A stretch of 52,169 bases of DNA from Microthrixaceae bacterium (GTDB lineage: Bacteria; Actinomycetota; Acidimicrobiia; Acidimicrobiales; Acidimicrobilacustridaceae). How positions within the stretch are numbered: the first letter of the stretch is position 1; each line of letters starts with the position of its first letter. Shown here in pieces: positions 1-52,169 of the stretch. The stretch covers positions 1 through 52,169 of the forward strand of contig CANFHM010000010.1 of the NCBI GenBank assembly GCA_947446975.1, written 5' to 3'. The translations under genes were made by a program, and so were the position numbers. The notes below the pieces were generated by a model, which was not told the DNA's origin, did not search any database, and was given only the letters and a program-made list of their open reading frames with translations.

Positions 1-3
1 CAG

Positions 4-543
4 ATGGCGTTCCACCACATCGCGCTCGTCACCGACGACCTTGCCGCCACCCATCGCTTCTACACCGGGGCCATGGGCTTCACGCTGGCGAAGGTCGTGA
101 TCGGACCCACCGAGCATCCCGGCGGATGGGCCCGTCACGTCTTCTATGACACCGGCGAGGGGCTGATGGCCTTCTGGGAGCTCCACGACGACGCGCTGCC
201 GGCCGTCGATCCGGCCCTGTCCACGGGGCTGGGCCTCCCCGCCTGGGTCAACCATCTCGCCTTCGACGCCGGACCGGAGGGCCTCGACCCCCACCGTGAC
301 CGCTGGCTGGCCCACGGCCTCGACGTGATGGAACTCGATCACGGGTTCTGCGTGTCGATCTACGCCACCGACCCCAACGGCACCCTCGTCGAATGGTGTG
401 CCGACAGCCGACCCCTCGACGAACAGGACCGGCTCGAGGCCGAGGCGCTGCTGTTCGACCCGGCGCCGCGCCATGATCCGCCCCCGCATCTCACCGTCCA
501 TCGGGCACCGGACCCGGCGGCTCTAGTCTCCTCGGATGACTGA
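4..543 (+). CDS. VOC-superfamily (glyoxalase/dioxygenase-like) protein
   Basis: A 179-residue protein that opens with HHIALVTDDLAAT, the usual first beta strand and helix of a vicinal-oxygen-chelate module. A second half-module follows (VNHLAFDAG near residue 81, then VSIYATDPNGTLVEW near 117). The paired His near positions 4-5 and 83 and the Glu in LVEW are the usual metal ligands of the fold. Family members are metal-dependent isomerases, dioxygenases or resistance proteins, and the substrate cannot be told from sequence. The last 25 residues are Pro/His-rich and outside the domain. The ATG lies three bases from the window edge, so any promoter or upstream operon partner is not visible. The 3' end overlaps the next gene by 8 bp. 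Confidence 0.85.
   Translation: MAFHHIALVTDDLAATHRFYTGAMGFTLAKVVIGPTEHPGGWARHVFYDTGEGLMAFWELHDDALPAVDPALSTGLGLPAWVNHLAFDAGPEGLDPHRDRWLAHGLDVMELDHGFCVSIYATDPNGTLVEWCADSRPLDEQDRLEAEALLFDPAPRHDPPPHLTVHRAPDPAALVSSDD
524..538 (+). promoter_or_regulatory. Leaderless -10 element of the RidA gene
   Basis: TAGTCT (524-529), a 6-nt spacer, then ATG at 536. The element lies inside the 3' end of the preceding VOC gene. There is no Shine-Dalgarno sequence before this ATG. The leaderless reading is inferred from the pattern repeated across the window. Confidence 0.6.
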
Positions 544-922
544 ACGCCAGAACATCTCCTCCGGCTCTCCGTTCGAACCCGTGCTCGGCTACTGCCGTGC
601 GGTGCGGATCGGCGACTCGATCTCGGTCTCGGGCACCGGACCCGCCCGACCCGACGGCACCGTCGATCCCGATCCCGAGGCACAGGCCGCTCGCAGTCTC
701 GAGATCATCACCGCAGCACTGGCCGAGGCCGGTGCCACCCCTGCCGACGTCGTCCGCACGCGGGTCTACCTCACCGACGCCGCTGACTTCGAGGCCGTCG
801 CCCGGGCCCACGGGGCCGTGTTCGGCGAGATCCGTCCGGCCAACTCCACCGTGGTGGTCGCCGCGCTGCTCAACCCCGAGTGGAAGGTCGAGATCGAGGC
901 CGACGCCATCGTCATCGACTGA
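536..922 (+). CDS. RidA/YjgF-family protein (enamine/imine deaminase-like)
   Basis: A 128-residue protein of typical RidA length. It has the family features: YCRAVRIGDSISVSGTGP at the N-terminus, VVRTRVYLTDAADFEAV in the middle, and RPANSTVVVAALLNPEWKVEIEADAI at the end (the Arg and Glu that frame the active-site cleft). RidA proteins hydrolyse reactive enamines and imines released by PLP enzymes, or act in related detoxification as trimers. The ATG lies within the end of the VOC gene and is preceded by its own -10-like TAGTCT, so it is probably transcribed separately. The clade within the family, and so the substrate, is not determined. Confidence 0.88.
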   Translation: MTERQNISSGSPFEPVLGYCRAVRIGDSISVSGTGPARPDGTVDPDPEAQAARSLEIITAALAEAGATPADVVRTRVYLTDAADFEAVARAHGAVFGEIRPANSTVVVAALLNPEWKVEIEADAIVID

Positions 923-931
923 GCACCCGGA

Positions 932-1630
932 TCAGTCGGCGCCGGCCAGCTGATCCAGGAATGCCCCGACGAGGAGATCCGCGCCGACTCCGACCACAGG
1001 TCGCACATGCATCGACGCCGCATCGCCGGCCCCATCGACGCGTGCGATGCCGGGGGCGAGCAGCTGCTGATGCAGCTCGAGATCCCAGTCGAGCAGGGCG
1101 ATCGTCTGGAACCTGGCGACTGACCGGGTGCGACGCTGCGAGATGCCCACTGTCTTCCCCTCGACGCCCTCGCCGGCGCCGAGCGGTGCGGTCACCTCAC
1201 CGGGGGCGAGTCCGGCGAAGCACACCACCGGCGCAAGTGCGGGACGCACCATCGGGCCCGCATGGATGCGCGGCTCGGCGACGCCGACCTGCCGCAGCGT
1301 CGCCGCCCACACCTCCCCCAACCACAGCGGGGCCAGCGAGACATCCTCATGCCACAGGGGATCGCCGGCCGGCACGATGATGTCGATCCAGACACAGGAC
1401 TGCGGCGCCATGAACACCGCACCACCGCCGCTGCGGCGCCGGAAGGTGTCCACCCCCAGGCGTCGGGCGGCAGCCGCATCGACATCGGTCTCGGGTTGCG
1501 AGGAACCCAGCGCCAGGGCTGGCGCCTCCACCTCGAGGACCCACGCCGTCCGATGATCCACCAGCGTCGGATCGAAGGCGTGGAACTCCCGGGCGCTCCC
1601 CCGCTGCCGCTCGATCTGCCACCCGATCAC
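932..1630 (-). CDS. Lipoate-protein ligase / BPL-LplA-LipB family protein
   Basis: A 232-residue protein with the landmarks of the biotin/lipoate ligase fold. RRRSGGGAVF near residue 64 is the lipoate-ligase RRxSGGGAV loop that binds the acyl-adenylate, and GKTVGISQRRTR near residue 158 holds the catalytic Lys motif. The family attaches lipoate or octanoate to the lipoyl domains of 2-oxoacid dehydrogenases and GcvH. At 232 residues, without the C-terminal accessory domain of E. coli LplA, it resembles short LplA or LipM-like proteins. The GTG start at 1630 is supported by TAGCCT six bases upstream and the lack of any Shine-Dalgarno. It faces a divergent SDR gene 64 bp away. Whether it ligates free lipoate or transfers octanoyl groups is not decided. 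Confidence 0.82.
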   Translation of the reverse strand: MIGWQIERQRGSAREFHAFDPTLVDHRTAWVLEVEAPALALGSSQPETDVDAAAARRLGVDTFRRRSGGGAVFMAPQSCVWIDIIVPAGDPLWHEDVSLAPLWLGEVWAATLRQVGVAEPRIHAGPMVRPALAPVVCFAGLAPGEVTAPLGAGEGVEGKTVGISQRRTRSVARFQTIALLDWDLELHQQLLAPGIARVDGAGDAASMHVRPVVGVGADLLVGAFLDQLAGAD

Positions 1631-1642
1631 CCGGCGAGGCTA
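1628..1642 (-). promoter_or_regulatory. Leaderless -10 element of the lipoate-ligase-like gene
   Basis: Reading leftward: TAGCCT (1642-1637), 6-nt spacer, GTG at 1630. It sits back to back with the TACGGT element of the gene at 1695. Confidence 0.65.
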
Positions 1643-1682
1643 TCCCCGGTGACCATCGGCTCCCCCGCCCGCGACGAACCGG

Positions 1683-1697
1683 TACGGTCGCCCCATG
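1683..1697 (+). promoter_or_regulatory. Leaderless -10 element of the SDR gene
   Basis: TACGGT (1683-1688), spacer CGCCCC, ATG at 1695. No Shine-Dalgarno and no recognisable -35. Confidence 0.65.
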
Positions 1698-2531
1698 ACC
1701 AACCATCTCGAGGACCGAGTCATCATCGTCACCGGAGCCGCCGGCGGGTTCGGGCGGGAGATCTGCACGATCGCAGCCGCACGAGGCGCCCGTGTCGTCG
1801 GCGCCGACATCGATGAGGAGGCGCTCGGGTCCCTGAGCGACTCGATCATGGCGGCCGGTGGCGTCGCCGTCGGTCGCGTCACCGATGTCCGCAGTGCGGC
1901 CGACATGGACGGCCTCGTCGCCCACGCAGTCGGGACCTTCGGACGGGTGGATGTGCTCGTGAACAATGCCGGGACGATGCCCCTGGCGTTCTTCGCCGAT
2001 CATGCGCAGGCCCGTGAGGCCTGGGACCGCTGCATCGACATCAATCTCCGTGGCGTGCTCAACGGGATCACCGCCGTGCACGATCAGATGATCGAGCAGG
2101 GGCGCGGTCAGGTCGTGAACATCTCGTCGATCTACGGGAACGTCGCCACGGTCGGCGCCGGGGTCTACACGGCGACGAAGGCGGCGGTGAACGTGCTGTC
2201 GGAGACTCTCCGTGCCGAATCGCAGGGTCGGATCAAGGTCACGAACGTGCGCCCGACCGGGGTGCCGGGCACCGGGCTCGGTTCGGGGATCATCAACGGG
2301 GCCGGCATCACCGGCATCCTCGGTCGGAACTTCGAGCAGTACGTCGAACTCATCTCCTCGGCGATGGCCGATGAGCTGCCCGCATCACGGACCGATCCCG
2401 ACAGCATCGAGTACTGGGCGATCACGCCCACGCAGCTGGCAGAGGCCGTGATCCACGCGATCGATCAGCCGTGGGGTGTCTCGATCAGCGACATCACCGT
2501 GCGCGCCTCGGGGGATCTCTTCCTGTTCTGA
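1695..2531 (+). CDS. SDR-family NAD(P)-dependent oxidoreductase
   Basis: A 278-residue classical short-chain dehydrogenase. The Rossmann motif is VTGAAGGFGREI near residue 12, NNAGTMPL follows near residue 90, and the catalytic Ser and YTATK are near residues 142 and 157. Asp near residue 39 after the second strand (VVGADID) favours NAD over NADP. The C-terminal part from about residue 190 carries a longer insert (GLGSGIINGAGITGILGRN) than the shortest family members. It has its own leaderless promoter and is not in an operon with its flanks. The substrate is unknown. Confidence 0.88.
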   Translation: MTNHLEDRVIIVTGAAGGFGREICTIAAARGARVVGADIDEEALGSLSDSIMAAGGVAVGRVTDVRSAADMDGLVAHAVGTFGRVDVLVNNAGTMPLAFFADHAQAREAWDRCIDINLRGVLNGITAVHDQMIEQGRGQVVNISSIYGNVATVGAGVYTATKAAVNVLSETLRAESQGRIKVTNVRPTGVPGTGLGSGIINGAGITGILGRNFEQYVELISSAMADELPASRTDPDSIEYWAITPTQLAEAVIHAIDQPWGVSISDITVRASGDLFLF

Positions 2532-2585
2532 TCCGGCGTGCGCCGGGCGGCGGCGGCGCTCGCTCGGGCGACGAGCGGGGTCGTG

Positions 2586-2870
2586 TCAGTGGCCGGAGGT
2601 GACCTCGGGCCAGGCCCGGCACCAGTGCAGGTAGGTGATGAGATCACCCGGTACCGGATCGGCACCGGTGCCGCCGTAGGCCGTGACCAGACGGAACCGG
2701 AGGTAGTCCGCATCGGGGAGCGGCAGGAACGGCGCGCGCCGCCACCAGCCCGGTGCGGCGAGTCGACGGATCTGACCGAGTGCGGTGAGCCACAGCGATG
2801 GATGCCGCAGCACGGCGAGCGTGGCCCCGACGAGCCAGCGCCCGCCGACGGTGGAGGTCGTCGCGCTCAT
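2586..2870 (-). CDS. Small conserved-type hypothetical protein downstream of a ROK kinase
   Basis: A 94-residue protein rich in Trp, Arg and Leu, without Cys, transmembrane segments or a signal peptide. Its core (DYLRFRLVTAYGGTG, then DLITYLHWCR with Trp near residue 83) looks like a compact, conserved fold, and I recall similar small proteins in actinobacteria. Its ATG overlaps the stop of the upstream ROK kinase by 4 bp (ATGA), so the pair is translationally coupled and probably works on the same metabolite. No function is assigned. Confidence 0.7.
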   Translation of the reverse strand: MSATTSTVGGRWLVGATLAVLRHPSLWLTALGQIRRLAAPGWWRRAPFLPLPDADYLRFRLVTAYGGTGADPVPGDLITYLHWCRAWPEVTSGH

Positions 2871-3769
2871 GGTTGCGACAGTAGTGACCCGAAGGACCGG
2901 AACCCGACCGCAGCGGCACCGATGAGCGGTCCGTCAGCCCCGAGACGGGCGGGGATGACCCGGGCGCCGATCGAGAAGGTCAACCGGGACCGGAGATCGA
3001 GTTCCGCCTGGGCGGCCTCGAAGAACGGGGCACCGAACCCCAGGGCGACGGACCCGGCCACCACCACCAGACGCAGATCGAGCAGGTTCGCCACCGAGGC
3101 CACGGCCCGCCCGACGAGCATCCCGGTGCGCTCGACGACAGCAGGACCGGCGTCGGCTGCGGGGGCGCCGGTGATCGCAGCGATGGCGGTGCCCGAGGCC
3201 TCGGCCTCCAGACAGCCCTGCGCACCGCACCCGCACGGGCGTCCGTCGGGGATCACACAGATGTGGCCGACATGCCCGGCGTTGCCGTCGGCACCGTCGA
3301 GGAGTCGACCGTCGAGGACGATCCCGCCACCCACCCCGGTGGACACGACCATCGCCATGTAGTCACTCACACCGACTGCGGCACCGACCCATCCCTCGGC
3401 GAGGGCCAGGGCCTTGGCGTCGTTGTCGATGGCGGTGGGGAGCCCGGTGTGCGCCGCGAGTCGGCTGCGCAGCGGGAAGTCGCGCCAGCCCGGGATGTTG
3501 ATCGGCGAGAGCGAATCGCCGGCGCGTGACATCGGGCCGCCTGATCCGACACCGCACACCGTGGCGGTCACACCCACCTGTGCCTGCGCATCGAGCACCT
3601 CATCGATGAGGCGGGTCAACGTGTCGAGGAGCAGGTCGGCGCCAGCGTCCTGCGGCGTGGGACAGCGACGCCGCAGCAGGATCTCGCCGGCCGATGAGAC
3701 CAGGCCGACCTCGAACTTCGTGCCGCCGATGTCGACGGCGAGGGCGACGCCCGATGGGGATGGTGACAC
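2867..3769 (-). CDS. ROK-family sugar kinase (glucokinase-like)
   Basis: A ROK kinase of about 300 residues. The phosphate-binding DIGGTKFEVGL is at the N-terminus, IDNDAKALALAEGW holds the catalytic Asp, and STGVGGGIV follows. The zinc/sugar signature GHVGHICVIPDGRPCGCGAQGCLE has the CxCGxxGCxE ligands. The frame is open to 3838, but that would overlap the upstream DUF3040 gene by 62 bp; GTG at 3769, just after that gene's stop, places DIGGT near residue 10 as usual, so I prefer it. ROK members phosphorylate glucose, N-acetylmannosamine or similar sugars, or act as repressors. No DNA-binding domain is present here, so a kinase is favoured. Confidence 0.85.
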   Translation of the reverse strand: MSPSPSGVALAVDIGGTKFEVGLVSSAGEILLRRRCPTPQDAGADLLLDTLTRLIDEVLDAQAQVGVTATVCGVGSGGPMSRAGDSLSPINIPGWRDFPLRSRLAAHTGLPTAIDNDAKALALAEGWVGAAVGVSDYMAMVVSTGVGGGIVLDGRLLDGADGNAGHVGHICVIPDGRPCGCGAQGCLEAEASGTAIAAITGAPAADAGPAVVERTGMLVGRAVASVANLLDLRLVVVAGSVALGFGAPFFEAAQAELDLRSRLTFSIGARVIPARLGADGPLIGAAAVGFRSFGSLLSQP

Positions 3770-3776
3770 CTGTGGG

Positions 3777-4157
3777 TCAGTCGTCCTCGGGACGGCGGAG
3801 TCGATCCTTGAACCGGGAGCCGGTGTTGCCGAGGGCATCGCGGAGCCCGGCGCTCTTCATCGACTGGGTCATCTGCTGCACACCGGCACGACCGATCCGG
3901 CGAGCGTTGCGCTCCACCGCGAGGGCCGAGACCAGCATGATGAGGAACCCGCCGAAGGCGAGCAGGAACGAGGTGCCGAGGGTGAGGATGAGCACGGCGA
4001 GGCCGACCACGAATCCGAGCAGCGACCAGCGCAGGCCCCGGGAGGAATGGGTGTAGACGGTGGTGTCGGCGATGTCGCGGGCCAGAGCGGGATCGGACTG
4101 GTACAGCTGCTGCTCGATCTCACTGAGGATCCGCTGTTCATCTTCTGAGAGTGGCAC
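3777..4157 (-). CDS. DUF3040 membrane protein
   Basis: Begins MPLSEDEQRILSEIEQQLY, the hallmark N-terminus of DUF3040 proteins, which are small membrane proteins common in actinobacteria with no known function. Two hydrophobic helices follow (about residues 46-62 and 64-81), then a basic tail that ends Arg/Asp-rich. An ATG at 4172 is in frame, but GGAGGTG at 4170-4164 is an excellent Shine-Dalgarno for GTG 4157 (6-nt spacing) and would lie inside the coding region if the ATG were used; the family start also matches the GTG. It is followed immediately by the ROK kinase. Confidence 0.85.
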   Translation of the reverse strand: MPLSEDEQRILSEIEQQLYQSDPALARDIADTTVYTHSSRGLRWSLLGFVVGLAVLILTLGTSFLLAFGGFLIMLVSALAVERNARRIGRAGVQQMTQSMKSAGLRDALGNTGSRFKDRLRRPEDD

Positions 4158-4163
4158 TGACAG

Positions 4164-4170
4164 CACCTCC
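4164..4170 (-). promoter_or_regulatory. Shine-Dalgarno that decides the DUF3040 start
   Basis: GGAGGTG read leftward from 4170 to 4164, six bases before GTG 4157. It overlaps an in-frame upstream ATG at 4172, which is therefore unlikely to be the start. Confidence 0.7.
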
Positions 4171-4271
4171 ATCCGTGGTCGAGTGAGGACTCATTGTCAC
4201 ACGGAACCGACGGCCGGACAACGCGAAGCCGGCACTTCCGTGCCAGCCACCGGCGAATACCCCGAATCGGG

Positions 4272-5564
4272 TCAGGATCCGGTCCCGTCAGGGCCCCATT
4301 GCTGGGCGCCGCGCTCCTTCGGTCCGATGCCGCCGGAACCGGTGACGGTGGCCGGACCGATCGACGCGGCGCCGAACCGCTCGCGGATCTCGTCCATCGC
4401 CCGGCTCGCCTGCTCCCACCCCGGACCGTCGAGCGCGTCATCGAGGGTGAGCTGGCGGGCGCCGCGCTCGACGAGTCCGCTCACCGACACACCGAGCAGT
4501 CGGACCCCGGGTGCGGGATCGACCTGGTCGAGCAGGGCGCGCGCCGCCCGCAGCAGCGCCGGTGCATCGTCGATCGGGACATCGAGGGTCTGCGACCGGG
4601 TGATGGTGTGGAGATCACCGAACCGGACCTTCAGCTGCACCGTGCGTCCGACGAACCCGGCCGCCCGCAGCCTCGAGGCCACCGAATCGCAGAAGGCCAC
4701 GAGTTCGGGATCGAGCGTGTCGCGGCGGTGATGATCGCGGGCGAAGGTCTCCTCCTGGCCGATGGACTTGAGTCGCCGGTCGGGTTCCACGACCCGTGCA
4801 TCGTGCCCGTTGGCGAGGGCATGGAGATGTCGCCCCTGGTTGCGCCCGAGCGCCGCCTCCAGGTTCCCGACCGGGAGATCGGCGAGATCGCCCACCTGCA
4901 GCACACCCATGCGCCCGAGCTTGGCGAGGGTGGCCGGCCCGACCCCCCACAGGGCCTGCACCGGCAGCGGACGCAGGAAGCGCACTGTGTCCTCGGGTTC
5001 GACCACATGCACACCCGGACCGAACACCGGCCCCGAGGTGGAGGCCTTCGGCTTGGCCGCCTCGGAGGCGAGCTTGGCCACGAACTTGGTGCCGGCCACG
5101 CCGACCGAGCAGGTGAGACCCGTGACCTCGAGAACCCTCGCCCGGAGCATCGCCGCGATCTCCGGGGCGGGACCGAGCCGTCGATGGGCTCCGGCCACGT
5201 CGAGGAACGCCTCGTCGAGCGAGAGCGGTTCGACCAACGGGGTGATCTCCCGGAAGATCCCCATCACCACCGAGCTCACCTCGGCGTAGCGACGGTGCCG
5301 GCCCGGCAGGAACACTGCGTGCGGACACAACCGGCGGGCCATCGCCGAGGACATCGCCGAATGCACACCATGGGCACGGGCCTCATAGGACGCCGCAGCC
5401 ACGACACCGCGGTTCCCGGCACCACCCACCACCACCGGCTGGCCCCGCAGATCGGGCCTGTCGAGGAGTTCGACCGAGACGAAGAACGCGTCCATGTCGA
5501 CATGGATGATCGTGGCCCGGGGTCGTTCGAAGGGCCGGAGCTCTGCGGTGCGCGGCTCGGTCAC
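4272..5564 (-). CDS. dinB: DNA polymerase IV (Y-family, DinB)
   Basis: A 430-residue translesion polymerase. The first catalytic Asp is in HVDMDAFFVSVE (Asp near residues 23 and 25), and the SLDEAFLD motif supplies Asp/Glu near residues 117-118. CSVGVAGTKFVAKLAS is the family palm segment, followed by the helix-hairpin-helix LWGVGPATLAKL and the little-finger domain. RQLTLDD near residue 375 fits a beta-clamp-binding motif. The C-terminus (GIGPKERGAQQWGP) matches actinobacterial DinB proteins. The frame is open further upstream, but GTG 5564 overlaps the NUDIX stop by 4 bp (GTGA) and gives the usual short N-terminus. It is the last gene of the glycosyltransferase-NUDIX-dinB transcription unit, which is not an obvious SOS operon. 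Confidence 0.93.
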   Translation of the reverse strand: MTEPRTAELRPFERPRATIIHVDMDAFFVSVELLDRPDLRGQPVVVGGAGNRGVVAAASYEARAHGVHSAMSSAMARRLCPHAVFLPGRHRRYAEVSSVVMGIFREITPLVEPLSLDEAFLDVAGAHRRLGPAPEIAAMLRARVLEVTGLTCSVGVAGTKFVAKLASEAAKPKASTSGPVFGPGVHVVEPEDTVRFLRPLPVQALWGVGPATLAKLGRMGVLQVGDLADLPVGNLEAALGRNQGRHLHALANGHDARVVEPDRRLKSIGQEETFARDHHRRDTLDPELVAFCDSVASRLRAAGFVGRTVQLKVRFGDLHTITRSQTLDVPIDDAPALLRAARALLDQVDPAPGVRLLGVSVSGLVERGARQLTLDDALDGPGWEQASRAMDEIRERFGAASIGPATVTGSGGIGPKERGAQQWGPDGTGS

Positions 5565-6046
5565 TCGCGCACGACAGTGAGTTCGGAGCCGTACCGACCA
5601 TCCACTCGATACGTGAACCGACGGGTGCCGGTCCAGCGTTCGGCGAGCCATTCGGTGACCGGCTCCACCACCCATCGGGCGCCACCGCCGAGGTGCGCCG
5701 GGCAGTGGTCGGGATGCACCCACTCGGCATGATCGACGATGCCGTCGGGATCGTCGATGCGCAGTTCGCCGCTCCAGGACATCGCCACGCGAGCTTCGAC
5801 CCGGAGGTTCCATCCCATGTCGGGAGCGACGGCCGAGATCTCGTAGACCACCTCCGACCAGGCGTCGACGAGCAGACCGGTCTCCTCGAGCACCTCACGC
5901 GTGAGGCCCTCCACGACCGATTCACCGTCGTCGATGACACCGCCGGGAGGACTCCAGTCGAGCGATCCGTCACGCCGACGGTTGCGCACGAGCAGGACGC
6001 CACCGGGCCCCTCGATCACCGCTCCCCCGACGACCCAGTCACGCAT
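5561..6046 (-). CDS. NUDIX hydrolase
   Basis: A 161-residue protein with a perfect NUDIX box (GX5EX7REXXEEXGX) running from Gly 36 to about residue 58, including the REVLEETG core that binds Mg2+. The N-terminal strand VVGGAVIEGPGGVLLVRNRR is typical of the family. NUDIX enzymes cleave nucleoside diphosphates linked to other groups; the coupling to dinB (GTGA overlap) suggests nucleotide-pool sanitation of the MutT type, but this is inference. It lies 12 bp downstream of the glycosyltransferase gene and is probably co-transcribed with it. Confidence 0.9.
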   Translation of the reverse strand: MRDWVVGGAVIEGPGGVLLVRNRRRDGSLDWSPPGGVIDDGESVVEGLTREVLEETGLLVDAWSEVVYEISAVAPDMGWNLRVEARVAMSWSGELRIDDPDGIVDHAEWVHPDHCPAHLGGGARWVVEPVTEWLAERWTGTRRFTYRVDGRYGSELTVVRE

Positions 6047-6058
6047 GGCGCACGTGTC

Positions 6059-6808
6059 TCAGGAGGAGACGGGATGGGGCTGACGGGACCGACGACGCAG
6101 CACGCGATCGCGCAGCGCCCACCACGACACCAGGCCGAGCGCCTCGAACACGATGCGGCCGGACATCTTGGAGGTGCCGCGCTGGCGATCGCTGAACCGG
6201 ATCGGCACCTCGACGATGCGACCGCCGCGGCGGGAGATGTTGTAGGCCATCTCGATCTGGAAGCCGTAGCCATCGGCGGTGACGGTCGTGAGATCGATGC
6301 TCGAGAGCATGGGGGCGCCGTAACAGCGGAACCCTGCGGTGGCGTCGCGGACCTGCAGGCCGAGGACGAACGCCGCATAGCGGTTGCCGCCGCGGGAGAG
6401 CCACTCCCGATGCTTGGGCCAGTTCGGGATGGAACCGCCCGGCACGTAGCGCGACCCGATGGACAGATCGGCCCCGTTGGCCACTGCGGCGATGAGTTCG
6501 GGAAGCGCCGCCGGATCATGCTGCAGGTCGGAGTCCATCTCGATGAGTGCATCGAACCCGTTGGCGAGCCCATGGGCGAAGCCGGCCCGGTAGGCCGAGC
6601 CGAGGCCGGACTTCGAGGCCCGACGCAGCACACTGACCCGACCGCCATGATCGGCGGCCCAGGACTCGGCCAGTTCGGCGGTGCCATCGGGGCTGCCATC
6701 GTCGACCACCAGCACCTCGGCGGCGGGCACCGCAGCGCGCACGCGGTCGAGCACCTCGAAGATGTTCTCGGCCTCGTTGTAGGTGGGCAGGATGACGAGG
6801 GACTTCAT
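6059..6808 (-). CDS. Polyprenol-monophosphomannose synthase-like GT2 glycosyltransferase
   Basis: A 249-residue family-2 glycosyltransferase. It has LVILPTYNEAENI at the N-terminus, VVDDGSPDGT (nucleotide-sugar binding) near residue 34, the DXD region MDSDLQHDP near residue 90, and GSRYVPGGSIPNWPKHREWLSRGGN near residue 117, followed by RDATAGFRCY. This combination is that of dolichol/polyprenol-phosphate mannose synthases such as actinobacterial Ppm1. There is no fused Lnt-like membrane domain and no C-terminal membrane helices. The product, polyprenol-phosphate-mannose, feeds lipomannan and protein mannosylation. TACAGT lies seven bases before the ATG, so this is the first gene of the unit that continues into NUDIX and dinB. 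Confidence 0.87.
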   Translation of the reverse strand: MKSLVILPTYNEAENIFEVLDRVRAAVPAAEVLVVDDGSPDGTAELAESWAADHGGRVSVLRRASKSGLGSAYRAGFAHGLANGFDALIEMDSDLQHDPAALPELIAAVANGADLSIGSRYVPGGSIPNWPKHREWLSRGGNRYAAFVLGLQVRDATAGFRCYGAPMLSSIDLTTVTADGYGFQIEMAYNISRRGGRIVEVPIRFSDRQRGTSKMSGRIVFEALGLVSWWALRDRVLRRRSRQPHPVSS

Positions 6809-6821
6809 CTGCGCCACTGTA
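6806..6821 (-). promoter_or_regulatory. Leaderless -10 element of the GT2-NUDIX-dinB unit
   Basis: Read leftward: TACAGT (6821-6816), 7-nt spacer, ATG at 6808. Confidence 0.65.
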
Positions 6822-6863
6822 TGACCACCGTCGTCCGCCTTCGTGACATCGACAGCGGCGCCG

Positions 6864-6878
6864 TACGATGGCGGGATG
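6864..6878 (+). promoter_or_regulatory. Leaderless -10 element of the small membrane-protein gene
   Basis: TACGAT (6864-6869), spacer GGCGGG, ATG 6876. It selects this ATG over the in-frame GTG at 6843. Confidence 0.6.
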
Positions 6879-7229
6879 CCTGATCCCTCAGCGTCCGGAG
6901 AACTCGAGACCGCCCTCCCCTCGGTCGGTGCCCGCGTCATCGCCTTCGCCGCCATCGTCATCGCCGGTATCGCCGGTGGGTTCATCGGGTACGCATTCGT
7001 CGATCTGCAGACCTCCGGCGACGCCGCCACCGCCACGGGCCTCGGAGCGCTCGTCGGAGCCGTGGTCACGGCGGCCGGCACCGCCGTGGTCGTGGTGCTC
7101 ACCCTCCGGGCCATGGGCGAATGGCGCACCATCAAGGAGCGCGACCCCGACGCCGAGGATCGTCGATTCCCCAAGGGCGGCGCAGCGGCGCAGCGCAGCA
7201 ACCGTCGGGCCGCACCCCGGGTCCGCTGA
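6876..7229 (+). CDS. Small two-helix membrane protein, unknown function
   Basis: A 117-residue protein starting MPDPSASGELE. Two hydrophobic segments (about residues 20-42 and 53-78, the second Gly/Ala/Val-rich) are joined by a short polar loop. A basic cytoplasmic-type tail ends with many Arg residues. The start is chosen at ATG 6876, six bases after TACGAT; the in-frame GTG at 6843 would put the promoter inside the gene. It lies 5 bp before the inositol-monophosphatase-family gene, so the two probably share a transcript. I do not recognise the family. Confidence 0.7.
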   Translation: MPDPSASGELETALPSVGARVIAFAAIVIAGIAGGFIGYAFVDLQTSGDAATATGLGALVGAVVTAAGTAVVVVLTLRAMGEWRTIKERDPDAEDRRFPKGGAAAQRSNRRAAPRVR

Positions 7230-7234
7230 CCCGC

Positions 7235-8038
7235 ATGGCACGCTCCGAACTGCAGTCCGAACTGCTCGCCCTCGCGACGAGCGTCGCCGCCGAGGCGGCC
7301 ACCATCCTCGTCGAGGGACTCGAACGGGCGCGCACCACCGTCGACACCAAGACCACCGGCACCGACATGGTCACCGAGATGGATCGGGCGGCCGAGCGGC
7401 TCATCGCCGATGCGATCCTCACCGCTCGTCCCGGCGATGCAATCCTCGGCGAGGAGGGCACCGATCAGGAGGGCACCTCCGGGGTGCGCTGGATCATCGA
7501 TCCCATCGACGGCACCACGAACTACCTCTACGGTCACGCCGGCTTCGCGGTGTCCATCGCCGCCGAGGTCGAGGGCTCGATCGAGGTGGGCGTGGTCCAT
7601 GATCCCCTCCACGGTGAGGTCTTCACCGCCGCGCTCGGTGACGGCTCCCGCCGCAACGGGTCCCCGATCTCGGCCTCGACCGAGACCCGACTCGGCCACG
7701 CCCTCGTCGCCACCGGCTTCTCCTACGAGCCCGATCGTCGCCGTCGACAGGCCACGGTGCTCACGCTCCTGCTGCCCGAGGTGCGCGACATCCGCCGCAT
7801 GGGCGCCGCGTCGGTGGATCTCTGCTCGGTTGCCTGCGGTCGGGTCGACGCGTACTACGAACGCGGACTCCAGCCCTGGGACCACGCCGCCGGTGCGCTG
7901 ATCGCCCGTGAGGCGGGGGCCGTCGTGGCCGACCTCGCCGGCGATGCACCGGACTTCGAGTTCTGTCTGGCGGCACCCGAGGCCCTCTTCGTGCAGCTCC
8001 AGCCCCTCCTGCGCGAGTTCGGCGCCGGGTCGGCCTGA
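7235..8038 (+). CDS. Inositol monophosphatase-family phosphatase
   Basis: A 267-residue Mg2+-dependent phosphatase. Motifs are EEG near residues 73-75, DPIDGTTNYL starting at Asp 89 (the family DPxDGTxNF metal site) and WDHAAGALIA near residue 210. Family members hydrolyse inositol-1-phosphate, histidinol phosphate, fructose-1,6-bisphosphate or PAP. In an organism that appears to make phosphatidylinositol mannosides (see the PimB-like gene), an inositol-phosphatase role is attractive but unproven. It is probably co-transcribed with the membrane protein before it; 65 bp separate it from the response-regulator gene. Confidence 0.88.
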   Translation: MARSELQSELLALATSVAAEAATILVEGLERARTTVDTKTTGTDMVTEMDRAAERLIADAILTARPGDAILGEEGTDQEGTSGVRWIIDPIDGTTNYLYGHAGFAVSIAAEVEGSIEVGVVHDPLHGEVFTAALGDGSRRNGSPISASTETRLGHALVATGFSYEPDRRRRQATVLTLLLPEVRDIRRMGAASVDLCSVACGRVDAYYERGLQPWDHAAGALIAREAGAVVADLAGDAPDFEFCLAAPEALFVQLQPLLREFGAGSA

Positions 8039-8103
8039 ACATCCCGAGGAATCCGCTCGGATTGACCGACCCATGACCCCGCCATCAGGGATGATGAAGA
8101 GCT

Positions 8104-8784
8104 ATGGGCACCCGCATCCTCACCGTTGAAGACGACGAGCGAATCCGCACGGCCGTGAAGATGGCCCTCGAGGATGAGGGCTGGGAGGTCGAGGAGGCCG
8201 ACACCGGCGAGGAGGCCCTCCAGTCGTTCACCCGGCAACCCGCCGATGTCGTGCTGATCGACATCATGCTGCCGGGCATCGACGGCTTCGACGTCTGTCG
8301 CTCGATCCGGCGGGTCAGCGACGTCCCCATCGTCATGGTCACCGCTCGTGCCGACACCCACGATGTCGTGGCCGGTCTCGAAGCAGGTGCGGATGACTAC
8401 CTCACCAAGCCGTTCGCCCCGAAGGAGCTGTCGGCCCGCATCCGTGCCCTGCTGCGTCGGGCCCGTCCCGCCGAGGTGGGCGTCTCCCATCTCCGGTTCG
8501 GCGATCTCGAGATCGTCCCCGATGAGGGCGTCGTGCTGCGCGACGGCGTCGAGCTCCACCTCACGAAGACCGAGTTCCGCCTGCTGGTCGAACTGGCCTC
8601 GGCACCGGGGCGGATCTTCAGCCGGGAGAGTCTCCTCGAGAAGATCTGGAGCTACGGGTACTTCGGCGATGGTCGTCTCGTCGACGTGCATGTGCGCCGT
8701 CTGCGCATGAAGGTCGAACGCGATCCCGCCAATCCGCGTCATGTGATCACCGTGCGCGGTCTGGGTTACAAGCTGCAACCGTGA
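8104..8784 (+). CDS. OmpR/PhoB-family response regulator
   Basis: A 226-residue two-domain regulator. The receiver has acidic residues VEDDE near 9-12, the phosphoacceptor Asp near residue 53 (LIDIMLPG), the conserved Thr in VMVTA near residue 80 and Lys near residue 102 (LTKPF). The C-terminal winged helix runs from about residue 128 and includes LTKTEFRLLVELAS and the recognition-helix region VDVHVRRLRMKVE. It resembles actinobacterial MprA/MtrA-type regulators. The kinase gene follows with a 4-bp GTGA overlap, so the two form a cognate pair. A TTGACC at 8062-8067 could be a -35, but I see no matching -10. Confidence 0.93.
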   Translation: MGTRILTVEDDERIRTAVKMALEDEGWEVEEADTGEEALQSFTRQPADVVLIDIMLPGIDGFDVCRSIRRVSDVPIVMVTARADTHDVVAGLEAGADDYLTKPFAPKELSARIRALLRRARPAEVGVSHLRFGDLEIVPDEGVVLRDGVELHLTKTEFRLLVELASAPGRIFSRESLLEKIWSYGYFGDGRLVDVHVRRLRMKVERDPANPRHVITVRGLGYKLQP

Positions 8785-10256
8785 ACGCCGTCACTCCCGA
8801 GCTGCGTCCCGTCCAGGCCCGGACCCGGCCGCGACGCCGCACCCGGATCATCGCCCCCGTCCGCCGGCGGTTCGGGCTCCGCACCCGCCTCACGGTCACG
8901 TTCGCACTCGGTGCCGCGCTGCTGTCATCGCTGCTGGCGGCGATCACCTTCGGACTCACCAGCGAGAACCTCACCACCCAGCGGGAGCGCAGCGCCGTCG
9001 AGCGGGCCGCCGTCGATGCGGCCCGCATCCCTGCGCAGCTGCCGGACGATCCCACCACCCTCGAGATCGAACAGCTCCTGCGCGACATCCCACTCACCGA
9101 TGGCGCCGCGGCGGCACTCTCCTATCGCAGCCGCTGGTACACCACCGACTCCAGCTCGTTCGACGCCGACGCCGTGCCCACATCCGAGCAGTCCGCCGTC
9201 GCTGATGGCGCAGCGATCACCGTCCATGAGTCCATCGGTGGCACCTCGTCGCTCGTCCTCGGCGTGCCCGTGCCGGCCCTCGACGCCGGGTACTTCGAAG
9301 CCGTCCCCATCACCGATCTGCAGCGCACCCTCGATCGACTCGCACTCACCCTGTTCATCGCCTCCGTGCTCACCACCGTCGGCGGCGGACTCGTCGGGTA
9401 CTGGGCGAGCCGTCGGGTGTTCGCGCCACTGCTCGATGTGGGTACCGCAGCCGAGGCCATCGCCGGTGGCCGTCTCGACACCCGGCTCCCCGTCGGCGGC
9501 GACAGCGATCTGGATCTCATCGCCAACCCGTTCAACGAGATGGCCCAGGCCCTCGAGGATCGCATCGACCGCGACGCCCGGTTCGCGTCCGAGGTGAGCC
9601 ATGAGCTGCGCTCGCCGCTCATGACCATCGCCGCCACCGTCGAGGTGCTCGAGAACACCCGCGACGAACTCCCCGAGCGCGCCCAGACCGCGCTCACGCT
9701 GCTGGCCGCCGACGTCGACCGACTCCAGCAGCTCGTCGAGGATCTGCTCGAGATCTCCCGCTTCGACGTCGGTGCGATCAAGCTGCACCTCGAGGATGTC
9801 CGGGCCGCCGAGATGATCATCCAGGCGGTGCGGGTGCTCGGTGGCGGCGGTGTGCCGGTGCGCTTCGAACCGGAGGTCGGCGAGATCATGGTGCGCGTCG
9901 ACAAGCGTCGCTTCGGACGGGTGATCGCCAACCTCCTCGACAACGCCGAGCGCTACGCCGGCGGCGCCACCGCCATCACCATCGAGCGGGTCGAGGACCG
10001 CCTGCGGGTCTCCGTCGAGGATCGTGGCAACGGCGTCCCCGTCGAGGAGCGCGACATCATCTTCGACCGGTTCTCACGCGGCGCCGAGGGCGGCAACCGC
10101 TCCAACGACAGCGGCGTCGGACTCGGGCTCGCACTGGTGGACGAACATGTGCGACTCCACGGCGGACGGGTGTGGGTCGATGACCGTTTCGACGGTGAGA
10201 TCGGCGCCCGGTTCGTGGTCGAACTGCCGATCATCGAGCCGGTGCCGACCGCCTGA
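8781..10256 (+). CDS. Membrane sensor histidine kinase
   Basis: A 491-residue kinase partner of the preceding regulator. An N-terminal basic segment leads to transmembrane helix 1 (about 36-58). An extracytoplasmic sensor region of about 125 residues follows, then helix 2 (about 188-209) and a HAMP linker. The H-box SHELRSPL has the phosphorylated His near residue 274, followed by the N-box NLLDNAERYA, G1 EDRGNGVP and G2 GVGLGLAL. The sensor region has no Cys and no recognisable PAS motif, so the signal is unknown. The arrangement resembles MtrB/MprB kinases, but no LpqB-like lipoprotein follows. Its stop codon abuts the convergent acyl-CoA dehydrogenase stop. Confidence 0.93.
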   Translation: MNAVTPELRPVQARTRPRRRTRIIAPVRRRFGLRTRLTVTFALGAALLSSLLAAITFGLTSENLTTQRERSAVERAAVDAARIPAQLPDDPTTLEIEQLLRDIPLTDGAAAALSYRSRWYTTDSSSFDADAVPTSEQSAVADGAAITVHESIGGTSSLVLGVPVPALDAGYFEAVPITDLQRTLDRLALTLFIASVLTTVGGGLVGYWASRRVFAPLLDVGTAAEAIAGGRLDTRLPVGGDSDLDLIANPFNEMAQALEDRIDRDARFASEVSHELRSPLMTIAATVEVLENTRDELPERAQTALTLLAADVDRLQQLVEDLLEISRFDVGAIKLHLEDVRAAEMIIQAVRVLGGGGVPVRFEPEVGEIMVRVDKRRFGRVIANLLDNAERYAGGATAITIERVEDRLRVSVEDRGNGVPVEERDIIFDRFSRGAEGGNRSNDSGVGLGLALVDEHVRLHGGRVWVDDRFDGEIGARFVVELPIIEPVPTA

Positions 10257-11492
10257 TCAGATCGGGAGATCGCCGGTGGCCGCCCGGGTGGAGCCGTGGT
10301 CGCGATAGGCCGAGATGGTGCGCTGCGCGATGCGCATCTGATGGATCTCATCTGCCCCGTCGGCGAACCGGGCCCAGCGGGCCTGCTGGTACATGTGCGC
10401 CAGCGGCGTGTCGGTGGAATAGCCGAGAGCTCCGTGCACCTGGATGGAGCGGTCGATGATGCGGTTCAGCGAGTTGGCCACGAAATGCTTGGCCATCGAG
10501 ACCTCGGCGGTGAAGTCCTCGCCCCGGTCGATCTTGTAGGCGGCGTGCAGCACCATCAGCTTGCACTGGTAGAGCTCCATCGCTGAATCGGCGATCAACC
10601 ACTGCACGCCCTGCTTCTCGGCGAGGATCGACCCGTGCGAGAACCGCGACAGCGAGCGGTCGACCATCATGTCGAGCGCCACCTCGGCCTGGGCGATCCA
10701 GCGCATGCAGTGGGCGAGACGGGCCGGCCCGAGGCGGTACTGCCCGAGCCGGTGCCCCTGACCCCGGCCGCCGAGCATGTTCGCCGCAGGGATGCGGAGA
10801 TCCTCGATACGGATCTCGGAATGGCCGGTGGAGCCGTGCATGGTCTCGATCTGACGCACCTCGGTCCATCCCTCCGACGGGATGTCCACGATGAACGCGG
10901 TGTTGGCGGCCTGCGGAAGATCGGGATCGTCCTCGGTGCGGGCCACGAGGATGGCGAAGTTGGCCCGATGGGCGTTCGAGATGAACCACTTGTGACCGTT
11001 GGCGATCCACTCCTCGCCGTCCTGCACGGCGTTGGTGCGGATGAGCGTGGGGTCGGAACCGGCGACCTCGGGTTCGGTCATCGCGAAGCAGGACCACAGC
11101 CGTCCCTCGCACAGCGGCCGGAGGTACTTCTCCTTCTGCTCGTCGGTGCCCCAGTGCAGCAGGGTGTGCATGTTGCCCTCGTCGGGGGCCTGGCAGTTGA
11201 GCACCCAGGGGCCGAGACGGGTGCGGCCCGATTCGGCCTGCACCATCGCCAGCTCCACATGACCGAGCCCCATCCCGCCCCATTCGACCGGCATGTGCGG
11301 CAGCCAGAGCCCGAGCTCCTGGGCCTGCCGGCGCAGCTCGATGAGTTCGGTGACGTACGCCCGTCGATCGGTCTCGGCCACCCGGTCGGCCTCGAGGCGG
11401 GTCTCGGTCGGCGCCACCACCTCGGCGATGAACGAGCGCACGCGCAGGCGGATGTCCTCGAGTTCCGGGGAGAGGCTGAAGTCGATGCTCAT
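10257..11492 (-). CDS. Acyl-CoA dehydrogenase family protein
   Basis: A 411-residue flavoprotein of normal length for the family. It has the N-terminal helical domain, the middle-domain strand CFAMTEPEVAGSDPTLI, NGHKWFISNAHRANFAILVART, and the C-terminal helical domain with RIIDRSIQVHGALGYSTDTPLAHMYQQARWARFADGADEIHQMRIA. The last stretch holds the FAD/tetramer contacts, but the family's usual catalytic Glu position cannot be fixed by eye. The family oxidises acyl-CoA thioesters to enoyl-CoA and passes electrons to ETF; the longer middle insert (PSEGWTEVRQIETMHGS) is like the FadE/ACAD10-11 group. It is divergent from glpK, with 44 bp between start codons. Confidence 0.9.
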   Translation of the reverse strand: MSIDFSLSPELEDIRLRVRSFIAEVVAPTETRLEADRVAETDRRAYVTELIELRRQAQELGLWLPHMPVEWGGMGLGHVELAMVQAESGRTRLGPWVLNCQAPDEGNMHTLLHWGTDEQKEKYLRPLCEGRLWSCFAMTEPEVAGSDPTLIRTNAVQDGEEWIANGHKWFISNAHRANFAILVARTEDDPDLPQAANTAFIVDIPSEGWTEVRQIETMHGSTGHSEIRIEDLRIPAANMLGGRGQGHRLGQYRLGPARLAHCMRWIAQAEVALDMMVDRSLSRFSHGSILAEKQGVQWLIADSAMELYQCKLMVLHAAYKIDRGEDFTAEVSMAKHFVANSLNRIIDRSIQVHGALGYSTDTPLAHMYQQARWARFADGADEIHQMRIAQRTISAYRDHGSTRAATGDLPI

Positions 11493-11504
11493 TCCGACAG
11501 TCTG
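11490..11504 (-). promoter_or_regulatory. Weak leaderless -10-like element of the acyl-CoA dehydrogenase gene
   Basis: Read leftward: CAGACT (11504-11499), 6-nt spacer, ATG 11492. It has C instead of T at position 1 but the same geometry as the TANNNT sites. Confidence 0.35.
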
Positions 11505-11524
11505 CCCCGCCCACGCCGTCGACG

Positions 11525-11539
11525 TAGCCTGCGGCCATG
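11525..11539 (+). promoter_or_regulatory. Leaderless -10 element of glpK
   Basis: TAGCCT (11525-11530), spacer GCGGCC, ATG 11537. Only 20 bp separate it from the divergent dehydrogenase element. Confidence 0.65.
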
Positions 11540-13027
11540 TCCGTCGTGATCGCCCTCGACGCCGGCACCACCGGCGTGCGTGTCATCGCCTTCGATCATG
11601 CGGGGCTCCCCGTGGCCAGCGCGTACCGGGAGTTCCCACAGCACTTCCCCCGCCCCGGCTGGGTCGAGCACGACGCCGAGGAGATCTGGTCGGCGTTCCT
11701 CGAGGTGATGACCGAGGTGGCCACCGAACTCGACCGACTCGGGGAGACCATCGTCGCCATCGGGATCACCGATCAGCGCGAGACGATCCTGGTCTGGGAC
11801 CGCACCACCCACCGACCGCTGCACCGGGCGATCGTGTGGCAGGACCGCCGCACCGCCGACCGATGTGCGCAGCTGCTCGCCGACGGCGCCCTCGAGCTCG
11901 TGCGGTCGCGCACCGGCCTCGTCCTCGACCCGTACTTCTCCGGCACCAAGCTCCACTGGCTGCTCACCGAGGGAGGGGTCGAACCCGGATCTGACGTGGC
12001 CGCCGGCACGATCGACACCTGGCTGCTCTGGAAGCTCACCGACGGCGCGGTGCATGCCACTGATCCGAGCAACGCCTCGCGCACCATGCTCTTCGACATC
12101 GTCGACGGCACCTGGTCGCAGGAGCTGTGCGATCTGCTCGGCGTGCCCATGGAGCTGCTCCCCGAGGTCCGGCCGTCGAGCGGTCGCTTCGGCGTCACCG
12201 CCCCGAACTGCCCACTGGGTGCCGGCATCCCCATCAGCGGCGTGGCCGGGGATCAGCAGGCGGCGCTGTTCGGACAGGCCTGCTTCACGCCGGGGATGGT
12301 GAAGAACACCTACGGCACCGGGTCGTTCGTGCTCATGAACGTGGGGACCGACTGCCCCGGTCCCGTGGACGGGCTGCTCACGACGATCGCCTGGTCACTG
12401 CCGGGCGCCGGCGGTGCGCCTCCCGAGACCACCTACGCCTACGAGGGGGCGATCTTCGTCACCGGTGCCGCGGTGCAGTGGCTGCGCGACGAGCTGCGCA
12501 TCATCGGGTCGGCGCCGGAGATCGCCGACCTCGCCGCCGGTGTCCCCGACAGCGACGGCGTCATCCTCGTGCCGGCGTTCACCGGCCTGGGCAGTCCGTG
12601 GTGGGACCCCCACGCCCGTGGTGCGATGCTCGGCATCACCCGGGGCACCACCCGCGCCCATGTGGCCCGCGCCACGCTCGACGCCATGGCGCTGCAGACC
12701 CGCGATGTCGTGGACGTCATGTCGGCGTCATCGGGTCGACCCATCATGACCCTGCGTGCCGACGGTGGTGCCGCCACCGATCTCGTCCTGCAGCTGCAGG
12801 CCGATCAGCTCGGCGTCGAGGTACGACGACCCCGGGTGGCCGAGACCACGGCGCTCGGGGCTGCCTATCTCGCCGGCCTCGCCGAGGGGTTCTGGCGCTC
12901 GCTCGACGACATCAGTGCGAACTGGGCGGTCGATGCCACCCTGCAGCCCGCCGCCGATCGTGGCGCCGCGGATGCACTGCATGCGCAGTGGCTGCGGGCC
13001 GTCGACCGCAGCAGGGACTGGGCCTGA
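11537..13027 (+). CDS. glpK: Glycerol kinase
   Basis: A 496-residue FGGY kinase with canonical GlpK landmarks: ALDAGTTGVRVIAFD (phosphate 1), ITDQRETILVWDRTTHRP (glycerol contact Arg-Glu pair), WQDRRTA, SGTKLHWLL, TWLLWKL, SNASRTMLFD, GVAGDQQAALFGQ with the catalytic-base Asp, GTGSFVLMNVG and the C-terminal LRADGGAATDLVLQLQAD. It phosphorylates glycerol to sn-glycerol-3-phosphate. No aquaporin or transporter is adjacent. A second, more divergent FGGY kinase lies with glpD at 37355, so this copy is the likely true GlpK. It is transcribed from a leaderless promoter divergent from an acyl-CoA dehydrogenase, which would link lipid glycerol and fatty-acid use (inference). Confidence 0.93.
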   Translation: MSVVIALDAGTTGVRVIAFDHAGLPVASAYREFPQHFPRPGWVEHDAEEIWSAFLEVMTEVATELDRLGETIVAIGITDQRETILVWDRTTHRPLHRAIVWQDRRTADRCAQLLADGALELVRSRTGLVLDPYFSGTKLHWLLTEGGVEPGSDVAAGTIDTWLLWKLTDGAVHATDPSNASRTMLFDIVDGTWSQELCDLLGVPMELLPEVRPSSGRFGVTAPNCPLGAGIPISGVAGDQQAALFGQACFTPGMVKNTYGTGSFVLMNVGTDCPGPVDGLLTTIAWSLPGAGGAPPETTYAYEGAIFVTGAAVQWLRDELRIIGSAPEIADLAAGVPDSDGVILVPAFTGLGSPWWDPHARGAMLGITRGTTRAHVARATLDAMALQTRDVVDVMSASSGRPIMTLRADGGAATDLVLQLQADQLGVEVRRPRVAETTALGAAYLAGLAEGFWRSLDDISANWAVDATLQPAADRGAADALHAQWLRAVDRSRDWA

Positions 13028-13034
13028 GGCGACC

Positions 13035-13724
13035 TCACCAACCCGTGGACGGGTGGGCGAGCCGGGAGGCGAGGAGCTTCAGATCGCGAAACCTGGCATC
13101 GACGATCCGGGCGAGCGCCGCCGCCTGCCTCCGTTCCCGGGCCCGATAGGCCTCGCCGTTGCGACCGAGCACGAGGGCGTAGCCCGCCGCCGGCAGTGGC
13201 GCCCACACGACATCACCGGGGCCCGTGTCACCGCCGGCGACCCGGGCCGAGCTCTGGCTGCCGGCCACGAAGGCTGCCAGCCAGCCCGGGGTCGGGGCGT
13301 CCCCCTCCGAGGTGATCAGCTCCCCGGTCTCGAGATCCACGATGGCCCCCCAGACCGCTCCGACGGTCCGAACCGCATGCGAGCAGAGCTCGAGGACGGC
13401 GTCCTCGGCGGTGGGTGCCCCGACGAGCATCGCTGCGGTCTCCAGCGCGTCGAGGCGGGGATCGCGCAGCGTCACCTCCGCCGGCCTGATGCTCTCGACA
13501 TCCACCCCATCCACCTGATGGATCTCGGCCACCAGCAGATCGACCAGCTCCTGCTCATCGCCGGGGAGCTCGACGACGAGCTCGTCGATGACCCGTCCCG
13601 CGCCGCGTTCGAGGATGTCGATGCCTGCGACATCGCCGCCGACCGCACCGATCCGACTGGCGAGCGCACCGAGCGCACCGGGTCGATCCGGCATCCAGAC
13701 CCGAAGGATGTAGGTGGTCTTCAT
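13035..13724 (-). CDS. ACT-domain protein
   Basis: A 229-residue protein. The N-terminal 75 residues form an ACT domain: TYILRVWMPDRPGALGALASRIGAVGGDVAGIDIL is the ligand-binding first strand, loop and helix, followed by VDELVVELPGDEQELVDLL. The remaining 150 residues (VGAVWGAIVDLETGEL, then VVWAPLPAAGYALVLGR) read like a GAF-type sensory domain rather than an enzyme. ACT domains bind amino acids. The gene lies just downstream of the AlaC-type aminotransferase on the same strand, but has its own -10 (TAGCGT, 7 nt before the ATG). An amino-acid-sensing regulatory role is plausible. Confidence 0.8.
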   Translation of the reverse strand: MKTTYILRVWMPDRPGALGALASRIGAVGGDVAGIDILERGAGRVIDELVVELPGDEQELVDLLVAEIHQVDGVDVESIRPAEVTLRDPRLDALETAAMLVGAPTAEDAVLELCSHAVRTVGAVWGAIVDLETGELITSEGDAPTPGWLAAFVAGSQSSARVAGGDTGPGDVVWAPLPAAGYALVLGRNGEAYRARERRQAAALARIVDARFRDLKLLASRLAHPSTGW

Positions 13725-13737
13725 TCCCGAGACGCTA
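13722..13737 (-). promoter_or_regulatory. Leaderless -10 element of the ACT-domain gene
   Basis: Read leftward: TAGCGT (13737-13732), 7-nt spacer, ATG 13724. Confidence 0.65.
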
Positions 13738-13799
13738 TGGAGCGCCGGTGAACGCCGTGTTTCGGCCCGACGACGAGGTGGAGAACGCTCGCCGAAGGT

Positions 13800-14981
13800 T
13801 CAGCGGGGTTCGAGACGGGTGAGCGCCTTGCGCAGGTTGCGCACCGCCTGCTGGGTGCGCTGCTCGTTCTCGATGAGGGCGAAGCGGACGAAGCCGTCGC
13901 CGCCCGGGCCGAAGCCCACACCCGGCGAGACCGCCACGTTGGCCTCCTTCACGAGCATCGAGGCGAACTCGATCGAGCCCATCTCGCTGTACGCCTCGGG
14001 GATGGGGGCCCAGACGAACATGGTGCCCTTCGGCGGCTCGATGTCCCAGCCGATGCGATGGAGGCCGCCACAGAGGGAGTCGCGGCGGGTCTGATAGATC
14101 TCGTTGACCTCGAGCGGGAAGTCGGCGGCCTCGTTGAGCGTGACGGTGGCGGCGATCTGGATCGGCTGGAACGTGCCGTAGTCGAGGTAGCTCTTGAGCT
14201 TGGCCAGCGCCGCGATGACATCGGGGCGTCCGAGCATGAACGCCACCCGCCAGCCGGCCATCGAGAAGCTCTTCGTCATCGAGTAGAGCTCGACGGCGAC
14301 CTCCTTCGCCCCCTCCGCCTGCAGGATCGAGGGCGGTCGGTAGCCGTCGAAGCCGAGGTCGGCGTAGGCGTTGTCGTGGACGATGACGACATCGCGCTCA
14401 CGGGCGAAGTCCACGACCTTCTGCATGAAGTCGAGATCCACGCAGGTGGTCGTGGGGTTGTGCGGGAACGACATCACGATGACGCGGGGCTTCGGCCAGG
14501 AGTACTCCCATGCCTCGCGCAGGTTGTCGAAGAAGTCGGTGCCGGTGCCGAGCGGCACCTCACGGATGTCGGCACCGGCGAACAGTGGGCCGTAGATGTG
14601 GATCGGATAGGACGGCGACGGCACCAGCGCGGCATCGCCGGGCTGCAGAAGCGTCCACATCAGATGCGAGAACCCCTCCTTGGCACCGATGGTGTTGATG
14701 ACCTCGGTGTCGGGATCGAGGTCGACGTCGAACCGATGCTTGTAGTAGCCGGCGATCGCCTCACGGAGCTTCGGGATGCCGCGGCTCGCCGAATAGCGAT
14801 GGTTGCGCGTGTTGTGGGCGGCCTCGGAGAGCTTCTCGACGGCGATCTCGGGCGAGGGGAGATCAGGGTTGCCGAACCCCAGATCGATGACATCCTCCCC
14901 TGCTCGTCGAGCCTCGATCTTGAGTCCATCGATGATGGTGAAGACGTACGGGGGCAGCGACGTGATGCGGCGGAACTCCAT
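13800..14981 (-). CDS. Class I/II PLP aminotransferase (AlaC-like)
   Basis: A 393-residue fold-type I aminotransferase. Its start ([21 protein letters not shown], then [17 protein letters not shown]) is typical of AlaC-type alanine/glutamate-pyruvate transaminases. [10 protein letters not shown] carries the Asn that contacts PLP, and [18 protein letters not shown] carries the Schiff-base Lys. The C-terminal [12 protein letters not shown] supplies the substrate-carboxylate Arg. It probably converts pyruvate plus glutamate to alanine, though LL-diaminopimelate or methionine transaminases are close relatives. TACCGT seven bases before the ATG lies in the 38-bp gap after the ROK kinase gene, so it need not depend on readthrough. 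Confidence 0.88.
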
Positions 14982-14994
14982 CCGGACAACGGTA
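14979..14994 (-). promoter_or_regulatory. Leaderless -10 element of the aminotransferase gene
   Basis: Read leftward: TACCGT (14994-14989), 7-nt spacer, ATG 14981. Confidence 0.65.
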
Positions 14995-15019
14995 CCGGTT
15001 CGTCCGATGCCCTCCGGAA

Positions 15020-16042
15020 TCAGCGGAGCCGATGCTCGGTGCCGGCGAGCAGCGCGGCGCCGATCGCACCCGCCATCGGCCCCAGCGAGGCGGCGACGAC
15101 CGGCGTGGGACGATGCCGGCCGGCTCCGAGCACCTCGGCCGGCAGCAGTTCACCGACCCGATGCAGATAGTGCCGGGAGTGTTCGACGAGGCCACCACCG
15201 ACGAGCACGAGTTCGGGATCGAGGATGTTGATGATCGACCCGATGCCGATGGCGACCCATCGGGCGAACTCCTCGAACACCTCGAGCGCCATGGGATCGG
15301 CCGCATCGGCGGCGGTGGTGACATGTTCGCCGCGGATCGCTGCGGGATCGCCCCCGGCGAGACGCAGCAGCATCTCGCCGGACTCCCCCGCCCCGGACTC
15401 CCCTCTGCCGGACTCACCGGTGCCCGACTCCTGCGCATGCTGCACCGCCCGCTGGGCCAGCCACGCGAGACCCGCACCGGAGGCGTAGCGCTCCCAGCAC
15501 CCATGTCGTCCGCACGGGCAGAGCACCCCATCGCGCTCGACGACCATATGACCGGGCTCGCCGGCGAACCCGTGGGCGCCGATGCGGAGCCTCCCGTCGA
15601 TCATCACGGCGCCGCCGATGCCGGTGCCGAGCGCCACCATCACGAGATCCGCTGCGCCGCGTCCCGCTCCGAGCTCGGCCTCCGCCCACAGGGCACAGTT
15701 CGCATCGTTCTCGATCAGCACAGGGGCATGCACAGCCGCTTCGATGCGGTCACGGAGGGGCTGGTCGATGGCACAGCGCAGGTTCGGCGCACCCCGCAGG
15801 ACCCCCGAACGATCCACCACACCGGGCACGCCGAGTCCGATCCCGCGCACGGTGTGGCCGAGTTCCGCAGCACGCAGGCGCAGCGCCTCGATGACCGCCA
15901 CGAGCGCGTCGACGACGGCATCGACATCGCCCGGGGTGGATGCACGCTGCACCGCCACCGGTGCACCGGGATCGGCGGGGTCGCAGAGGACCCCGAGGAT
16001 CTTGGTGCCACCGATGTCGATCCCGAGCCGGAGTTCCGTCAC
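15020..16042 (-). CDS. ROK-family sugar kinase (second copy)
   Basis: A 340-residue ROK kinase: [13 protein letters not shown] at the N-terminus, [16 protein letters not shown] with the catalytic Asp near residue 113, [16 protein letters not shown], and the zinc-site segment [21 protein letters not shown]. It is a clear paralogue of the kinase at 2867 and lacks an HTH domain. A Glu/Ser/Gly-rich low-complexity stretch near residue 215 ([18 protein letters not shown]) is an expansion not expected in the family core. GTG 16042 is supported by TAGCGT seven bases upstream. The sugar (glucose, N-acetylglucosamine or another) is not determined. Confidence 0.87.
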
Positions 16043-16055
16043 CGGCGAGACGCTA
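16040..16055 (-). promoter_or_regulatory. Leaderless -10 element of the second ROK kinase
   Basis: Read leftward: TAGCGT (16055-16050), 7-nt spacer, GTG 16042. Confidence 0.65.
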
Positions 16056-16069
16056 CAGATCGCGGCGGA

Positions 16070-17191
16070 CTAGTACCGCAGCAGTGCGCCGATGCGCCCC
16101 ATGACGTCGAGATCGGCGTTCCCGACGCAGACCTCCACCGCACAGCCCGTTCGCAGGGCGGTGTCGACGATCTCGTGGATGACATCGTCATGGTGGGTCA
16201 TCTCGGCGCCATCGACCGGACAGGAGGGGCCCTTGCGGGCGAGCGATCCGCAGGACGGGCACCGCCACCCGGACTCGACGAACCCCTCCGAGACCAGCAG
16301 CGTGGCGACGCGTCGGTCGTTGATGGCGGCGATCGTGTCGACGAGGCCGGCGACCCCCTTCGAATGGGTGCCGATGGAATCGCGGAGGCGACCCACGAGG
16401 CGGGCCTCCTTCTCGAGCTCGAGGCGATGCTCGATGTCGAGGGCGGCGGCGCAGATCTCCTTGTCGGAGGCTCCGACACCGAGCGGGACGCGCGTGGTCA
16501 GACGCTCGCGGAGATACGGATGCAGCGTGGCGACAGTGGCGGCGTACACGTCGTCGGTGCCACCCACCGTGAGATGGGCGAAGCCCCGGTCCTGGAAGTG
16601 CCGGAACGCCACCTCGGCGGAATGACGCAGATGCTGGGCCACCAGCGCATCGGTGTGGTGCTGCTCGCGTTCGCGGGCGCCACGGCTCGCCTCATCACGG
16701 GTGTCGTAGTCACGGGGCAGGGCCTCGAACAGTTCTGCTCGTTCGATGAGCTCACCGAACTGGAAGACGAACATCCGCGCCCGCTGTCGGTCGACGAGCA
16801 GGATGCCCAGCGGCTCGAGTTCGTGGACGAGCTGCTCGAGGGGTTCGACCGCCGGGGCATGGTTGACCGCCACATGGTTCGAGACGGGCACGGGGAGCGC
16901 CAGCACCTGCCAGAACCGCTGCTCCACACAGGAGAACATCGCCAGGCCGCGCACACCGGAACGATCGAAACCGGACCGCACGTAGGTCGAGATCACATCG
17001 AGATCGGCCCGGGATGCGGCGAGCTCGGAGGCTCCGCCCAGCTCCCGGAACATCGAGTCGAGCCGATGTTCGTAGTCCTGGGGTCGGACCTGCCGGCGGC
17101 CATCAACGTCGAGATAACAGCTCACGACAGGGGAACCTGAACTTCGAAATGCAGCGAGTTCCCTGATGGCGGTCTCGGTGATCACGGGCAT
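16070..17191 (-). CDS. Bacterial archaeo-eukaryotic release factor (baeRF/eRF1-like) family protein
   Basis: A 373-residue protein. The first part (SPVVSCYLDVDGRR near residue 19, then RGLAMFSCVEQRFW) and the middle segment (LGILLVDRQRARMFVFQFGELIE near 130-152) match the eRF1 domain-2/3-like architecture of bacterial baeRF proteins. A C-terminal zinc ribbon has two pairs of Cys (WRCPSCGSLARKGPSC near residue 312). These proteins are thought to act at the ribosome on peptidyl-tRNA in rescue, hibernation or stress. An acidic/His-rich stretch (ASRGAREREQHHTD) is present, and no GGQ is obvious by eye. It has a strong Shine-Dalgarno (AGGAGGCGCC before the ATG) and a TACAGT about 30 nt upstream, so unlike its neighbours it is leadered. 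Confidence 0.75.
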   Translation of the reverse strand: MPVITETAIRELAAFRSSGSPVVSCYLDVDGRRQVRPQDYEHRLDSMFRELGGASELAASRADLDVISTYVRSGFDRSGVRGLAMFSCVEQRFWQVLALPVPVSNHVAVNHAPAVEPLEQLVHELEPLGILLVDRQRARMFVFQFGELIERAELFEALPRDYDTRDEASRGAREREQHHTDALVAQHLRHSAEVAFRHFQDRGFAHLTVGGTDDVYAATVATLHPYLRERLTTRVPLGVGASDKEICAAALDIEHRLELEKEARLVGRLRDSIGTHSKGVAGLVDTIAAINDRRVATLLVSEGFVESGWRCPSCGSLARKGPSCPVDGAEMTHHDDVIHEIVDTALRTGCAVEVCVGNADLDVMGRIGALLRY

Positions 17192-17222
17192 GGCGCCTCC
17201 TGAAGTCTCGGTTGTGATTTCG

Positions 17223-17228
17223 ACTGTA
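17223..17228 (-). promoter_or_regulatory. -10 element of the baeRF-like gene (leadered)
   Basis: TACAGT read leftward from 17228, about 31 nt before ATG 17191, with AGGAGG between. No -35 match was found at 16-18 nt. Confidence 0.4.
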
Positions 17229-17302
17229 CGTCGCGATCACCGGGAATGCTCGGAGTGCTGCGGATCCCGTGCGGAACCCACCAACTGCGTGGTTCTGGAG
17301 GT

Positions 17303-17770
17303 TCAGTCCTCGTCGACGGGGCGGGGTGCGCCCTCGACCCGGGCCTTCAGTTCCGAGAGCGCGGTCTTGATGATGCGCCCCTCGGCCCGGCGCTTCACGA
17401 ACCCGGGGATGGGGTAGACGAGATCGACGGCGAGCTCGTAGTCGACATCGGTGGCCGAGGGATCGTCGCCGGCGGTGGTGAGGACATAGGCGCCGTCGAG
17501 CTCACGCGGGAGATCCCCGCTGACGAGGCTCCAGCTGAGACGAGCGGGCGCGGCCGAGTAGTCGTAGGCCAGCTGATAGGTGGTGCTGCGACCCATGGCG
17601 GCGGCGCGGAACTCGACGACCGTGGCCCGACCCTCGGCGTCGGACTCGACCACGTGGACCTCTTTGAGGTCGCCGGCCCATTCGGGGTAGGACGCGAAAT
17701 CGATCAAGGTGGCGAAGCACCGATCGATCGTCGCAGCGATCCTGATCCGTTCCCTGGCCTGTTCCGACAT
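17303..17770 (-). CDS. SRPBCC-family (polyketide cyclase/dehydrase-like) protein
   Basis: A 155-residue START-like lipid/ligand-binding protein. It starts MSEQARERIRIAATIDRCFATLIDFASYPEWAGDLKEV, the typical SRPBCC opening with the FxxxxDFxxYPxW pattern, and ends in a long amphipathic C-terminal helix (IKTALSELKARVEG). GGAGGATCCC before the ATG is a good ribosome-binding site. It is the last gene of the leftward unit containing queG and a PimB-like mannosyltransferase; the same neighbour pair (PimB' and an SRPBCC protein) is known in mycobacteria, hinting at a role near phosphoinositide-mannoside synthesis. Function unproven. Confidence 0.82.
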   Translation of the reverse strand: MSEQARERIRIAATIDRCFATLIDFASYPEWAGDLKEVHVVESDAEGRATVVEFRAAAMGRSTTYQLAYDYSAAPARLSWSLVSGDLPRELDGAYVLTTAGDDPSATDVDYELAVDLVYPIPGFVKRRAEGRIIKTALSELKARVEGAPRPVDED

Positions 17771-17810
17771 GGGATCCTCCCCTCGGGCACCGTGCCCGAC
17801 GGGTGCGACC

Positions 17811-18338
17811 CTACTCCGTGGGATCGGTGGGTCCGGGGCCCTTCGGGCGGCCGGCCCGTCCGCGATCGAGGCGCGGATCGAACTCCCGGGCCGGGAAGGA
17901 TCCGTAGGCCGCCACCCACAATCCGGTGAGTCCGAGCGACCACATCGGGGCCAGCACCCCGAACGCGAGTGCGGTGTAGACGTGGGTCGAGGCGATGAGG
18001 ATCGAGGCGATGGTCTGGACCACCAGCGCCCCGAGGAGTCGCACCCGGACCGGCCGTGGCGCGCTCCCCGATCCGAAGAACAGCCCACCCACACCGATGG
18101 CCTCGCTGCGGCTGCGATCGACAGCACGCAGGAGCGCCAGCGCGAACACCAGGGTGCCGAACGCGAACTCGAGGAGCGACACGGCGACATAGGCGACCAT
18201 GAACCCGCCCATCAGGATGGCGGCGAGCGCCCCCAGCACGATGAACACCCCTGTGCCGACGAGCGTGAGTGCCACGATGCCACCGCCGACGGACTCCTGC
18301 GCGGGGACGTCGGTTCCGACGTGGTCGGGCTGATCCAT
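17811..18338 (-). CDS. Four-helix membrane protein in the PimB-like operon
   Basis: About 175 residues. A soluble N-terminus of about 17 residues is followed by four hydrophobic segments (about 20-43, 46-68, 97-117, 121-141 by eye) and a basic Arg/Pro/Gly-rich C-terminal tail. The ATG overlaps the stop of the upstream glycosyltransferase in TGATG; a GTG one codon earlier is also possible. Its position between a mannosyltransferase and an SRPBCC protein suggests a membrane partner for glycolipid assembly or transport, but no motif identifies it. Confidence 0.75.
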   Translation of the reverse strand: MDQPDHVGTDVPAQESVGGGIVALTLVGTGVFIVLGALAAILMGGFMVAYVAVSLLEFAFGTLVFALALLRAVDRSRSEAIGVGGLFFGSGSAPRPVRVRLLGALVVQTIASILIASTHVYTALAFGVLAPMWSLGLTGLWVAAYGSFPAREFDPRLDRGRAGRPKGPGPTDPTE

Positions 18339-19465
18339 CACTGTGCTCCGAGGTTGTCGATCGCCGCCTGCAGTCGGCCGGCGAGCTGGTCATAGGTGAA
18401 CCCGTCGAGCACGCGCTGACGGGCGGCCCGTCCGAGCGTGGCACGCCGGACGGGATCCTCCATCATCCGTTGGAGGGCGGCGACAAGTGCGCCGACATCA
18501 CGGGGATCGTCGAGCACGACACCGGTGGTGCCGTCGAGGACCGCCTCGGCGGAACCACCACTGCGACCGGCGATGGCAGCAACACCTGCGCTGGCGGCCT
18601 CGAGGAACACGATGCCGAACCCCTCCTGCTCGAGCCCGCCCCACCGGTCGCGGCACAGCATGGCGAAGACGTCGGCGGCACCGTGGAGTTCGGCGAGATC
18701 CGCCTCCGGCACCCGCCCGAGCAACCGGACGGGACTCGATCGCTGTTCGGCCCTCCGTTCCAGGCGTCGGCGATCCCGCCCGGCCCCGGCGATGAGCACC
18801 TGGAGCTGGGGATCGGCAGGAGCGAGCACCGCAGCGGCGTCGATGAGCGTGTCGAACCCCTTGCGGGGCACCAACCGACTGAGCCCGAGCACCAGGAAGC
18901 TCCCGGGCGCGATGCCGAGGCGCGCGCGAACCTCGCTGCGACGCTCGTCGGTGAGCGGGCGGAACCGCTCGGGGTCGACCCCGGGAGGGATGATCACCGT
19001 GGGCAGCGGGCGTCCGGCGGCGCGCTCGGCCTCGGCGGCCGGATACCCACCGGCGGCGATCACGATCCGGGCATCGCGCAGCACGGTCCCGAGCAGGTGG
19101 CGGGCGACAGGAAGACGGCCGGGCACGGTGACCTCGGCGCCATGCAGCACGACGCCGTAGGGCCGTTCGAGCCGCGGGCCGAGCTGACCGAGCGGCAGGG
19201 CCGGGTCGAGGAGCACGAGATCGGCATCGACCTCGGCGGCCAGCGCATCGATGCGACGCACCAGCGATCGCGTGGGCAGCAGCACCCGGGCTCGGTCCCG
19301 TTCCACACGCATCGGTTGGACGGCATCGAAGGCCCCGTCGCCCGATCGTGGTGTGGTGAGCACCGTGGTGCGCTCGGGGGGGAGGCGCCGCCACAGCTCC
19401 CAGAGATACGACTGGATCCCGCCGACCTTCGGCGGGAAGTCATTGGTGACGAGCAGATGCTTCAC
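18338..19465 (-). CDS. GT4 glycosyltransferase, PimB-like alpha-mannosyltransferase
   Basis: A 375-residue GT-B enzyme. The N-terminus (LLVTNDFPPKVGGIQSYLWEL) has the glycine-rich acceptor loop of the PimB'/MgtA group. LHGAEVTVPGRLPVAR follows near residue 110, and the donor site is GLSRLVPRKGFDTLIDA and EGFGIVFLEAASAG (EX7E motif) near residues 205 and 285. In actinobacteria PimB' adds the second mannose to phosphatidylinositol mannoside. GTG 19465 overlaps the queG stop (GTGA), which ties the gene translationally to its neighbour. Other alpha-mannosyl- or glucosyltransferases of GT4 cannot be excluded. Confidence 0.8.
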   Translation of the reverse strand: MKHLLVTNDFPPKVGGIQSYLWELWRRLPPERTTVLTTPRSGDGAFDAVQPMRVERDRARVLLPTRSLVRRIDALAAEVDADLVLLDPALPLGQLGPRLERPYGVVLHGAEVTVPGRLPVARHLLGTVLRDARIVIAAGGYPAAEAERAAGRPLPTVIIPPGVDPERFRPLTDERRSEVRARLGIAPGSFLVLGLSRLVPRKGFDTLIDAAAVLAPADPQLQVLIAGAGRDRRRLERRAEQRSSPVRLLGRVPEADLAELHGAADVFAMLCRDRWGGLEQEGFGIVFLEAASAGVAAIAGRSGGSAEAVLDGTTGVVLDDPRDVGALVAALQRMMEDPVRRATLGRAARQRVLDGFTYDQLAGRLQAAIDNLGAQ

Positions 19466-20538
19466 CGGTGGATCCCCTCACGACTGCGTGCATCGAGACG
19501 ATCGATCGCCCAGCGGGCGTGTTCGGCGAGCATGGCGTCGGAGGATGTGGCGAGCCGGACCAATGATGATCGGACCCTCCCATCGGTGGGATCGGCAGCA
19601 TTGCCGAGGGCCACGATGGCGTTGCGGCGCAGGTACCGGGGATCCCGACGGGGGATGTACCAGCGACCATGCCGGGCGAGGAGCTCCTCATCGGAGGCGT
19701 CGAGGAACTCGAGCAGATCGACCCTGGCGCCGGGATCGTCGACGGGGAGCGCCGCCTCGGGTGAGCGTCGACTCGGCGGGCACACCTCCTGGCAGTCGTC
19801 GCATCCGTAGATCCGATCGCCGAGGGCCTCGCGATGTTCGAGCGGGATGGAGCCCTCGGCCTGCACCAGCCAGGCGAGACATCGACGGGCGTCGACCACA
19901 CCGGGTGCGACGATCGCACCGGTGGGACAGGCGTCGATGCAGCGGCGACAGGTGCCACAGCCATCGGGGACGGCGGGCGAGGGCTCCAGCTCGGCATCGG
20001 TGACCACCGAACCCAGCAGCACCCAGCTGCCGTGGCCGGGCACGAGGAGATTGGCGTTCCTGCCGAACCAGCCGAGTCCGGCGCGATGCGCAGCGGCGCG
20101 GTCGACGAGTGCGTTGTCGTCGGCCACGATGCGCGTGCGATGGCCGGCGGCCTCCAGTTCGCCGGCGACCATGCCGAGTGCGGCTCGGAGATCGGCGTAA
20201 TGGTCGCGTGTGGCGTAGCGGGCCACCCGGCCGCTCGGGACGGCAGCCTCCCCGCCACCGGACACCGGTGCAGCCGCTTCCCCGCCGGGATAGGGCCAGG
20301 CGGCGACCACGAGCGATGCTGCGCCGTCGAGCAGCGCCGCCGGCTCGGTGGAACGGTCGGGGTTGCGGTAGGTGAACTGCATGGACCCGTTGAGTCCGAG
20401 CGCCCGGCGTTCGTGCAGCGCAGCACGGGCCTCGATCAGCGGGGCGACATCGGTGACGCCGAGGGCGACGAGTCCGGCTCCGAGGCCGACCGCACGCAGG
20501 CGTTCGACGGACACGAGGGCGGACGAGGGCACCCGCAC
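19462..20538 (-). CDS. queG: Epoxyqueuosine reductase
   Basis: An iron-sulfur, cobalamin-dependent reductase of about 358 residues that performs the last step of queuosine synthesis in tRNA. The two 4Fe-4S clusters are visible as CGTCRRCIDACPTGAI (about residue 190) and GCDDCQEVCP (about residue 245). The N-terminal cobalamin-binding part has GLVALGVTDVAPL and MQFTYRNPDRSTEPAAL. The C-terminal YIPRRDPRYLRRNAIVALGNAAD resembles the HEAT-like repeats of the long form. The start is placed at GTG 20538, after the stop of the upstream small gene; a GTG two codons later is equally possible. No other queuosine gene is in the window. Confidence 0.88.
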   Translation of the reverse strand: MRVPSSALVSVERLRAVGLGAGLVALGVTDVAPLIEARAALHERRALGLNGSMQFTYRNPDRSTEPAALLDGAASLVVAAWPYPGGEAAAPVSGGGEAAVPSGRVARYATRDHYADLRAALGMVAGELEAAGHRTRIVADDNALVDRAAAHRAGLGWFGRNANLLVPGHGSWVLLGSVVTDAELEPSPAVPDGCGTCRRCIDACPTGAIVAPGVVDARRCLAWLVQAEGSIPLEHREALGDRIYGCDDCQEVCPPSRRSPEAALPVDDPGARVDLLEFLDASDEELLARHGRWYIPRRDPRYLRRNAIVALGNAADPTDGRVRSSLVRLATSSDAMLAEHARWAIDRLDARSREGIHR

Positions 20539-20560
20539 ATCGTCGCAGACGGGGACGGGT

Positions 20561-20818
20561 TCAGCCGATGCGGCGGCGATGACGCAGTTCGGGCACCAGA
20601 CCGGAGTCCGAGAGCATGCGCAACGCCCGGTACTCGCCGACATCGACCACCAGGGCGTCGCCGGGCTCGCGCGAGCAGATGAACGTGACCACGCAGTCGG
20701 CACAGGCATCGGTGTGCTGCATGACGCATTGATCGCAGTCGATGGTGAACGATCGGCCAGCTGCTGATGCACCGGACGAGGCTGGGACGTCGTGTGGATC
20801 GGAACGGGGAATGTCCAT
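20561..20818 (-). CDS. Small Cys-rich (CxxC-x7-CxxC) protein upstream of queG
   Basis: An 85-residue protein with five Cys in a 21-residue stretch: Cys 28, 31, 39, 42 and 48, in the pattern CDQCVMQHTDACADCVVTFIC. This could hold a zinc ion or an Fe-S cluster. The rest is polar, and the C-terminal half (VVDVGEYRALRMLSDSGLVPELRHRRR) looks like one or two helices. It is the first gene of the leftward unit leading into queG (22 bp gap) and faces the molybdopterin oxidoreductase. The frame is open much further upstream, but ATG 20818 leaves room for the divergent gene and has a CACACT six bases before it. Function unknown. Confidence 0.72.
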   Translation of the reverse strand: MDIPRSDPHDVPASSGASAAGRSFTIDCDQCVMQHTDACADCVVTFICSREPGDALVVDVGEYRALRMLSDSGLVPELRHRRRIG

Positions 20819-20830
20819 GGGCCGAGTGTG
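20816..20830 (-). promoter_or_regulatory. Weak leaderless -10-like element of the Cys-rich/queG unit
   Basis: Read leftward: CACACT (20830-20825), 6-nt spacer, ATG 20818. A CANNNT variant. Confidence 0.35.
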
Positions 20831-20871
20831 CCGACGGGGTGTGACAGCGACCCCGACGACGGGCCAGCGGG

Positions 20872-20877
20872 TACCAT
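20872..20877 (+). promoter_or_regulatory. Putative -10 of the molybdopterin oxidoreductase gene (leadered)
   Basis: TACCAT about 29 nt before ATG 20906, leaving room for a short 5' leader that ends in GGGGG. Confidence 0.35.
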
Positions 20878-20905
20878 CGGCGGGCACACAGCACCATCCG
20901 GGGGG

Positions 20906-23182
20906 ATGACCATGGAAGTCCACGTCGACGCACCGACGCGCATCATCGGCCGCCTGCACCGCACCGAACCGGACGGCACCCGAGTGTTCCTCCGGCAGTG
21001 CCCGCTGTGCGAGTGCATGTGCGGACTCGAGGTCTCCGTGGACGAGGACGACCATGTGAAGCTCATCCGCCCCGATCGGGAGGATGTCTGGTCGAAGGGA
21101 TTCATCTGCCCGAAGGGCACCACGCTCGGGAAGCTGCATGAGGACCCCGATCGCATCCGCACACCGATGATCCGCGAGGGCGACACCTGGCGGGAGGTCT
21201 CCTGGGACGAGGCGTTCGCGAAGTGTGAGGAACTCATCCACGGCGTGCTCGCCGACGGCGGGATCGAGGCCATGACGGCGTTCATCGGGAACCCCGCCGG
21301 CCATTCGTTCAGCCTCAGCCGCTTCGGCGCCCTGCTCATGGGTCAGGCCAACTTCCCGGCCATCTACTCGGCCGGCACGGTCGACCAGTGGCCCAAGAAC
21401 GTCTCGTCGGTGCTGATGTACGGGAACATGTGGAAGATCCCCACCGTCGACATCCGACGCACCGACCACTGGATCATCATGGGTGGCAACCCGCAGGCCT
21501 CCGGCGGCTCGCTGCTCGCCTGCCCCGATCAGCTGGCCGAGATCGACGCCATCCGCGCCCGTGGCGGCAGGGTCATCGTGATCGATCCCCGACGCACCGG
21601 CACCGCCGATCACGCCAGCGAATGGATCCCCATCCGCCCGGGCACCGACGCCGCACTGCTGCTGGCCATGGCCAACGTCATCTTCACCGAGGACCTCTTC
21701 ACCCTCGGGGCCGTCGAGGGAAAGGTGCTCGGCGTCGAGGCGCTGCGCAGCGCGGTCGAGGAGTTCACCCCCGAGCGGGTCGCCGGGTTCTGTCAGGTGC
21801 CCGCCGACACCATCCGGCGGCTCGCCCGTGACTTCGCGGCGGCAGAGCGCGGCGGCCTCTACGGACGCATCGGTCTGTGCAACCAGGAGTTCGGCACGCT
21901 CGCCAGCTGGATGGTCGATGTGATCAACATCATCGCCGGACAGTTCGACAAGGTCGGCGGGATGATGTTCGGCAAGCCGGCGGCCGATCCACTGGTGTGG
22001 AGGATGAACACCGCCATGACCGGCGAGCCCGAGTTCGGGAAGTGGCGCAGCCGGGTGCGCGGCGCCCCGGAGATCCTCGGGCAGGTGCCCGCCTCCTGCC
22101 TCGCCGAGGAGATCGCCACCCCGGGCCCCGGGCAGATCAAGGGCTTCATCAACATCGCCGCCAACCCCACGATCAGCGTCCCCGATTCCCAGCAGCTCGA
22201 GGACGCCCTCCCGCTGCTCGACTGCATGATCGCCATCGACTGCTACCTGAACGAGACCACCCGGTTCGCCCATGTGCTGCTGCCCGGTCCGTCGCCGCTC
22301 GAGTCGCCCCACTTCGACGAACTGATGTGGGGCTGGGCCGTGGGCTCGGCCGCCAAGTGGAGCGATCAGCTCTTCGATCTGCCCGAGGGCACCGTGCCGG
22401 AGTGGGAGATCCTCGCCCGGCTCGGCTGGCTGTGCACCGGACAGAAGGACGAGGACTTCGACTTCTCGGTGCTCGACGACGGCTGGTTCTCCACGCTGTG
22501 CATGCTCTACGGACGCGACCCCGAGACCACCCTGCCGCTCTACGACCATGGCGGCCCCGAGCGGATGATCGATCTGCAGGTGCGCATGGGTCCATGGGGC
22601 GACCGCTACGGCGAGAACCCCGACGGCCTCACGCTCGAGAGGATCAAGTCGGCGCCGCATGGCATCGACCTCGGCCCGATGGTGCCGCGGATCGACGAGA
22701 TCATCGGCACTCCGTCCGGCATGATCGAGCTCGCCCCCGAGTACATCCTCGGCGATCTTCCCCGACTGCGCAGTGCGCTCGATCGCGACCCCGACGGCTA
22801 CGTGCTGGTCAGCCGTCGACATATCCGCTCGAAGAACACCTGGATGCACAACGTCAAGGTGCTCGTGAAGGGCAGGGACCGCTGCACGCTGCTCGTGCAT
22901 CCCGACGATGCCGCTGAACTCGGCCTCACCGACGGCGCCGATGCGCGGGTCTCCAGCGAGGCCGGCAGCATCGAGGTTCCCGTCGAGGTCAGCGACGAGA
23001 TGATGCGCGGCGTGGTGTCACTCCCCCATGGCTGGGGACACGACAAGCCGGGCACGAGGCTGTCGGTGGCCCGCGAGTACGCCGGCGTCAACAGCAACCT
23101 GCTGGCGCCGGGTCATTTCGTCGACGAACTCTCGGGCAACGCTGCAGTCAACGGCATCCCGGTCGAGGTGGCACCGGCGTAA
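20906..23182 (+). CDS. Molybdopterin (bis-MGD) oxidoreductase, CISM/DMSO-reductase superfamily
   Basis: A 758-residue catalytic subunit. The N-terminal 4Fe-4S motif is CPLCECMCGLEV followed by FICPKG (C-x2-C-x3-C-x27-C). The Mo-pterin domains are visible as IIMGGNPQASGGSLLACPDQL, VIVIDPRRTGTADHASEWIPIRPGTDAALLLAMAN and, at the end, a 120-residue molydopterin-dinucleotide-binding domain (RSKNTWMHNV, VSLPHGWGHDKPGTRLS, GVNSNLLAP). No Tat signal is present, so it is probably cytoplasmic, as in FdhF-like and nitrate-assimilation enzymes. No electron-transfer subunit is adjacent, and the substrate is unknown. ATG 20912 would have better spacing from GGGGG (20901-20905) than ATG 20906. Confidence 0.88.
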   Translation: MTMEVHVDAPTRIIGRLHRTEPDGTRVFLRQCPLCECMCGLEVSVDEDDHVKLIRPDREDVWSKGFICPKGTTLGKLHEDPDRIRTPMIREGDTWREVSWDEAFAKCEELIHGVLADGGIEAMTAFIGNPAGHSFSLSRFGALLMGQANFPAIYSAGTVDQWPKNVSSVLMYGNMWKIPTVDIRRTDHWIIMGGNPQASGGSLLACPDQLAEIDAIRARGGRVIVIDPRRTGTADHASEWIPIRPGTDAALLLAMANVIFTEDLFTLGAVEGKVLGVEALRSAVEEFTPERVAGFCQVPADTIRRLARDFAAAERGGLYGRIGLCNQEFGTLASWMVDVINIIAGQFDKVGGMMFGKPAADPLVWRMNTAMTGEPEFGKWRSRVRGAPEILGQVPASCLAEEIATPGPGQIKGFINIAANPTISVPDSQQLEDALPLLDCMIAIDCYLNETTRFAHVLLPGPSPLESPHFDELMWGWAVGSAAKWSDQLFDLPEGTVPEWEILARLGWLCTGQKDEDFDFSVLDDGWFSTLCMLYGRDPETTLPLYDHGGPERMIDLQVRMGPWGDRYGENPDGLTLERIKSAPHGIDLGPMVPRIDEIIGTPSGMIELAPEYILGDLPRLRSALDRDPDGYVLVSRRHIRSKNTWMHNVKVLVKGRDRCTLLVHPDDAAELGLTDGADARVSSEAGSIEVPVEVSDEMMRGVVSLPHGWGHDKPGTRLSVAREYAGVNSNLLAPGHFVDELSGNAAVNGIPVEVAPA

Positions 23183-23195
23183 TCTCCCGGGCGTG
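23180..23195 (+). promoter_or_regulatory. Leaderless -10 element overlapping the stop codon of the upstream gene
   Basis: TAATCT (23180-23185), spacer CCCGGGC, GTG 23193. The first three bases are the TAA stop of the molybdopterin oxidoreductase. Confidence 0.6.
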
Positions 23196-23669
23196 GACAC
23201 CTGGATCTTCCTCGGCGTGCTGGCTGCGGCGAGCGTGCTCGTGCTGCGGGCCTACGGGTGGGCCATCAGCGGATACACCCCCCCTCCCCCGAGGAACGAC
23301 CTGCGCTCGATCGAGGCGTTCCACCGCGACCGCGAGGGCGAGACGGAACTCGATCTCGGCGGCCATTGGCGATCGACCGACGACGTCGGAGCCCAGTGGC
23401 ATATGTGGTGGATCGTCCAGACCGGCGAACTCGCCGGTCTGCGCACACCGGCCTTCCCGCCACCGCCCGGACCGGCCTACTACCAGTCAGCCCGTGTCAT
23501 GGCGGGTCAGACCTACGCGAAGATCCCGTACAGCGGCATGAAGGTGCTCGGCCATCTCGAGCACCGGCCATCGCTCGGGCTCTGCCAGCATCTGCGCGAT
23601 CTGCCCAACGGCCTCGATGTGCTGTGCGGCGGCACCCACGGCGAGAACGACGCCGAGGTCACCAGCTGA
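23193..23669 (+). CDS. Membrane-anchored hypothetical protein downstream of the Mo-oxidoreductase
   Basis: A 158-residue protein. GTG start, one N-terminal hydrophobic helix (about residues 4-27), then a soluble domain rich in Trp, Tyr and Pro (AQWHMWWIVQTGEL near 70, PPPPGPAYYQS near 95). Ends with LCQHLRDLPNGLDVLCGGTHGEND, carrying a Cys pair and His residues that could bind a metal. The start follows TAATCT by seven bases and lies 10 bp after the stop of the Mo-enzyme gene. It overlaps the convergent propeller-like gene by 11 bp. Function unknown. Confidence 0.68.
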   Translation: MDTWIFLGVLAAASVLVLRAYGWAISGYTPPPPRNDLRSIEAFHRDREGETELDLGGHWRSTDDVGAQWHMWWIVQTGELAGLRTPAFPPPPGPAYYQSARVMAGQTYAKIPYSGMKVLGHLEHRPSLGLCQHLRDLPNGLDVLCGGTHGENDAEVTS

Positions 23670-24906
23670 GTGAGCTCACCGTGGTGAACGTGCAGGAGTA
23701 GAGGCGCCGCTCCGCTCCCACTGCAGGGAACAGCACCGACTGCATCGGGCTGCCGGAGTCGAGCCGGGCCACCTCGTCGCCGGTGACGATGTCGCGCACG
23801 ACGTACTGCTCCATCCACCGCTCGTTGTCGTGGTGGTGGCTGAGGAACAGTCCGGTGTCGCTGTCGAGGATGAGATGGCTCCCGTGGTTCTGTTCCACCT
23901 GCCAGCTCGATGTGAGCGAACCATCGGCGGCGATGGAGAAACCAGCCAGCACGCCGTTGCCGCTGTCGTAGCCGACCGCCATGTGACGGTCGGGATCGAT
24001 GAGCGGAGGGTTGGCGATGACACCTCCGGGCAGGCCGCAGACCTCGGTGAGCGTGACCGCGGCGGTGTCGAGATCGACTCGCACGAGATGCAGCGGCGCC
24101 TCGTTGGCGCCCACCCCGCGGAACGTGCCGATGTAGTTCTGGCTCCCCTCTCCGTTGTCGAGGAACCATGCAGCGCCGAGCGCGATGACGGCGTCCCAGC
24201 CGTAGGACTGACCTTCCATCGAGCGATACCGAGCCATGAACGAGGCATCGGCGAGCAGTTCCGTGCCGTTCCATTGGGCCCGCATGAGCGAGGTGTCGCC
24301 CACGACGTACACGGTGTCGCCATCGGCCGAGAGGCGGGCGATGGACCGTTCGGGGAGATCGCAGGTGGCCACGATGGCCAGCGTGATGGGATCGAGCACC
24401 AGCAGCTGGGTGCCGGGCATGTCGGGATCAGGATCGGCTCCCGGCAGGGTGCCACCGAAATCCTTGGTGACGACATGACCCGACGGCAGCGTGACGAAGC
24501 TGTTGTACGGGCGCACACGGGGCAGGGTGACCGAGGCCAGCACCTCGAGCTCGGGACTCAGCCGATGGGCGTGGTTCCCGAAGACCGCGAGCAGTGAGCC
24601 GTCGGCGAGCACCCCGATGCCGCCGGGCCAACGGGGACCTCCGGGGAGATCATCGATACGGGCCAGACACTCGAGGGTGTCGGGATCGATGCGCTCCACC
24701 CAGGCCGTGGTGGCCTCGTCGACGGCGTTGCCCTGGAGGAAGGCCCGGCCGGAATGGTCGAGCACCACCATGGTGGCGCCGAAGGCGTCGCGGGAGGTGA
24801 CGATGGGAGCGGCACCGACGAGGCCGGCGAAGGCTCCGGCCCGGGTCTGACGTCGCTGCGGACCGCCGTCCTCGGAGGTCCACGGGGAGTGCATGGTGTG
24901 GGTCAC
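23659..24906 (-). CDS. Beta-propeller-like hypothetical protein coupled to a sulfatase
   Basis: About 415 residues without a signal peptide. It shows repeated short strand patterns such as ATMVVLDHSGRAFLQG, GGIGVLADGSLLAVFGN, VRPYNSFVTLPSGHVVTKDFGG, SADGDTVYVVGDTSLMRA and GWDAVIALGAAWFLDNGEG, which suggest a six- or seven-bladed propeller of the SGL/quinoprotein type. No Zn- or Ca-binding signature typical of lactonases was found. GTG 24906 lies 4 bp after the sulfatase stop (ATG 24894 is an alternative), so the two are co-translated. It may bind or process the product of the sulfatase. The product assignment is structural guesswork. Confidence 0.65.
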   Translation of the reverse strand: MTHTMHSPWTSEDGGPQRRQTRAGAFAGLVGAAPIVTSRDAFGATMVVLDHSGRAFLQGNAVDEATTAWVERIDPDTLECLARIDDLPGGPRWPGGIGVLADGSLLAVFGNHAHRLSPELEVLASVTLPRVRPYNSFVTLPSGHVVTKDFGGTLPGADPDPDMPGTQLLVLDPITLAIVATCDLPERSIARLSADGDTVYVVGDTSLMRAQWNGTELLADASFMARYRSMEGQSYGWDAVIALGAAWFLDNGEGSQNYIGTFRGVGANEAPLHLVRVDLDTAAVTLTEVCGLPGGVIANPPLIDPDRHMAVGYDSGNGVLAGFSIAADGSLTSSWQVEQNHGSHLILDSDTGLFLSHHHDNERWMEQYVVRDIVTGDEVARLDSGSPMQSVLFPAVGAERRLYSCTFTTVSSLSW

Positions 24907-24910
24907 GATG

Positions 24911-27211
24911 TCACTGGCGGGTCATGTCGGAACGCTGCTGGGCCTCTGCGGCCTGTTTCGCCTCGTCCTTCTTGAACGGCACGAGTTCGATCTCGACGGC
25001 ATCGAGGACACCCTCGAACGGGAACGGACCGGAGTAGCGAGGGCTGACCGGCAGCCCGCAGTCGTACCCCACCGACGCACCGACACTCGAGATGACCCGC
25101 ATCACGAAGGGGATGTCGACCGAACCGTGGCGCTCGCCGTCGATGAGCAGATGTGCGGCGCCATGCTTGCGGATCCGCTCGAAGTCGACACCCACCACCG
25201 AGGCGCCGACCGGAACCTCGATATCGGATTCGACGACCTGATGCTCGCCGAGGCAGTTGTAGTCGAAGACCAGACGATCATCCTGGAGGAACACGCTGAA
25301 CCCGGAGTTGCCGTTGCCGACGGCGTAGATGACGCCGTTCTGTCCGGCCTCCCGTTCGATGGTGGCGAGGAGCTTCCACGAGCGGCCGGCCACTGCAGCG
25401 GAGCTCTGCGAGGGCAGCGGAGCCATCGGCGGGCGGTACACGTAGCGCCGATCGTTGCCATGCGTGAGGTGATCGCCGAAGCGCACCCCGAACAGTTCGA
25501 TCCCACGATCGTCGAGCGGGAGCACGCCGTACTTCGCGGCCTCGGCCCACCACAGCTCGATCAGACCGGCGAGCCGGTCGGGTTCCTCGGCGGCGAGGTT
25601 CGTGCACTCGGAGGGGTCGAGGGCGAGGTGGTAGAGCTCCCAGTCGTCGTCGTCGAAGGACTCGCCGGCGGTGTGGCGGGTGACCGCCTTCCAGCCATCG
25701 GCGTAGATGGCGCGATGGCCGACCATCTCGAAGTACTGCACGGGATGCGATGTGGGGGCGTCGACGGCGGCGGCGTCGAAGCTGTAGGTCATCGACGAAC
25801 CGGCGACCGGGAACTGCTCGAGGCCGCGATGGACCGCCGGCGCCTCGACCCCGACGACGTCGAAGACGGTGGCGGCGAGGTCGGTGACGTAGTGGAACTG
25901 GCGTCGGATGCCGCCGGCGTCGGCGATGCCCTTCGGCCAGTGCACGATGAGCGGCACATGCACACCACCCTCATGGGTGTTCTGCTTGTACCACTTGAAC
26001 GGCGTGTTGCCGGCCTGGGCCCAGCCCCACGGATAGTTGGCATGGGAGTTGGGTCCGCCGATCTCGTCGAGATGGGCGACCGCCTCGTCGGGTGTCTCGA
26101 TCATGAAGTTGAAGAACTTCATCTCGTGGAGCACACCGAAGGGTCCACCCTCCTGGCTGGCCCCGTTGTCGGACATGACCATGAACACGGTGTTGTCGAG
26201 CTTGCCGAGCTTCTCGAGCGCGGCGACGAGTCGGCCGATCTGCACATCTGTGTGCTCGAGGAACGCCGCGTAGGCCTCCTGCAGACGGGCGGCGAGCACG
26301 CGATGGTTCTCGGGCAGCGTGTCCCATTCCTCCACACCGGGATTGCGCGGGGCGAGCTGCGTGTCGGGGGAGACGATGCCGAGCTCGCGCTGCTTGGCGA
26401 ACCAGCGCTCCCGGGTGACATCCCATCCTTCGTCGTAACGACCGCGATGGCGGTCGAGGTACTCCTGCGGCGCCTGATGCGGCGCATGGGTGGCGCCGAA
26501 CGCGATGTAGGAGAAGAACGGGCGATCCGGTCGGACCGAGGTGCTGTCGTGGATGAACTCGACCGCCCGGTCGATGAGATCCTCGGTGAGGTGATAGCCC
26601 TCCTCGGCGGTCCTCGGCGGATCGATGCGATGGTTGTCGTAGGTGAGATCAGGATTGAACTGGTCGGTCTCACCGTCGAGGAAGCCGTAGAAGCGATCGA
26701 AGCCGCGCTGCAGCGGCCAGGCGTCGTAGGGGCCTGCGGCGGAGGCTTCGTCCATCGGGCAGAGGTGCCACTTGCCGAGCGCGAAGGTGGAGTAGCCCTT
26801 GTCGCGCAGCACCTCGGCGATGGTGGTGGCATGCGGGGTGATCTTGCCGGTCATATGCGGATAGCCGGTGTTCCAGTTGGAGACACTGCGCATCCCGACG
26901 GTGTGATGGTTGCGACCGGTGAGCAGCGACGCGCGCGTGGGCGAGCACAGCGGTGTGACATGGAAGTTGGTGTACCGCAGACCGCCGGCGGCGAGACGAT
27001 CGATGTTCGGCGTGACGAGGTCGGAACCGAAGCAGTTGAAATGCGAGAACCCGAGATCGTCGAAGAGGATGACGACGACGTTGGGTGCGTCCTCGCCGGG
27101 GTGGACGGGCTCGGGCCACCACGGCGTGGATTCGGCGTGGGTGCGACCGATCGAACCACCGAACGGGGCGCCGGTGAACGCGGTGTCCTGCGAGGTGTCC
27201 GCCATGGTCAT
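24911..27211 (-). CDS. Arylsulfatase-type FGly sulfatase
   Basis: A 766-residue sulfatase. The N-terminal metal site PNVVVILFDDLGFSH (Asp 51-52) and the formylglycine signature CSPTRASLLTGR with Cys 89 place it in the type I sulfatases. GKWHLCPMDE, FGATHAPHQAP, MVMSDNGASQEGG and the later HEGGVHVPLIVHWPKG supply the other metal and sulfate ligands. The C-terminal 200 residues (VIYAVGNGNSGFSVFLQDDRLVFDYN) look like the concanavalin-like domain found in large actinobacterial AtsA-like enzymes. No signal peptide, so probably cytoplasmic. The ATG at 27211 overlaps the upstream SDR stop (ATGA), and the propeller-like gene follows. The conversion enzyme (FGE) is not in this window. Substrate unknown. 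Confidence 0.9.
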   Translation of the reverse strand: MTMADTSQDTAFTGAPFGGSIGRTHAESTPWWPEPVHPGEDAPNVVVILFDDLGFSHFNCFGSDLVTPNIDRLAAGGLRYTNFHVTPLCSPTRASLLTGRNHHTVGMRSVSNWNTGYPHMTGKITPHATTIAEVLRDKGYSTFALGKWHLCPMDEASAAGPYDAWPLQRGFDRFYGFLDGETDQFNPDLTYDNHRIDPPRTAEEGYHLTEDLIDRAVEFIHDSTSVRPDRPFFSYIAFGATHAPHQAPQEYLDRHRGRYDEGWDVTRERWFAKQRELGIVSPDTQLAPRNPGVEEWDTLPENHRVLAARLQEAYAAFLEHTDVQIGRLVAALEKLGKLDNTVFMVMSDNGASQEGGPFGVLHEMKFFNFMIETPDEAVAHLDEIGGPNSHANYPWGWAQAGNTPFKWYKQNTHEGGVHVPLIVHWPKGIADAGGIRRQFHYVTDLAATVFDVVGVEAPAVHRGLEQFPVAGSSMTYSFDAAAVDAPTSHPVQYFEMVGHRAIYADGWKAVTRHTAGESFDDDDWELYHLALDPSECTNLAAEEPDRLAGLIELWWAEAAKYGVLPLDDRGIELFGVRFGDHLTHGNDRRYVYRPPMAPLPSQSSAAVAGRSWKLLATIEREAGQNGVIYAVGNGNSGFSVFLQDDRLVFDYNCLGEHQVVESDIEVPVGASVVGVDFERIRKHGAAHLLIDGERHGSVDIPFVMRVISSVGASVGYDCGLPVSPRYSGPFPFEGVLDAVEIELVPFKKDEAKQAAEAQQRSDMTRQ

Positions 27212-28050
27212 TCCACCCCCATCGGCAGCATCTCGGGGGTGAGGCCCTGCTGCTGACGGTCGTTGCGATGTGCCACGCGGGTGTGGGTGGAGGCGTGGGT
27301 GAGGACCCAGAAGCGACCCTCGACGATGGCGTCGGTGACGTTGCCGGCCACCACGGCGGGATCGAGTGCCGTGGTCTGCATGAACGACTCGAGCGTATCG
27401 ATCGACACGGCATCGGGCTTGCGCAGACCGAGATGCGACGGCGCGTTGCGGGTGGACTCGAAGATCTTCGTGCGCACGAGCTCGGGACACAGGCAGGTCA
27501 CGCCGACCCCTGTGCCGGCGAGCTCCATGACCAGCGCCTCGGAGAGACCAACGACGCCGTACTTGGCGGCGTGGTACGCACCCAGCATCGGGGTGGCGCA
27601 CAGGCCCGCCTCCGACGCGGTGTTGACGATATGACCCTCCCCCTGCTCGATCATGAGCGGGGCGAACGCGTGCACGCCGTAGGCGACACCGAGGAGATCG
27701 ACACCGACCACCCAGTCCCACACCGCCGGCTTGGTGCGCCAGGTGGTGCCACCGGAGGCGACGCCGGCGTTGTTGCACAGCACATGCACGGCGCCGTAGG
27801 TGGCCACCGCTGTGTCGCGCAGGGCAGCGACCTGCTCGGCGTCGGAGACATCGCACACCACGGCGGTGACCGCCGCTCCTGCGGCCTGCAGCCGACCGGC
27901 CTGCTCGTGCAGCACCTCGGCCTCGACATCGGCCATGACGACCGACATCCCCTCGGAGAGGAAGCGCTCGGTGAGCGCCAGTCCGATCCCCGATGCGGCA
28001 CCGGTGATGACCGCGATCTTCCCGTCGAGTTGCATGCCCTGCGTGTCCAT
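27208..28050 (-). CDS. SDR-family oxidoreductase in the sulfatase operon
   Basis: A 280-residue classical SDR: TGAASGIGLALTERFL near residue 15, CNNAGVASGG near residue 90, IVNTASEAGL with the catalytic Ser and YHAAKYG with Tyr-Lys. Acidic residues after strand two (VVMADVEAE) favour NAD. The C-terminal part carries an MQTTALDPAVVAGNVTDAIVEGRFWVLTH segment typical of the GG-motif SDRs seen in steroid and fatty-alcohol oxidation. The start is ATG 28050, where GGGGGAAC provides a ribosome-binding site; the frame is open further upstream (28080) across the divergent promoter. Likely co-transcribed with the sulfatase and propeller genes. Confidence 0.87.
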   Translation of the reverse strand: MDTQGMQLDGKIAVITGAASGIGLALTERFLSEGMSVVMADVEAEVLHEQAGRLQAAGAAVTAVVCDVSDAEQVAALRDTAVATYGAVHVLCNNAGVASGGTTWRTKPAVWDWVVGVDLLGVAYGVHAFAPLMIEQGEGHIVNTASEAGLCATPMLGAYHAAKYGVVGLSEALVMELAGTGVGVTCLCPELVRTKIFESTRNAPSHLGLRKPDAVSIDTLESFMQTTALDPAVVAGNVTDAIVEGRFWVLTHASTHTRVAHRNDRQQQGLTPEMLPMGVE

Positions 28051-28070
28051 GGAGTTCCCCCTGTCGTGTA

Positions 28071-28099
28071 TTGACATCATTACTGCCAGAACCTACGTT
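28071..28099 (+). promoter_or_regulatory. Canonical sigma70-type promoter for the SDR at 28152
   Basis: TTGACA (28071-28076), exactly 17 bp, then TACGTT (28094-28099). It is the only classic -35/-10 pair I found in the window. The expected transcript has a leader of about 45 nt with GAGGAG before the ATG. Confidence 0.7.
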
Positions 28100-28104
28100 C
28101 GGCA
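28084..28104. promoter_or_regulatory. Palindromic operator-like site over the -10
   Basis: TGCC-A-GAAC-CTAC-GTTC-GGCA: an inverted repeat with GAAC/GTTC arms 4 nt apart and TGCC/GGCA outer arms, with one extra base on the left. It overlaps the -10 hexamer, as a TetR-type repressor operator would. Confidence 0.45.
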
Positions 28105-28151
28105 AGCGGTCGCAAGGATCCGCGCAGCGCGTCCACCACGAGGAGCGAACC

Positions 28152-28913
28152 ATGGCCGAGAGCACGTCATCCCCCACCGCCCGTCGGGTCGCGATCGTCG
28201 GCGACGCCAAGCATTACGTCGGGCCCGACCTCGCCCGCATGCTCGCCGCCACCGGCCATGACCTCGTCGTCGGCGACGCCAGTGCCGAACTCGTGGCCGA
28301 GCTCGAGGCCACCGGTGCCACCGTCGTGTCCCTCGAGCGCACCTCGAACATGACCCGTCCCGAATCGGCCCCGGCACTCGCGGAGGCAGCGCTCGAACGC
28401 TTCGGCCGCATCGACGCCGCGGTGCTGGCCTCCGGTCAGATCATCGGCGGCCGGTTCGTAAACGCCACCCGGGACCAGTACCAGACCCTGTTCGAGGGCT
28501 GCATGGTGGCCCCGTTCAACTTCCTCCAGGCGGTGCTGCCCACGATGATCGAGCAGCGCTCGGGCCAGATCCTCGTCATCACCAGCGCCTCGGGGGCACG
28601 GCCCGTGTTCGGTGCCCCGCTCTACTCCTCGGTGCGCGCCGGGGCCAACATGCTGGTGCGCGGCGTCGCCCAGGAGGTCGCTGCGAAGAACGTGCAGGTC
28701 AACGCCGTGGGCACCAACTACATGGACTTCCCCGAGTTCCACGCCGCCGTGGGCTCCCATGATCCCGCCGTGCGCGCCGAGGTCGAGAAGCAGGTGCCGC
28801 TCGGGCGACTCGGTCAGATGCCGGAGTTCGCCTCGTTCTGCCGGGTGTTCCTCGACGGCACGAGCACCTTCACCACCGGGCAGTACATCTCCTATGCCGG
28901 TGGTTGGGCCTGA
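28152..28913 (+). CDS. Atypical SDR-fold protein (catalytic Lys replaced by Arg)
   Basis: A 253-residue Rossmann protein of SDR length and order, but with altered motifs. The cofactor loop reads GDAKHYVGPDL instead of TGxxxGIG, the NNAG position reads LASGQ, and the catalytic tetrad position reads YSSVR rather than YxxxK. The Ser of SITSASG is kept, as is the C-terminal FTTGQYISYAGGW. Either a pseudo-enzyme or one using a different cofactor contact. It is divergent from the sulfatase operon SDR and is under the only classic -35/-10 promoter seen, with GAGGAG eight bases before ATG 28152. Confidence 0.83.
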   Translation: MAESTSSPTARRVAIVGDAKHYVGPDLARMLAATGHDLVVGDASAELVAELEATGATVVSLERTSNMTRPESAPALAEAALERFGRIDAAVLASGQIIGGRFVNATRDQYQTLFEGCMVAPFNFLQAVLPTMIEQRSGQILVITSASGARPVFGAPLYSSVRAGANMLVRGVAQEVAAKNVQVNAVGTNYMDFPEFHAAVGSHDPAVRAEVEKQVPLGRLGQMPEFASFCRVFLDGTSTFTTGQYISYAGGWA

Positions 28914-28937
28914 TCGAGCCGCGGGTCAGTCGACGGT

Positions 28938-29141
28938 TCAGTCGGCGGTCACCACCGAGCGGCCGTTGCCGCACCAGTGACAGGCCACCTCCTCGATCGA
29001 TTCGCTGAGCACCTCTTCGCTCTCCACCGACAGTTCGCCACCCACGGTGTAGTGGTGGAACGAACGCGTGCGTCGGGTGGAGGTGACATCGAAGCGGGTG
29101 AGGTTGCCGCACGCCGTGCAGCGATATCGGGGGGAGTTCAC
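28938..29141 (-). CDS. Small zinc-ribbon protein
   Basis: A 67-residue protein with two CxxC knuckles, Cys 8/11 (YRCTACGN) and Cys 54/57 (CHWCGN), spaced as in a zinc ribbon. The region between is basic (TSTRRTRSFHHY) then acidic, and could bind nucleic acid. An ATG at 29153 is in frame, but the leaderless pattern TATGCT, 7 nt, GTG points to GTG 29141 as the start, since the ATG would lie inside the -10 hexamer. It is divergent from the exonuclease/GIY-YIG gene, 56 bp away. Function unknown. Confidence 0.68.
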   Translation of the reverse strand: MNSPRYRCTACGNLTRFDVTSTRRTRSFHHYTVGGELSVESEEVLSESIEEVACHWCGNGRSVVTAD

Positions 29142-29154
29142 GGCGGGGAGCATA
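29139..29154 (-). promoter_or_regulatory. Leaderless -10 element of the zinc-ribbon gene
   Basis: Read leftward: TATGCT (29154-29149), spacer CCCCGCC, GTG 29141. The in-frame ATG at 29153 lies inside the hexamer. Confidence 0.6.
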
Positions 29155-29184
29155 CCGATGCTTGTCTCCGAACGCCTGTTCGAC

Positions 29185-29200
29185 TACAACTGCTCCCGTG
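29185..29200 (+). promoter_or_regulatory. Weak leaderless -10-like element of the exonuclease/GIY-YIG gene
   Basis: TACAAC (29185-29190), 7-nt spacer, GTG 29198. The last base is C instead of T. Confidence 0.35.
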
Positions 29201-31048
29201 TCTCCCCGTCCGACGGTTCCCACCCAGCTGTCGCTCGACGACCTCGGGACCCCGCTGCGCGATGTCACGTTCTGTGTCATCGACCTCGAGACCACCGGCG
29301 GTTCCCCGAGCACCTGCGGCATCACAGAGATCGGTGCGGTTCGCTACCGCGGCGGCGAATGTCTCGGCACCTTCCAGACCCTCGTGAACCCGGGCTGCGC
29401 CATCCCACCGCAGATCACCGTGCTCACCGGCATCACCGAGGCGATGGTGTACCCCGCCCCCCGCATCGAGCATGTCCTGCCCACGCTGCTCGAGTTCATC
29501 GGCGACGCCGTCATCGTCGGACACAACGTGCGCTTCGATCTCGGCTTCCTGCAGGCGGCGCTCGAACGCGACGGGCGCGAGCGTCTCACCAATCGCTCGG
29601 TCGACACCGTCGCCCTCGCCCGACGCCTCGTGCGCGGCGAGGTCCCGAACTGCAAGCTCGGCACCCTGGCCGAACGGCTCCGACTCCCCCACCGCCCATC
29701 GCATCGAGCTCTCGACGATGCACTCACCACCGGCGATCTCCTGCATCTGCTGCTCGAGCGGGCCGGGCGTCTCGGCGTCACCGGCCTCGACGATCTCCTC
29801 ACCCTCCCCACCATGGCGGGGCACGCCCAGGCGGGGAAGCTGCGGCTCACCGACGATCTCCCGCGCACCTCGGGCGTGTACCTGTTCCGATCGGCGAGCG
29901 GCGATGTCCTCTACGTGGGCAAGGCCACCAACCTGCGGGCGCGGGTGCGCTCCTACTTCTCCGGCGACGACCGCCGGAAGGTCGGCGCCCTACTGCGAGA
30001 GACCGTCCGCATCGATCACATCGAGACCCCCCATGCGCTCGCCGCCGCCGTGCACGAGGTCCGGCTCATCCACCGCTTCACCCCCCGCTACAACCGCCAG
30101 TCCAAGGACTGGTCGAAGTACGTGTACGTGAAGCTCACCCTCGGCGAGACCTATCCCCGCCTGTCGATCGTGAAGGAGGTGCGTCCCGATGGCGGGCTCC
30201 ACATCGGCCCGCTCACCTCGCGATCCACCGCACAACGGGTGATCGACGCCATCCACTCCTCGGTGCCGCTGCGTCGGTGCGCCACTCGCGTCTCGGCCCG
30301 TTCGCAGCGGGAGGCCCCGTGCACCTCGGCCCAGCTGGGCGTGTCGATGTGTCCGTGTGCGGGCGGAGTCGATCCCGCCGAGTACGCGCTGATCGTCGAA
30401 CGCACCGTGCGCGGGCTCACCACCGAACCGGAGCTCCTGCTGGCCCCGCTCGCCGAACGCCTCGCCATGCTGGCCCATGAGGAACGCTTCGAGGAGGCCG
30501 CCGATGTCCGCGACCGCGCCGAGGCGCTCTCGGGCGCGCTCCGTCGGCAGCGTCGCTTCGAGCAGCTGCGCCGGGCCGGCGCGCTGCGCATCGAACGCCC
30601 CGATGGCAGCGGTGCGCTGTTCGACTCCGGCCGCCTCGTGACCGCCTGGGACACCGGTGAGCCGGCCCCCGAACTCCCGCTGACCACCCCCGAACCGACC
30701 GACAGCGCTTCGGACAGCCCCACCGACAGCACCTCCGACAGCTCGGGCGGTCTGCTCGCCCCTCTTCCTCGCGAGCAGGCCGATGAGTTCGCCTGTGTGG
30801 CCGCCTGGCTCGATCGCCATGCCGACGAGATCACCATCACCGCCTGTGACGGCGAGTTCAGCTCCCCGCTCCCGGCGGTCGGGTCGTTCGCCCCCCGACG
30901 CTCACCGGTGGCTCCCGATCCCCGCGACCCCGGCCAGCTCGACCGACCCGAACGTTCGGGCGGACGCCGGGATCACCGCAGCGACGCACACACCTCGACG
31001 AGACGATCGAGCACGCGCTTCGCCGCCCCGGAGTCGATCGATCGCTGA
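29198..31048 (+). CDS. DEDDh exonuclease fused to GIY-YIG (UvrC/Cho-like) nuclease
   Basis: A 616-residue two-nuclease fusion. The N-terminal DEDDh domain resembles the DNA polymerase III epsilon subunit: FCVIDLETTGG (Asp 29, Glu 31), GHNVRFDLGFLQ with the second Asp, and SHRALDDALTT with the final His and Asp. The GIY-YIG domain near residue 224 reads TSGVYLFRSASGDVLYVGKATNLRARVRSYF. A UVR-like helix (LAMLAHEERFEEAADVRDRAEAL) follows near residue 430. The C-terminal 100 residues are low-complexity and Ser/Asp/Pro-rich. This architecture is known from mycobacteria, where it is linked to nucleotide-excision-type repair. GTG 29198 is chosen; its 3' end runs 76 bp into trpD on the other strand. 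Confidence 0.87.
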   Translation: MSPRPTVPTQLSLDDLGTPLRDVTFCVIDLETTGGSPSTCGITEIGAVRYRGGECLGTFQTLVNPGCAIPPQITVLTGITEAMVYPAPRIEHVLPTLLEFIGDAVIVGHNVRFDLGFLQAALERDGRERLTNRSVDTVALARRLVRGEVPNCKLGTLAERLRLPHRPSHRALDDALTTGDLLHLLLERAGRLGVTGLDDLLTLPTMAGHAQAGKLRLTDDLPRTSGVYLFRSASGDVLYVGKATNLRARVRSYFSGDDRRKVGALLRETVRIDHIETPHALAAAVHEVRLIHRFTPRYNRQSKDWSKYVYVKLTLGETYPRLSIVKEVRPDGGLHIGPLTSRSTAQRVIDAIHSSVPLRRCATRVSARSQREAPCTSAQLGVSMCPCAGGVDPAEYALIVERTVRGLTTEPELLLAPLAERLAMLAHEERFEEAADVRDRAEALSGALRRQRRFEQLRRAGALRIERPDGSGALFDSGRLVTAWDTGEPAPELPLTTPEPTDSASDSPTDSTSDSSGGLLAPLPREQADEFACVAAWLDRHADEITITACDGEFSSPLPAVGSFAPRRSPVAPDPRDPGQLDRPERSGGRRDHRSDAHTSTRRSSTRFAAPESIDR

Positions 31049-32040
31049 GCCGCGGCCACGCCGGCGCCGAGATCCTCGGCCAGGCCAGCCACCACGAGGC
31101 CGGCCGCCGCGTTGAGACACACGATGTCGCGATGCGCACCTGCCTCACCGGCGAGCACGCTCTCGGCGATCCGTGCGTTTGCCGCGGCATCACCACCGGC
31201 GATCGCAGCCGGAGTGGCGATGGGGATCCCGACCTCACCCGGATCGAACTGTCGGGTGGTGACGATGCCGTCGCGCAGCTCGTGCACGGTGCTCGGTCCG
31301 GTGGTGGTGAGTTCGTCCATACCGTCGCTGCCCGTGACCACCATCGCCCGGGGGGCGCCGCGCTCGGCCAGGACGCCGACCACGGTGGGGGCCACACGAG
31401 GGTCGCTCACGCCGATCACCTGACGCAGCACGCCCGCCGGATGCGAGAGCGGGCCCAGGTAGTTGAACACGGTGGGCACCCCGAGCTGGGTGCGGACCGG
31501 CCCCACATGGCGCATGGCGGGATGGAACGATCGGGCGAAGCAGAAGCCGATGCCTGCGTCGGCCACGCAGCGGGCCACACCGGTGCCGTCGAGTTCGACC
31601 GCCACCCCGAGCGCCTCGAGCAGATCGAACGAGCCGGAGGTGGACGACGCCCTGCGATTGCCGTGCTTGACCACCCGGGCACCGGCACCGGCGGCCACGA
31701 AGCTGGCCATGGTGGAGACGTTGAGCGCATGCAGCCGCCGGGTGGGGGCGCCACCGGTGCCGACGATGTCGATGGCCTCCGCACCGGCGGGGAGCTCGAT
31801 GGGTGCGGCACTCTCCATCATCGCCCCGACCAGGCCGGCCACCTCATCGATGGTCTCCCCCTTCATCCGCAGCGCCACGATGAACGCTGCGATCTGGGCG
31901 TCGGTGGCCTCGCCCCGGAGGATCTCGCGCAGCGCGGCCCCGGTGGCGTCTCCGGAGAGATCCTCACCGTTCATGACGGCGCCGATCAGCGCCGGCCACC
32001 CTCCGTGGACCTCGAGTTCGGAACTGCCGGCGTCAGACAT
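30973..32040 (-). CDS. trpD: Anthranilate phosphoribosyltransferase
   Basis: A 355-residue enzyme of tryptophan synthesis that joins anthranilate and PRPP. It has GGWPALIGAVMNGEDLS at the N-terminus, IDIVGTGGAPTRRLHALNVSTMASFVAAGAGARVVKHGNRRASSTSG for PRPP and Mg2+ binding near residues 89-135, and SFHPAMRHVGPVRTQLGVPTVFNYLGPLSHP near residue 170. The usual GTGGD is GTGGA, a small departure at the metal/PRPP loop. It stands alone, without trpC, trpE or trpG nearby. The last 76 bp overlap the convergent exonuclease gene. CATACT six bases before the ATG resembles the leaderless elements, with C at position 1. Confidence 0.93.
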   Translation of the reverse strand: MSDAGSSELEVHGGWPALIGAVMNGEDLSGDATGAALREILRGEATDAQIAAFIVALRMKGETIDEVAGLVGAMMESAAPIELPAGAEAIDIVGTGGAPTRRLHALNVSTMASFVAAGAGARVVKHGNRRASSTSGSFDLLEALGVAVELDGTGVARCVADAGIGFCFARSFHPAMRHVGPVRTQLGVPTVFNYLGPLSHPAGVLRQVIGVSDPRVAPTVVGVLAERGAPRAMVVTGSDGMDELTTTGPSTVHELRDGIVTTRQFDPGEVGIPIATPAAIAGGDAAANARIAESVLAGEAGAHRDIVCLNAAAGLVVAGLAEDLGAGVAAAQRSIDSGAAKRVLDRLVEVCASLR

Positions 32041-32052
32041 CGCCCGAGTATG
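32038..32052 (-). promoter_or_regulatory. Weak leaderless -10-like element of trpD
   Basis: Read leftward: CATACT (32052-32047), 6-nt spacer, ATG 32040. Confidence 0.35.
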
Positions 32053-32059
32053 TCGCGCT

Positions 32060-32296
32060 TCAGGCGGTGCGGCGACGCTGCCGGATCATCCGTCGACGTT
32101 CGCGCTCGGTGGCTCCACCCCACACGCCGTCCTTCTCACGCACGGCGAGGGCGAACTCCAGGCACGACTCACGGACCTGACACTGCGCACACACCGCTTT
32201 CGCCGCTGCAGCATCGGCGTCGTCATCGGTGGGTGGGTAGAAGATCTCTGAGGCCAGGCCCTGACAAGCAGCCTTCGAATGCCACGTGTGGTTCAT
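32060..32296 (-). CDS. WhiB-family iron-sulfur transcriptional regulator
   Basis: A 78-residue WhiB-like protein. The four cluster-binding Cys are at about positions 11, 36, 39 and 45 (CxxC, then Cys after five more residues: CAQCQVRESC), followed by the G-rich beta turn DGVWGGATERERRRM and a basic C-terminal tail for DNA binding. WhiB proteins bind a 4Fe-4S cluster and act with the primary sigma factor in redox, stress and developmental control; they occur only in actinobacteria and their phages. ATG 32296 gives the family length. The 128 bp upstream to the next gene hold a possible promoter with a dyad (see findings). Confidence 0.9.
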   Translation of the reverse strand: MNHTWHSKAACQGLASEIFYPPTDDDADAAAAKAVCAQCQVRESCLEFALAVREKDGVWGGATERERRRMIRQRRRTA

Positions 32297-32424
32297 GGAG
32301 AGGAGATTCCTGCGGAGCGGCCTCAGCGAGAGGCGCTGGAGATTGCGAGCGAGTGAGTATCTCCCCGCAGCGACGGGAGACACAAACCGAGCATCGGACC
32401 CCCGGGATCGACCCCTGATCCCGC

Positions 32425-33609
32425 TCAGCGAGCGGTGAGGCCGAGGGCGCGGGTGAGCAGCCGGATCGGGTGTGTGACCTCGCCCAGGCCGGTCTGGCCG
32501 AGCGACTGTGCGGCACTCCCGCAGTCTCCGACGATGATCGGCACGCCACCCGATCCGGCGTCGCGGGCGGCGGCGTCGAGCCCCTGCACCGTCCGATCGA
32601 GGGTCCCGGCGGGCACCCTCGGATCAGGGGACGCGCATCCGGCGACCACCGTGACGTCGAACCCGGCGAGCTCGAGCAGCGCCACCGACGGGAGGTCGGG
32701 TTCGAGTGCTCGTGTGCGGCAGGGGGCGTGCACGACCACCGGACCGGCATCGGGCACCCGCAGCAGCAGCGCCGCATCGGCGCCGTGACGTTCGAGGAGC
32801 ATGGCGCTCGGATCATGGGTGTGCGCCGCGACCAGCTCCGCGTCGGCACCGCCCACATGAGCCGGATACGCGGTGCGGATCACCGAGAGGCAGCGCGGCT
32901 GGGGCACCACGACCTCCCGACCCGATCGCACGGCCTCGGCGAGGCGACGGACGTTGCGCCTCCCGAGCACCACGAGGCCGTCGATGTCTCCGGCGTCGAG
33001 CTGCGGGGCGCCGCAGCACTGCAGACCCTCCGGGAGGGAGCATCCGACACCGACCCGCTCGAGGAGCCCCACGAGATCACGACCGAGATCAGGGTCGTGA
33101 TGCTCCACATGGCAGGTCGGGAACAGGGCGACCGCGCCGGCGCCGAGCGGTTCCGTCGGTTCCGGGCGGGCGCGGAACCAGGTCGAGAACCGGGTGCGGG
33201 TGGTGAGCGGGGCGATGATCGCCGCAGGGAGTCGGCGGATGCCGGAGACCAGCCGGCGGGCGGCACCATCCGATCCCGTGCGGACGCGCACCTGACGGGC
33301 ACGGGCCATGAGCACGGGGATCTCGATGGGGTCGTCAGTCAGGCCCGGGCCGGCCGGGCATCCCACCGCGCACAGCCCGCAGTCGAAGCATGCCCCGACG
33401 GCATGGTCCTGCTCCGCCGGGCTCATCACCGGAGAGCGCCCCGGGTCGGCTCCGGCCCGATCGAGGAGCTCGAAGAGCCGGGGGAACACATCGCATCGGT
33501 CCACACAGGCCCGACATCCACCGCAGACCGCAGCTGCACGGTCCACCTCGGCACGCATAGCGGCCTCGTCGAGATATAGGGGATGGAACGGGTCGGACAC
33601 GGACGGCAC
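32425..33609 (-). CDS. GlpC/GlcF-type iron-sulfur reductase subunit
   Basis: A 394-residue protein. Two ferredoxin-type 4Fe-4S motifs lie near the N-terminus, CGGCRACVDRCDVFP (about 26-40) and CFDCGLCAVGCPAGPG (about 70-85). Two cysteine-rich CCG-type domains follow; the first is intact (FPTCHVEHHD, then LQCCGAPQLD), the second is degenerate (HAPCRTR, later VGDCGS, without a CCG). Such subunits carry electrons from flavoprotein dehydrogenases of glycerol-3-phosphate (GlpC) or glycolate/lactate (GlcF). It is divergent from glpD and an ADPS-like flavoenzyme, either of which could be its partner. GTG 33609 follows TAGGGT by 8 nt. Confidence 0.83.
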   Translation of the reverse strand: MPSVSDPFHPLYLDEAAMRAEVDRAAAVCGGCRACVDRCDVFPRLFELLDRAGADPGRSPVMSPAEQDHAVGACFDCGLCAVGCPAGPGLTDDPIEIPVLMARARQVRVRTGSDGAARRLVSGIRRLPAAIIAPLTTRTRFSTWFRARPEPTEPLGAGAVALFPTCHVEHHDPDLGRDLVGLLERVGVGCSLPEGLQCCGAPQLDAGDIDGLVVLGRRNVRRLAEAVRSGREVVVPQPRCLSVIRTAYPAHVGGADAELVAAHTHDPSAMLLERHGADAALLLRVPDAGPVVVHAPCRTRALEPDLPSVALLELAGFDVTVVAGCASPDPRVPAGTLDRTVQGLDAAARDAGSGGVPIIVGDCGSAAQSLGQTGLGEVTHPIRLLTRALGLTAR

Positions 33610-33623
33610 GGTCGACGACCCTA
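33607..33623 (-). promoter_or_regulatory. -10 element of the Fe-S subunit gene
   Basis: Read leftward: TAGGGT (33623-33618), 8-nt spacer, GTG 33609. Confidence 0.45.
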
Positions 33624-33743
33624 CTGACCCCCGTCGGATCCCCGGTGCACGCACCCGGGTCGTCATGGACCCGCCGGCTGCTCCGGGGTCGGTCGGCACC
33701 TCACAGCACCGATACCGCCGATGCGCCCACCGGGCCTCCGGCC

Positions 33744-33760
33744 TAGGCTCGGCGCCCATG
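33744..33760 (+). promoter_or_regulatory. -10 element of the glpD operon
   Basis: TAGGCT (33744-33749), 8-nt spacer, ATG 33758. Together with the TAGGGT element it defines a 148-bp divergent control region. Confidence 0.5.
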
Positions 33761-35452
33761 ACCCCTGGTGCCTTCGACCGGTCCGAATCACTGCGCTCGC
33801 TCGAGACCACGACGTTCGACGTCGTGGTCATCGGCGGTGGCATCACCGGGGTCGGCTGCGCGCTCGACGCCGCGTCGCGGGGGCTGCGCACCGCACTCAT
33901 CGAACGCGACGACTTCTCCTCGGGAACCTCGTCGAAGTCCTCGAAACTCGTGCATGGTGGCCTGCGCTATCTGCAGCAGGGCGAGATCCGACTGGTCTAC
34001 GAGGCGCTGCACGAGCGCCAGCGGCTCCGCCACAACGCACCCCATCTCGTGAAGGTGCTCCCGTTCCTCATCCCGATCTTCTCCTCGAAGGGCGTGGTCT
34101 CGAAGAAACTCGCCCGGGCGATGGGCTCGGCGATGTGGATGTACGACTTCACCGGCGGTGCCCGCATCGGCAAGCTCCACAAGCGGGTGTCGAAGGAGGA
34201 GGCGCTGGCCCACTTCCCCACCCTGCCGGGCGATCGACTCATGCCCTCCTACCTCTACTACGACGCCCGGGCCGATGATTCGCGCCTGTGCATCACGGTG
34301 GCGCGCACCGCTGCGCTCGAGTTCGGCGCCACGGTCGTCAACGGGGCGGCGGTCACCGGACTGCGCAAGAACGCTGCCGGTGCGGTGTGCGGGGTCACCG
34401 TGGAGGCCGATGGTCGCACCATCGAGGTCACGACCGCCTCGGTCGTCAACGCCGCCGGGGTCTGGGCCGACGACGTCATGTCCTTCGACGAACCCGAACG
34501 GCGTCGCACGATCCGTCCGGCGAAGGGCATCCACATCACCGTGCCCTGGCACAAGGTGCGCAACGACATCGCGGCGGTCATCCCCGTGCCCGGCGACAAG
34601 CGATCGGTGTTCGTCGTGCCGTGGGGCGAGTTCACCTTCATCGGCACCACCGACACCGACTACGACGGCCCGGTCGACGAACCGCAGTGCACCGCCGATG
34701 ACATCGCCTATCTGCTGAAGGCCATCAACGGCTCGGTCACCACCGAGATCACCGTGGACGACATCGTGGGCACCTGGGCCGGACTCCGTCCGCTCGTGGC
34801 CGACCCCGAAGCCTCGGGTCGCACCGCCGATCTCTCACGACGCCACAAGGTCTCGGCGTCGATCAGTGGCGTGGTCACCATCACCGGCGGGAAGCTCACG
34901 ACCTACCGCGAGATGGCCGCCGACACCATCGACGAGATCCTGGGCAGCGTGCTCGACGACGACGCCCGTCGACGGGCCACCAGGCGCTCCCGCACGAAGA
35001 ATCTCCGACTCCATGGGGCCGAGGGCTACGACACCCTGATGGCCGCAGCGGACTCGACCTCCCCGCTCGGTGGCGAGGTCGTCCGCCATCTCGCCGATCG
35101 GTACGGCGGCGATGCCCGACTCGTGCTGGCCCTGGCCGAATCCGACCCCGACCTCGCCGCACCGCTCGTCCCCGGACTCCCCTATCTGCGCGCGGAGGCG
35201 GTGTTCGGCGTGCGCCACGAGATGGCCCGCACCCTCGACGACATCCTCAGCCGTCGCACGCGGGCACGCCTGCTCGGTCGCGACGACTCCGCCGCCGCTG
35301 CCCGTTCCGTGGCCGAACTCGTGGCCGGCGACCTCGGCTGGGACGCGGCCGAGATCGATCGGCAGGTCGCCGCCTACATCAGCCTCGTGGACGAGGAGCG
35401 CAACGTGCCGCACCTCCCCGAGGTCGCCCTCGACGTGGCGCTCGGTCACTGA
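33758..35452 (+). CDS. glpD: Glycerol-3-phosphate dehydrogenase (FAD)
   Basis: A 564-residue flavoprotein of the aerobic GlpD type. The dinucleotide fold is VVVIGGGITGVGCALDAASRGL near residue 24. SSGTSSKSSKLVHGGLRYLQQGE follows near residue 52, then VNAAGVWADD near residue 228, GIHITVPW and TGGKLTTYREMA near residue 374 (FAD-binding consensus). The C-terminal 100 residues form the usual helical cap (ERNVPHLPEVALDVAL). It oxidises glycerol-3-phosphate to dihydroxyacetone phosphate and passes electrons to quinone. First gene of a coupled set with the ADPS-like gene (TGATG), a membrane protein and a kinase. Confidence 0.93.
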   Translation: MTPGAFDRSESLRSLETTTFDVVVIGGGITGVGCALDAASRGLRTALIERDDFSSGTSSKSSKLVHGGLRYLQQGEIRLVYEALHERQRLRHNAPHLVKVLPFLIPIFSSKGVVSKKLARAMGSAMWMYDFTGGARIGKLHKRVSKEEALAHFPTLPGDRLMPSYLYYDARADDSRLCITVARTAALEFGATVVNGAAVTGLRKNAAGAVCGVTVEADGRTIEVTTASVVNAAGVWADDVMSFDEPERRRTIRPAKGIHITVPWHKVRNDIAAVIPVPGDKRSVFVVPWGEFTFIGTTDTDYDGPVDEPQCTADDIAYLLKAINGSVTTEITVDDIVGTWAGLRPLVADPEASGRTADLSRRHKVSASISGVVTITGGKLTTYREMAADTIDEILGSVLDDDARRRATRRSRTKNLRLHGAEGYDTLMAAADSTSPLGGEVVRHLADRYGGDARLVLALAESDPDLAAPLVPGLPYLRAEAVFGVRHEMARTLDDILSRRTRARLLGRDDSAAAARSVAELVAGDLGWDAAEIDRQVAAYISLVDEERNVPHLPEVALDVALGH

Positions 35453-36978
35453 TGCCCGCCGAACCCACCCCACCCATCGCCTTCGCCGGCGCCGCCGCCA
35501 TCTCGGCACGGTTCGACTCCCCCGTCGTCGGCGTCGATGACGCCGCGCTCGATCTGCTCCGGTCCACCGGTGCCGCCGTCACCCTCGACCACGACGCCAT
35601 CGCCGGAGTCAGCCGCGACTGGTGGCCGCTGGCCATGACCTGGGCCGGTGCCGATCAGGTGGCCGCCCTGGCCGCCGCCATCGTCGCCCCGACCACCCCC
35701 GAACAGGTCGCCGACGTCCTGCGCATCTGCCACGAACGGGCCATCCCGGTCACGCCCGCCGCCGGCCGCAGTGGCGTGGTCGGCGGCTCGGTGCCGCTGT
35801 TCGGCGGGGTGCTGCTCGATCTCTGTGGTCTGCGCGGCATCCGCTCCGTCGACCCAGGTTCGATGATCGTCGACGTGCTCGCCGGCACCTTCGGTGATGT
35901 GTTCGAGGAGCAACTGCAGGCCGAGCACGGCCTCACCGTCGGGCACTGGCCGCAGTCGGTGGCGCTGTCCACCGTGGGCGGCTGGCTGGCCTGCCGGGGA
36001 GCGGGGCAGCTGTCGAACCGCTACGGCAAGATCGAGGACATCGTGGTGGGTCTCGATGTGGTGCTGGCCGATGGCACGACCCTCACCACCGGCGGTCACG
36101 CCCGCCAGTCGGCCGGGCCCGATCTGAACCAGCTCTTCATCGGGTCAGAGGGCACACTCGGCGTCATCACCGGCGCCCGTCTGCGGGCCCATCGGATCGC
36201 CACCGCCACCCAACGGTCGGCGTGGAGCTTCCCCACCTTCGAGGCCGGCGCGGATGCCTGTCGTCGCATCACCCAGCGCGGTCTCGCCCCCGCCGCCCTG
36301 CGTCTCTACGACGCCGCCGAGGCCGACCGCAGCTACAGCACGGGTGATGTCGCCGTGCTGCTCGTGTTCGACGAGGGCGACGAGGAGATCGTGCGTGCCG
36401 CCACCGCCATCACCGACCAGGAGTGCGCCGGCGGCACCGCCGGCGCGTCGCCGCTCGATGCCTCGCTCGTCGAGAAGTGGCTGGGTCATCGCAACGATGT
36501 CTCCTCGCTCGAGGCGCTCATCTCACGCGGCTACGTCGTCGACACCATGGAGCTCACGGTCGCATGGGCGCAGCTCGATGCGCTGTATGTCACCGTGCGC
36601 GATGCCATCGCCGCCGTGCCCGGCGTGATGGCCGCCAGTGCGCATCTCTCGCACAGCTACACCGACGGCGCCTGTCTCTACTTCACCTTCGCCGGGAAGC
36701 CCGTCGAACCCACCCGGGCCGCCACGGAGGCGCTCTACATGGCCTGCTGGAACGAGGGCACCTCGGCGGCGCTGCGCATGGGCGGGTCGCTGAGCCACCA
36801 CCACGGCGTCGGTCTCAACCGGGCCCGCTTCATGGTCGATGCCCTCGGCGCCGGTGCCATGCACACACTCACGTCGATCAAGCGGGCCCTCGACCCGCAC
36901 GGGATCCTCAACCCCGGCAAGCTCGGCCTGCCGGGCCCGTTCGGCGAGGCGCCGTTCCCCATCGAGGAGGACGCATGA
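35452..36978 (+). CDS. Alkylglycerone-phosphate synthase (ADPS)-like FAD flavoprotein
   Basis: A 508-residue VAO/PCMH-type flavoprotein. The FAD-binding domain lies near residues 80-260: VTPAAGRSGVVGGSVPL, then STVGGWLACRGAGQLSNRYGKIED and IGSEGTLGVITG. The C-terminal substrate domain has ALRLYDAAE, DGACLYFTFAG and, near residue 447, LSHHHGVGLNR. The His triplet with Gly-Val-Gly is the hallmark loop of alkyl-DHAP synthases, which exchange the acyl chain of acyl-DHAP for a fatty alcohol to form an ether lipid. Related lactate, glycolate and sn-glycerol-1-phosphate oxidases lack it. The ATG overlaps the glpD stop (TGATG). Role in ether-lipid formation is inferred. Confidence 0.85.
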   Translation: MPAEPTPPIAFAGAAAISARFDSPVVGVDDAALDLLRSTGAAVTLDHDAIAGVSRDWWPLAMTWAGADQVAALAAAIVAPTTPEQVADVLRICHERAIPVTPAAGRSGVVGGSVPLFGGVLLDLCGLRGIRSVDPGSMIVDVLAGTFGDVFEEQLQAEHGLTVGHWPQSVALSTVGGWLACRGAGQLSNRYGKIEDIVVGLDVVLADGTTLTTGGHARQSAGPDLNQLFIGSEGTLGVITGARLRAHRIATATQRSAWSFPTFEAGADACRRITQRGLAPAALRLYDAAEADRSYSTGDVAVLLVFDEGDEEIVRAATAITDQECAGGTAGASPLDASLVEKWLGHRNDVSSLEALISRGYVVDTMELTVAWAQLDALYVTVRDAIAAVPGVMAASAHLSHSYTDGACLYFTFAGKPVEPTRAATEALYMACWNEGTSAALRMGGSLSHHHGVGLNRARFMVDALGAGAMHTLTSIKRALDPHGILNPGKLGLPGPFGEAPFPIEEDA

Positions 36979-37358
36979 ACATCTTCGATCGCCGGGTGCT
37001 GCTGAGCGGCGCCCTGTCCGGCCTGTTCTTCGCACTGCCGGCGGCCATCGCCCAGCGCACGGTGTTCGCCGATGCGCCGATGAACGGCGTGATGCTCTTC
37101 ATCATCTTCTTCGCCGGTGCGCTTTCGGGGTACGCCGCCGCCCGTCCCATGCCGATGCACGCCCTCATGCACGGCGCCGCCGCCGGGCTCATCACGTTCC
37201 TCGGCCCCCAGTGCGTCTACCTCGTCGCCAAGCATCAGTTCCCCAACCCGCTGGCGATCATCTTCGGCGGCCTCATGTTCGCCTCCCTCGGCACCATCGG
37301 CGCCTACATCGCCATCTGGCGCGACGCCCATGACGCGGCGAAGGAGGCCCGCGCATGA
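36975..37358 (+). CDS. Small polytopic membrane protein in the glp cluster
   Basis: A 127-residue protein with four predicted membrane helices (about residues 8-26, 38-57, 63-84 and 92-115) and short polar loops rich in Met, His and Gly. It starts with ATG overlapping the upstream stop (ATGA) and ends overlapping the kinase start (ATGA), so it belongs firmly to the operon. The aquaporin NPA boxes of GlpF are absent, so it is not a glycerol facilitator of the known type. Transport or membrane assembly of the flavoprotein are possibilities; family not recognised. Confidence 0.78.
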   Translation: MNIFDRRVLLSGALSGLFFALPAAIAQRTVFADAPMNGVMLFIIFFAGALSGYAAARPMPMHALMHGAAAGLITFLGPQCVYLVAKHQFPNPLAIIFGGLMFASLGTIGAYIAIWRDAHDAAKEARA

Positions 37359-38797
37359 GCATCCTCGTGATCGATGTCGGGACCTCGGGTGTGCGGGCCG
37401 CGGTCGTGCACCCCGACGCCTCGATCTCCCACGAGCACCACGTCGAGGTCCTGCCCGAGTCCCCGATGGCCGGTCTCGTCGAGTTCGACGCCTCCCGCAT
37501 GGCAGCGGCGGTGCTCGACGTGGCCCGGCGTTCACTGGCCGAGCACGGACCCGTCGAGGCGGTGGGTGTCGCCACCCAGCGGGCCTCGTCCATCGTCTGG
37601 GACCGCGCCACCGGCCAGCCGCTCGCCCCGGGACTCGGCTGGCAGGATCTCCGCACCGTCGGCGACTGTCTCGTGCTGCAGGCCGAGGGGCTCCGGTTCG
37701 CCCCGAACCAGTCGGCCACCAAGTTCACCCATCTCCTCTCACTCGTGGACCCCGACCGCGCCCTCGACCTGTGCATCGGCACCGTCGACACCTGGATCGT
37801 CTGGACCCTCACCGAGGGTGCCGCCCACGTCACCGATGTGAGCAACGCCGCAGTCACCGGGCTGATGCGGGCGGATGGTTCGGCATGGGACGACTCCCTC
37901 CTCGAACGGCTCGGCATCCCCCGCACGGCGGTCCCCTCCCTCGTCGACTCCTCCGGCCCGATCGCGGCCGCCACCGCCCTGCGAGGCGCACCGATGATCT
38001 GTGGTCTCGCCGGCGATCAGCAGGCCTCGCTCATCGGGCAGAGCTGCGTCGCCCCGGGCCCGGCGAAGATCACCTTCGGCACCGGCGGGATGCTCGACAT
38101 GGTCATCGGACCCGACCGACCTGCCTTCGCCTCACGCAGCGGCAACGGCTCGTTCCCGATCGTGGCCTGGCGTCGAGACGATGAACTGATCTGGGGCATC
38201 GAGGCGATCATGCTGTCGGCGGGGACCAACGTGGAATGGCTCCGCGACGACCTCGGCATCATCGGGTCGGTGGCGGAGTCCCACACCGTGGCCGCCGCCT
38301 GCGATGACACCGACGGTGTGGTGTTCGTGCCCGCCCTGCTCGGACTCGGCACCCCGCGCTGGGACTTCGGCGCCCGGGGTGCACTGTTCGGGCTCACCCG
38401 CGGAAGCGGCCGACCGCAGATCGTGCGGGCGGTGCTCGAGGGTGTCGCCCAGCGGGGTGCCGATCTCATCGAGGCCGCCGAGGCCGATTCGGGCACCACC
38501 ATCGCCTCGCTGCGCATCGACGGCGGCATGAGCGCCAATCCCACATTCGTGCAGGCGCTCGCCGACGCCTCCGGTCGCACCGTCGAGGTCTCGCCGGTGC
38601 TCGAGGCGACCACGCTCGGCGCCGCCTACCTCGCCGGCCTCTCCATCGGCACCTGGTCGGGCTGGGACGACGTCGCCGCCAACTGGAACCCGCGCACGGT
38701 GGTGGAGCCCGCCCGTCAGCTCGATCGGGCCCAGTGGCAGCGGGCCATCGACCGGGCCGCCCAGTGGCACCCCGATCTCTCGGCGCTCGACTTCTGA
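37355..38797 (+). CDS. FGGY-family carbohydrate kinase (second glycerol-kinase-like protein)
   Basis: A 480-residue kinase. LVIDVGTSGVRAAVVHPD is the phosphate-binding motif, VGVATQRASSIVWDRATGQPL follows (compare the canonical TDQRET of GlpK; here TQRASS, so the glycerol-contact Glu is replaced), then GLAGDQQASLIGQ with the catalytic-base Asp and the C-terminal LRIDGGMSANPTFVQALAD. It is closer to GlpK than to xylulokinase in layout but departs at the substrate pocket, so a related polyol such as dihydroxyacetone or a branched alditol is possible. Coupled upstream to the membrane protein; the ATG of the cupredoxin gene overlaps its stop. Confidence 0.87.
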   Translation: MSILVIDVGTSGVRAAVVHPDASISHEHHVEVLPESPMAGLVEFDASRMAAAVLDVARRSLAEHGPVEAVGVATQRASSIVWDRATGQPLAPGLGWQDLRTVGDCLVLQAEGLRFAPNQSATKFTHLLSLVDPDRALDLCIGTVDTWIVWTLTEGAAHVTDVSNAAVTGLMRADGSAWDDSLLERLGIPRTAVPSLVDSSGPIAAATALRGAPMICGLAGDQQASLIGQSCVAPGPAKITFGTGGMLDMVIGPDRPAFASRSGNGSFPIVAWRRDDELIWGIEAIMLSAGTNVEWLRDDLGIIGSVAESHTVAAACDDTDGVVFVPALLGLGTPRWDFGARGALFGLTRGSGRPQIVRAVLEGVAQRGADLIEAAEADSGTTIASLRIDGGMSANPTFVQALADASGRTVEVSPVLEATTLGAAYLAGLSIGTWSGWDDVAANWNPRTVVEPARQLDRAQWQRAIDRAAQWHPDLSALDF

Positions 38798-39201
38798 TGC
38801 GTGGCGGCACCCTCACGACGGCGGGCCGCGTGGCCCTGCTGGCGGTGCTGATCGGTCTCGGATCGCTCACCACAGGCTGTTCCAGCACGCCGTCGAATCC
38901 GCTCGTCGTGCCCGGCGACACCCCTGATTCCATTGCTCCCGACGGGGCGGTGATCGAACTGGCCGATGTCTCGTTGAAGCCGCGGGTGGTCGAGATCACC
39001 GAGGGCGGTTCGGTGGTGTGGGTGAACCGGGACCGCACGGCGCATCAACTGGTCTCGCTGGCCCCTAATGTGTTCGAGACCCCGAGACTGGCCGAGGGTG
39101 AGTCCCACGTCCAGACCTTCACCAAGCCCGGGACCTACCCGTACTACTGCACCATCCACAACGAGATGAAGGGCACGATCGTCGTGTACTACGCACACTG
39201 A
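38797..39201 (+). CDS. Cupredoxin lipoprotein
   Basis: A 134-residue secreted lipoprotein. The N-terminal signal peptide ends in the lipobox LTTGC with Cys 28. The mature domain is plastocyanin-like, with type 1 copper ligands His 83 (AHQL), Cys 118 and His 121 (CTIH) and Met 124 (NEM). These proteins carry single electrons outside the membrane. The ATG overlaps the kinase stop (TGATG), so it is read through from the glp operon, although its role is likely in the respiratory chain or with the ferritin-like proteins after it. A double hairpin follows its stop. Confidence 0.9.
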   Translation: MRGGTLTTAGRVALLAVLIGLGSLTTGCSSTPSNPLVVPGDTPDSIAPDGAVIELADVSLKPRVVEITEGGSVVWVNRDRTAHQLVSLAPNVFETPRLAEGESHVQTFTKPGTYPYYCTIHNEMKGTIVVYYAH

Positions 39202-39209
39202 CGTCGCCC

Positions 39210-39254
39210 GGAGCACGGCTCGACCCGTGCTCCTCCTCCGGGCCCAGCGCCCGG
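39210..39254 (+). terminator. Tandem hairpins after the glp-cupredoxin operon
   Basis: First hairpin: 9-bp perfect stem GGAGCACGG (39210-39218) / CCGTGCTCC (39225-39233), loop CTCGAC. Second: CCGGGC (39238-39243) / GCCCGG (39249-39254). There is no U-tract, as is common in actinobacteria. Confidence 0.6.
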
Positions 39255-39342
39255 GCCGCTCGAGCAGCACCCGCACCACCCCATCCCCGCCATCTGATCC
39301 CCGCCCCCTGCGGATGATCCAGCACCATCGAGGACACCCCAC

Positions 39343-40059
39343 ATGTCGATGAGCCCCCACTCCGAGACCAGCACCCCAGAGGAAGCGGCCGCTGCAGCGG
39401 TCACCTCCCGCCGGTCCTTCGTGCGACGTGCAGCGCTCGGTGCTGCCGCCCTTGGCACCGTGGCCGCAACCGGCGCCACCCTCACCGGGGTTGCTGGTGC
39501 GTCGGAGGTGATGACGAGTTCCTCGGGCGGGGCCGGAGCCGGTGCCGCTGCCGCCGAATCCTCCCTGAGTGCCGTGGATGCCGCGCTTCTCACCTTCCTC
39601 CAGAGCATCTCGCTCGCCGCCCAGCAGGCCCTGCAGAGCGCCTCCGACGCCACCTACCTCTCCAACGTCACGATGGAGCGGATGCGTGAGTTCAGCCGCC
39701 ACCATCGCGATCAGGCCGCCCGCCTCGGCAAGCTCCTGCCCACCGATGCCGCCGCCGCCACGCCCGCCAACGCCTCGTTGCTGGCGCAGATGACCTCGAA
39801 GTTCAACGCCGCCGGCACCGAGACCGAGATGCTCAACGCCGTCGCCGGTTTCGAGGAGAGCCTCTCGGCCACCTTCATCGTGGCCCTCGGTCAGGCCGAT
39901 CACTTCTCGGTGTCCGAGGCCATCGCCGGCTGCGCACCGATCCTCGGTCAGCAGGCCGCCTCCGCCGGTGCCGATGCGGGTCAGTCGCAGAGCACCTGGC
40001 TGCCGGCTTTCGCGTCCACCAGCGGCGCCATCACCCAGTCCGCCTATCCGATCCGCTGA
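39343..40059 (+). CDS. Tat-exported ferritin-like protein (degenerate)
   Basis: A 238-residue protein. The N-terminal SRRSFVRRAALGAAALGTVAATG is a twin-arginine signal (Arg 23-24), with a long 20-residue polar lead. The rest forms helices with the length and spacing of the ferritin-like four-helix bundle (LLTFLQSISLAAQQALQSAS, RMREFSRHHRDQAARL, MLNAVAGFEESLSATFIVALG), but helix 1 lacks the Glu that binds iron and the others hold few ligands. It is probably a structural partner of the next gene. GAGGA lies about 9 nt before the ATG. Confidence 0.78.
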   Translation: MSMSPHSETSTPEEAAAAAVTSRRSFVRRAALGAAALGTVAATGATLTGVAGASEVMTSSSGGAGAGAAAAESSLSAVDAALLTFLQSISLAAQQALQSASDATYLSNVTMERMREFSRHHRDQAARLGKLLPTDAAAATPANASLLAQMTSKFNAAGTETEMLNAVAGFEESLSATFIVALGQADHFSVSEAIAGCAPILGQQAASAGADAGQSQSTWLPAFASTSGAITQSAYPIR

Positions 40060-40090
40060 GCCGGCACGAGACAACAGGAACCACGACACC

Positions 40091-40888
40091 ATGAACGATT
40101 TCAGCTCAGACGAGATCCGCCGCAACCTGCGGGAGTCCGCCACCGAACAGGCCGACGCCCTGCCCACCTTCGCCAGCGCCGTCGACCAGCTCCTCGACCC
40201 CGCCACCGGGGCCAGTGTCGAGGACAAGGCCACCTTCCTCGGCGTCCCCACCCGCCGCTCGTTCATCCTGGGTGGTTCGGTGGTGGCCGCCTCGGCCATC
40301 ATCGCCGCCTGCAGCAAGAAGAAGCCCGGCCAGATCCCCGTCACCGCCCCCACCCCTGACCCCACGGCCGTGAGCCCCACCACGGTGCCCGGCAGCGTGG
40401 CCAACGATCTCGCACTGCTGCGCACGGCGCAGTCCATCGAGGCGCTCGCCGTGTTCACGTATCAGAAGGCCCTCGACTCGGGGCTCCTCACCACGCCGGC
40501 GGTCATCGACGCCGTGAAGCTGTTCCAGGCGCAGCATCAGGAGCATGCCGATTCGCTCAACGGCCCGGTCACCGGCGCCGGCGGGAAGATCGTCACCGAG
40601 CCCAACCAGTATCTCCTCGACGCCGCCATCACCAAGGAGCTCGCTGATCTCACCGATCAGAAGAGCGTCCTGCAGCTGGCCCGCGACCTCGAGAACATCG
40701 CCGCCCAGACCTACACCGGTGCCTCCGGCGTGCTCACCGTGCCCGCCCTACGGGTGGCAGCCATGACCATCGGCAACGTCGAGGCCCGCCACATCACGGT
40801 GCTGAACGGCGCCCTCGGCTATGCCCCCGTGCCGCTGCCGATCATGTCCACGGCGAAGGCGATCAGCCCGAAGGGCTACGTCAAGTAG
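40091..40888 (+). CDS. Tat-exported ferritin-like lipoprotein
   Basis: A 265-residue protein. It has an unusually long 50-residue N-terminal extension, then TRRSFILGGSVVAASAIIAAC: a twin-arginine signal with Arg 55-56 and a possible lipobox Cys 74. The mature domain has four helices with the Glu/His ligands expected of a ferritin-like di-iron site (IEALAVFTYQKAL, QHQEHADSL, DLENIAAQTY, VEARHITVL). These proteins are common next to each other in actinobacteria and are of unknown function; a peroxide- or oxygen-handling role is likely. AGGAAC precedes the ATG. It closes the group that starts with the cupredoxin. Confidence 0.83.
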   Translation: MNDFSSDEIRRNLRESATEQADALPTFASAVDQLLDPATGASVEDKATFLGVPTRRSFILGGSVVAASAIIAACSKKKPGQIPVTAPTPDPTAVSPTTVPGSVANDLALLRTAQSIEALAVFTYQKALDSGLLTTPAVIDAVKLFQAQHQEHADSLNGPVTGAGGKIVTEPNQYLLDAAITKELADLTDQKSVLQLARDLENIAAQTYTGASGVLTVPALRVAAMTIGNVEARHITVLNGALGYAPVPLPIMSTAKAISPKGYVK

Positions 40889-40946
40889 GTCCCGCTTCAT
40901 CGACTCCCGACCGGCAGCTGACCGGCGGCACCGGCTCCTCGCATGT

Positions 40947-40952
40947 CACACT
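40947..40952 (+). promoter_or_regulatory. -10-like element of rnpB
   Basis: CACACT placed 7 nt before the conserved 5' helix of the RNase P RNA, a position consistent with the 5' end at about 40957-40960. Confidence 0.4.
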
Positions 40953-40956
40953 GTCG

Positions 40957-41344
<388 letters not shown>

Positions 41345-41448
41345 ACAGAGCACTCGAGCAGTCCACGAGATCGTGGCGCCCGGGGTTGTCGGGGTGTGGC
41401 ACCGGTCCGTGATCGGTCCGAGATCGATCCGAGCACAGGTCCAGCCTC

Positions 41449-43146
41449 ATGATCACATCGACGTCGCCGCAGGGATCCGGACTGCATCGCCGAGCGGCCT
41501 CCTGGAGCACGCTCGCCCTGCTCTCGCTGCCCATCGTGATCGCTGCATGGCACGACGTCGGGGCGCTCGACCGGGCGATCGGTGATTCCGCCATCATCCA
41601 GCTGCAGGTCGACGACATGCCGGGACGACTGCCCCTCGTGGGGGTGTACTCACGATTCGGGTTCCACCATCCCGGCCCGATGCTGTACTACGTGGTCGCC
41701 GCACCGGTGCACCTCCTCGGCGCATCCGGCCTGGCCATCGCCGGTGCGCTCGTGGCCATCGCATCGCTCGGAGGGATCCTGCTGGTCCTGTACCGCCGCG
41801 GCGGCTCCGTGCTGTTCGCACTCGGCGTGGTGCTGGATCTCGTGCTCGTCCGTTCGATGGCGCTCGACGTGCTCAGCGCCTGGAACCCCTACATCCTGAT
41901 CCTCCCGTTCGCGCTCGCCATCCTGCTCACCTGGTCGGTCTGGTGCAGCGACTGGCGGGCGCTCCCCTGGCTGGCGTTCGTCGGGAGCTTCGTCGTGCAG
42001 GCCCATATCGGCACGGCCCCGACCATCGCCCTCATGTTCCTCAGCGCTGCGGTCTGGACGACGATCGCGCGGGTGCGCCGTCGCTGCCCCACCCGGCCGG
42101 TCGTCCTCGCCATCGTGGTCCTCGCCGTGGTGTGGCTGCCGCCGCTGATCGAACAGTTCACGCACCAGCCCGGCAACATCTCCCAGATCCTGTCGATCGG
42201 CTCTGGCGGATCGGGTGAACCCACGCTCGGGCTCACCGACGCCCTGCATCTGCTGAGCCATCTGCTCGGACGGACGAATCCACTGACCGTCGCCTCGACC
42301 GCACCGATCGAACTCATCACCGCCGCTCGCACGACACCGATCCTGCTGCTGATGGTCCCGGCCACCGCCCTCGCCCTGAGTGCGTTCCTGGCCCGGCGAC
42401 TGCGGCTCGATGACGCCCTGCGACTCACGGGACTGCTGTTCGGCCTCTGCCTGACCTCGCTGGTGTTCCTCACCTCGATCAGCGGCCTGCCCTACCTGTA
42501 TCTCGTCCGGTGGATCATCGTGATCACCTGCTTCGTCTGGATGGACCTCATCTGGATCCTCATCGCCATGGTCCGCACGAGGATCACGGTGCGCCCCTCG
42601 GTGCTGGCGAGCATCGGCTGCTCGGCGGTGGCCCTGCTGGCGATCGGGCTGATCCCCCTCGGGCCGTCAGCGGTGCATTCCGAGAACCTCGTGGGTGCAG
42701 AAGCGATCCGGTTCCTCGAGGGTCGCATCGACGATGCGATCGCCGGATGCGGACTCATCGAGGTGCGATCCACCTCGGATCAACCGGTGACCGGACCGGC
42801 ACTCGCGTCGGGGGTCATCGCCGAACTGCACCGTCGCGGCCGCAATGCAGTCATCGAGGATCTCTTCGAGTTCTCGCACGGCGCCGAGCACAGCCTGCAT
42901 GGTCGCTCACCCGACTGCACGCTGACCCTCACCATCTCGAGCGCAGCTGATCTCACCTCGGTGCCAACGGCTGATGGCGAGCGGGTCGCGGCGTTCGACA
43001 CGCTGAACCGACGAGAACGCATCCAGTACCAGCGGCTCAGCCACAAGAGGGACGCCGGACCGCTCGACGACCGGGACCGTGCTGAGCTGCGTCGACTCCG
43101 CGCCGCAGCACTCTCGGTCCGGGGCACGATCGTCCATCACGACTGA
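41449..43146 (+). CDS. Polytopic membrane glycosyltransferase-like protein (paralogue A)
   Basis: A 565-residue protein with about ten to eleven membrane helices, and a soluble C-terminal domain of about 160 residues. The first extracytoplasmic loop carries the conserved block GDSAIIQLQVDDMPGRLPLVG followed by YSRFGFHHPGPMLYY, with Asp residues positioned like the catalytic Asp of GT-C fold transferases. It is paralogous to the convergent gene at 43219, with the same loops (LDVLSAWNPYILILPFALA, WRALPWLAFVGSFVVQAH, SGLPYLYLVRWIIV). Such enzymes use polyprenol-linked sugars, which fits the Ppm1-like gene. The donor and acceptor are unknown. The soluble C-terminus has a Cys pair (AGCGL, SPDC). 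Confidence 0.75.
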   Translation: MITSTSPQGSGLHRRAASWSTLALLSLPIVIAAWHDVGALDRAIGDSAIIQLQVDDMPGRLPLVGVYSRFGFHHPGPMLYYVVAAPVHLLGASGLAIAGALVAIASLGGILLVLYRRGGSVLFALGVVLDLVLVRSMALDVLSAWNPYILILPFALAILLTWSVWCSDWRALPWLAFVGSFVVQAHIGTAPTIALMFLSAAVWTTIARVRRRCPTRPVVLAIVVLAVVWLPPLIEQFTHQPGNISQILSIGSGGSGEPTLGLTDALHLLSHLLGRTNPLTVASTAPIELITAARTTPILLLMVPATALALSAFLARRLRLDDALRLTGLLFGLCLTSLVFLTSISGLPYLYLVRWIIVITCFVWMDLIWILIAMVRTRITVRPSVLASIGCSAVALLAIGLIPLGPSAVHSENLVGAEAIRFLEGRIDDAIAGCGLIEVRSTSDQPVTGPALASGVIAELHRRGRNAVIEDLFEFSHGAEHSLHGRSPDCTLTLTISSAADLTSVPTADGERVAAFDTLNRRERIQYQRLSHKRDAGPLDDRDRAELRRLRAAALSVRGTIVHHD

Positions 43147-43218
43147 CAGCCCGCTGGCCGCCCACTGGAGCTCAGGGGCACCCCTTCGTCCCCCACGAGC
43201 GCAGGAGCCCCCGAGCGC

Positions 43219-44859
43219 TCAACCCGGCTGCTGGAGGAACACCTCGTACACCGTCGACGCTCCGGGATCTCCATGCTCGATGGTCACCCGCCCCAACTGC
43301 CGAGCGCCGTCGACCGGCCCCGCAGCGTCGGCGGGGCCGGCTCGGACGAGAAGCGTGCAGTCGGGGGTGCGGCCCCGCAGGGCGTGCTGCTCACCGTGGC
43401 TGAAGGCGAACAGATCGTCGACGGCGACGTCACTGCCGTCATGATGCAGCTGGGCCAGAAGCCCGCTGGCCACGAGCAGCCCCTCGGGGCCACCGATGGG
43501 TGCGATCCCCACCAGCCCGCATCCGCCGATGCCCGCCCGAGAAGGACCGATGAGTGCGGCGACCGCCTCCGAGCCGACCGCATCGTTGGCGTGTCCCGGG
43601 GTCTCGGCCAGCGGGATGAGGGCGACGACGAGCAGGGCGCCGAGCCCGAACGATGCGGTGAGGATCATCCTGCGTCGATCCGCAGTGCTGGCGGAGGTTG
43701 ATCTGCGCTGATCGAGCCGGAGACGCAGCACACACAGCACCGTCCAGACGAGCGCCAGCCAGATGAACGCGCTGAGCACCACCAGCCATCGTTCGAGATA
43801 CAGGTACGGCAGGCCGCTGATCGAGGCCAGCGCCAGAGCCGACACGAGCAGCAGACCGAACAGCAGACCGGCGAGACGGAGCTGATCATGCAGTCGCCAG
43901 CGCAGGGCGAGCAGGGCCGTGGCGGCGAGCGCAGCCAGCGGCAGGATGATCCACCAGCCCGACCCATCATGGACCGAGGCGAGGATCCGGAGGTCGCCCA
44001 CGCTGTTGAAGCGGAGTGGGTCCACTCTCCCGAGCAGCAGACCGAGCAGACCGAGCCCCCTGCCGAGACCGAGCATGGGTCCGTTCGTGGAGGATGACCC
44101 GGCGTCGAGGATGCTGGACAGGTTCCCGGGGTCACCGGTGACCTGCTCGATGATCGGCGGCAGCCACACGATGAGCAGCACCGCCGCCGAGATCAGCGCC
44201 AGTCGTGGTGGACGTGGGGAGCCGCCCGTGGAGGCTGGTGCCGACCGACGGGAACGGATCCCGGACATCACGACGACGAAGATCGCTGATCCGAACAGGA
44301 ACGCCATCGCCGGAGCGAGCCCGAGATGGGCCTGGGCCACGAATGACCCCACCAGCGCCAACCACGGCAGCGCCCGCCAGTCCCGACACCACACCGACCA
44401 GGTGAGCGCCACGGAGAGCGCGAACGGAACGATGAGCACGTACGGGTTCCACATCGAGAGCACATCGAGCGACATGGATCTCGTGAGCACCACGGCGAGG
44501 ACCACCCCGAGGACGAACAGCAGCATCCCTCCGCGGCGGTGCAGCACGAACAGCAGTCCACACAGACACGCCACCGCCACGACCGCAGCGGTGACGACGA
44601 GACCCGGACCGCCGAACAGGCGCACCGCCGGCGCTGCGATCAGGTACAGCAACGGCCCGGGATGGTGGAAGCCGAGTCTCGAATACACCCCGACCAGCGG
44701 GATCCGACCGGGGATGTCGTCGGCCTGGAGCTGGATGATCGCCTGGTCACCGACGGCGAATCGCAGCGTGTGCAGGTCGCTGATCATGGCGACCAGGATC
44801 GGCAGGGCCACCAGCACTGACGTGCCCACGAGGACCGCACGTCGGGTCGAGGGACGCAT
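43219..44859 (-). CDS. Polytopic membrane glycosyltransferase-like protein (paralogue B)
   Basis: A 546-residue paralogue of the gene at 41449, lying tail to tail with it (72 bp apart). It shares the first-loop block GDQAIIQLQADDIPGRIPLVG and YSRLGFHHPGPLLYLIAAP, the helices and the C-terminal soluble region (IGGCGLVGIAP, RGRTPDCTLLV). The start is set at ATG 44859, 10 nt after the stop of the NAD-dependent dehydrogenase; a longer frame would overlap it. There is no Shine-Dalgarno, so translation may be coupled. GT-C-like activity is inferred from the topology and the Asp-rich loop only. Confidence 0.75.
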   Translation of the reverse strand: MRPSTRRAVLVGTSVLVALPILVAMISDLHTLRFAVGDQAIIQLQADDIPGRIPLVGVYSRLGFHHPGPLLYLIAAPAVRLFGGPGLVVTAAVVAVACLCGLLFVLHRRGGMLLFVLGVVLAVVLTRSMSLDVLSMWNPYVLIVPFALSVALTWSVWCRDWRALPWLALVGSFVAQAHLGLAPAMAFLFGSAIFVVVMSGIRSRRSAPASTGGSPRPPRLALISAAVLLIVWLPPIIEQVTGDPGNLSSILDAGSSSTNGPMLGLGRGLGLLGLLLGRVDPLRFNSVGDLRILASVHDGSGWWIILPLAALAATALLALRWRLHDQLRLAGLLFGLLLVSALALASISGLPYLYLERWLVVLSAFIWLALVWTVLCVLRLRLDQRRSTSASTADRRRMILTASFGLGALLVVALIPLAETPGHANDAVGSEAVAALIGPSRAGIGGCGLVGIAPIGGPEGLLVASGLLAQLHHDGSDVAVDDLFAFSHGEQHALRGRTPDCTLLVRAGPADAAGPVDGARQLGRVTIEHGDPGASTVYEVFLQQPG

Positions 44860-44869
44860 CTGTGTCGGT

Positions 44870-45760
44870 TCAGTCGGCCAATCGCATGACGCGGGCGAAG
44901 GACGCACGGGTGCACCGGGCGACAGGGAGATCGACACCGGTGTCGCTCGCCAGACCGAGCGCCTGATCGAGATCCTTCTCACCGAGTTCGCGCACATGCT
45001 CGAGGATCTCGCGAAGACCTGCGGGTCCATCCCCGGCCAGCGGTTCCGGTCCGCCGAGGGCGAACGGGGAGAGGGCCTGGGCGAGCACCCCGGTCTCGTC
45101 GATCGTGCGCCGCAGCAGGGCGAGATCGACGCCCGCCGATGCCGCCAGCGTCATGGCCTCGTGCACGCCCGCCATCATCATGTAGCCGGTGGCGTTGCGG
45201 GCGAGTTTCAGCGACATCCCGGCGCCGACCCCACCGGCATGGATCACATCCTTCGAGAACGCCATGAGCACCGGGGTGGCCCGGGCCACGGCATCGTCGG
45301 CGCCACCGACCATGGTCAGCAACGTGCCGGCGCGCGCGCCGTCCTCCCCGCCGCTGATGCCCGCATCGAGCACGGCCACACCAGCGGCTGCGCCGGTGGC
45401 GGCGAGGTCACGGATGGTGTCGATGCTCACCGTCGTGTGCACCGCCACGACTGCGCCGGGGGCGAGGACATCGAGCACACCGGGCCGACCGTCGGCTCCG
45501 AGGAGCACCTCCCGGGTCTGCGCATCGTCGAACACCACGACACTCACCACGGCGGCATCGATGGCGGCTTCGGCAGGAGTGGCCGCCGCGATGGCGCCGC
45601 GGGCCTCGAGCGCGGCGACGGCGTCATCGGAGATGTCGAACACACGGACCTCATGGCCGACGTCGATGAGATGTCCGGCGATCGGCCCGCCCATGCGCCC
45701 GAGCCCGATCACGGCGACCTTCACAGGATCATGCGTCGAGTCACGCACCGGGTCACTCAT
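44870..45760 (-). CDS. NAD(P)-dependent beta-hydroxyacid dehydrogenase (3-HIBDH family)
   Basis: A 296-residue enzyme. The dinucleotide motif is VAVIGLGRMGGPIAGHLIDVGHEVRVFD near residue 16, followed by VSVVVFDDAQTREVL, then LDAGISGGEDGARAGTLLTMVGG (substrate-binding) and GAGMSLKLARNATGYMMMAG with the catalytic Lys near residue 175. The family oxidises 3-hydroxyisobutyrate, tartronate semialdehyde or related acids. The start is ATG 45760 because GGAGGTGG lies six bases upstream; it overlaps the stop of the CMD-family gene (the ATGAGTGA junction). Substrate unknown. Confidence 0.88.
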   Translation of the reverse strand: MSDPVRDSTHDPVKVAVIGLGRMGGPIAGHLIDVGHEVRVFDISDDAVAALEARGAIAAATPAEAAIDAAVVSVVVFDDAQTREVLLGADGRPGVLDVLAPGAVVAVHTTVSIDTIRDLAATGAAAGVAVLDAGISGGEDGARAGTLLTMVGGADDAVARATPVLMAFSKDVIHAGGVGAGMSLKLARNATGYMMMAGVHEAMTLAASAGVDLALLRRTIDETGVLAQALSPFALGGPEPLAGDGPAGLREILEHVRELGEKDLDQALGLASDTGVDLPVARCTRASFARVMRLAD

Positions 45761-46163
45761 CGGTGCCACCTCCAGCGGCGAGACGCTTCTCGTGCGCGGA
45801 GATCGCTGTCTCGCTCACCCGGTACAGCTCGCTGCTGCTCGGGTAGCCGACGTAGGGGATCAGGTGGATCGCCACCTCCCGGACCTGGGCGACGGAGAGC
45901 TCACCACTCTCGAGGCATCGGGAGAACTGGATACCGAGGGTGTCGAACGCCCGCTGGGCGGCGAGGACCCCCATCACGAGCAGTCGGCGCTGCGGGACGG
46001 CGAGCGCCGGACGGGCCCAGACCTCCCCGAACAGCTGGGAGAGCATGAGATCGAAGAACTCCGACTGACCCTCCTCGAACACGAAGGCGTCCTCGCCGTA
46101 CACCTCCCGATACATGGCGAGGCCACGCGCTCGCCGACTCTGATCATCGAGTTCCGCTGTCAT
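45753..46163 (-). CDS. Carboxymuconolactone decarboxylase (CMD)-family protein
   Basis: A 136-residue AhpD-like protein made of the CMD helical fold: RGLAMYREVYGEDAF at the N-terminus, PQRRLLVMGVLAAQ in the centre, LSVAQVREVAIHLIPYVGYPSSSELYRV near residue 93. It matches 4-carboxymuconolactone decarboxylase-like members; there is no AhpD CxxC, so a peroxidase role is unlikely. ATG 46163 is chosen over the GTG at 46175 because TATGGT stands seven bases upstream. Coupled to the dehydrogenase downstream. Confidence 0.85.
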   Translation of the reverse strand: MTAELDDQSRRARGLAMYREVYGEDAFVFEEGQSEFFDLMLSQLFGEVWARPALAVPQRRLLVMGVLAAQRAFDTLGIQFSRCLESGELSVAQVREVAIHLIPYVGYPSSSELYRVSETAISAHEKRLAAGGGTDE

Positions 46164-46176
46164 GGTGGTGACCATA
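46161..46176 (-). promoter_or_regulatory. Leaderless -10 element of the CMD-dehydrogenase operon
   Basis: Read leftward: TATGGT (46176-46171), 7-nt spacer, ATG 46163. Confidence 0.65.
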
Positions 46177-46189
46177 GAGCCGATCAGGT

Positions 46190-46218
46190 CGGTGGCCGGG
46201 ATGTTCTCCCGGCCACCG
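46190..46218 (-). terminator. GC-rich hairpin after the giant repeat gene
   Basis: A perfect 12-bp stem, 46190-46201 with 46207-46218, and a 5-nt loop. It sits two bases past the stop codon of the giant gene and before the CMD promoter, with no U-tract. Confidence 0.75.
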
Positions 46219-46220
46219 GT

Positions 46221-49200
46221 TCAGGACCCGAACAGCAGACGGGGGGTGAACGAGCGACTCACGGCGTCGGAGAGGCCCTGCATGTTGCGCACCCGCACCG
46301 ACACTGTGTAGCGAGTGCCGTTGGAGAGGCTCTCGAACCGAACCGAGGTGGCGTCTGCGTCGAGATCACGACAGGTGGTGTCGACGCACACGGAGAACCC
46401 GGTGATCTCGGTGCCACCGTCGTCGACCGGCGCGGTCCAGGACACATCGACCGCTCCCGCACGGGGAGTCGCCACAAGCGTCGGGACCACATCGGGCACG
46501 GTCGAGGGAACGCCAGTGGCATCATCACCGACACCGACGCCGGCGGGGTTCCGGGGGGTGACCGACACGGTGTACTCGACCCCGTTCAGCAGCGAGGTGA
46601 CCGTGGCCGAAGTGGCGGCGCCGTCAGCACCGGCGCAGACCCTGCGGCCCGGTCCGACATCCGGCGGTGTGGCGCAGATGTCGTATCCGATGAGTGCCGC
46701 ACCGCCGTTGAAGCCCGCCGTCCAGTTCACCGTCAGCGAACGGTCGGCGCCGCTCACCGAGGTGATCGACGGTGCTGAGGGGATGGTGAAGGGGACGCCG
46801 GAGCTCGAAGCCGTCGCCGAGGTGCCGTAGGCCGTGGACGCCGAGACCGAGACTGCATAGGAGGTGCCGTTGGTGAGACCGGTGACGGTCCTGCTGCGAA
46901 CTGCCGCATCGACAGAGGCGCAGGTCGTGACCACGCACACCCGGTAGCCGGTGAGGGGACTCCCACCGGTGGAGGTCGGCGTGCCCCATCGGATGGTGAG
47001 GCTGCCATCAGCACCGACCACGCTGCGCACCTCGGGTGCCGAGGGAGCGCCGGGGAGCTCGATCGATGCCGACTCCGAATCGGATGCGCCGTGCACGTTG
47101 AAGGCCTTCACGGTGAGGGCATAGGTGAGCCCGTTGGTGAGACCGGTGATCGAACCGGTCGTGGCAGCGGCGCCGACGTTCACGCAGGTGGAACCGGCGC
47201 ACAGCTGGTACTTGACCAGCGCCGCTCCCCCGTCGAACCTCGGCGCCTCCCAGACGAGGTCGACGGCACCCGGGCGACGGGTGGCCGACACGATGTTCGG
47301 GATGTCGGGGATGGTGGAGGGAACTCCGGTGCTCGTGACCGTGACGCCGCCGGCGATGTTCGTGGCGGTGAGCGCCACGTCGTAGCGGGCGCCGTTGACC
47401 AGACCCGGCACCACGATGGACCGCACTTTTCCGGATGCGGACACGCAGATCGGACGACCGATGGAACGATTCACGCAGACACGGTGACCGGTGAGCGCCG
47501 AACCGCCGTTGAAGCCAGCCGTCCAGTTGACCGTGAGGGTCTGGTCGGTGCCCACCACCGAGGTGATGGTCGGGGCCGACGGCGTGGTGAACGGCACCAC
47601 GGTGCCGGCATCGGTGTTCTGCACCGACGTGCCGTAGCCATTGATCGCCACCACGGTGACGGAGTAGCCGGTGCCGTTCGTGAGGCCGGTGATCCGGGCG
47701 GCGCGATCAGCGGCCACGGCCGGAACGCAGGTGGCGCCGGCGCAGACCGAATAGCCGGTGATGCGATCGCCGCCGGTGGACGACGGTGCGGCCCAGCGGA
47801 CGTCGATCGACCCGGCGCCGGGTGTGGTCTCGACCGACCGTGGCGCCGACGGAGCACCGGGGAGCGTGATCGAACCGGTGTCCACCGGGGAGTAGCCGGC
47901 AGCGTTCCTGGCCGAGACGGTGACGCTGTAGGTGGCGCCGTTGGTGATGCCGGTGAGCGTCGCGGTGCGACGGGACCCGGTGACATCGAGACATGATCCC
48001 GACACCACGCAGATGCGATAGCCGAGGATGACCCCACCGCCATCGTTGGTGGGGACATCCCAGGTGACATCGATGGTGTGACTGCTCTGGGTGATGTCGA
48101 GGATCTTCGGGGCCGAGGGCTCGACCATCACGAGAAGACGGCCGGCGTTGAAGCTCCAGATGTCCGGGAGCAGTGTCGTGACTCCGACGATGCCGAGGCC
48201 GGCGGCGCCGGTGCCGGCGACCGAACGGAAGTCGGTGGTGGCATCGATCGTCGCCGAGTTCATCCTGATGCCGGTCATGGTGGCACCGGAGGCGTCGGCA
48301 CCGGACAGATCGGTCCCGCTGAGGCGGGCGCCGGTGAGGTCGGCCCCCGCGAGTCGGGCCCCGACGAGCACCGAACCGGTGAGATCGGCCCCGCTGAGGT
48401 TGGCGTTGCGCAGGTCGATCCCGGTGAGATCGAGACGGGCGAGGTCGGCATCGTGGAGGTCGCGGCCGGCGTAGGACCCACCGGCCCGGATGACCGAACC
48501 ATTGATGATCGTGCCGCGTGATGCCTGCGAGGTGCCCACCGAGTTGGTGGCACGAACGCTGAACACACTGGTCAGTTCATCGAGCTTCACGGTGAGCGAA
48601 CCAGCGCTGGCGTCGAGATCACGGCAGTGGAGCGGGATGTCGAAGCACACCGTGTAGCCGGTGATGCCTGCGCCGCCGGTGCTGGCGGGGACCCGCCACG
48701 AGAGGCTCAGGTTCGAACCGCTCACGCTCGCCGAGGTGATCGTGGGCAGCGACGGTGCCAGGAACGGGCTCGGGTAGGCGGTGGTGACGGCATCGGCCGA
48801 GGTGCCGAGTGCGTTGCTGGCCCCGACCCGCAGCGTGTACTGCGTGCCGCCGGTCAGTCCGGAGAAGGTGACCGAGGTCGCCGACGCGTCGAGGTCCTGG
48901 CAGGACGCACCGACACACGCCCGATAGCCGCTGATCTCGTAGCCGCCATCTGAGGTCGGGGCGGACCAGTTCAGCGTCAACGCACCATCGGCGACAGTGG
49001 TCGAACTGAGCACCGGGATCGAGGGAACGGTCCGGGGAGCCGCGGTGGTCGATGCCTGCGGTGATGCGCCGCCGGCGTTGGTCGCTGCGACCGTGACCGT
49101 CCGCGTGCCCGGGGCGGTGAGCCCGGTGATGGTGGCGGTGCGGGCGGAGCTCGCGAGGTTCGAGCAGGACGACGCGGCGCACACGACGTACCCGGTGATG

Positions 49201-52169
49201 GTGTCTCCGGTGTTGGCCCCGGGAGCTGACCAGTTCACCGTGATCGAACCGTCGCCCACGCTGGTTCCGGTGATGACGGGAGCATCGGACGGCGCCCGGG
49301 TGACGTACAGCGAGCCACTCGTGATCCGCCACATCGACGGGAGCTGGCTGGTGGTTCCACTGATCCCCGTTCCGGTGGCACCCAGACCGGTCACCGAGGA
49401 GAAGTTCGTCCCCGAGTTGATGGTGATCCCCGTGAGGTTCGCTCCGGTGAAGATGCCGTTGCCGAAGGTGACGTTGGACAGGTTTGCGCCGGTGAAGTTG
49501 GCCCCTGGGAACTTCGAGTTCGGGATCGATGCCGAGTTCACCTGGTCGAAGCGGATCCCGTCGAGGCGGGCGTCGGTGAAGTCGGTGGTGTTCACCGTGG
49601 CGTTGTAGATGAAGTTCCAGTTGGCGTTGCGGAGATCCGCACCGGTGAAGTCGGCGCCGGTGAGGTTCGCCTGCCAGAGCGCATTCGAGCCACCGTTCTT
49701 CAGCACCGTGCTGCGGAACTTCGAGTTGGTGAGATTCGCGTACTGCCAGGTGGCACCGGTGGTCGTGGCACCCGAGAAGGTCGCTCCCGTGGAGTTGGAC
49801 TGGTAGAAGCTGGCGTTGGTGAGATCAGCGCCGGTGAAGTTCGCGCTGCTCACATCACTGCTGACGAATCGGACACCGTTGAGGTTGAACCCGGCGAAGT
49901 TCCGACCCGACAGGTTCTGGTAGTCGAACCAGGTGCTGGTCAGCGTGGCGCCGGTGAGGATCACCGAGGCCCAGTTCGTGACACTGGAATCCCGGTTGAC
50001 CTGATCGAACCGCACACCGTCGAGGCGGGCGTTGGTGAAGTTCGTGGCCTTGATCGAGGCGTTGTAGAAGAAGGTCCAGTTGGTGTTGCGCAGATCGGCA
50101 CCCGTGAGATCGGCCCGGTTCAGATTTGCCTGCCAGAAGCTGTTCGAACCGCCGTTCTTCAGCACGGTGTTCACGAACCGGGCGTCGGTGAGATTGGCGT
50201 ACTGCCAGGTGGTTCCCGTGGTGGTGGCCGCCGAGAACGTCGCCGCCGTGGCGTTCGCCTGATAGAAACTGGCATTCGTGAGGTCAGCTCCGGAGAAGTC
50301 GGCGCCACTCACATCTCCGCCGAGGAACCGCACGCCGGTGAGGTTGGACCCGGAGAAGTCGCGTCCCGACATGTTCTGGTAGTCGAACCAGGCCCCGACC
50401 AGCGAGGCGCCCGTGAACTTCACCGAGGCCCAGTTGGTGACGCTGGACGATCGATTGACCTGATCGAACCGCACACCGTCGAGGCGGGCATTGCGGAAGC
50501 TCGTCGCATTGATGGAGGCGTCGGAGAAGAAGTCGGTGCTCGTGTTGCGCAGATCCGCACCGGTGAAGTTGGTGCGGGTGAGGTTGGTCTGCCCGAAGGC
50601 ATTCGACTGTGTGTCCTTCAGGACGGTGGTGAAGAACCGAGCATCGGTGAGGTTGGCGTACCGCCAGGTGGCACCAGTGGTGGTGGCGCCGGAGAAGTTC
50701 GCCCCGGGAGCCTTGGCCAGATAGAAGGTGGCGTTCGTGAGATTCGCCCCTGAAAGGTCGGCGTTCGTCAGGTTCGCGGCGAGGAAGCGGGTGCCGGTGA
50801 GGTCGAACCCGGAGAAGTCGAACCCGGTGAAGTTGACGTAGTCGAAGTACGTGCCCCTGATCGATGCGCCCGTGAGCTTCGTGGTCGCCCAGGACACCGT
50901 GAGGCTGTCGCGACTGGCCAGATCGAGCCGGATCCCGTCGAGTCGTGCGTTGGTGAAGTCCGTGGCGTTGATCACGGCTGACTGCAGGACGTTGCTGTAG
51001 ATGCCACGAAGATCTGCACCGGCGAAATTCGCCCGGGTCAGGTTCGTGTAGGCGAGCCCTTCGCCGGCGAGCGACCCGAGGGTCGAGTTCACGAACCTGG
51101 CGCCCGTGAGGTTCGCACCGCGGAAGGAGGTGTTGGTGAACGTGGCGCCGGACAGGTCGGCGTCGGTGAGGTTCGCCCCACCGAAGCTGGTGTTCGTCAG
51201 GTCGAACCCGGCGAAGTTCGCACCCGACAGCTTCGCCGCACCGAAGATGACGCCACGGAGATTCGCACCCGTGAAGACCACCCCCGGGAGGTTCCCGCCC
51301 ATCTGATCGAGCCGCACACCCGCAAGATTCGCGTTGGTCAGATTCGTGTGATCGAAGGTCGTCCACTGGAAGAAGTTCACCCAGGTGACCCGCAGATCCG
51401 AACCGGTGAAATCCGTGCGCGTGAGGTTCGTGTAGGCCAGACCCTCACCGTTCATCCCCGACAGATCCGAGTTCCTGATCTTCGCATCGGTGAGATTCGC
51501 ACTGCGCAACGACGTGTTCTTGAAGATGGCGCCCGACAGATCAGCACCAGAGAGGTCCGCCCCACCGAACGTCGCGTTCGAGAGATCGAACCCAGCGAAG
51601 TTCACCCCGGACAACTTCGCGTTCCCGAACGTGACACCTTGGAGATTCGCACCCGTGAAGATCACCCCCGGAAGATTCCCGCCCATCTGATCGAGCCGCA
51701 CACCCGCAAGATTCGCGTTGGTCAGATTCGTGTGATCAAAGGTCGTCCACTGGAAGAAGTTCACCCAGGTGACCCGCAGATCCGAACCGGTGAAGTCCGT
51801 GCGCGTGAGGTTCGTGTACGCGAGTCCCTCGCCGTTCATACCGGAGAGGTCGGAACCGATGATCTTGGCGTCGGTGAGATTCGCGTTGCGCAACGACGCA
51901 CCGGCGAAGGTCGCCCCCGACAGGTCGGCACCGGTGAGATTCGCCCCACCGAAGTTGGTGTTCGTCAGATCGAACCCAGCGAAGTTCACCCCGGACAACT
52001 TCGCGTTCCCGAACGTGACACCACGAAGGTTCGCGCCGGCGAAATTCACTCCCGGCAGCTCGCCGCCCATCTGATCGAGCCGCACACCAGCAAGATTCGC
52101 GTTCGTCAGATTCGTGTGATCGAACGCCGCCCACTGGAAGAAGTTCACCCACGTGACCCGCAGATCCGA
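46221..52169 (-). CDS. Giant pentapeptide-repeat / fibronectin type III surface-type protein (partial, 5' end off window)
   Basis: At least 1,982 residues; the frame runs open through the right edge, so the N-terminus is missing. Order from the N-terminal side: a long pentapeptide-repeat region (A(N/D)LxG-type, about 52169-49330), three Fn3 domains (about 49310-48500), a short second pentapeptide island (about 48480-48150; LSGADLTGSVLVGARLAGAD), then seven Fn3 domains to the end, which stops soon after the last domain in LLFGS without an LPXTG or membrane anchor. Every Fn3 copy has a Cys pair in its C-C' region (GYxVC, then C 4-12 residues later), probably a disulfide, which points to an extracellular location. 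Pentapeptide repeats form a rigid right-handed beta-helix. Likely a secreted or cell-surface adhesin or stalk. Confidence 0.9.
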   Translation of the reverse strand, partial: SDLRVTWVNFFQWAAFDHTNLTNANLAGVRLDQMGGELPGVNFAGANLRGVTFGNAKLSGVNFAGFDLTNTNFGGANLTGADLSGATFAGASLRNANLTDAKIIGSDLSGMNGEGLAYTNLTRTDFTGSDLRVTWVNFFQWTTFDHTNLTNANLAGVRLDQMGGNLPGVIFTGANLQGVTFGNAKLSGVNFAGFDLSNATFGGADLSGADLSGAIFKNTSLRSANLTDAKIRNSDLSGMNGEGLAYTNLTRTDFTGSDLRVTWVNFFQWTTFDHTNLTNANLAGVRLDQMGGNLPGVVFTGANLRGVIFGAAKLSGANFAGFDLTNTSFGGANLTDADLSGATFTNTSFRGANLTGARFVNSTLGSLAGEGLAYTNLTRANFAGADLRGIYSNVLQSAVINATDFTNARLDGIRLDLASRDSLTVSWATTKLTGASIRGTYFDYVNFTGFDFSGFDLTGTRFLAANLTNADLSGANLTNATFYLAKAPGANFSGATTTGATWRYANLTDARFFTTVLKDTQSNAFGQTNLTRTNFTGADLRNTSTDFFSDASINATSFRNARLDGVRFDQVNRSSSVTNWASVKFTGASLVGAWFDYQNMSGRDFSGSNLTGVRFLGGDVSGADFSGADLTNASFYQANATAATFSAATTTGTTWQYANLTDARFVNTVLKNGGSNSFWQANLNRADLTGADLRNTNWTFFYNASIKATNFTNARLDGVRFDQVNRDSSVTNWASVILTGATLTSTWFDYQNLSGRNFAGFNLNGVRFVSSDVSSANFTGADLTNASFYQSNSTGATFSGATTTGATWQYANLTNSKFRSTVLKNGGSNALWQANLTGADFTGADLRNANWNFIYNATVNTTDFTDARLDGIRFDQVNSASIPNSKFPGANFTGANLSNVTFGNGIFTGANLTGITINSGTNFSSVTGLGATGTGISGTTSQLPSMWRITSGSLYVTRAPSDAPVITGTSVGDGSITVNWSAPGANTGDTITGYVVCAASSCSNLASSARTATITGLTAPGTRTVTVAATNAGGASPQASTTAAPRTVPSIPVLSSTTVADGALTLNWSAPTSDGGYEISGYRACVGASCQDLDASATSVTFSGLTGGTQYTLRVGASNALGTSADAVTTAYPSPFLAPSLPTITSASVSGSNLSLSWRVPASTGGAGITGYTVCFDIPLHCRDLDASAGSLTVKLDELTSVFSVRATNSVGTSQASRGTIINGSVIRAGGSYAGRDLHDADLARLDLTGIDLRNANLSGADLTGSVLVGARLAGADLTGARLSGTDLSGADASGATMTGIRMNSATIDATTDFRSVAGTGAAGLGIVGVTTLLPDIWSFNAGRLLVMVEPSAPKILDITQSSHTIDVTWDVPTNDGGGVILGYRICVVSGSCLDVTGSRRTATLTGITNGATYSVTVSARNAAGYSPVDTGSITLPGAPSAPRSVETTPGAGSIDVRWAAPSSTGGDRITGYSVCAGATCVPAVAADRAARITGLTNGTGYSVTVVAINGYGTSVQNTDAGTVVPFTTPSAPTITSVVGTDQTLTVNWTAGFNGGSALTGHRVCVNRSIGRPICVSASGKVRSIVVPGLVNGARYDVALTATNIAGGVTVTSTGVPSTIPDIPNIVSATRRPGAVDLVWEAPRFDGGAALVKYQLCAGSTCVNVGAAATTGSITGLTNGLTYALTVKAFNVHGASDSESASIELPGAPSAPEVRSVVGADGSLTIRWGTPTSTGGSPLTGYRVCVVTTCASVDAAVRSRTVTGLTNGTSYAVSVSASTAYGTSATASSSGVPFTIPSAPSITSVSGADRSLTVNWTAGFNGGAALIGYDICATPPDVGPGRRVCAGADGAATSATVTSLLNGVEYTVSVTPRNPAGVGVGDDATGVPSTVPDVVPTLVATPRAGAVDVSWTAPVDDGGTEITGFSVCVDTTCRDLDADATSVRFESLSNGTRYTVSVRVRNMQGLSDAVSRSFTPRLLFGS
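46242..47860 (-). repeat. Duplicated three-domain Fn3 block
   Basis: Fn3 domains 5-6-7 (counting from the N-terminal side) match 8-9-10 in order, with shared linkers ITLPG/IELPG then APSAP, VVPF/GVPF then T(T/I)PSAP, and the GFNGG(S/A)AL motif. The DNA anchor GGAGC(A/G)CCGG occurs at 47851 and 47044, 807 bp (269 codons) apart. Confidence 0.7.
49544..50920 (-). repeat. Block of 459-bp (153-codon) pentapeptide super-repeats
   Basis: The anchor corresponding to (L)DQ(V) lies at 49544, 50003, 50462 and 50921, with exactly 459 bp between each. Each unit encodes phrases such as NARLDGVRFDQVN, WFDYQN, GATTTGATWQYANLT and VLKNGGSN. Confidence 0.88.
50921..52169 (-). repeat. Block of 384-bp (128-codon) pentapeptide super-repeats
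   Basis: The anchor GATCGAGCCG lies at 50921, 51305, 51689 and 52073, exactly 384 bp apart, and the block runs on past the window edge. The copies at 51305 and 51689 are almost identical over the first ~105 bp (one difference seen) and differ by only a few synonymous changes in the next 50. Units encode VNFFQWTTFDHTNLTNANLAG, LDQMGG and NGEGLAYTNLT. Confidence 0.9.

Follow-up and report, generated by a model that had tools for sequence, protein, structure and literature searches.

The window analysed here, a stretch of 52,169 nt, makes up the entire contig C10 of an uncultured actinobacterium whose genome comprises 2,348,618 bases (96 contigs, 88.63% complete). It ends at the contig end inside a gene built from long, duplicated units of pentapeptide repeats. 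These units are likely to form one long in-register beta-helix within a very large, probably secreted protein, which would have grown by recombination between units. New here is the duplicated super-unit; the pentapeptide-repeat beta-helix is already known. The array shows how a solenoid may lengthen by recombination without losing its register, odd lengths being absorbed in corner bulges, and it would explain repeat lengths that seem to be out of phase with the pentapeptide.

Spacing of the units and layout of the gene

One anchor recurs at positions 49544, 50003, 50462, 50921, 51305, 51689 and 52073. All seven occurrences were verified, and the intervals are exactly 459 bp three times and 384 bp three times, just as the first-pass annotation had reported. 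The top self-match lag was 459 over positions 49532–50920 (74.6% identity) and 384 over positions 50921–52169 (79.9% identity), and an independent run of Tandem Repeats Finder picked up the two arrays with scores of 1420 and 1512. For stretches of 300 bp, the strongest self match was 0.883 (lag 384) or 0.817 (lag 459). These values are far above those of three shuffles that preserved five-codon blocks (0.433–0.440), so plain pentapeptide repetition is insufficient to account for the spacing. Among eight other pentapeptide genes, taken from relatives and from the same genome, the highest such value was 0.687 (contig C124 of the relative G011, lag 276), and the remaining seven ranged from 0.41 to 0.543.

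Since the open frame lies on the minus strand, the 384-bp units stand ahead of the 459-bp units in the protein, where U1–U3 (128 residues each) are followed by U4–U6 (153 residues each). Nucleotide identity is 69–85% among U1–U3 and 67–78% among U4–U6. The parts of the gene are as follows.

46221–52169, minus strand: C-terminal 1982 residues of the array gene, an open frame whose 5′ end is open at the contig end
Contig C62 (L025), 1–3816, minus strand: 5′ part of the array gene, ATG at 3816, 1272 aa
52074–52169, minus strand: incomplete 384-type unit where the contig stops, with an exact 107-nt stretch in common with contig C62
51690–52073, minus strand: U1, 384-type unit of 128 residues, counted as 6 coils plus 8 bulge residues
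51306–51689, minus strand: U2, of the 384 type, identical to U1 at 85.4% of nucleotides
50922–51305, minus strand: U3, chimeric 384-bp unit with a U1/U2-like front and a U4–U6-like rear
50463–50921, minus strand: U4, 459-type unit of 153 residues, counted as 7 coils plus 13 bulge residues
50004–50462, minus strand: U5, 459-type unit
49545–50003, minus strand: U6, 459-type unit
49362–49544, minus strand: C-terminal edge of the array, final pentapeptides
49281–49361, minus strand: closing segment without repeats (..TSQLPSMWRITSGSLYV..), also present in the relatives G011 and G008
48513–49280, minus strand: fibronectin type III block 1, extent by eye
48198–48482, minus strand: second, short pentapeptide region outside the super-periodic array, extent by eye
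46269–48101, minus strand: fibronectin type III block 2, reaching near the C-terminus, extent by eye

On C62, the gene begins with an ATG that has AGGAG ahead of it and continues into a hydrophobic, signal-like segment; this signal-peptide-like start suggests that the protein is probably secreted. GGSFT-type repeats with the look of a propeller by eye, for which no Pfam or PDB match was found, come next, followed by four fibronectin type III stretches and the first array unit. This N-terminal edge unit (U0) is of the 384 type. The Pfam fn3 model marked seven stretches in the window part and four on C62, and the complete protein would thus be ordered as a signal-peptide-like start, propeller-like repeats, fibronectin III domains, the array and further fibronectin III domains. 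No known adhesive domain was found in the array protein, and no sorting motif or surface anchor is apparent by eye in its C-terminus. C10 and C62 together resolve about 3,250 residues, of which up to ∼43 may be one copy read twice. Their ends have exactly 107 nt in common and diverge beyond that. Unless strains were mixed, at least one further array unit is therefore probably missing from the assembly.

Proposed reading of the unit lengths as whole coils plus corner bulges

The Pfam model PF00805 matched the window protein in 16 stretches with 404 bits (cut-off 20.2; E = 2.6e-124), and U1 contains 15 contiguous pentapeptide repeats without insertion. On the basis of the profile, the array is predicted to be a pentapeptide-repeat beta-helix of the Rfr fold; its right-handed quadrilateral form is seen by prediction only, the four repeats per coil being taken from the fold. 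A model of residues 36–224 (189 residues, 1.5 units), made from an alignment of 10 rows, reached a pLDDT of 93.1 and a pTM of 0.89. Foldseek returned 47 matches at E ≤ 0.001, nearly all of them pentapeptide-repeat protein structures, with a best TM of only 0.61, for MfpA, bearing in mind that solenoids can be matched out of register; the top hit was the designed solenoid 4yc5. A 930-residue AlphaFold2 model predicted from the single sequence was dropped for geometry (pLDDT 64.0, pTM 0.45, Foldseek rmsd mostly >10).

In the 189-residue model, bridges recur every 5 residues save at the steps from 72 to 85, from 95 to 108 and from 123 to 130. These irregular steps of 13, 13 and 7 residues equal two sides plus 3, two sides plus 3 and one side plus 2. 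Counted in this way, the 128 residues of the shorter unit are 24 sides (6 coils) and 8 bulge residues (24×5+3+3+2), the 153 residues of the longer one are 28 sides (7 coils) and 13 bulge residues (28×5+3+3+7), and the complete G011 unit has 132 residues (24×5+12). When the register was written out for the six units of the window and the one complete G011 unit, all had 24 or 28 sides (24 in G011), the excess being 8 or 13 residues in our units and 12 in G011. As the unit lengths are whole coils plus bulges, the four-sided register would be kept from unit to unit. The count of 24 sides in U1 and U2 depends on splitting the first segment of 8 residues into a side and 3 extra residues; an unconstrained parse gave 23 pentapeptides in both, and 28 in U5. 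For the 459 type, we infer the register from its consistency with whole coils and not from a good model.

Numbered by side, the bulges occur at 14/18 or 18/22 and at the corner that follows 22/26. Exactly one coil separates the two bulged sides, and the remaining insertion lies past the corner of the same side in the next coil, so that the sequence register and the model would together put the bulges of three consecutive coils at a single corner. Bulge spacing in the partial G008 unit is identical to that of our own units. When rows of one period are aligned, the units of 153 residues exceed the shorter ones by 20 residues in their smooth part and by 5 in the last of the three bulges. The 25-residue difference between the unit types had been read earlier as five pentapeptides; its size stands, but it consists of a 20-residue coil plus 5 bulge residues rather than five pentapeptides in a row.

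It had also been proposed that each unit carries a phase-shifting linker that produces a regular kink or cap, which would make the rod a chain of separate short helices. Confidence was lowest at the linker stretches of the 930-residue model, the 23 pentapeptides parsed in U1 and U2 are no multiple of 4, and the available part of PMC8145042 describes a 13-residue loop in AlbG with a beta-helical kink, all of which would fit such a chain. However, the aligned model, with its high pLDDT, passes all three bulges as one helix without a cap, and lengths of 128, 153 and 132 residues are each accounted for by whole coils plus bulges. We therefore regard a chain of short helices as improbable. The claimed phase shift in every unit is better accounted for by the sums above, and in place of a cap between units the model predicts a single continuous helix.

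Signs of recombination among the units

In a tree of the units (one-period rows, 10 in number including two short ones, with 411 of 423 nucleotide columns kept), U4–U6 formed a clade without any units of the relatives (support 100/100), and our N-terminal edge unit paired with that of G011 (100/99 for DNA, 100/100 for protein). U1 and U2 joined this pair less firmly (91/99; protein 81/94), and the placement of U3 was weak (52/84; protein 84/87). A tree constrained to unite the three species' C-terminal edge units was rejected (−55.9 log units; AU p = 2.5e-5 for DNA and 1.8e-5 for protein), and so was one that unites our N-terminal edge unit with U1 and U2 (p = 0.0087 for DNA and 0.0011 for protein). 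Grouping of the units by position across species, which the first-pass annotation had counted against its own reading, is thus seen at the N-terminal edge but not at the C-terminal edge, and U4–U6 group within the gene.

The pairing of the N-terminal edge units is what one would expect if the array were old and kept by position, that is, if the units had been duplicated before the species split, owed their likeness to selection on the beta-helix pattern and had exchanged little since. The dS of U3 to either type (0.88 to U2, 0.96 to U5) points the same way: it is nearly as large as the species distance, so the split between the types may be old. Nevertheless, the rejected C-terminal clade argues against an old, static array, and dS within the types (0.40–0.54 among U0, U1 and U2; 0.58–0.76 among U4–U6) is lower than between species (0.98 for our edge unit and its orthologue; 1.26 over the 1098 codons ahead of the array). 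An old, static array is also at odds with the chimeric make-up of U3, which follows type A at 42 of 57 informative sites before a break at aligned codon 130/131 and type B at 15 of 16 sites after it (p = 0.0002; this test and the clades put to the AU test were picked after the alignment and tree had been viewed, only the by-position question having been set beforehand). The same p value of 0.0002 was obtained within U3 alone (73 sites) and in the one-period register (76 sites); taken from the NFAGFDL motif register, U3 comprises 133 residues. Overall, an old array with little later exchange seems unlikely.

U1 and U2 share a mosaic tract, with a longest identical run of 62 nt. The run has p = 0.0004 with all columns counted, and its significance drops to p = 0.018 when third positions are taken. 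No significant identical runs were found in the pairs U0/U1 and U0/U2 (p = 0.18–0.87). Growth by recombination inside the array gene, as proposed from the outset, is well supported by the U4–U6 clade, the U1/U2 tract, the U3 chimera and the rejection of a by-position clade at the C-terminal edge. Two unit types do exist, as had also been suggested, but they are not cleanly alternative, since U3 combines a 384-type front with a 459-type rear.

Relatives of the array gene

The propeller part was found at E ≤ 1e-10 in 3 of 21 genomes of the genus (our own, G011 and G008, the last with only 44 residues at a contig end), and the array profile at E ≤ 1e-20 in the same three of 37 genomes of the family. 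Across the class, 6 of 296 sampled genomes, our own included, gave propeller-like matches. Contig C22 of G011 equals WLCQ01000118.1, from an Actinomycetota bacterium MAG, letter by letter on the reverse strand. Its protein is 74% identical to ours across the N-terminal half, and its neighbours match both of our flanks (e.g. 92%, 87%, 82% and 88% upstream; 76% and 73% downstream). The neighbours of the G008 gene had no match within the stretches compared.

An artefact of assembly or of strain mixture in a metagenome-assembled genome is highly unlikely to have produced the array: although short-read assembly cuts the gene at contig ends in each of the three genomes in which it was found, one per species (our own fragmentary one, G011 on C22 and C12, and G008 on C14), exact stretches common to unit pairs in the window are at most 27 nt (56 nt in the register used here for the exception, U1/U2) compared with 107 nt at the break, the 1982 residues of open frame contain no stop codon, and G011 has a unit of the same kind, of 396 bp.

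Comparison with known systems

With HetL, QnrB1, MfpA and AlbG (PF00805), the array has in common repeats that resemble A(D/N)LXX and a predicted right-handed beta-helix in which four of them make up a coil; it differs in its at least seven tandem units of 6–7 coils, its fixed bulges and its fibronectin III context. The pentapeptide-repeat proteins described in the available part of PMC8145042 have ∼4–10 coils, and short loops project from the corners of HetL, QnrB1, AhQnr and AlbG. Two NCBIfam equivalogs for HetL/Alr5209 scored above their cut-offs (NF047416, 304.3 against 260; NF052603, 280.9 against 125), with scores summed over 8 and 11 stretches, respectively. Membership in HetL on the basis of the summed score was set aside as a repeat artefact, and HetL and Alr5209 are small proteins of another architecture. 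The Qnr model NF033086 (167 against a cut-off of 240) and the NCBIfam model of MfpA (119 against 360) stayed below threshold.

Periscope Proteins, bacterial surface stalks of variable length as presented in the available part of PMC8201768, resemble the array gene in their long tandem DNA repeats, intragenic recombination, rod-like product and trouble in short-read assembly. The seven exact anchors likewise mark a tandem repeat array within one gene, but the repeats of Periscope Proteins are separate folded domains of high similarity, whereas ours would be segments of one solenoid with a DNA identity of only 67–85%; the continuous helix of the model speaks against a separately folded repeat domain. 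Periscope Proteins also vary in repeat number from strain to strain and carry a ligand-binding domain at the N-terminus as well as a surface anchor. The closest solved sequences are designed consensus pentapeptide solenoids (beta1 series, 4yfo, 4yc5; E = 2.9e-21), which unlike the array are synthetic, short and lack a super-unit. Among the matches listed from the open literature searched, none described the array or its unit. The available main text of PMC9210967, in which the word "pentapeptide" occurs 0 times, covers fibrillar adhesins with stalk domains; these resemble the array protein in being very long, repetitive, domain-rich and probably surface-located, and they include Actinobacteria. 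Judging by its architecture, the array protein would itself most likely serve as a stalk or an adhesin, either at the cell surface or in the matrix.

Aromatic patches and a possible ruler

Within the first 900 residues, tryptophan accounts for 10 of 104 residues in bulges 1 and 2 compared with 8 of 796 elsewhere, a comparison in which the data are not independent because the units are paralogues. The likely course of growth would be as follows. The rod would lengthen and turn over through recombination between tandem copies of one block, made of 6 whole coils, or of 7 in the form that gained a coil, with fixed-corner bulges on three successive coils. With a block of this composition, duplication would keep the register: each event would add whole coils, and the bulged, aromatic-rich patch would reappear on one edge with a period of about 6 or 7 coils. 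These patches could act as repeated contact sites.

Such a rod might, as a tentative further step, be regarded as a natural molecular ruler that can grow by whole coils only. It would bear an aromatic patch on one edge every 6 coils in one half and every 7 in the other, according to unit type, with bulges of species-specific length (8, 13 and 12 residues) at a fixed corner, and recombination would alter both its length and the spacing of the patches while leaving the fold intact. The underlying rule, that length equals 20 × coils + bulges, could be tested on other long pentapeptide-repeat genes.

Other long repeat proteins in the genus

Three genomes of the same genus as the window (G018, G004 and G017) encode a further family of very long proteins built of pentapeptide repeats, here called the second family. 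The corresponding genes, and that of a pentapeptide protein in another relative (G011), lie on the DNA stretches L030 to L032 and L035:

L030 5277-13022, second family, G018, 2582 residues
L031 6324-12863, second family, G004, 2180 residues, cut by contig end
L032 456-3293, second family, G017, 946 residues, cut by contig end
L035 5514-7106, pentapeptide protein of G011, 531 residues

A strong super-period was absent from the second-family genes of all three genomes (self match, i.e. best 300-bp identity at a lag, 0.427-0.543), and the G011 gene gave a self match of 0.687 at lag 276, weaker than that of the window gene.

Manual inspection revealed related closing segments (LPxxW...) after each pentapeptide region of the window gene, at 48102-48194 and 49281-49361, as well as similar LPxxW stretches between pentapeptide blocks in further proteins from the genus.

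Giant open frames were also observed. The window's own genome has one of 8231 residues, with numerous matches of fibronectin III type (G000:C21, a contig of 35453 bases, of which L080 covers bases 1-20000), and other genomes of the genus have frames of 9536 (G009:C158) and 9230 residues (G014:C150).
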